Shown piece after piece: positions 1 to 22,658 of a stretch of DNA of 22,658 nt. Location of the stretch: the IMG/VR virus record IMGVR_UViG_3300013102_000076, positions 1 to 22,658 of that record. One strand, 5' to 3'. This DNA comes from a virus. The first letter of the stretch is position 1; each line of letters starts with the position of its first letter. Both the position numbers and the translations under genes were made by a program. The notes below the pieces were generated by a model that saw nothing but the letters and a program-made list of their open reading frames with translations, searched no databases and was not told the origin of the DNA.

Positions 1-1
1 G

Positions 2-640
2 ATCGCCATCAATTACAACGGCACCAACGCCATCGAGGCCCATGGCTTCCAGGCCCACGTCGGCTCCATGCGTTCGCCCAGCCGCGGCCGCATCGAACTG
101 ACCTCGCGCGATCCGCGCCAGCATCCCAGCATCCTGTTCAACTACATGAGCACCGAGCAGGACTGGCGTGAATTCCGCGACGGCATCCGCCTCACCCGCG
201 AGATCATGCAACAGCCGGCGCTGGACCCCTACCGCGGCGAAGAGATCAACCCGGGCCGTGATTGCGTGACCGACGCCCATCTGGACGCCTTCGTGCGCTC
301 CCACGCCGAGACCGCCTATCACCCCTCCTGCTCCAACAAGATGGGCACCGACGACATGGCGGTGGTCGACGGCGCCGGTCGTGTCCACGGCCTGGAAGGC
401 CTGCGGGTGGTGGACGCCTCCATCATGCCGATCATCGCGACGGGCAACCTCAACGCCCCGACCATCATGATCGCCGAGAAGATCGCCGATAAAATCCGCG
501 GCCGCGCCCCGCTGCCGCGCAGCAACGCCGCCTACTACGTCGCCAACGGCGCCCCGGTACGCGGCACCCCGCTACGCGACGTCAGTGGCCAGCGTGCCGC
601 CGAGCCGGTCCCGCAGCGCCGCAACCAACCGGCCGCCTGA
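2..640 (+). CDS. betA: Choline dehydrogenase BetA, C-terminal part (5' end outside window)
   Basis: FAD-dependent oxidation of choline to betaine aldehyde, the first step of glycine betaine (osmoprotectant) synthesis; membrane-associated in known BetA proteins. The reading frame is open from base 2 and runs through [19 protein letters not shown], then [13 protein letters not shown], which carries the conserved GMC-oxidoreductase His, and [19 protein letters not shown], which carries the second active-site position (Asn) and the FAD-binding end. This order and wording match the C-terminus of BetA rather than a generic GMC oxidase. About 213 residues are present, compared with about 560 for the full protein. 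The tail after IADKIRG is a low-complexity, proline-rich extension typical of pseudomonad BetA. A hairpin follows 19 bases after the stop. This is host DNA unrelated to the prophage. Confidence 0.93.
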
Positions 641-659
641 TGCCAGGCAGCCGAACGCA

Positions 660-685
660 AGAAGGGCGCCCATGGGCGCCCTTCT
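660..685 (+). terminator. GC-rich perfect hairpin after betA
   Basis: Bases 661-671 (GAAGGGCGCCC) pair perfectly with 674-684 around a two-base AT centre, and the whole is nearly a perfect palindrome. It lies 19 bases after the betA stop. There is only a weak T-run (TTCTCG) on the plus strand, so termination by this hairpin is likely but not certain. It could serve both directions. Confidence 0.65.
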
Positions 686-747
686 CGTAGCTGGATTCAT
701 GGTGTTCGGGCTTCCTGGCATATCGCCTGCACCCGGCGGTCCCTTCC

Positions 748-780
748 CCCTCTCCCCACGGGAGAGGGCCGGGGTGAGGG
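748..780. repeat. Short palindromic intergenic repeat
   Basis: CCCTCTCCC at 748-756 pairs with GGGAGAGGG at 760-768 around CAC, followed by CCGGGGTGAGGG. This wording is familiar as a common extragenic palindrome in Pseudomonas and other high-GC proteobacteria. It sits between the 3' ends of betA and the minus-strand lipoprotein gene, so it may also act as a terminator for the latter. Copy number in the genome cannot be judged here. Confidence 0.55.
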
Positions 781-802
781 CAGCCCGCCACCCCCTATAA
801 CC

Positions 803-1147
803 TCACAAACAATCCTTCACCGCCGTCAAAATGGTCCGCGGCCGCAGCGGATTGTTCGCCATCTGCTCGCGCAACTGAATCCGCGTCCCCCGCGACGCCG
901 ACCCGATATCGATGATCGCAGCGGTCGCCCCAGGCACCTTGCTGTCCACCAGCACCCGCTGGCTGCTGCCCTGCGGCTGGACCTCGACGTGGCGCCCATC
1001 CTTCTCCAGCCCAGCCACCAGACAAACGCGATAATCCTCGGCACTCTTGCCCGTGCGCAACTCCATCGGCGGATTGCGTTCAAGATTCGCCTGGCTGGTG
1101 CAACCGGCCAGGGCAGCGGCCAGGAAGGCCAGGGTCTTCGTTCTCAT
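803..1147 (-). CDS. Small putative lipoprotein of unknown function
   Basis: Encodes 114 aa. The N-terminus MRTKTLAFLAAALAGC is a lipoprotein signal: basic start, short hydrophobic stretch, and lipobox LAGC with the acylated Cys at residue 16, so the mature protein should be anchored in the inner or outer membrane. The ATG at 1147 was chosen because AGGAG sits 7 to 8 bases upstream; a TTG 15 bases further up would swallow that ribosome site and add MQEPL before the basic signal. The mature part is polar with two further Cys residues (in RVCLVAG and at the very end, VKDCL), which could form a disulfide. I do not recognise the family. The gene converges on betA and belongs to the host. Confidence 0.75.
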   Translation of the reverse strand: MRTKTLAFLAAALAGCTSQANLERNPPMELRTGKSAEDYRVCLVAGLEKDGRHVEVQPQGSSQRVLVDSKVPGATAAIIDIGSASRGTRIQLREQMANNPLRPRTILTAVKDCL

Positions 1148-1224
1148 CAGCGGCTCCTGCAAGCTCTTTGCGCCATTTTAGCCGCAGCTGGCTTACGTCA
1201 GCCTTAACCGTCGCACATCCTTGG

Positions 1225-1252
1225 TTTACAAGGGCTTTCCCATGGCTATAAT
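1225..1252 (+). promoter_or_regulatory. sigma70-type promoter of tRNA-Thr
   Basis: A -35 box TTTACA (1225-1230) and a perfect -10 box TATAAT (1247-1252) are separated by 16 bp. The -10 ends 11 bases before the tRNA gene, placing transcription start a few bases upstream of the mature 5' end. Confidence 0.8.
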
Positions 1253-1263
1253 GGCCTCCCCTT

Positions 1264-1339
<76 letters not shown>

Positions 1340-1341
1340 TC

Positions 1342-1706
1342 TAAATCAAGGGTTCCAGCCGCTTCGTGCGACGCCATACCAGCGGCGACGTAACAAGCAA
1401 CGTAACAAGCGGCTGAGGAAGAGTGCAACGGCGTCAGCCAGCCAGAGAGTGAGTCTGGCAGTTAGAGCCTGCATGAGTGAGACGGCGAGAGTCTCGGCCG
1501 TGAATCCCTCCTCCCCCACTGCGAAAGCAATTTTTCAGGTTGGCGAAAAAAGTAGGTTACTGAGGTTACTTTTTTTTCTAATCACCCTCTATCCCTTGCC
1601 AGACAAGGCTTCCAGCGGTTTGGCCAAAAGTTTTTTTCAGGTTATTTGAGGTTATTAGTAACTTTCCAGACAGGTTACTTCCCTCCAGGCTGAAACCCTT
1701 GATCTA
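1342..1706. repeat. 19-bp imperfect inverted repeat flanking the attL candidate region
   Basis: TAAATCAAGGGTTCCAGCC (1342-1360), starting two bases after the tRNA CCA, recurs in inverse orientation at 1688-1706 with 17 of 19 matches. Between the arms, at 1388-1410, ACGTAACAAGC is present twice in tandem with a 12-bp period. Such repeats next to a tRNA 3' end fit arm-type binding sites of a tyrosine recombinase, but no integrase gene is in the window to support this. Confidence 0.55.
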
Positions 1707-1936
1707 GAGCGGTTCCAGAAAAAGTAACCTCGGAAAAAACCTCAAGTAACCTCCCCCAGGTTACCGACGAAACCCAGCAATGACGCGGCCTCGAGCTATG
1801 TCAATCGACCCCTCTACCCTCGGTAACCCACTTTTTTTGTCGACCTGAAAAAGTCCTCAAGCACTCGTCGACCTGGGGCTGCATTCGGCCGTCTGAAAAA
1901 AGGGTGGTGGTGCAGGGATTCGCAGGGTTTTTCAGG
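1531..1936. repeat. Array of GGTTAC/GTAACC and TTTTTCAGG motifs
   Basis: GGTTAC occurs at 1555, 1564, 1673 and 1759, and its complement GTAACC at 1724, 1746 and 1823; GGTTAT variants are at 1640 and 1650. TTTTTCAGG occurs at 1531, 1633 and 1928, and inverted at 1844-1852. GTCGACCTG is repeated at 1839 and 1867. Several GGTTAC copies abut runs of T or A. The density and mixed orientation suggest binding sites for a DNA-bending or packaging protein. The candidates are integrase arm sites or terminase sites beside cos. Confidence 0.7.
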
Positions 1937-2021
1937 CCTGCCAACCCCCGTACAGCCCCAGTAGCGGCGCGGAACGGACCCAGGTGCAGGGCTGCAGAAA
2001 AAGCGACACATTTAGACCGCG

Positions 2022-2051
2022 GGCGTGGCGGGGGGACGACGGCGCGCGCCG
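2022..2051 (+). other. Candidate cos site (cohesive end)
   Basis: GGCGTGGCGGGGGGACGAC at 2022-2040 matches 14 of 19 positions of the P2 cohesive end as I recall it (GGCGAGGCGGGGAAAGCAC), including the first eleven apart from one base. It abuts a 12-bp perfect palindrome, CGGCGCGCGCCG (2040-2051). Its location, gene-free and upstream of the cargo genes and Q, is where cos lies in phiCTX-type genomes. The P2 sequence is from memory and no cleavage data exist here. Confidence 0.5.
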
Positions 2052-2235
2052 CCGCTTCATAGACTGACGCAGTTCATGATCGTATCTCGAAGGATTGATC
2101 AGGACCTGTGGTTGTGAGCAGGGAAGCTACACCTGGCTGCCTGTGCGTCCTGCCCTGCTGGAGCAGTTCACTGACTGACTGATGCAAGTCACCGCGCTGC
2201 GTCTAGACTGCTATAAAGCTAGATTCTCGACAGGC

Positions 2236-2282
2236 TTGACAGAGCCAGAAAACCCCATTCCTGAGCCGTTTGTCGTCGACAA
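2236..2282 (+). promoter_or_regulatory. Possible promoter and operator ahead of the cargo operon
   Basis: A consensus -35 box TTGACA (2236-2241) is visible, but no good -10 box lies 16-18 bp downstream. Just after it is a 13-bp palindrome, TTGTCG-T-CGACAA (2270-2282), of operator type. The second cargo gene encodes an HTH protein that could bind here; that link is inference. Confidence 0.35.
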
Positions 2283-2392
2283 TTTACACTCCGAAGCCGA
2301 GCAGAATCCTTGTGGAAGCTGTCAACTGAGCTGTAAACTGACAACCCATGTGTTAACCGCGTGTCGCGCGCTAACCTGTAAGGAGAGTCACC

Positions 2393-3193
2393 GTGAGCAC
2401 CAAGATGTCCAACGCTCCCGTCTATTTTGCTCTAGCCCAGGTTCAATTCAATCCTGTAGCTGCTATGCATAAGTACGTGGACGAAATTCAGGACCAGTTT
2501 CGTCGTAAGGGATATACCCTTTTCGAAACGAATCATGTTGCTCACGTACAGTTTTCTGCTGTTTCTGCTGTTGACATGGGTCAACCAAAAGTTGAAACCG
2601 TAACGAACTGGAACTTCTCAAAAGCCGGGAAGGAAATTGGATTTCTCTTAAACAATAACAGCCTGACACTACAGACGACATTCTACGAGAACAGAGAAGA
2701 GTTCATCCCCGAACTCCTTAATGGCGTCGAAATAGTTAATAGAGTAGTCGGGCTAGATCATATAAGCAGAGCTGGCCTTCGCTACTTGAATGCGGTAATT
2801 CCTAAAGAAGAAGAACATATAGAACAATACCTGGACTCAGGCTTCCACGGAATCGAATCCAAATTCAATAGGCGATACTCTCTTGACGAAATTGTTTTTG
2901 ACACCGAGTGCGGCCCACTAATAAGCGATGGCACTCTAGTAGTAAGAATATACTCTGCCCGCTCAGTGCTAGGATTTCCACCTGATCTATCGCTAAATGG
3001 GCTAATAGCAAATCCTAAATTTATTACGGAAAACCCATTGGTTCACTCGGTTATAGACATGGATCACTTCACGGATGGCAAAGTTGATCTTGACCTTGAA
3101 AAATTAAAGGATCAATTCTTCTCTCAACACGATGCAATTCGCGATGCTTTCCGAACAATTGCAACGCCGTATGCGCTTTCTGTGTGGGAGTAG
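2393..3193 (+). CDS. TIGR04255-like protein, first gene of cargo operon
   Basis: Encodes 266 aa from a GTG, chosen because AAGGAG (2380-2385) lies 7 bases upstream. The pattern fits the TIGR04255 family, whose biochemical role is unknown: an N-terminal segment (YFALAQVQFNPV), a WNFSKAGKEIGFLLNNNSL strand pair near residue 65, a central YENREEFIPELLNG helix, and the signature ISRAGLRYLNAVIP near residue 125. The C-terminus (LEKLKDQFFSQHDAIRDAFR) ends in the usual helix where a dimerising F..L...H....F..IT pattern is seen in relatives. No signal peptide or TM segment is present, so it should be cytosolic. It is much AT-richer than the phage genes and is followed by a gene only 4 bases after its stop, so the two are co-transcribed. 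Proteins of this family often sit in variable islands; a defence role is inference. Confidence 0.75.
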   Translation: MSTKMSNAPVYFALAQVQFNPVAAMHKYVDEIQDQFRRKGYTLFETNHVAHVQFSAVSAVDMGQPKVETVTNWNFSKAGKEIGFLLNNNSLTLQTTFYENREEFIPELLNGVEIVNRVVGLDHISRAGLRYLNAVIPKEEEHIEQYLDSGFHGIESKFNRRYSLDEIVFDTECGPLISDGTLVVRIYSARSVLGFPPDLSLNGLIANPKFITENPLVHSVIDMDHFTDGKVDLDLEKLKDQFFSQHDAIRDAFRTIATPYALSVWE

Positions 3194-3197
3194 AAAA

Positions 3198-3854
3198 ATG
3201 TATAGCGTAACTCACAGTCCTTACCAAGCAACTCGGGCAAAAACGCCTAGCACTGTAGTACAGAGAAGCACTGGCAACTCTTACATTCAAAGCTTTGCAA
3301 TGTTTGGACTCTTACTTTTGGGTACAGGGACATCCTACATCGCTGAGCGCATTCCATATTGGCGAGACCATGTTCAAAGTCGGGTACCTTTTGTAGTTGA
3401 AAAGCAAGGGCATCAGCCTACGCCTAAGGCTGTAGATATGCGGATGCCTGTCGCTCATCTCGACAATATCAAAAGCTCTTTGCTTACCTCGGTATCTGAT
3501 ATTTCCGTAGCACTCGGAGTGACAAGACAATCCATATATAAGTGGAGCGCAGGATCAGCTTTTCCTGATTCAGAACATATGCGCAAGCTATTGAAACTGA
3601 GCGGCATCGCAGATCAATTCCAGGCTGCCGGTATCAAAAACGCCTCATCACTCGTTAAAATGAAAATGTTTGATGGGCGCTCTCTTGTTGAGCTACTGAA
3701 AGACCAAAAAGACACTACAAACGCAGTTTCCATACTTATTTCAGAAGCAGAGATTATGGAAAAAGCACATGCTAAATCTAGAATTAGCTACTCCAAAACC
3801 AAACCAGATAATTCTTGGCAATCTGATATTTCATTGCCAGGAGGAATCGGCTAA
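3198..3854 (+). CDS. Membrane-anchored helix-turn-helix protein, second gene of cargo operon
   Basis: Encodes 218 aa. The ATG at 3198 was chosen because GGGAG (3186-3190) lies 7 bases upstream; an upstream ATG in the same frame would overlap the preceding gene. Residues 29-48 (YIQSFAMFGLLLLGTGTSYI) form one membrane helix, followed by a linker. Residues about 99-134 are an XRE-type HTH: SDISVALGVTRQSIYKWSAG, with the typical ALGVTRQSIYKW recognition helix. The segment after it (MKMFDGRSLVELLKD, then a helix with ILISEAEIME) weakly recalls the toxin-binding tail of Xre/MbcA antitoxins. A DNA-binding domain tethered to the membrane would suit a sensor or regulator, or DNA recruitment to the envelope. 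It lies 4 bases after the first gene and 17 before the third. Exact function unknown. Confidence 0.75.
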   Translation: MYSVTHSPYQATRAKTPSTVVQRSTGNSYIQSFAMFGLLLLGTGTSYIAERIPYWRDHVQSRVPFVVEKQGHQPTPKAVDMRMPVAHLDNIKSSLLTSVSDISVALGVTRQSIYKWSAGSAFPDSEHMRKLLKLSGIADQFQAAGIKNASSLVKMKMFDGRSLVELLKDQKDTTNAVSILISEAEIMEKAHAKSRISYSKTKPDNSWQSDISLPGGIG

Positions 3855-3871
3855 GAACTGGAGTGCAGTAA

Positions 3872-4705
3872 ATGCTTGATCGTGACACTTTGTGGAGACA
3901 AGGTAGTATTTTCCGCACATCGGACGCTCAAGCAATTGGTCTTTTTGATGGCGAAGAGGGAGCTGTCGCAATCGTAGTAACTCACGACTGCGACATCCCT
4001 AATGCTAGGGAAGACGAACTTGAAGTAATCGTTGGTAGGTTTTGCCAAAAAGATAAGATGTTTGCAAACGCTAAGAACCCTAGGCGGCTACATCTTGCCT
4101 ATCAAAAAGGCGATGAAGAGTTTGTAATTGACCTGCATCAGACTGATAAGCAGTACGTCGGAAAATCGAGCTTCCAAGAAATTGGACAACCTGATGACTC
4201 TTACTACTTATCAGACGAGCAAAAGAGAGCGTTGAAACAGTGGTTGGCAGCTAGATACGGCAGGCCTGCTTACCCAAACAGCTTTGAAAACCGTCTAACA
4301 AGTCGAGATTCAAAAAAATCGCGCCTAGAAAAAGAAGTCGCAAGTGTTCTGACTGAGAAGTCAGAACATATTATCGCGCTTTTCTTTGACCTTGATGAAT
4401 ATCGAAACGTGGAGCTTTTGGGAGACGACCCATACATCCTACGGATAATCATCGCGTACGACGCGGTAGAAGGCGGCAGTCAAGCCCGCACCAGTGCCGA
4501 AGAAGCGGCCGCCCAAATCACCAGACTGTTTCATGAAAGATTCGGCACCCCCGATAACGCCACGGACATCGTGCTCGAAGACTGTACAGCGGTAGCAGAC
4601 ACTCAACTTTCTTTAGCAGATATTAGAAAGCTTGATCAATGGCGACTTGAATACGTGAGTATTCAGGACGAGCCACAGTCTCCGTACCTAGCCTCTGGGG
4701 AATAA
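3872..4705 (+). CDS. Unknown protein with THDCD motif, third gene of cargo operon
   Basis: Encodes 277 aa from the ATG at 3872, with GGAG (3860-3863) 8 bases upstream. It is soluble, acidic, with no TM segment. Near residue 30 comes AIVVTHDCDIPNARE, a beta strand leading into T-H-x-C-D; similar S/T-Q/H-x-C-D motifs occur in unassigned proteins of accessory islands, and the Cys/His/Asp cluster could be catalytic or metal-binding. The middle has basic stretches (RLTSRDSKKSRLEKEV) and the end carries LADIRKLDQWRLEYVS. I do not know the family and do not assign an activity. It ends the operon, and a strong terminator starts at its stop codon. It is AT-richer than the phage genes, although its 3' third (4450-4560) becomes GC-rich. 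Confidence 0.75.
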   Translation: MLDRDTLWRQGSIFRTSDAQAIGLFDGEEGAVAIVVTHDCDIPNAREDELEVIVGRFCQKDKMFANAKNPRRLHLAYQKGDEEFVIDLHQTDKQYVGKSSFQEIGQPDDSYYLSDEQKRALKQWLAARYGRPAYPNSFENRLTSRDSKKSRLEKEVASVLTEKSEHIIALFFDLDEYRNVELLGDDPYILRIIIAYDAVEGGSQARTSAEEAAAQITRLFHERFGTPDNATDIVLEDCTAVADTQLSLADIRKLDQWRLEYVSIQDEPQSPYLASGE

Positions 4706-4739
4706 ATCAAAGCCGCTTTTGAATGCGGCTTTGATTTTT
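4704..4739. terminator. Strong bidirectional terminator between cargo operon and portal gene
   Basis: ATCAAAGCCGC (4706-4716) pairs perfectly with GCGGCTTTGAT (4725-4735) around an 8-base loop and is followed by TTTTT. The flanking AAA/TTT lengthens the stem, and the reverse strand also ends in a T-rich tract. It would stop both the cargo operon and the convergent terminase-portal transcript. Confidence 0.9.
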
Positions 4740-4752
4740 GAGCATTAACAAA

Positions 4753-4778
4753 GCCTCAGCATCAGCCTCAGCCTCAGC
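4753..4778. repeat. Hexamer tandem repeat GCCTCA
   Basis: Four head-to-tail copies GCCTCA, GCATCA, GCCTCA, GCCTCA (4753-4776) plus a partial fifth lie between the terminator and the end of the portal gene. A slippage-prone simple repeat with no evident function; it lies outside any gene I accept. Confidence 0.7.
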
Positions 4779-4847
4779 TAAAATCTGCACCTATCTAACC
4801 TTGGCGCCCTGCCGCTGCCCTATGTAGTTGTGAAGACTTTGCTTTCC

Positions 4848-5855
4848 TTACTGTGGCAGTTGCGTGAGTTCGTATTGCCGGAAGCGGATCACCTCTTCCC
4901 CCAGCCATTCGTTGACCTGGGCCAGGCGAGCCTGCAGCGGCTCCAGCTCGTTGGCGGCGTAGACCAAGGCGGCATCGCGGATCGAGCCGAAACCGCCGGC
5001 GTTCTGGGGCACGATCCCCATCAGCTGCGGCGGGATCCGTAGGCCGGCGAGCATGTCGTCGCGGGTGATGCCCTTGATCGAGTTGAATTCGTCCTTCGCA
5101 GCCACCTCGCTGACCGGGATCAGCTGGATGCCGTCTTTCTTGCCGCCCGGGGCATAGACGAAGAGGTTGCGGAAGTTGCCCGGCCCCTTGGACTGGCGCA
5201 GCGCGGTGCGGACGTTGTCGATGTCCTCCTCCTTCTGCGCCGGGTCGGTCATGTAGAAGATGAAGCCGGCGTGACTGCCGTTGTTGTAGTACTTCCGGCG
5301 GAACAGCGTGGCCGACTCGTTGAGCAGCGCGGACTGCATGGCCGCGAGCCACTCGGGCATGCCGTAGATCTCCTGGTTGATGTCGGCCTCGCGCAGGTGG
5401 CAGATGGTGCCCGGGGTGAATTCGTGCTCGTCTTGCCACCCGCGCACCTGGAAGAAGCGGTTGTCCTCGCCCCGGCGCATGTATTTGGCCAACGGCGGCT
5501 GCAGGCTGACCGGCGTGCCGAGGCGCGATTGGCGACGCTCCAAGTACGCATTGCCGGACCAGAGCCAGTCCAAGGCGAACTGCTCGAACGCCGCACGGCT
5601 CAGCAGGCGATGCGGGATGAAGGTGCGGGCCAGCATGTTGCGCTTGAACTTGAGCCCGGAGTCCAGATAGACGCTGGCCCGCGTGGCCTTGGCCAGCCCG
5701 TCGAGCGATAGCGGCGGGTCGTAGTAGCGGCCGTTGAACCAGCATTCCAGGTAGTCGAAGACCTCGCGGCCTTCCAGCACCGGCATGGGATCGCCGAAGG
5801 TAAAGGCCTCGATAGGGCCGGGCGTCGAAACGGCCAGCTCGGTGGATTCGCTCAT
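4848..5855 (-). CDS. Q: P2-type portal protein (GpQ)
   Basis: Dodecameric portal at one capsid vertex through which DNA is packed; binds the terminase. Encodes 335 aa, near the usual ~340. Recognisable family stretches are AFTFGDPMPVLEGREVFDYLE at the N-terminus, the central LDWLWSGNAYLERRQSRLG, HLREADINQEIYGMPEWLAA, and GITRDDMLAGLRIPPQLMGI near the end. The start is MSESTEL at 5855, overlapping the terminase stop by one base (TGATG) with GGAGAT a few bases upstream; longer frames extend into the terminase gene and are not needed. It is translationally coupled to the terminase gene and transcribed away from the other structural genes, as in P2. It ends against the bidirectional terminator. 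Confidence 0.95.
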   Translation of the reverse strand: MSESTELAVSTPGPIEAFTFGDPMPVLEGREVFDYLECWFNGRYYDPPLSLDGLAKATRASVYLDSGLKFKRNMLARTFIPHRLLSRAAFEQFALDWLWSGNAYLERRQSRLGTPVSLQPPLAKYMRRGEDNRFFQVRGWQDEHEFTPGTICHLREADINQEIYGMPEWLAAMQSALLNESATLFRRKYYNNGSHAGFIFYMTDPAQKEEDIDNVRTALRQSKGPGNFRNLFVYAPGGKKDGIQLIPVSEVAAKDEFNSIKGITRDDMLAGLRIPPQLMGIVPQNAGGFGSIRDAALVYAANELEPLQARLAQVNEWLGEEVIRFRQYELTQLPQ

Positions 5856-7666
5856 CAGAAAATCTCCATGACGCCGGTATTGCGGGCGGTCTGCCCTTCC
5901 AGCGGCTCGTTGTGCAGGGCGTGAAAGAGGGCCCACGCGAGATCCGCGTGGCCAGTGGTGTCGTTGCGTCCGGCCGTGTAGGTGAACTGGCGGCCGCTGG
6001 CGGTGGTGGTCTTGCGGATAGCCATCAGCGACTGGGCGACGTCAGTCCAACCGGCGTCGAATTCGAGCCGGCCGTTCTTGATTACGTCGTAGGCCTTGAG
6101 CACCAGGCGGGTCTTCACCTCGGGCGAGTAGCTGAAGGTGGTCAGGTTCGGGAAGAACTGGCGCACCAGCTGGGCCACGCCGCTGCCCATGCCGGTGACA
6201 TCGATGCCGATATAGGTCACCCAGTAGCGCTGGCAGACCTGGCGGATCGCCTCGGCCTGGGCGGCGAAGTCCATGCCGCGGAACTGGTGGCGCTCGAGCA
6301 CGCGGAACTTGCCGCCCGGTACAAGCGGCGGCGCGACCACCACCAGGCCAGCGGTGTCGCCGGTCTCGGCCGGGTCATAGCCGACCCAGACCGGGCGCTC
6401 GCCCAATGGCCGGCTGGCGAAGGGTTTGTAGTCCTCGGCCCACTCGACCCAGCTGTCCACCATGCAGGGCTGCAGCATGGCCAACGGGAAGATGCTCGCG
6501 CCGTCGTCGACGAACTGGCACATCAGCAGGTTCTGGAAGGCCTCGGCCGAGTATTCGAGCTTGAGCTCCTCAAGGTCGAAGAGGTCGCAGCCGCGGGACT
6601 CGGCGTCCAGGATGGTGACGATCTGCCGCCAGATCCTGTCTTCGCAGAGCCGGCCCTCCTGCAGGGCCTCATGGGAGACGTCCAGCTTGAGGTGCTGGGC
6701 GACGGGCTTGCCCTTGTTGAAGCGCTCGCCGGTCCAGAAGGTATAGGCCTCATGGGCCATCGAGCTCGGCGTCGAGAAGTAGGTCCGGCGGTATTGCTTC
6801 TGCATGGCCATGCCGCTGGCCACCTTGTTCAGCTCCTCGAAGCGGAAGGTCCAGAAGAATTCGTCGAAGTAGAAGTTACCGTGGTAGCCCTGGGCGGTGC
6901 GGGCATTGGTACCGAGGAAATGCAGCTCGGCGCCGTTGGCCAGGATGATCGGATCGCCAGTTACATCGACGCCACAGACCTCCCGGGCGAAGGCCTGGAT
7001 ATACGCCTTGAAGATATGCGCCTGGTTCTTGCTGGCCGAGAGGAAGATCTGGTTGCGCCCGGTGATCAGGGCGTCCAGGAAGGCCTCGCGGGCGAAGTAG
7101 TAGGTGGCGCCGATCTGCCGGCTCTTGAGGATGGCGCGGGTCCGCTGCTGGCCTGCCCGATACCAGTCCAGCTGGTAGCCGAAGCACTGGTCGCGGAAGG
7201 CGCTCTCAAGGGCCTCGATCTGCTCCTCGGTGAATTCGTTGCGCGCGGCCTTCTTCTTCGGCCCGGCGTTGCGATTGTCCAGCTTGGGATTGAGCTCGGC
7301 CTCTGTACCGCCGCCCTGGAATCGCTGGATCCGCGCCTGGCGTTCCAGCTGGCGGTGCAGCAGGTCGATCTCCTTGAAGTCGCCGCCGGTCTTGCTGTCC
7401 TTGAGGATCAGCTGCACCAGGCGCGCCTCCAGGGCGCCGCCGATCCGCTCGACGTTGTCCGCCCGATCCCATTCGTCCCGGGCCTTCCAGCTGTGGACGG
7501 TCTTTTCCTTCTCGCCAATCGCCTCGGCGATCTCCGTCACCCGCCAACCCATCCAGTACAGGTGCTTTGCGCGTCGACGCACGTCCATCAGCAGGTCGGT
7601 GGACGGGGCGGCTGCCGGCGTTTCGGCCGGGCTTGGCATGGGCGAGGAATCGGATAGGCTTTTCAT
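5855..7666 (-). CDS. P: P2-type terminase large (ATPase) subunit (GpP)
   Basis: Encodes 603 aa (P2 GpP ~590). It translocates DNA into the prohead and, with GpM, cuts cos. An N-terminal HTH spans residues ~41-62 (WRVTEIAEAIGEKEKTVHSW). The ATPase has the deviant Walker A KSRQIGAT (181-188) and Walker B YFDEF (266-270). The C-terminal RNase H-like nuclease shows D431 (VGYDPAETGDT), D489 (GIDVTGMG) and D575 (GHADLAWALFHAL). The start at 7666 has no good ribosome site: GGAGGAGGGG is 23 bases upstream (7690-7699), with no start codon at a proper distance. Met10 and Met27 are no better placed, so the true start or a leader effect is open. First gene of the leftward P-Q operon. Confidence 0.96.
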   Translation of the reverse strand: MKSLSDSSPMPSPAETPAAAPSTDLLMDVRRRAKHLYWMGWRVTEIAEAIGEKEKTVHSWKARDEWDRADNVERIGGALEARLVQLILKDSKTGGDFKEIDLLHRQLERQARIQRFQGGGTEAELNPKLDNRNAGPKKKAARNEFTEEQIEALESAFRDQCFGYQLDWYRAGQQRTRAILKSRQIGATYYFAREAFLDALITGRNQIFLSASKNQAHIFKAYIQAFAREVCGVDVTGDPIILANGAELHFLGTNARTAQGYHGNFYFDEFFWTFRFEELNKVASGMAMQKQYRRTYFSTPSSMAHEAYTFWTGERFNKGKPVAQHLKLDVSHEALQEGRLCEDRIWRQIVTILDAESRGCDLFDLEELKLEYSAEAFQNLLMCQFVDDGASIFPLAMLQPCMVDSWVEWAEDYKPFASRPLGERPVWVGYDPAETGDTAGLVVVAPPLVPGGKFRVLERHQFRGMDFAAQAEAIRQVCQRYWVTYIGIDVTGMGSGVAQLVRQFFPNLTTFSYSPEVKTRLVLKAYDVIKNGRLEFDAGWTDVAQSLMAIRKTTTASGRQFTYTAGRNDTTGHADLAWALFHALHNEPLEGQTARNTGVMEIF

Positions 7667-7713
7667 GGCCGCCAGACTGCCGCCCTGATCCCCTCCTCCA
7701 TAGCGCGCGAACG

Positions 7714-7775
7714 TGTACCGTGCGCGCCTACAAAACCCCCTCGTTGCTGGGACGCGCGCGCGTCCCGACCATGCC
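7714..7775 (+). promoter_or_regulatory. Late promoter of the O operon (and perhaps divergent P operon)
   Basis: Activator-type inverted repeat TGTA-N11-TACA (7714-7732, centre 7723), then 20 bp, then CGCGCGCGCG (7753-7762), then CCATGCC (7769-7775) as a -10-like element about 46 bp from the centre. The same three-part layout precedes V and FI. P2 late promoters have an Ogr/Delta site TGT-N12-ACA centred near -55, which would put the start near 7778. Only one such dyad lies in the P-O divergent region, so it may serve both directions. Confidence 0.7.
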
Positions 7776-7820
7776 CCTCATCGCCCAAGCACTCCCGCTA
7801 AGCCTCTGAGGATCCCCGGC

Positions 7821-8666
7821 ATGGCCGACCCCAAGACCCCCAAACTCCGCTCTCCTTTCTTCCGTGTCGCCGTCGAAGGCGCTACCAGCGATGGCCGTCA
7901 GATCGAGCGCGCCTGGATCGAGCAGGCCGCGGCCAGCTACAACCCCAAGACCTACGGCGCTCGCATTTGGATGGAGCACATCCGCAGCAGCGTGGCCGAC
8001 AGCCCCTTTAAGGCCTACGGCGACGTGGTGGCGGTCAAGGCCGAGGAGGTCGAGATCAACGGCCAGAAAAAGCTGGCCCTCTTCGCCCAGATCGAGCCCA
8101 CCGCCGACCTGGTGGCCCTGAACAAGGCCAAGCAGAAGATCTACACCTCGATCGAGATCTCGCCCAAGTTCGCCGACACCGGCGCCGCCTACCTGGTCGG
8201 CCTGGGCATCACCGACAGCCCGGCCAGCCTGGGCACCGACGTCCTGTCCTTCGCCGCGGCCAACCCCGCCGGCAACCCCTATGCCGGCCGCAAGCAGCAC
8301 GCCGACAACCTCTTCACCGTGGCCGAAGAGACCGCCCTCACCTTCGCCGAAGTCGAGGACAAGCCCAGCCTGGGCGTGATGCTCCTGGCCAAGGTCACCG
8401 AGCTGCTCAAGGGCAAGGAAGCGCGCACTGAAGGCGAGTTCGCCCAGTTCGGCGCTGCCGTCACCGCGGTGGCCGAGCACGTTCGCGAGCAGGACGGCCG
8501 CTTCACCAACGCGGAAGCCGCTCTCGCCGAGCTGGCCGGCAAGCATGCGCAGCTGCAGACCGACTTCACCGCCCTGCAGGTGCAGCTCAGCCAGACCCAA
8601 GACCCCAACCAGACCAAACGCCCTCCGGTCACCGGCGGCGATGGCAAGACCCTGACCGACTGCTGA
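7821..8666 (+). CDS. O: P2-type capsid scaffolding protein / maturation protease (GpO)
   Basis: Encodes 281 aa. The N-terminal half is a serine protease that processes capsid, scaffold and portal, and the C-terminal half scaffolds the prohead. Start ATG 7821 (MADPKTPKLRSPFFRVAVEG) has GAGGAT upstream; the longer frame from 7713 would begin inside the promoter dyad. Asp24 (TSDGRQIERAW) and His53 (IWMEHI) correspond by a constant offset to the known P2 GpO catalytic Asp19 and His48, and Ser110 in YTSIEISPKF is the likely nucleophile. The C-terminal ~110 residues (TLTFAEVED to QTQDPNQTK) are an alanine-rich coiled coil, as expected for the scaffold. First gene of the rightward late operon. Confidence 0.94.
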   Translation: MADPKTPKLRSPFFRVAVEGATSDGRQIERAWIEQAAASYNPKTYGARIWMEHIRSSVADSPFKAYGDVVAVKAEEVEINGQKKLALFAQIEPTADLVALNKAKQKIYTSIEISPKFADTGAAYLVGLGITDSPASLGTDVLSFAAANPAGNPYAGRKQHADNLFTVAEETALTFAEVEDKPSLGVMLLAKVTELLKGKEARTEGEFAQFGAAVTAVAEHVREQDGRFTNAEAALAELAGKHAQLQTDFTALQVQLSQTQDPNQTKRPPVTGGDGKTLTDC

Positions 8667-8694
8667 TCAGCCGTTCACTTTCCCGGAGAGATCC

Positions 8695-9711
8695 ATGCGT
8701 AACGATACCCGTGCCCTGTACACCGCCTACCTGGCCCAAGTCGCTGCCCTGAGCGGCGTGTCCTCGGCGAGCGCCACCTTCGCTGTCGACCCCACCGTCC
8801 AGCAGAAGCTGGAAACCCGCATCCAGGAGTCCAGCGACTTCCTGAGCAAGATCAACATCATCGGCGTCGACGAGCTGCTCGGCCAAAAGGTCGGCCTGGG
8901 CGTCTCTGGCACCATTGCCAGCCGCACCGATACCAGCGGCTCGGCCAGCCGGAATCCGCGCGACGTGTCCAGCACCGACAAGCAGGATTACAAGTGCGAG
9001 AAGACCGACTTCGACACCGCGATCCCCTACTCGCTGCTGGACGCCTGGGCCAAGTTCCCGGACTTCCAGGCGCGCCTGCGTGACGCCATCGTCAAGCGCC
9101 AGGCCCTGGACCGTTTGATGATCGGCTTCAACGGCACCAGCGCTGCGGCCACCACCAACCGCGCCACCAACCCGCTGCTCCAGGACGTCAACATCGGCTG
9201 GCTGCAGCAGTACCGCAACAACGCATCCCAGCGCGTGCTGAAGTCCGGCAAGGCCGAAGGCAAAATCGTGATCGGCACCGGCGCCGACGCCGACTACAAC
9301 AACCTGGATGCCTTGGTCTTCGACGCGGTCAGCAACCTGATCGACCCCTGGTACCGCAAGGATCCGGGCCTGGTAGTGATCCTCGGCCGCGACCTGGTCC
9401 ACGACAAGTACTTCCCCCTGGTCAACCGCGAGCAGGCACCCAGCGAGAAACTGGCCACCGACCTGATCCTGGCTCAGAAGCGCATGGGCGGCCTGCAGCC
9501 GGTCGAGGTCCCCTACTGCCCGGACAAGGGCATGCTCATCACCTCGCTCGAAAACCTGGCGATCTACTACCAAACCGGTGGCCGTCGCCGCTTCGTCAAG
9601 GAAGCGCCGGAGAAAAACCGCATCGAGAACTATGAGTCGAGCAACGACGCCTACGTGATCGAGGACTACGGCTTCGGCTGCTTGATCGAAAACATCGAGA
9701 CGGGCGTATAA
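8695..9711 (+). CDS. N: P2-type major capsid protein (GpN)
   Basis: Encodes 338 aa. Builds the icosahedral T=4 or T=7 shell; in P2 the N-terminus is trimmed by GpO. Family hallmarks: MRNDTRALYTAYLAQVAALS, the ESSDFLSKINIIGVDELLGQKVGL segment (residues ~43-66), the SLLDAWAKFPDFQARLRDAI helix, and the C-terminal YYQTGGRRRFVKEAPEKNRI, followed by YESSNDAYVIEDYG. Length matches P2 GpN (~357). GGAGAG lies 5-6 bases before the ATG. The gene is 28 bases after O and 3 bases before M, with very GC-biased codons that indicate strong expression. Confidence 0.96.
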   Translation: MRNDTRALYTAYLAQVAALSGVSSASATFAVDPTVQQKLETRIQESSDFLSKINIIGVDELLGQKVGLGVSGTIASRTDTSGSASRNPRDVSSTDKQDYKCEKTDFDTAIPYSLLDAWAKFPDFQARLRDAIVKRQALDRLMIGFNGTSAAATTNRATNPLLQDVNIGWLQQYRNNASQRVLKSGKAEGKIVIGTGADADYNNLDALVFDAVSNLIDPWYRKDPGLVVILGRDLVHDKYFPLVNREQAPSEKLATDLILAQKRMGGLQPVEVPYCPDKGMLITSLENLAIYYQTGGRRRFVKEAPEKNRIENYESSNDAYVIEDYGFGCLIENIETGV

Positions 9712-9714
9712 GCC

Positions 9715-10416
9715 ATGGCCTCCTCTCCCGCGAAACGGCACTTCCTGGCAGCAGCAGCGGCAATCGCCGCTGCTGCAGTCGGGCCGGCCGACAGCATGGC
9801 GGGCCGTACCGTGTATGAGCAGCAGCTGGCTCAGCTGCTGCAGGACCGGCTGCGACTCAAACAGGTGCAATCCACCCAGGCCAAGGCCGAGCTCAAGCGG
9901 CAACTGCTCGGCGCCTATGCCGACTACGTCAGCGGCGTGCTCGAGGGCGGCAATGGCGCCCAGGACGAGGTGCTGGTCACCGTGATGATCTGGCGCATCG
10001 ATGCCGGCGACTTCTGGGGCGCGCTCCACATCGCTGCCTACGTGCTCAAGCACGGCCTGGTGATGCCGGATCGCTTCGCCCGGACCACCGGCTGCCTGAT
10101 CGCTGAAGAGGTGGCCACCGCCGCCCTCAACGCCCAGAAAGCTGGCCAGCCGTTCGAGCCGGACCTCCTGTTCTACACCGAGGCACTCACCGTCGAGCAG
10201 GACATGCCCGACGAGGCGCGCGCCAAGCTCTTTCTCGCCATCGGGCGGGCCTACATGGAGGGCATCGACGACGAACGCCCAGGCGCCGAAGGCCAGCTGG
10301 CCCGCGGCATCACCGCCCTGCAGCGAGCCATCAGCCTGCACGACCGCTGCGGCGGCAAGAAAGACCTGGAACGGGCCGAGCGCCTGGCCAAGAAACATGC
10401 CGCCCCTGGCGGCTAA
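9715..10416 (+). CDS. M: P2-type terminase small subunit (GpM)
   Basis: Encodes 233 aa (P2 GpM ~247). Partner of GpP in recognising and cutting cos; often annotated as the endonuclease subunit. It begins with SPAKRHFLAAAAAIAAAAVGPA, the typical SPA+RHF start of the family. The middle has DEVLVTVMIWRIDAGDFWGALHIAAYVLKHGL, and a helical region LQRAISLHDRCGGKKDLERAERLAKK lies close to the C-terminus. It starts 3 bases after the capsid stop. The alanine-rich N-terminal helix is longer in hydrophobic residues than usual but is not a signal peptide given its context. Confidence 0.92.
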   Translation: MASSPAKRHFLAAAAAIAAAAVGPADSMAGRTVYEQQLAQLLQDRLRLKQVQSTQAKAELKRQLLGAYADYVSGVLEGGNGAQDEVLVTVMIWRIDAGDFWGALHIAAYVLKHGLVMPDRFARTTGCLIAEEVATAALNAQKAGQPFEPDLLFYTEALTVEQDMPDEARAKLFLAIGRAYMEGIDDERPGAEGQLARGITALQRAISLHDRCGGKKDLERAERLAKKHAAPGG

Positions 10417-10434
10417 CCGAGCGGTCCCCCGCAA

Positions 10435-10450
10435 CCCCGCCGGCTCGGGG
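10435..10450 (+). other. Small hairpin between M and L
   Basis: CCCCG (10435-10439) pairs with CGGGG (10446-10450) in the 102-bp M-L gap, the longest gap inside the head operon. There is no T-run, so it is more likely an mRNA processing or stability element than a terminator. Nothing else is seen in the gap. Confidence 0.3.
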
Positions 10451-10518
10451 CGGATCGGCCAGGCTTAGCCTGAAACCGTGAAGCCCCGACCACCGGCGAC
10501 CCATTCGAGAGCAGCACC

Positions 10519-10980
10519 ATGAGCGGATTCGTTGCAGGCGGCACCGTCGCCAGCGGTCAGGTGGTGTCCGACCCTTTCTGGCCGGCGATCGAGCTGGACC
10601 AGGTCCGCGCGCGGTTGCGGATCGACAGCAGCGTCACCACGGAAAAGCTCAAGGCCGCCGTGATCGCCGCAGCCATCACCGTCAACCGCGAGCTCGCCGG
10701 CTACCGCTTCGCCCAGGCCACCAGCGGCTACGCCACCCTGGCCGCCGTGCCCGGGCTGCTGATCGACGGCGTCAGCGAGCGTGCCCACCTCTACCTGCGT
10801 GCGATCGATGCCGCCACCGCGGCCGAGGTCGCCGAGCGGTACCGCAGCTACGACAGCACCGCCAAGGGCGACAAGGACGCCGAGGCGGAGACCCCCACCA
10901 TCGACGACTACCGACGCGATCAGCGCTGGGCCATCCGCGACTTTCTGGGCCTGGCCCGGACCACCGTGGAGCTCATCTGA
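10519..10980 (+). CDS. L: P2-type head completion protein (GpL)
   Basis: Encodes 153 aa (P2 GpL 169). Seals the filled head before tail joining. Family features: FVAGGTVASGQVVSDPFWPAIELDQVRARLRIDSSVTTEKL at the start (placed within residues 4-45), NRELAGYRF in the middle, and YRRDQRWAIRDFLGLART near the end. ATG 10519 has a GAGAG-type ribosome site. The stop overlaps the start of X by one base (TGATGG), indicating translational coupling. Confidence 0.92.
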   Translation: MSGFVAGGTVASGQVVSDPFWPAIELDQVRARLRIDSSVTTEKLKAAVIAAAITVNRELAGYRFAQATSGYATLAAVPGLLIDGVSERAHLYLRAIDAATAAEVAERYRSYDSTAKGDKDAEAETPTIDDYRRDQRWAIRDFLGLARTTVELI

Positions 10981-11204
10981 TGGCCACCGTCGTGCGCGCC
11001 CAGCAAGGCGACACCCTGGACCGGATCTGCCTGCGGCATTACGGGCGCACCCAGGACGTCACCGAGGCCGCGCTCGAAGCCAACCCGGGCCTGGCTGAGC
11101 TGGGCCCCATCCTGCCGATCGGCACCCCAATCACCCTGCCAGACGCCCCCGCCCAGGTCTCTGCCGGCATCGCCGCGCAGCAGCCGGTCAGCCTCTGGGA
11201 CTAG
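10980..11204 (+). CDS. X: P2-type tail protein X (GpX), LysM-like
   Basis: Encodes 74 aa (P2 GpX 67). The fold is LysM-like: VRAQQGDTLDRICLRHYG, then VTEAALEANPGLAELGPIL, then PIGTPITLPD. It is thought to act in the baseplate hub or as a tail completion factor, possibly touching peptidoglycan. It overlaps L by one base, and its stop directly abuts the first holin start codon. Confidence 0.9.
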   Translation: MATVVRAQQGDTLDRICLRHYGRTQDVTEAALEANPGLAELGPILPIGTPITLPDAPAQVSAGIAAQQPVSLWD

Positions 11205-11531
11205 ATGAGAAACATCATGCCTGACCGTCCTGACTCCTGGGCCTGGTTCGCCACCTGGCTCGAACACAACTGGCCCGCCCTCTACGCCGCCATGGTCGCC
11301 TGCGTCATCGCCGGCCTCCGGATCGCCTACAGCGGCGGCACCCTGCGCCGCGTGCTGCTCGAGGCGCCCCTCTGCGGCGCCTTGGCCCTGGCCGCAAGCC
11401 ACGGCCTCTCCCTGCTGGGCATCCCTGCCAGCACCGGCCCCTTCTGGGGCGGAATCATCGGACTGCTGGGCGTCGAGGGCACTCGCGCCGCGGCTAAACG
11501 CTTCGTCGAACGCAAGGTAGAAACGCAATGA
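11205..11531 (+). CDS. Phage holin, lambda S-like family, with two possible starts
   Basis: Encodes 108 aa from ATG 11205, or 104 aa from ATG 11217. It makes the inner-membrane hole that triggers lysis. Three membrane helices are visible: WPALYAAMVACVIAGLRIAY, LCGALALAASHGLSLLG, and GPFWGGIIGLLGVEG, followed by a basic tail (RAAAKRFVERK). The start MRNIMPDRPDSW echoes the lambda S dual start (MKMPEK): two Met codons with a basic residue between, and each has a weak GA-rich ribosome site. MPDRPD is the usual family start. The stop overlaps the endolysin start (ATGA). Confidence 0.85.
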   Translation: MRNIMPDRPDSWAWFATWLEHNWPALYAAMVACVIAGLRIAYSGGTLRRVLLEAPLCGALALAASHGLSLLGIPASTGPFWGGIIGLLGVEGTRAAAKRFVERKVETQ

Positions 11532-12352
11532 ACCAGCCCAAGATCCTGATCATCGGCGCCCACGGCCTGGCCGTGCGCGACCTGCAGAAAGCCCTGGCTG
11601 CGGCCGGCTTTACCGTCGACCTGGACGGCGATTATGACGAAGGCACCGAGCACGCCGTCGAAGCCTTCCAGCGCTCGGTCGGCCTGGTGGCCGATGGCAT
11701 CGCCGGCCCCAAGACCTTCGCCGCTCTGCTCGGCAAGCGCGATACGCTACACCTGGGCTTTGCCGACCTCGAGCGCGCCGCCAAGACCCTGGGCGTTCCC
11801 GTCGCGGCCGTCCAGGCGGTCAACGAGGTCGAGTCCAGGGGCGAAGGCTTCCTGGACAATGGTCGGGTGGTGATCCTGTTCGAGCGCCACGTCTTCTACC
11901 AGCGCCTGGTCAAGGCCCACGGCCAGGCCGAGGCCGATCGCCTGGCTGCGCTCAATCCGAACCTGATCAACCCGAAGTCCGGCGGCTACGCCGGCGGCGC
12001 GGCCGAGTGGCAGCGTTTGACCTCGGCCCGGCAGATCGACGAGGCCTGCGCGCTGGAGTCGTGCAGCTGGGGCCTGTTCCAGGTCATGGGCTACCACTGG
12101 CAGGGCCTGGGCTATGTCAACGTCCAGGACTTTGTCACCCGCATGCAGGCCAGCGAAGCCGAGCAGCTCGAAGCCTTCGTCCGCTTCGTCAAGGCGGAGC
12201 CCGCGCTGCTTAAGGCGCTCAAGGCTGGCAAGTGGGCGGACTTCGCTCGCGGCTACAACGGCCCGGCCTACGCCCGCAACCTCTACGACGTGAAGCTCGA
12301 GCGCGCCTTCGCCCGCTACAGCGCCGCCGCCCCGGCTAAGGACGCCGCATGA
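11528..12352 (+). CDS. Endolysin: peptidoglycan-binding domain plus N-acetylmuramidase
   Basis: Encodes 274 aa. It cleaves the glycan strands of peptidoglycan once the holin opens the membrane. Residues ~10-68 are a PG_binding_1 three-helix domain (LQKALAAAGFTVDLDGDYDE, AVEAFQRSVGLVADGIAGPKT). Residues ~75-270 are an N-acetylmuramidase domain of the DUF3380 type: AVNEVESRGEGFLDNGR with the likely catalytic Glu100 or Glu102, VILFERHVFY, ALESCSWGLFQVMGYHW, and FARGYNGPAYARN. There is no signal or SAR helix, so it depends on the holin. ATGA overlap with the holin and with the next gene shows a compact lysis operon. Confidence 0.93.
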   Translation: MNQPKILIIGAHGLAVRDLQKALAAAGFTVDLDGDYDEGTEHAVEAFQRSVGLVADGIAGPKTFAALLGKRDTLHLGFADLERAAKTLGVPVAAVQAVNEVESRGEGFLDNGRVVILFERHVFYQRLVKAHGQAEADRLAALNPNLINPKSGGYAGGAAEWQRLTSARQIDEACALESCSWGLFQVMGYHWQGLGYVNVQDFVTRMQASEAEQLEAFVRFVKAEPALLKALKAGKWADFARGYNGPAYARNLYDVKLERAFARYSAAAPAKDAA

Positions 12353-12555
12353 TCGCCACCGATGCTGCGCAGCGCATCAAACCGGTCGACGGCGACGTTT
12401 TCGTCCTGCCGGCCGGTGCCTCGATCGAGGACGCCGAGCACCTGGCCGAAGCCATTCAGGCCGCAAAGCCGGGGGTCCGCGCCGTCGTCGTAATGGGTGA
12501 CCTCGAGCACCTGGACCAGGCGGCCATGGGCCGTGCTGGCTGGTACCGCCGATGA
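12349..12555 (+). CDS. Small conserved-looking protein in lysis cassette
   Basis: Encodes 68 aa: MIATDAAQRIKPVDGDVFVL, then DAEHLAEAIQAAKPGVRAVVVMGDLEHLD. It has alternating strand/helix character (VDGDVFVLPAG, helix, VRAVVVMGDL), with no TM segment or signal. It overlaps the endolysin stop by four bases (ATGA) and the Rz start by four, so it is embedded in a translationally coupled chain and is surely expressed. The position between endolysin and Rz-like gene suggests a lysis or regulatory role. I do not recognise a characterised family. Confidence 0.8.
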   Translation: MIATDAAQRIKPVDGDVFVLPAGASIEDAEHLAEAIQAAKPGVRAVVVMGDLEHLDQAAMGRAGWYRR

Positions 12556-12986
12556 TCAGCTGGAAGGAGAAGGCGCTCTTCGCGCTCGCCCTGGCTCTGA
12601 CGATCGCCGTGCTGTGCCTGACCCTCTATGCGCAGGGCCTGCGCATAGACCAGGCCAACCAGAAACGCGAGGCCGCTGAGGACCAGGTCACCCAACTGAC
12701 CGGCGAGCGCGACCACCTCACCGCCACCCTCAGCAAGCAGCGGGCCGCCCAGGCCCAGCTGCAGACCACCCAAACCGACCTGCGCCGCGAGATCGATGTC
12801 CGCAAGCGCCGGATCCAGGAGCTCGAATATGAAAACGCCGACCTCAAGGCTTGGGCTGGCCAGCCTCTGCCTGCTGCTGCTCGCCGGCTGCGCCAACGGC
12901 CCGTCCTCACCGGAGCCACGGCTTACCGTGAATGGCTGTCCAGTGGTAACGCGCTGCCAGCTGCCGTCGACCGCCCCGCGCAATAA
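12552..12986 (+). CDS. Rz-like inner-membrane spanin (LysB type)
   Basis: Encodes 144 aa. An N-terminal membrane anchor (ALFALALALTIAVLCLTLYAQG, residues ~8-29) is followed by a long coiled coil (residues ~30-95, rich in Q, E, R and K with heptad character), then a proline- and arginine-rich tail. This is the i-spanin layout: it pairs with the outer-membrane Rz1 lipoprotein to fuse inner and outer membranes in the last lysis step. ATG 12552 overlaps the preceding stop (ATGA). The Rz1 gene is nested in its 3' part in another frame. Confidence 0.9.
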   Translation: MISWKEKALFALALALTIAVLCLTLYAQGLRIDQANQKREAAEDQVTQLTGERDHLTATLSKQRAAQAQLQTTQTDLRREIDVRKRRIQELEYENADLKAWAGQPLPAAARRLRQRPVLTGATAYREWLSSGNALPAAVDRPAQ

Positions 12987-13086
12987 CGGCGAGCTCCTGG
13001 ACGATAGCGAGGCGCTGGAAGCGGCCTGGGCCGACTGCGCCGCCCAGGTCGATATGGTCTATGACGCCCAGCAGGCCCACCCATGA
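12829..13086 (+). CDS. Rz1-like outer-membrane spanin lipoprotein (LysC type), overlapping Rz
   Basis: Encodes 85 aa, read in a different frame from Rz, overlapping it by 158 bases. ATG 12829 was chosen because AGGAG (12817-12821) lies 7 bases upstream; the longer frame lacks this. A lipoprotein signal MKTPTSRLGLASLCLLLLAG leads to Cys21 in the lipobox LLAGC. The mature part is Pro- and Cys-bearing (SSPEPRLTVNGCPVVTRCQL) and longer than lambda Rz1. Its stop overlaps the R start (ATGA). Confidence 0.88.
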   Translation: MKTPTSRLGLASLCLLLLAGCANGPSSPEPRLTVNGCPVVTRCQLPSTAPRNNGELLDDSEALEAAWADCAAQVDMVYDAQQAHP

Positions 13087-13613
13087 ACAAGCCCGAGAGC
13101 CTGCGCGCGCACCTGCTCGCTGCCGTGCCGGAGCTGCGCCACAGCCCTGACCGGCTGCTGGTCTTCATCGACAAGGGCAAGCTGCGCTGCACCGCCGCGG
13201 CCAGCCTGTCCTGGGAGTACGGCTACGAGCTGCAGATCATCCTCACCGACTTCGCCGGCCACCCGGACGCCGTGATGCTGCCGCTGCTGGCCTGGGTCCG
13301 GGCGAACCAGTCCGAGCTCCTGGTCAACCTGGACAAGTCCGCCCAGGGGATCGGCTTCGAGGCCGACATCCTGGACAACTCCAAGGTGGACCTAGCGATC
13401 ACCCTGCCGCTCACCGAGCGCGTGGTCGTGAAACGCCAGCCGGACGACACCTATCAGCTCGAGCATGCACTGGAACGGCCCTGCACGGAGTACCAGGACC
13501 TCGGCACCTGGCAGGTCTTCGCTGATGGCGAGCTGCTGGCCGAATGGCAATCGGGATCCGCCGGCGACGCCCTGGCCCTGGAAACGCCGCACCCGGGCCG
13601 CAGCCGTGGCTGA
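13083..13613 (+). CDS. R: P2-type tail completion protein (GpR)
   Basis: Encodes 176 aa (P2 GpR 155). Needed with GpS to finish and stabilise the tail end that joins the head. Family wording: MNKPESLRAHLLAAVPELRH at the start, RLLVFIDKGKLRCTAAASLS, then FEYGYELQIILTDFAGHPD-like text (WEYGYELQIILTDFAGHPDA), LLAWVRANQSELL, and LPLTERVVVK. The C-terminal ~40 residues beyond LGTWQVFADGELLAEWQ are an extension. Coupled to Rz1 by ATGA and overlapping S by 8 bases. Confidence 0.91.
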   Translation: MNKPESLRAHLLAAVPELRHSPDRLLVFIDKGKLRCTAAASLSWEYGYELQIILTDFAGHPDAVMLPLLAWVRANQSELLVNLDKSAQGIGFEADILDNSKVDLAITLPLTERVVVKRQPDDTYQLEHALERPCTEYQDLGTWQVFADGELLAEWQSGSAGDALALETPHPGRSRG

Positions 13614-14052
13614 CCTCGAGGCGCTGGAGACCTGGCTCTCGCCGCTGCTGCAGAAGCTCGACGGTCGCGGCCGGGCCCAATTGGCCCGCAAGGCTGCCCA
13701 GCAGCTGCGCCGCAGCCAGCAGCAGCGTATCCGCGCCCAGGTGAACCCGGACGGCTCGCCGTTCGAAGCGCGCAAACCGCGGGATCTACGCGGCAAGAAG
13801 GGACGGATCAAGCGGCGCATGTTCGAGAAGCTGAAGATGGCCCGGTACCTCAAGGCCAAGGGCACGCCGCAACAGGCGGTGATCGGCTTCGCCGGCCGCG
13901 TCTCCCGCATCGCCCGCGTCCACCAGTACGGACTGACAGACCGCGCCGAACGCGGAGCTCCCGAGGTCCGCTACGCCCGCCGCGAATTGTTGGGTCTTAC
14001 CGCGACCGATCTAAAAGTCCTTCAAGTCTCTATACTCGATATGCTCGTATAA
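13606..14052 (+). CDS. S: P2-type tail completion protein (GpS), 3' end of altered base composition
   Basis: Encodes 148 aa (P2 GpS 150). Start is GTG 13606 (read MADLEALETWLSPLLQKL), overlapping the R stop; the longer frame upstream lies inside R and is a shadow. Family text: RRSQQQRIRAQVNPDGSPFE, ARKPRDLRGKKGRIKRRMFEKL (spread over residues 51-74), and IARVHQYGLTDR. From about 13985 the codons switch from GC-rich to AT-rich (TTG TTG GGT CTT, then CTA AAA GTC CTT) although the protein stays in family form (LLGLTATDLKVL). This suggests the junction of the adjacent insert lies inside S and brought a replacement 3' end. Confidence 0.92.
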   Translation: MADLEALETWLSPLLQKLDGRGRAQLARKAAQQLRRSQQQRIRAQVNPDGSPFEARKPRDLRGKKGRIKRRMFEKLKMARYLKAKGTPQQAVIGFAGRVSRIARVHQYGLTDRAERGAPEVRYARRELLGLTATDLKVLQVSILDMLV

Positions 14053-14093
14053 CGCTTGGGCTCTATCTTGAATAGCTTCTGAGGAAAACAATA

Positions 14094-14861
14094 ATGGCAC
14101 CTACAATTGTTGGCGCATGCAAACTTTGCCAAGAAGAAAAAAACCTCCATGACTCCCACATAATACCTAGGGCTTTTTTCAAGAAGATAAAATCAGGAAT
14201 CCCTCAACTCATAAGAATAGATACCGCACCCAATGGGACAGTCGGGCGAGATAACGCAAACTGGTCAGAATATTTACTTTGTGGCAGCTGTGAGGCTTTT
14301 TTAGAAAGGAGCTACGAAGGTTCACAAATTAGGAAATTACGCGACTACAGAGAAAATCTGAAATCTCCGGGACGCCTGACGTTAGTAAATTTTGAATACC
14401 AGAGGTTTTATCTGTTCTGGCTAAGCATCATCTGGCGAGCATCGGTTTCTTCTATGCCAGAGTTTGGCTCTGTCAGGCTCGAACCGAATATCGAAGAAAT
14501 GTGCCGAGTCCTTATCAAAGACAGAAGAACAGATGCTGTGTTAGATGCTTTTGCCAGACACTTCAAAATAGGAATTCTAAGAATTGCAGATGAGGAACTG
14601 GGATTCGATTCTAAAAAATTCCTAACCAGCTTCAGAAAGAGCACAGAAAACCAAATTGATCGATACTTTATAGCGATAGAAGGCTTTCTCATAGTTTTCC
14701 AAATTTCAAATCTAACCAACCTTGACTTACCTAGCGACTTTTCCAATCTCAAAAAGACATCTATCTTCAGGATTAGGAGAGTAGTTCCGCACAGAAACAT
14801 TGAGATAGTCAGGACCCTTGCTGACATGCAAGAAAAGGCTATTCAGCACTCCAATGCGTGA
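14094..14861 (+). CDS. AT-rich cargo gene: HNH-like zinc-binding protein
   Basis: Encodes 255 aa. GAGGAAAA lies ~8 bases before ATG 14094. The N-terminus holds C9-x2-C12, then H19-D-S-H22-IIPRAF, and C63-x2-C66-E: a four-Cys zinc knuckle around a D-S-H-I-I-P motif, as in HNH/endonuclease VII-like treble-clef proteins. Catalytic competence cannot be judged because the usual second Asn/His is unclear. The rest is helical, with an aromatic stretch (FYLFWLSIIWRASVSS, ~residues 105-120) and a conserved-looking IEGFLIVFQISN. No close homologue is known to me. It is strikingly AT-richer than both neighbours and inserted between S and V. A phage-exclusion or nuclease role is inference. Confidence 0.75.
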   Translation: MAPTIVGACKLCQEEKNLHDSHIIPRAFFKKIKSGIPQLIRIDTAPNGTVGRDNANWSEYLLCGSCEAFLERSYEGSQIRKLRDYRENLKSPGRLTLVNFEYQRFYLFWLSIIWRASVSSMPEFGSVRLEPNIEEMCRVLIKDRRTDAVLDAFARHFKIGILRIADEELGFDSKKFLTSFRKSTENQIDRYFIAIEGFLIVFQISNLTNLDLPSDFSNLKKTSIFRIRRVVPHRNIEIVRTLADMQEKAIQHSNA

Positions 14862-14959
14862 TGAGCCGGCTTGGAGCTTGACTCGGGTCGGACCTGACCA
14901 AGAGCGGTGACATCTGAGGCTGGCTACCGCGTCAAAGTGGCCGTCGTATTACTAAGACT

Positions 14960-15018
14960 TGTAGCGGACGCTGCTACACATCCCTCCGGCTGCACCTCGC
15001 GCGCGCGGCCGCCATCCT
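14960..15018 (+). promoter_or_regulatory. Late promoter of the V operon
   Basis: TGTAGC-N7-GCTACA (14960-14978, centre 14969), then 19 bp, then CGCGCGCGCG (14998-15007), then CCATCCT (15012-15018) 43 bp from the centre. Same layout as ahead of O and FI. If the activator site is near -55 as in P2, transcription starts around 15024, right at the V start codon (15026), so the V message would have almost no leader. Confidence 0.75.
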
Positions 15019-15025
15019 CCGCGGC

Positions 15026-15583
15026 ATGACCGATATCGCCGCCCTCTCCCGCCTCATTGAGAACCTGATCCGCCTCGGCACCGTTGCCGAGGTCGACCAT
15101 GGCAGTCTCCCAGACAAGCGCCCTGCCCGGGTTCGGGTTCAGAGCGGTGCCCTGCTGACCGGCTGGTTGCCCTGGACCGCCCTGCGCGCCGGCACCACCC
15201 GCGACTGGGATCCGCCCACCGTGGGCGAGCAAGTCCTGGTCTTCAGCCCCAGCGGCCAGACCGCCCAGGGCATCGCCATCGGCGGCCTGTTCAGCGCCCT
15301 CATTCCCGCCAACGGCGATCGCGCCGGCCTGCACCGCCGCACCTACCCGGACGGCGCCGTCCTCGAGTACGACAGCGAAGCCCACCAGTTGCTGGCCACC
15401 CTGCCCGCCGGCGGCCGGGTCGAGATCATCGCCCCGGGCGGTTTCAAGCTGCAGGGCGACGTGGACATCGACGGCCTGTTGACCGTGACCCGCGACGTCG
15501 TCGCCGCCGGCATCAGCCTGGTCAAGCACCCGCACGGCGGCGTCCAGTCCGGCAACGCGAAGACCGGAGCGCCCACGCCATGA
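15026..15583 (+). CDS. V: P2-type baseplate assembly / spike protein (GpV)
   Basis: Encodes 185 aa (P2 GpV 211). Trimeric membrane-piercing spike at the tip of the baseplate. An OB-fold N-terminus (LIRLGTVAEVDHGS, RVRVQSGALLTGWLPW, VGEQVLVFSPSG) is followed by a beta-helix tail (ALLEYDS-like VLEYDSEAHQ, VEIIAPGGFKLQGDVDI). It ends with His168-Pro-His170 in KHPHGGVQSGNAKTG, the pair that coordinates iron at the P2 spike tip. ATG 15026 has no ribosome site. It fits the family start, so leaderless or near-leaderless translation is possible. ATGA overlap with W. Confidence 0.93.
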   Translation: MTDIAALSRLIENLIRLGTVAEVDHGSLPDKRPARVRVQSGALLTGWLPWTALRAGTTRDWDPPTVGEQVLVFSPSGQTAQGIAIGGLFSALIPANGDRAGLHRRTYPDGAVLEYDSEAHQLLATLPAGGRVEIIAPGGFKLQGDVDIDGLLTVTRDVVAAGISLVKHPHGGVQSGNAKTGAPTP

Positions 15584-15927
15584 TGAGCCGCGCAACGGGC
15601 CTGGCCGTCACCGAGCTCGAGGAGCTCCAGCAGTCGGTCGGCGACATCCTCACCACGCCGATCGGCACCCGCGTGATGCGCCGTCCCTATGGCTGCGACC
15701 TGTTCAGCCTGATCGATCAGCCGTTCAACGACGCCACCGCGCTGCAGGCCAAGGCCGTGGCCGTGATCGCCCTCATGCGCTGGGAGCCGCGGCTCAACCT
15801 CACCCGCATCGCGCTCACCCTGGGCGACGCCCCGGGCCAGGCCTTCGTCGACCTGGAGGGCTACAGCACCGTCACCAACGCCGCCGTTAGCCTGCGCGCC
15901 CCCCTGGTCTTTGGAGGCCTCGCATGA
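15580..15927 (+). CDS. W: P2-type baseplate wedge protein (GpW, gp25-like)
   Basis: Encodes 115 aa (P2 GpW 115), a member of the gp25/lysozyme-like baseplate family. Hallmarks: VGDILTTPIGTRVMRRPYGCDLFSLID (within residues 20-46), with the conserved T-P-x-G-x-R-x-M and RxxYGxxL motifs, and ALIRW-type ALMRWEPRLNLTRI. It starts ATGATG, so translation may begin at 15580 or 15583; 15580 overlaps the V stop. Coupled to J by ATGA. Confidence 0.94.
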   Translation: MMSRATGLAVTELEELQQSVGDILTTPIGTRVMRRPYGCDLFSLIDQPFNDATALQAKAVAVIALMRWEPRLNLTRIALTLGDAPGQAFVDLEGYSTVTNAAVSLRAPLVFGGLA

Positions 15928-16826
15928 TCGACCTTTCCCTCCTGCCGTTGCCCGACGTCGTCGAGTCCCTGGACTTCGAGACCCTGCTGGCCGCCCGCAA
16001 GGCCCGCCTGGTCAGCCTGTACCCGGCTGCCGAGCAGGCCAATATCGCCGCGCGCCTGGAGCTGGAGTCGCAGCCCCTGAACAAGCTGCTCCAAGAGAAC
16101 ACCTACCGCGAGCTCATCCTCCGCCAGCGCATCAACGACGGCGCCAAGGCCGTGATGCTGGCCTACGCCACCGGTGCGGACCTGGAGAACGTTGCCGCCT
16201 GGTACGGCGTCCAGCGCCTGCTGGTGACGCCGGCCGACAACAGCGTCACCCCGGCCATCCCCGCCGTCTATGAGACAGACGATCGCCTGCGGTACCGGAC
16301 CCAGCTCGCCCTGGAAGGCTTCACCACCGCCGGCCCGCGCAACGCCTACCGCTACCACGCGCTGTCTGCCTCGGCCAAGGTGAAGGACGTGGCCATCCTG
16401 CGTCCCATCCAGGGCACAGTGCGGGTCGTGGTCCTGAGCACCGAGGGCGACGGCACGCCGAGCGCCACGCTGCTGGCCACCGTGGCCGCGGCGCTCAACG
16501 ACGAAGACGTCCGGCCGCTCTGCGACACCGTCGAAGTGGTCGCCGCCGAGATCCTGCCCTACCAGGTGGCAGCCACCCTGGTCTTCTACAGCGGCCCGGA
16601 TATGGCCGTCGTGCAAGCGGCGGCCCTGGCCAAGGCGAAGGCCTACGTGGCCGAGCGCCACGCCATGGGCCAGGACGTCTCCCGCTCAGGCCTGTTCGCC
16701 GCGCTGCATCAGAGCGGCGTGCAGAACGTGATCCTGACCAGTCCGGCCACCGACCTCGAGGTCGCCCAGCACCAGGCCGCCTATTGCACCGGCATCACCC
16801 TGACCCAGGGCGGCACCGATGAGTAG
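15924..16826 (+). CDS. J: P2-type baseplate assembly protein (GpJ)
   Basis: Encodes 300 aa (P2 GpJ 302), forming the baseplate wedges with W and I. Family stretches: MIDLSLLPLPDVVESLDFE, LNKLLQENTYRELILRQRIN, AVMLAYATGADLENVAAWYG, RYRTQLALEGFTTAGPRNAY, and VKDVAILRPIQGTVRVVVLS. It is complete, with no anomalies, in the V-W-J-I-H chain; the stop overlaps the I start by 8 bases. Confidence 0.95.
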   Translation: MIDLSLLPLPDVVESLDFETLLAARKARLVSLYPAAEQANIAARLELESQPLNKLLQENTYRELILRQRINDGAKAVMLAYATGADLENVAAWYGVQRLLVTPADNSVTPAIPAVYETDDRLRYRTQLALEGFTTAGPRNAYRYHALSASAKVKDVAILRPIQGTVRVVVLSTEGDGTPSATLLATVAAALNDEDVRPLCDTVEVVAAEILPYQVAATLVFYSGPDMAVVQAAALAKAKAYVAERHAMGQDVSRSGLFAALHQSGVQNVILTSPATDLEVAQHQAAYCTGITLTQGGTDE

Positions 16827-17385
16827 CGTGCTGCTGCCGCCCAACAGCCTGCCCCTGGAGCGTGCGATCACCGCCAGCGGCGCCGGCATCGATGCGCTGC
16901 CTGTCCCGATCCGCGATCTGTGGAATCCCTGGAAGTGCCCGGCCGCGGTGCTGCCCTGGCTGGCCTGGGCGGTATCGGTCGACGACTGGGACGTCAACTG
17001 GGGCGAGGACGCCAAGCGCCAGATCATCGCGGATTCCGTCACCGTCCACCGGCACAAGGGCACCCGCGGCGCCGTTCGCCGCGCCCTGACCAACCTGCTC
17101 GGCTCCGACGCCTTCACCCTCATCGAGGGCGCCACGGGCGGCCTCCACGACGCCAGCCGCACCTACAACGGCGACCGCTTCTATGGCCATGACGAGCACT
17201 GGGCCAAGTACAGCGTGTACGTCACCCAGCCCATCAGCGTGGCCCAGGCCGCGCGGATTCGCCAAACCCTCTCCGACGTCGCCCCGGCGCGCTGCGAGCT
17301 CATTGCCCTCAACTTCACCGCTGCGCTCAACGATCACAGCGGCACCTTCCGTTACGACGGGACCTTTACCTACGGAGTCGCTTGA
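16819..17385 (+). CDS. I: P2-type tail protein I (GpI)
   Basis: Encodes 188 aa (P2 GpI 176). Baseplate component that anchors the tail fibres. It matches the family: SLPLERAITASGAGIDALP, the W-N-P-W-K-C-P motif LWNPWKCPAAVLPWLAWAVS (residues ~34-53), DDWDVNWGEDAKRQIIADSV, and HKGTRGAVRRAL. The ending FRYDGTFTYG also fits. Overlaps H by ATGA (17382-17385). Confidence 0.95.
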   Translation: MSSVLLPPNSLPLERAITASGAGIDALPVPIRDLWNPWKCPAAVLPWLAWAVSVDDWDVNWGEDAKRQIIADSVTVHRHKGTRGAVRRALTNLLGSDAFTLIEGATGGLHDASRTYNGDRFYGHDEHWAKYSVYVTQPISVAQAARIRQTLSDVAPARCELIALNFTAALNDHSGTFRYDGTFTYGVA

Positions 17386-19817
17386 TGACGAACCTCACCG
17401 AAAAAGAGCAGTGGGAGGATGGCGTCTACCAGATCGAGAAAACCGATCCGGTAGTCGGCGGCCCCGAAGGGCTCTCCAACCGCCAGGGCCAGCAGCTGGC
17501 CAACCGCACCAAGTACCTCAAAGGCCTGGTGGATGGCCTACTCAGCGGAGCACGCAACGCTGCGGTGGCCGTCAAGCTGGCCACTGCGCGCGCTATCAAC
17601 CTGACGGGTGATGCCGGCGGCTCGGCCAACTTCGACGGCTCGGCCAATGCCAGCATCACCGTGACGCTGGCCAAGACCGGCGTGGCGGCTGGAACCTATG
17701 GCGGCGTTACCGTCGACGAGAAAGGCCGCGTGACGGCCGGAGCTGTCATCACGCCGATCGCCAACGGCGGTACCGGAAACAGCACCGGCCAAGCACCCAG
17801 CGCCACCAAGCTGGCCACCGCGAGGACCATCAACGGCGTGCCCTTCGACGGCACGGCGAACATCGCCATCACCGACGACAGCAAGGCACCGCTCAACTCG
17901 CCGGTCTTGACAGGGGATCCGCGCGCGCCGACCCCAGCCGCCGGCGACAATGACACCAGCATCGCCACGACGGCCTTTGTCCAGGCCGCGATCACTGCCC
18001 TGGTCAACGGCTCGCCGGAAGCGCTCAACCAGCTCAACGAACTGGCGGCCGCCCTGGGCAACAACCCGAACTACGCCACCGATATGGCCACGGCGCTGGG
18101 GCTCAAGGCCAACAGCGAGTCGCCGAACCTGACCGGTACGCCTAAGGCGCCGCGCCCTGCCGTAGGGACGAACACCGACCAGATCCAGACCGCTGCGGGG
18201 GTACTGGCACAGCTCGCGGCGTTCGGCCTCGGCGCGAAGAACCTGACCAACCTGACCGACCTGGACGACAAGACCATCCCGCCCGGAATTTATATGTTCG
18301 GTACCGGTACGAAAGGGACGGCGCCGGACACCTATGGCGTAGTGCTCATCGCCAGCCAGGCGGCAGGTACCAGCAACAGCAACTGGGCCAACCAACTGTT
18401 TTTCGGTACCCGCGGCAAGATCGGCTTCCGCAACAGCGTCAATTTGGCCGACTGGAGCACTTGGACAACTCTGTCCACGGCAGAGGCGCTGGCTACCGTT
18501 GCTACCAGTGGCAAGTTCTCGGACCTGCTCCCGCAGCGGGACCATGTTCTAGTCGGTGCCACCGAGGCCAACGGCTGGAAATTGGTGTCGCTGCAGAACC
18601 AGGAAGCCACCGGCAACCTCTCCCTGGAGATCCGCAACAGCGGCGGCTTCACCACGATGTCCTACCAAGCCGTAAACGATGGCAAGGGCGGCTGGCGTCC
18701 GAAGTGGTACTTCACGCCCTCGGGTGCAGCGAACGCGGATCGACGTGCCTACTTCGGCGGCGTCAACGACTCGGACCAACTGGAATACGTGGTCAAGACG
18801 CGGATCCGGCCTGGCAGCAATTGGATCGCTGACCCGAGCGGCGCCAATCTGTGCGTCCAGAACGATGCAAGCGATGGCACCGGTGGCCTCTCCGTCCTGA
18901 GCTACGCGCCGACCCTGGCCATGCTCGACCGGACAGCGAATGCCCGCTCCGCACGCTGGAAGACCGATGGCAACCGGATGTACCTGGAGTGGGATAACGC
19001 CGACCTGGGTGCGAGCTGGGGTGCTTCCAAGTTCGCTATCACCCCAGAGGGCGAGGTGGTGTCCTCATCCTCAAACGGTTTCCGCCTGGCATACGGCGAC
19101 TATGGCGCCTTCTGGCGCAACGATGGTGCCGCGCTTTATCTCATGCTGACCGCGAAAGGCGACCCCTGGGGCACTTGGAACAACCTGCGGCCCTTCACCA
19201 TGAATCTGGTGACCGGCAAGATCGCCATGAGCGCCGGCCTGGAAGTACTGACCAAGGCCCGCGGCGACAGCTCGAACGATGCCGCCAGCACGGGCTTTGT
19301 ACAGGACGCCACCGGTACCCGAACCGCCGAGATCGTCTTCTTCCCTAGCAGCTCAGCCCCGGCCGGCTTTCTCAAGGCCAACGGCGCGGCGGTATCGCGC
19401 TCGACCTACGCCGCACTGTTCGCCGTGATCGGTACCAACTACGGCGCCGGCGATGGCTCCTCCACGTTCAACCTGCCGGATCTGCGCGGCGAGTTTCTGC
19501 GCGCCTGGGACGATGGCCGCGGCGTCGATAATGGCCGGGCCCTCAATACCAGTCAGTCCAGCCAGAACCTACTGCACGACCACCCCGCATCCACCGGCTC
19601 GGCAGGCGCCCACAACCACACGATGACCTGGAACAACGACGGCGCCCAGCTGGGCAACAACGACAACTCCATCTTCGGCGATGAAAACCGCTACGGCACG
19701 GTCACCATGACCACCAGCACTGCCGGAGCACATAGCCACGCCGTCACCATCGGCACATCCGGTGGCAACGAATCACGCCCGCGCAACGTAGCGCTTCTGG
19801 CCTGCATCAAGTACTGA
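17382..19817 (+). CDS. H: Tail fibre protein (GpH-like) with collar domain
   Basis: Encodes 811 aa (P2 GpH 669). Receptor-binding fibre. The N-terminus (MMTNLTEKEQWEDGVYQIEK, then DPVVGGPEGLSNRQGQQLAN) attaches to the baseplate. Residues ~70-150 hold beta-repeats of the ATARAINLTGDAGGSANFDG type. Residues ~165-260 hold degenerate repeats NSPVLTGDPRAPTPAAGDND / ESPNLTGTPKAPRPAVGTNT. From residue ~650 comes a phage tail collar domain (SAPAGFLKANGAAVSRSTYA, FNLPDLRGEFLRAWDDGRG, HDHPASTGSAGAHNH) ending in ESRPRNVALLACIKY. His-rich loops suggest metal binding along the fibre, as in other short-fibre tips. Start 17382 overlaps I. The middle (500-640) is the likely host-range-variable part. Confidence 0.93.
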   Translation: MMTNLTEKEQWEDGVYQIEKTDPVVGGPEGLSNRQGQQLANRTKYLKGLVDGLLSGARNAAVAVKLATARAINLTGDAGGSANFDGSANASITVTLAKTGVAAGTYGGVTVDEKGRVTAGAVITPIANGGTGNSTGQAPSATKLATARTINGVPFDGTANIAITDDSKAPLNSPVLTGDPRAPTPAAGDNDTSIATTAFVQAAITALVNGSPEALNQLNELAAALGNNPNYATDMATALGLKANSESPNLTGTPKAPRPAVGTNTDQIQTAAGVLAQLAAFGLGAKNLTNLTDLDDKTIPPGIYMFGTGTKGTAPDTYGVVLIASQAAGTSNSNWANQLFFGTRGKIGFRNSVNLADWSTWTTLSTAEALATVATSGKFSDLLPQRDHVLVGATEANGWKLVSLQNQEATGNLSLEIRNSGGFTTMSYQAVNDGKGGWRPKWYFTPSGAANADRRAYFGGVNDSDQLEYVVKTRIRPGSNWIADPSGANLCVQNDASDGTGGLSVLSYAPTLAMLDRTANARSARWKTDGNRMYLEWDNADLGASWGASKFAITPEGEVVSSSSNGFRLAYGDYGAFWRNDGAALYLMLTAKGDPWGTWNNLRPFTMNLVTGKIAMSAGLEVLTKARGDSSNDAASTGFVQDATGTRTAEIVFFPSSSAPAGFLKANGAAVSRSTYAALFAVIGTNYGAGDGSSTFNLPDLRGEFLRAWDDGRGVDNGRALNTSQSSQNLLHDHPASTGSAGAHNHTMTWNNDGAQLGNNDNSIFGDENRYGTVTMTTSTAGAHSHAVTIGTSGGNESRPRNVALLACIKY

Positions 19818-19827
19818 GGACCAAGTC

Positions 19828-20517
19828 ATGACCGATATCGCTTCTGAAACCCTGCAGGCCGGCCAGGACCGTTCCACCCAAGCGGCGGCATTGCCCTGGT
19901 GGCAAGACCGTCTGGCCCCCCAAGTGGCTACCTTCGACCCGGTGTCCGGCGAACTTCTGGGCAGGACCTCGGCAGACCCCAGCCCGCTGGAGCCTGATGT
20001 CTGGCTGATCCCGGCACATAGCACTCTGGACAACCCACCGGAGCCGGGCGCCGGCCTGGCCCTAGTGCGCCGTGAAGAGGCCTGGGTCGAGGTCGAGGAC
20101 CACCGCGGTGCCACCGTCTACCACACCGGCACCGGCGAGCCACGCAAGTGGGGCCTTCTGGGTGCCCTGCCCAGCGATTACACCCTGGCTGCGCCACTCA
20201 CCGAGTTCGACACCTGGCAGGACGACCACTGGCAGCTGGACGAAGCCGCGCAACTGGCCGCGGCCAAGGCCCTAGCCACCCGCAAGCGTACCCTGCTACT
20301 GCAGTACGCCAGCAGCCAAGTCAACGCCCTGCAGGATGCTGTGGATCTGGAGATTGCCACCGAGGCCGAGACCAAGGCGCTCAAGTCTTGGAAGACCTAT
20401 CGGGTGCTGCTCAACCGCGTGGACACCATTGGCGCCGTCCCGGCCGAGAGCGACTGGCCGCAATCACCCCTCCCGACTGAAACGCAGCTTTGGCTAGAAT
20501 CGCAGCAATCGTCCTAG
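19828..20517 (+). CDS. Tail fibre assembly chaperone
   Basis: Encodes 229 aa. The C-terminal half belongs to the phage tail-fibre assembly chaperone type (Caudo_TAP-like): a helix KALATRKRTLLLQYASSQVN, then LQDAVDLEIATEAETKALKSWKTYRVLLNRVD (within residues 170-203). The N-terminal half (FDPVSGELLGRTSADPSPLE, WVEVEDHRGATVYHTGTGEP) is of the kind that rides on the fibre tip. It starts 10 bases after the fibre stop and is co-transcribed. Codons in the last ~20 residues (after QSPLPTE) become AT-richer, near the boundary of the next insert. Confidence 0.87.
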   Translation: MTDIASETLQAGQDRSTQAAALPWWQDRLAPQVATFDPVSGELLGRTSADPSPLEPDVWLIPAHSTLDNPPEPGAGLALVRREEAWVEVEDHRGATVYHTGTGEPRKWGLLGALPSDYTLAAPLTEFDTWQDDHWQLDEAAQLAAAKALATRKRTLLLQYASSQVNALQDAVDLEIATEAETKALKSWKTYRVLLNRVDTIGAVPAESDWPQSPLPTETQLWLESQQSS

Positions 20518-20532
20518 GAAGGTTTGCCGATC

Positions 20533-21342
20533 GTGTATTACCTCGACTTCAGAATGCTAGCCAAACGCTATAACAAACTTTTCTACTACGGCTTCGGTCG
20601 CGCTTCATTCCGCGCCCCATACTTCTGGCTTTCGTGTGTATTTCTTGTTGGCATGGTGCTCTCCTGCTACATCCAAATTGCGCACACCGACATTGCCGGA
20701 ATTTTTTACTGGAGAACACTTCTCTCGCTGATAGTTTTTGAGCTCCTATTCATCGGCTCGTATCAGGCTCACATCCGTAGAAACCATAAGCAGAAATTCA
20801 CTGCTTTAGGATATGAGCGCGACGTAGACAGCGACATAGTGAAGATAAAATGGCTCGAGTCCGAGTTAGAGGTTCGCAGAGACGGCTATTCAGACCTGGT
20901 AGCGCGGATCGAAGCTCTCGAGGCAAGAATGGAAGCTGACCGATACAACACGAAGTCGCTTTTTGAAAAATACAACTCCATAGTTTTCTGGCCGAAGCGA
21001 TTTTTCGGCGCCCTAGCTGTCGCTGTTCTCGCTCCGATTAGCTTATTTGCCACCCAGGCTTTCCTAGAAAAGAAGGAGTGGACTATCTTTCTCCAACCCT
21101 GGCTAAGTTCAAACAACATCAGTGCTGCGCTGATAATCATGTTCGGCACTTTCGTCTTCGGGTCGCTGGTAGCGCTTGCGCTCAGCTTGTTTAAAGTTCT
21201 GATTTGCTACTGCGTGGACGTCAATAAAGAGAACTGGTGCAGCCAGCCTAGCGTTGACCGACTTTTGTATGACCTGCTCCGTTTTGCCAAGGTAGACACG
21301 GAGCTTGGCGCGATTGAAAGCATCAGTTCAACGAACTCCTAG
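20533..21342 (+). CDS. Cargo gene: four-TM protein with cytosolic coiled coil
   Basis: Encodes 269 aa. GTG 20533 was chosen because AGGAAGG (20516-20522) lies 10 bases upstream; the in-frame TTG at 20524 is only one base from that site. Predicted layout: N-terminal cytosolic stretch, TM1 (FWLSCVFLVGMVLSCYIQIA), TM2 (TLLSLIVFELLFIGSYQA), a charged coiled coil (KIKWLESELEVRRDG to LEARMEADRYN), TM3 (FGALAVAVLAPISLFATQAF), TM4 (ALIIMFGTFVFGSLVALALS), and a cytosolic tail. Lower GC than its neighbours, and it lies between the fibre chaperone and the sheath gene, the place of fun(Z) in P2. No family recognised. A superinfection-exclusion or abortive-infection role is inference from position and membrane topology. 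Confidence 0.75.
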   Translation: MYYLDFRMLAKRYNKLFYYGFGRASFRAPYFWLSCVFLVGMVLSCYIQIAHTDIAGIFYWRTLLSLIVFELLFIGSYQAHIRRNHKQKFTALGYERDVDSDIVKIKWLESELEVRRDGYSDLVARIEALEARMEADRYNTKSLFEKYNSIVFWPKRFFGALAVAVLAPISLFATQAFLEKKEWTIFLQPWLSSNNISAALIIMFGTFVFGSLVALALSLFKVLICYCVDVNKENWCSQPSVDRLLYDLLRFAKVDTELGAIESISSTNS

Positions 21343-21403
21343 TTTGTAGGGATTGCCCCTACAAACCCCGCCCCGCGACCCGCGCGCGCGGATCCGCCAG
21401 CCT
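21343..21403 (+). promoter_or_regulatory. Late promoter of the FI operon
   Basis: TTTGTAGGG-N5-CCCTACAAA (21343-21365, centre 21354), with 9-bp perfect arms, begins at the base after the cargo gene stop. It is followed 17 bp later by CGCGCGCGCG (21381-21390) and CCAGCCT (21397-21403) 43 bp from the centre. Same layout as ahead of O and V. Predicted start near 21409, giving a leader of about 34 bases. The arms could also act as a terminator hairpin for the preceding gene. Confidence 0.75.
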
Positions 21404-21442
21404 GTGCAGCGTCACCTACCCACCTGCGCAGGCAATCCCTCT

Positions 21443-22609
21443 ATGGCTGACTACCATCACGGCGTGCGTGTCCTCGAGATCAATCAGGGCACCCGCTCCA
21501 TTTCCACCGTTTCCACCGCCGTCATCGGCATGGTCTGCACCGGCAGCGATGCCGATGCCAACGCCTTCCCACTCAACACCCCCGTCCTGCTGACCAACGT
21601 CCAGGGCGCTGTCGGCAAAGCCGGCACCAAGGGCACCCTGGCCGAGTCGCTGCAGGCCATCGCCGATCAGTCCAAGCCGGTCACCGTAGTAGTCCGCGTG
21701 CAAGACGGCGCCAATGCGGCCGAGCTGCAGAGCAACATCATCGGCGGCGTCGCCAATGGCCGTTATACCGGCATGAAAGCCCTGCTCGCGGCCAAGGCCC
21801 AGCTGGGCATTACGCCGCGCATCCTGGGCGTGCCCGGGCTCGACACTCAGGCCGTCACCACCGCCATGGTGGCCATCGCCAAGCAGCTGCGCGGCTTCGT
21901 CTATGCGAGCTGCAACGGCTGCGCCACCAAGGAAGAGGCCGTCGCCTACCGCAACCAGTTCGGCGCCCGTGAGCTGATGCTCCACTGGCCCGACTTCCTG
22001 GCCTGGTCCACCGTCCAGAACGCCACCGTGACCGCCAACGCCACCGCCCGAGCACTGGGCCTGCGCGCCCAACTGGACCAGAGCACCGGCTGGCACAAGA
22101 CCCTGTCGAACGTGGCCGTGGACGGCGTGACCGGCATCAGCAAGGACGTCTTCTGGGATCTGCAGAACACCGCGACCGACAGCGACTACCTCAACGGCAA
22201 CGAGATCACCACGCTGATCAACCACGACGGCTATCGCTTCTGGGGCTCGCGCACCACCAGCGAGGATCCGCTCTTCGCCTTCGAGAACTACACCCGCACC
22301 GCCCAGGTGCTGGCCGACACCATGGCCGAGGCGCATTTCTGGGCCAACGACCGCCCCATGCACCCGAGCCTGGTGCGCGACATCGTCGAGGGCATCAACG
22401 CCAAGTTCCGCGAGCTGACCCGCCAGGGCTACCTGCTCGGCGGCGAGTGCTGGTACGACGCCGATGCCAACGAGAGGGAGACGCTCAAGGCCGGCAAGCT
22501 CTTTCTGGACTACGACTACACCCCGGTCCCGCCGCTGGAAGACATGACCCTGCGCCAGCGCATCACCGACCGCTACCTGGCCGACTTCGCGACCCGCGTT
22601 AACGCCTGA
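21443..22609 (+). CDS. FI: P2-type tail sheath protein (GpFI)
   Basis: Encodes 388 aa (P2 FI 396). Contractile sheath subunit. Start MADYHHGVRVLEINQGTRSI at 21443 is the family start; the longer frame from 21353 begins in the promoter dyad. Family features: STAVIGMVCTGSDADANAFP, YTGMKALLAAKAQLGITPRI, NEITTLINHDGYRFWGSRT, and ENYTRTAQVLADTMAEAHFW, with the C-terminal DYDYTPVPPLEDMTLRQRIT, which closes the sheath handshake in relatives. Complete in the window. The ribosome site is weak (AGG 10 bases upstream). Confidence 0.96.
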   Translation: MADYHHGVRVLEINQGTRSISTVSTAVIGMVCTGSDADANAFPLNTPVLLTNVQGAVGKAGTKGTLAESLQAIADQSKPVTVVVRVQDGANAAELQSNIIGGVANGRYTGMKALLAAKAQLGITPRILGVPGLDTQAVTTAMVAIAKQLRGFVYASCNGCATKEEAVAYRNQFGARELMLHWPDFLAWSTVQNATVTANATARALGLRAQLDQSTGWHKTLSNVAVDGVTGISKDVFWDLQNTATDSDYLNGNEITTLINHDGYRFWGSRTTSEDPLFAFENYTRTAQVLADTMAEAHFWANDRPMHPSLVRDIVEGINAKFRELTRQGYLLGGECWYDADANERETLKAGKLFLDYDYTPVPPLEDMTLRQRITDRYLADFATRVNA

Positions 22610-22621
22610 TCCTGATCACCC

Positions 22622-22639
22622 GGCGCCCCTACGGGCGCC
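22622..22639 (+). other. Hairpin between FI and expected FII
   Basis: GGCGCCC (22622-22628) pairs perfectly with GGGCGCC (22633-22639) around CTAC, 12 bases after the sheath stop. There is no T-run, so it is more likely an mRNA-stability or partial termination element that adjusts sheath and tube levels. GGAGAG just before the window end looks like the ribosome site of the tube gene FII. Confidence 0.5.
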
Positions 22640-22658
22640 CACTGGAGAGCTGCCCCCA

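Follow-up and report, generated by a model that had tools for sequence, protein, structure and literature searches.

A conserved three-gene cassette headed by a TIGR04255 protein at the cos-Q cargo site of a Citexvirus-like prophage is a candidate toxin-antitoxin-like anti-phage module

The site between cos and the portal gene Q of E. coli P2-like prophages is a hotspot of tested defence systems (Rousset 2022, PMC9122126; Vassallo 2022, PMC9519451), and it also holds partition and virulence genes (PMC9122126). One of the systems from this hotspot, Rst_3HP, is uncharacterised, consists of three genes without clear domains and protects against phage P1 (PMC9122126); according to DefenseFinder it is mostly found on prophages (PMC9090908). 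Among three-gene modules of the TAC type, CmdTAC is known to be anti-phage, and its chaperone is titrated by a phage capsid protein (PMC11618068).

Here we describe three genes, g1 to g3, that lie between cos and Q in a Citexvirus-like (phiCTX-type, Peduoviridae) prophage of Pseudomonas. The stretch of DNA that was analysed, called the window below, comprises the 22,658 nucleotides of IMG/VR record IMGVR_UViG_3300013102_000076. Its left end is bacterial DNA that includes a tRNA-Thr gene at 1264-1339 (ARAGORN), and attL was placed in the 3' half of this gene because the sequence from about 1295 agrees with the opening bases of Citexvirus Sirocco. A conserved block to the left of g1 is the probable cos region (Table 1); the cos-like 12-mer within it, GGCGTGGCGGGG, by itself occurs at chance level; at the equivalent place in the two E. 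coli P2-like prophages whose upstream sequence was read, a copy lies between g1 and a dinI-like gene. Sirocco, Dobby and D14A carry genes other than the trio at their cos-proximal cargo site.

Table 1. Coordinates of the features discussed, as positions in the window
Feature	Position	Strand	Description and basis
attL core, prophage left end	1295..1343	+	3' half of tRNA-Thr(TGT); same as first ~48 bases of Citexvirus Sirocco
Probable cos region	1984..2050	.	Block ~82% conserved in Sirocco, Dobby and D14A; contains GGCGTGGCGGGG at 2022-2033
Conserved operator	2320..2345	+	Direct repeats TGTCAAC-N5-TGTAAAC-TGACAAC, spacing 12 and 7
g1, TIGR04255 family, 266 aa	2393..3193	+	GTG start; NCBIfam match
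g2, 218 aa	3198..3854	+	N-terminal stretch, in many copies hydrophobic, that carries [G/S]TG, then XRE/Cro-like HTH; alignment
g3, 277 aa	3872..4705	+	WxQG...[ST][HQ]xC motif; N-domain predicted nearest to the MazF/PemK fold (AF2 and Foldseek)
Intrinsic terminator of the operon	4704..4740	+	13-bp hairpin at 4704-4737, -20.0 kcal/mol, then a T run
Portal gene Q, far edge of the cargo slot	4848..5936	-	ORF; DNA match to portal/terminase of Citexvirus phages

A sequence-only reading of this DNA had described a co-directional, AT-rich operon in a cos/Q cargo position of the kind used as a hotspot in the P2 family, and this outline was borne out. The three ORFs share one strand, are separated by gaps of 4 and 17 bases and have a GC content of 44.8%, as against 64.8% for positions 4848-22658. 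The ribosome sites that had been noted at each start could be seen by eye as AAGGAG, GGGAG and GGAG, and the operon does end in a strong terminator hairpin, which was absent from the list of a simple terminator scan.

The co-occurrence of the three genes in other genomes implies that they almost certainly form one unit. In a tblastn search with g3 we found six plasmid copies, all of them (6/6) in the order TIGR04255 - HTH - g3, and a scan based on an alignment, run over genomes and viral contigs, added 107 further g3 loci; for the viral contigs this alignment scan gave 27 matches, and a single-sequence scan gave none. Using profiles of the three proteins, the trio was found to be contiguous, co-directional and in the same order in 110 of 113 g3-homologue loci, the exceptions being two loci that end at a contig edge (L020 and L093) and one short g3 fragment (L114). 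Because of this co-occurrence we consider the trio to be one system, as had been proposed from the sequence together with the suggestion that co-occurrence be tabulated. The pairwise divergences of g1, g2 and g3 also correlate, with Pearson coefficients of 0.94-0.96 over 101 trios. Judging by record titles, which partly belong to metagenome bins, the loci span about ten phyla: Pseudomonadota, Nitrospirae, Chloroflexi, Cyanobacteria, Acidobacteria, Actinobacteria, Chlamydiae, Verrucomicrobia, Bacteroidota and Deinococcota are named. Within groups the presence is sporadic, with any TIGR04255 gene found in 14 of 298 Pseudomonadaceae genomes and a match in 19 of 5,426 complete E. coli genomes. Close relatives in phage records amounted to none for g1 and two partial Acinetobacter matches for g3.

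Sampling by way of g1 provides a less biased check of the linkage than sampling by way of g3. Among 68 TIGR04255 genes drawn from three genome groups, 18 are followed by a protein with the WxQG..[ST][HQ]xC motif and thus belong to the trio cassette, and downstream of 62 lies an adjacent gene in the same direction; TIGR04255 therefore also heads other cassettes, to which we return below.

The genomic surroundings of the trio suggest that it probably has a role against phages or other mobile elements. All five E. coli regions inspected (5/5) are P2-like prophages in which the DinI-like gene and the portal gene flank the trio, in the hotspot described above. One E. coli copy of the trio is at 1027639-1029988 of NZ_CP027586.1 and encodes WP_000106358, WP_001368407 and WP_000961024. 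When the 211 proteins adjoining host-borne trios were compared with PADLOC, many very strong defence matches were obtained (those quoted here range from E 1e-50 to 1e-286), including a type I methylase (1.7e-286), MzaE (2.6e-236) and a type IV REase (8.4e-198), as well as dCTPase, JetD, AbiEi, AbiEii, SoFic, DruM, MzaD and a type III REase. As a control we took 130 genes from arbitrary parts of genomes that carry the trio; they yielded 24 family matches, the best at 6.6e-26 and most of them helicase cross-matches. This control is small, comes from few and mostly Pseudomonadaceae genomes, and counts families rather than genes. The difference from these arbitrary genes is nonetheless large, and the defence-rich neighbourhood supports the candidate anti-phage role put forward by the sequence-only reading, and stops short of proving it.

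Could the trio instead be ordinary non-phage cargo, that is, a self-regulated module for stress, maintenance or host fitness that travels on prophages and plasmids? The plasmid copies would fit this, as would the partition and virulence genes that share the E. coli hotspot (PMC9122126). The strong defence-gene neighbourhood argues against it, however, and so do the sporadic distribution and the use of the cos-Q slot in several phage lineages, and we regard this explanation as unlikely.

We also asked whether the trio corresponds to a system that is already named. With the window trio and two E. coli trios as queries, no relevant model of PADLOC-DB 2.0.0 was matched; the matches that did arise for the trio were weak HTH cross-matches (RmrA, mad1) and a chance match to Cas2. 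No Pfam domain was found above cut-off in g1-g3. In a full-text literature search, TIGR04255 and the accessions of the E. coli trio proteins occurred in no paper text, and the passages found in the DefensePredictor main text mention no such trio. The earlier statement that no described system has this combination thus agrees with the PADLOC, Pfam and full-text searches, in which g1 alone bears a family name. A possible exception would be Rst_3HP, should the trio turn out to be this published system. The two agree in hotspot and in gene number, the prevalence of Rst_3HP on prophages would suit the trio, and proteins without a Pfam domain above cut-off could have been named three hypothetical proteins by others. 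Against this stands the lack of a relevant PADLOC-DB 2.0.0 match for the window and E. coli trios, although the PADLOC accessions tried (LeoA, spbK, BnzA, DolB) include no 3HP model. Overall we think it rather improbable that the two are identical.

Turning to the regulation of the operon, a palindrome at 2270-2282 (TTGTCG-T-CGACAA) had been proposed as its operator. This palindrome exists in the window; it is not conserved, and we reject it as operator, since the element enriched in relatives is a direct repeat of TGTMAAC, found in the window some way closer to g1 (Table 1). The full form across relatives reads TGTCAAC-N5-TGTAAAC-TGACAAC-N5-TGTCAAC. At least one TGTMAAC half-site is present upstream of the trio in 91 of 108 cases, compared with 6.2 in shuffles and 6 in stretches taken from within g1 as a control, and at least two are present in 74 of 108 (0.24 in shuffles). 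Successive half-sites form direct repeats with a spacing of exactly 12 bases in 60 pairs and have a spacing of 19 bases in a further 19. The strict pattern TGTCAAC-N5-TGTAAAC occurs once in the window, at 2320-2338, and it is likewise single, and just upstream of g1, in three of the trio-bearing genomes scanned. Over 11 genomes scanned it was found at four places, three of which are just upstream of g1.

The candidate ligand of these repeats is g2. Its HTH was recognised from a conserved helix pattern and from weak matches to phage regulators, and every aligned sequence keeps the R and W of the recognition-helix region (SRQxxYxW). The XRE HTH ascribed to g2 from the sequence is therefore upheld by the helix pattern and by the co-conserved operator, whereas the Pfam matches to HTH families all lie below cut-off (HTH_3 at 12.9 bits, cut-off 23). 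The predicted cognate DNA site, the TGTMAAC repeats upstream of g1, appears to be conserved along with the recognition helix. Conservation of the operator, taken together with the invariance of this helix, makes g2 a very probable autorepressor of its own operon. The position of the operator right upstream of g1 points to autoregulation and not to sensing of foreign DNA.

This bears on the claim that g2, with one transmembrane helix, is a membrane-tethered sensor of incoming DNA to which g1 and g3 would be the effectors. A hydrophobic stretch does precede the HTH in many g2 proteins, reaching a Kyte-Doolittle value of at least 1.6 in 44 of 107 and of at least 1.3 in 74 of 107. The stretch is, however, missing or weak in no fewer than 20 of the 107 (value below 1.0 in 20), so a transmembrane helix does not characterise g2 in general and was rejected as its defining feature. 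Near-universal instead is a [G/S]TG motif, which follows the hydrophobic stretch upstream of the HTH in 100 of 107 g2 proteins; GTG itself occurs in 83 of 107 (about 5 in shuffles), and the motif is followed by S or G and often, shortly after, by F or Y. We read it, tentatively, as a docking or switch peptide and not as an anchor in the membrane. As the stretch is not universal and the candidate target of the HTH is the cassette's own operator, the membrane-tethered sensor is poorly supported, and we consider it very improbable. Finally, a chance juxtaposition of three unrelated cargo genes, for which nothing speaks beyond the missing annotation, is refuted by the occurrence of the trio in 110 of 113 loci, by an order kept across phyla and by the shared operator.

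The third protein, g3, belongs to no known family and has no known toxin domain. Its AF2 model has a pLDDT of 89.6, and a Foldseek search returned MazF as the top PDB match (probability up to 0.99, E 0.02, TM 0.58 on target); against viral models (BFVD), PemK-like phage proteins were among the first. These matches hint at an SH3-like barrel. Profile comparison gave no such relation to PemK: the Pfam families listed for a set of 77 g3 proteins did not include it, and hhalign of g3 with PemK proteins gave a probability of 0.1%, with a PemK alignment of four sequences only. The catalytic residues of E. coli MazF are Arg29 and Thr52, and by inspection g3 has no counterpart of them at the inferred positions. 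Membership of the MazF family was hence rejected: the fold is a hint, and the sequence-profile and catalytic-residue tests fail. In the alignment, W8, Q10, G11, C40, D41, R71, W124, L125, R128, Y129 and R131 are invariant. In the divergent copies examined, Cys40 is kept and Asp41 is replaced by Asn or Thr, so that of the T-H-x-C-D motif noted earlier the Cys holds and other positions are lost in such relatives.

Natural breakage falls on g3. Leaving aside cuts at contig ends, we found broken copies of g3 in four loci and of g1 and g2 in none. A Meiothermus plasmid has a nonsense codon at a conserved Trp, and the other three cases are a stop just after the CD motif (L050), a frameshift (L051) and a truncation (L052). 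Were breaks distributed in proportion to gene length, all four would hit g3 with a probability of about 2%, an estimate based on four copies, three of which come from metagenome bins in which sequencing error is possible. That g3 is the only broken gene fits a costly partner, and we see about an even chance that g3 is a toxic effector.

As for g1, its description as TIGR04255-like can be sharpened, since it passes the curated NCBIfam cut-off as a true member of the family (E 2.9e-38; 132.1 bits, cut-off 30), its residues 4-265 aligning to positions 1-251, the full length, of the model. The predicted structure (AF2 pLDDT 93) is a pseudo-duplicated alpha+beta protein for which Foldseek gave no confident structural relative, the best being low-TM AdoMetDC/PII/TBP-like matches; a PDB sequence search with g1 and g3 gave no match. 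The strand order had raised the idea of a duplicated SecB-like chaperone, which found no Foldseek support: no SecB was among the best 50 structural matches listed. Invariant in the alignment are Q33, R37, G128, R130, E166, D222, D224, F253 and W265. It is possible, at somewhat less than even chance, that g1 is a sensor or chaperone (or adaptor).

The other TIGR04255-first cassettes mentioned above include a type (L141-L144) in which, as in the trio, the TIGR04255 gene is followed by two tightly linked co-directional genes; genes 2 and 3, however, have no sequence relation to g2 and g3, the second protein weakly matching the PADLOC candidate PDC-M32A (E ~3e-4). Such partner exchange behind TIGR04255 suggests one sensor for several effectors. 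We tentatively propose, with less confidence than any role given above to a single protein, that TIGR04255 is a common platform for infection sensing or effector gating that heads a superfamily of small defence cassettes, in which gene 2 (an arm-bearing regulator) and gene 3 (an effector) are swapped. If so, the WxQG/Cys40 protein would be the first member of a novel class of effectors, with the GTG arm of g2 as the switch peptide.

An autoregulated module, an HTH regulator, a fold resembling that of a toxin-antitoxin toxin and the preferential loss of g3 together make a toxin-antitoxin-like abortive system the best reading. In its general form, the trio would be a mobile, self-regulated conflict cassette, most likely protecting the lysogen from other phages by abortive infection, a proposal for which we find the scales evenly balanced; with equal, middling confidence we view it as an undescribed autoregulated, toxin-antitoxin-like anti-phage cassette with g3 as effector. 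In such a cassette, the HTH of g2 would bind the TGTMAAC direct repeats and repress the operon, and the poorly ordered N-terminal arm of g2, with its GTG, would dock on g1 and/or g3 and keep g3 inactive. The TIGR04255 protein g1 might read an infection signal or stabilise g2. Binding of a phage product to g1, or loss of g2, would open the complex, and the freed g3 might then act on RNA or some other target in the cell by way of the region surrounding Cys40, so that the infected cell stops. If confirmed, this would give a function to an overlooked cassette of many phyla, E. coli P2-like prophages and plasmids, and to TIGR04255, so far a name without meaning. The operator, the GTG arm and Cys40 are testable handles, and the E. 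coli copies make a laboratory test simple.

Several known systems can be set beside this cassette. The tin/old cargo and the ctx cargo of phiCTX lie, like the trio, at the cos-proximal cargo site of Peduoviridae, and their genes are unrelated to it. Rst_3HP resembles it in having three genes, none with a Pfam domain, and in its place at the P2-like gpA-gpQ hotspot. The fold nearest to the N-terminal barrel predicted for g3 is that of MazF and PemK, from which g3 differs by an extra C-terminal alpha/beta domain and its own WxQG...[ST][HQ]xC motif. By the tests made, the trio is neither a TAC system nor a member of the MazF family. Unlike in TAC, no SecB-like chaperone was found in it, the predicted fold of g1 differs and so does the gene order. 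Nevertheless, like the TAC modules (CmdTAC, Mtb HigBA1-SecB) the trio is a three-gene unit that looks autoregulated, with an antitoxin-like HTH/disordered protein and a third partner that possibly stabilises g2 and senses phage; the hydrophobic/GTG arm of g2 is a candidate chaperone-addiction sequence, and TAC systems such as CmdTAC may be regarded, by analogy, as its functional counterpart.

The g1-g2-g3 trio of an IMG/VR contig has the same profile scores as the trio of Klebsiella plasmid pVA126-339 (the L006/L111 pair of loci), which suggests a phage-plasmid. A tape-measure gene lies close to the trio on pVA126-339. In a trio-bearing E. coli P2-like prophage, a TIR-domain protein is encoded ahead of the baseplate V gene.

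Incomplete or broken copies of g3, the proposed effector gene, were found outside the window. One fragment, accompanied by neither g1 nor g2, sits within a phage-like contig and may be a remnant or a phage-borne decoy; on a Meiothermus plasmid the invariant Trp codon of g3 is replaced by TAG, with g1 and g2 intact.

Within the window, the AT-rich ORF is flanked by tail-completion and baseplate genes, a slot that is the second P2-family cargo region. Its product harbours a CxxC...HxIPRAFF-like motif, has no match in Pfam, and finds relatives in Acinetobacter phages only. The lower-GC ORF, located between tail-fibre assembly and sheath genes, is a candidate further cargo gene of the prophage; its product contains hydrophobic segments, and no Pfam family scored above the cut-off.

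Coordinates of the ORFs and loci discussed
Feature	Location	Strand	Details
AT-rich ORF	window 14094-14861	+	255 aa, 41% GC
Lower-GC ORF	window 20524-21342	+	272 aa, 49% GC
g3 fragment	L114:4698-5207		covers HDCD region only
g3 with TAG, Meiothermus plasmid	L004:6001-6085		
TIR-domain protein, E. coli prophage	L117:20191-20991		

Three-gene cassettes at L141-L144 begin with a TIGR04255 gene, followed by genes unrelated to the window's g2 and g3; a phage late-control gpD-like gene adjoins the L142 cassette. The product of their third gene contains HALIL/NPAHAEI, and their second gene encodes a 'GWDG' protein that weakly matches PDC-M32A, a candidate defence family in PADLOC.

Follow-up and report, generated by a model that had tools for sequence, protein, structure and literature searches.

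A gene for a four-helix membrane protein as swappable cargo at the Z (fun) locus of a P2-like prophage

Introduction

Prophage cargo loci are a productive source of new defense systems, and single membrane proteins without recognizable domains are easily overlooked. Cargo that brings its own expression signals is known as a moron. Three variable regions of P2-like phages are distinguished in the part of PMC3091744 available to us: the right end (TO-region), the Z-region and orf30. In P2 itself (NC_001895) the gene order is H, G, the terminator of the V operon, fun(Z) on the minus strand, the PF activator site and FI. The fun(Z) gene is non-essential cargo between the tail fiber assembly gene and FI, and is annotated as blocking phage T5 when cloned; flanking repeats are told for it in the accessible portion of PMC8987985.

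Other described systems resemble this arrangement in place or in kind. The cos-proximal (old/tin, TO) hotspot is a variable P2-like locus with anti-phage genes, some of which have transmembrane effectors (PMC9122126, in part). In Pf filamentous phages, accessory genes adjoin int, according to the available text of PMC7549136, and a Pf-borne defense module is described in the portion of PMC11341870 at hand. Finally, S-4TM effectors (PF18159; the 4TM effectors of PADLOC) act in CBASS beside a CD-NTase or other signal maker.

In this study, we followed up a sequence-only reading of a viral DNA in which a gene at the fun(Z)-equivalent locus had been proposed to serve superinfection exclusion or membrane-damage abortive infection. 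We compared the gene, its locus and its protein with those of other P2-like loci, bacterial genomes and defense systems.

Results

The window and the cargo gene

The window, i.e., the whole stretch of DNA analyzed (22,658 bases, IMG/VR record IMGVR_UViG_3300013102_000076), is a P2-like prophage truncated at FI; at the left end, host sequence and a tRNA-Thr are included. Its flank (1-1330) has a full-length match of 87-91% in 9 of the 13 genomes of the genus of Pseudomonas sp. EpS/L25 (genome G002, locus L083), including that of P. rhizoryzae (G003, L084). The features that matter here are the following.

19828 to 20517, plus strand: tail fiber assembly gene, left neighbor (Caudo_TAP 2.8e-24, phrog_105 1e-60)
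20460 to 21342, no strand: block without counterpart in close relatives, comprising the end of the assembly gene and the cargo gene (blastn against 16 close loci)
20516 to 20522, plus strand: Shine-Dalgarno-like AGGAAGG, 10 nt before the GTG (sequence)
20533 to 21342, plus strand: cargo gene for a 269-aa four-TM protein, GTG 20533 to TAG 21342 (open reading frame, hydropathy, homologs)
21342 to 21366, plus strand: palindrome with TGT-N13-ACA directly behind the cargo stop codon, putative late-activator site of the F operon promoter (consensus from PMC3931495)
21443 to 22609, plus strand: FI tail sheath gene, right neighbor (phrog_23 5.3e-138, Phage_sheath_1 1.2e-28)

GTG 20533 was preferred as the start because TTG 20524, which would give a longer frame, would be too close to AGGAAGG. 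The gene begins 15 nt past the assembly-gene stop and ends 100 nt before FI; its GC content is 0.49 (GC3 0.60), against 0.66 in both neighbors (GC3 0.78 and 0.90). It is genuine rather than a chance open reading frame, since the block is absent from close relatives, full length is kept in three homologs, and dN/dS is 0.11 in the homologous pair L165/L166. The frame at 20533-21342 and its AT-richness thus stand as the sequence-only reading had given them.

The protein had no family match in Pfam, PHROGs, NCBIfam, PADLOC or PDB; we took a DUF4131 match (0.034), far below cut-off, for chance. Apart from the 3' palindrome, which is present at empty sites too and has no T-run behind it, no flanking repeats were found. 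We considered whether a 12-nt inverted repeat surrounding the start codon might act as a switch hiding the ribosome binding site and rejected this, its fold being no better than that of shuffled sequences (z -0.30).

Position between two transcription units

The order in P2, with fun(Z) between G and FI, upholds the equivalence of the two loci claimed earlier, even though fun(Z) lies on the opposite strand. The window has a variable gene in this place that is missing in close relatives, as expected of P2 Z-locus cargo. The two genes are otherwise different: P2 Fun has 528 aa, is encoded on the minus strand, contains a P-loop-like stretch (by eye) and lacks a strong hydrophobic segment, whereas the cargo gene is on the plus strand and encodes four TM segments. 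The proteins show no BLASTP similarity (best E 0.91), in agreement with the initial impression of an unrelated gene, and membership of the Fun(Z) family can be set aside.

The motif in the palindrome behind the cargo gene recurs in the window. TGTA-N11-TACA occurs in three copies (7714, 14960 and 21345) against 0.04 expected, each ahead of a late operon, and TGT-N13-ACA lies upstream of FI in 36/36 loci whose FI is at least 87% identical. The P2 late-promoter consensus, in the part of PMC3931495 available, is TGT-N12-ACA, in place of which TGT-N13-ACA seems to serve these phages. From its sequence we take 21342-21366 as a putative late-activator site. The cargo gene sits between two transcription units and leaves this site intact.

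A scan limited to the sigma-70 consensus recognized no promoter before the cargo gene, nor upstream of the L022 and L007 relatives; the cargo gene could be a late gene. As a late lytic accessory gene, it would be expressed by read-through of the tail-fiber operon and would tune lysis or assembly, or close the cell to others late in infection. The common strand, the 15-nt distance from the assembly gene, the lack of a recognized promoter and the coincidence of the gene end with the next late-promoter site are all consistent with such a role. Against it, the gene is missing in most close relatives, whose tail modules are complete, its relatives are found in a Thoeris locus (see below) and in filamentous prophages, a type that leaves the cell unlysed, and holin and endolysin are encoded elsewhere. 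A lysis role is unneeded because a complete holin is present at 11205-11531 (Phage_holin_3_1 1.1e-27). Overall, we regard a late accessory function as quite unlikely.

A swappable slot

In blastn comparisons of the window with 16 close loci, similarity ends at ~20459 and returns at ~21343 to 21357. We then searched open reading frames of 36 close loci, including the window itself (L001), with hmmsearch profiles of two protein families of like layout, designated A (that of the window protein) and B. Family A was present in two loci (L001 and L022) and family B in seven (L007, L008, L011, L012, L014, L033 and a fragment in L017), with neither in the remaining 27; at least 11 of these 27 have an empty slot, the assembly gene being 125-146 bp from FI. 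Five family B loci are 95-99% alike and should not be counted as independent events.

More broadly, in 143 loci 2 kb or more of sequence precede FI. In 44 of these, an AT-richer open reading frame of at least 100 aa ends at most 500 bp from FI, although some of the frames are unlikely to be genes, e.g., those running antisense in L023, L025 and L027. Among the 44, 19 have at least two hydrophobic segments, and a membrane protein at this slot is therefore frequent, not constant, in P2-like phages. Like a moron, the cargo gene has a deviant base composition and is absent from close relatives. It is swappable prophage cargo at the variable Z (fun) locus of P2.

By eye, acyltransferase-like multi-TM proteins occupy the Z slot of other P2-like prophages (L079 3916-5781, L153 3791-5737, L159 3217-5229 and L041 4716-5831) and are probably surface modifiers; thus, slot cargo is not all defense.

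We take the window to have AT-rich genes at all three variable regions of P2-like phages. At 2393-4705, the cos-proximal variable locus adjoining the portal gene, an AT-rich group encodes a TIGR04255 family protein (2.9e-38), a weakly HTH-like protein and a 277-aa protein (phrog_34320, 4.7e-5), and is a candidate defense or conversion module. At 14094-14861, seemingly the orf30 locus, an AT-rich gene encodes a 255-aa protein with matches to phrog_7075 and phrog_19960 (2.2e-26, function not annotated) and a very weak one to HNH_5; it ends 99 bp before the late-promoter-like palindrome at 14960.

Family A: homologs in prophages

Homologs were found via the FI neighborhood and by profile searches. 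Family A has four members, the window protein and those of L022, G124 and G165; the three homologs are full length, with 21-28% identity, and the family has 24 invariant columns in common. A homolog at the same locus, which the earlier reading had proposed to look for, is that of L022, in the same slot of another P2-like prophage (26%, 5.6e-24, tblastn); genome G013 encodes the identical protein. Profile matches were found in 3 of 398 genomes of the taxonomic family (G013, G124 and G165), in 1 of 13 genomes of the genus of G002 and in 2 of 25 of the genus of G124, these three sets overlapping. A class-level search gave 0/369, three family A proteins had no tblastn match among phages and plasmids, and a pattern scan of genome contigs and viral contigs with the window protein had none either. 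In an order-level search, matches in 3/390 genomes (E 1.5e-6 to 5e-4) were short stretches in longer open reading frames and were not counted as family A. We also rejected as chance, far below cut-off, matches of L165 to Phage_holin_1 (0.005) and a PHROG holin (0.02), of L022 to FA_desaturase (0.022) and of L166 to PADLOC PDC-M18B (0.008).

In G124 and G165 the family A gene directly adjoins a tyrosine integrase (PF24624 and PF00589 in G124). Both loci resemble filamentous prophages of the Pf-like type. Zot was identified in G124 (2.4e-72), and the call for G165 is based on a similar integrase and gene order, a coat-like open reading frame having given no Pfam match. The neighbors in G124 are a BglII-type restriction endonuclease (3.9e-40), a D12 methyltransferase and a weakly PDC-S11-like protein, and that in G165 is a DUF4062, PDC-S60-like protein (3.5e-58), a defense candidate; PDC names denote defense candidates. 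Rather than being mainly housekeeping membrane proteins, the outcome that would have spoken against the sequence-only reading, all four known family A members lie in prophages, away from housekeeping loci, and two of them are beside defense or defense-candidate genes.

Family B: the Z slot and a Thoeris locus

Family B proteins have about 311-323 aa. The 13 records comprise the seven slot loci, G008, a P. luteola plasmid record and G108, G042, G119 and G212; family B is present in 5 of 298 genomes, G008 included. The Z slot holds nine of the 13 records, one of these inferred. In the plasmid record the family B match lies behind tail genes, and the record ends before the expected FI. In G008 (L188 2902-4986), the family B gene at the Z slot is followed by two CheY-sized genes, one with a Response_reg match (6.5e-13), a possible prophage sensor/effector set. 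Matches of L033 to Form_Nir_trans (0.002) and of L181 to PADLOC PDC-M50A (0.001), far below cut-off, were dismissed as chance.

The family B gene of G108 comes after two TIR proteins (ThsB_TIR 6.1e-5 and 1e-25) and ThsA (PADLOC 2.6e-180). In this stretch (L184 5270-9672), the row of two TIR genes and ThsA continues with the family B gene and what may be another membrane gene, perhaps a Thoeris locus with an extra membrane output.

Three of the 13 records (G042, G119 and G212) are not clearly beside defense genes: a DUF4365 gene lies ~3 kb from the family B gene of G042, and inspection by eye of G119 and G212 found no evident defense neighbor. These records, and the acyltransferase-like genes at the slot (L041, L079, L153 and L159), would suit a lysogenic conversion gene of another kind, i.e., a transporter, channel or stress protein that aids the host and has no anti-phage role. 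The rare and patchy occurrence (3/398 genomes) and the lack of any transporter or signaling family match above cut-off argue against this explanation, which we consider improbable.

Relation of the two families

With five family B sequences, hhalign of A against B gave a probability of 3% (E 0.013), and with eight, 68% (E 4.8e-5) over 243 collinear columns. This score was reached by one of 300 local column shuffles, and comparisons with S-4TM and with eight further membrane-protein sets taken from these loci gave nothing comparable. The signal is gone with the TM segments masked (score 12.5, null mean 14.4), and single family A members match the B profile weakly (E 0.006 to 0.25). Sequence comparison thus suggests that the families probably, not surely, have a common origin; because the signal is weak and TM-dependent, we kept them as separate families of like layout.

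A bolder reading, which we consider doubtful, would unite A and B as the two branches of a single undescribed family of membrane effectors that have 2+2 helices and stand alone. Such effectors would be exchanged among tailed P2-like prophages, filamentous prophages and defense islands, lying at the Z locus, beside the integrase and behind Thoeris, respectively, and could abort infection either unaided or as an additional output of a signaling system. If so, membrane-type defense genes would have a hotspot in the Z locus of Pseudomonas P2-like phages, just as other kinds have theirs in the cos-proximal locus.

Layout and predicted topology

By hydropathy, the window protein has hydrophobic segments at 31-49, 56-74, 160-178 and 199-217, matching the two plus two helices previously described. 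A layout script placed exactly four segments in each of 12 proteins (four A, eight B), all with the same spacing: an N-tail of 25-38 aa, TM1, a loop of 3-18, TM2, a middle of 83-91, TM3, a loop of 18-36, TM4 and a C-tail of 49-93. Since K/R are concentrated in the N-tail, middle and C-tail of all 12, with 0-3 in the loops, the positive-inside rule predicts that both ends and the middle are cytoplasmic; we infer an inner-membrane protein with only very short loops outside.

The charged coiled coil of the sequence-only reading held in part. The middle (75-159, 85 aa) of the window protein is charged, with 16 K/R and 14 D/E, and it is helical in two AlphaFold2 models of very low confidence (mean pLDDT 44.2 and 48.6); only two or three regular heptads could be made out by eye. 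A PDB profile search returned a single match (E 0.31), attributed to chance, and family B alone had no match in PDB. In 10 pairs of relatives, dN/dS is 0.04-0.21, showing that selection keeps the protein in these relatives.

The topology bears on superinfection exclusion proper, in which an inner-membrane protein of the lysogen blocks DNA entry of related phages and the cell survives. A prophage-borne inner-membrane protein in two phage types, at once rare and varied, suits rivalry among related phages. The outer loops are, however, of 3-36 aa and poor in conserved residues, the soluble mass is mostly cytoplasmic, and the neighbors in G124, G165 and G108 are intracellular defense types. We therefore consider exclusion proper unlikely. 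Sequence does not discriminate between superinfection exclusion and abortive infection by membrane damage; the cytoplasmic bulk and very short outer loops would suit an effector sensing from inside rather better.

Discussion

Of the functions considered, we tentatively favor, at somewhat less than an even chance, a stand-alone inner-membrane anti-phage effector carried as prophage cargo, which would rest inactive, sense an incoming phage product and perturb the membrane. The shared layout, the spacing in common with S-4TM effectors and the dN/dS of 0.04-0.21 lead us to propose an effector with cytoplasmic sensing of infection and action on the membrane. Since rare relatives sit in other prophages, some beside phage-defense genes, a role in guarding the infected cell against rival phages is possible, although the defense-type neighbors come from three loci (G124, G165 and G108). 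The effector would be idle in the membrane of the prophage-bearing cell until a product of the incoming phage elicits a response in the cytoplasmic middle or tails; the helices might then open or perturb the membrane, and the infected cell would be halted before the rival phage is made, probably abortively. Beyond an inner-membrane protein of prophages, each element of this proposal (the anti-phage role, the trigger and the membrane damage) is deduced from sequence.

The exclusion or abortive-infection reading made at the outset thus gains from the locus, the cargo character and the prophage homologs, but no promoter of the gene's own was recognized, which counts against a role in lysogen protection. 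A topic-based, rather than sequence-based, literature search found no title or abstract on the two protein families. One rare layout, repeated at one slot, in two phage types and near known defense genes, yields a small family of candidates open to testing, and a cloning screen of the fun locus in Pseudomonas P2-like phages would be worthwhile.

Among known systems, the cos-proximal hotspot is a different locus from the Z slot, and the cargo family is not named in the portion of PMC9122126 available. KKP of Pf prophages is likewise an anti-phage gene set on a filamentous prophage; as given in part of PMC11341870, it consists of kinases and a phosphatase, without a membrane protein of the cargo kind. 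S-4TM effectors have two helix pairs round a middle of ~90 aa, with similar length and tails, and the hydropathy spacing of two of them, L176 and L189, equals that of the cargo families. In sequence the two show no detectable relation (BLASTP; hhalign E 0.034 over 53 columns, not collinear), and the PF18159 profile, searched from Pfam and PADLOC, matched none of the four family A members. Whereas S-4TM effectors have their signal maker in CBASS, the cargo gene has the assembly gene and FI as neighbors, without a nucleotidyltransferase partner. The CBASS S-4TM effector is the closest working analog, not a detectable relative, of the cargo protein, which, judged by the likeness in layout, could work alike.
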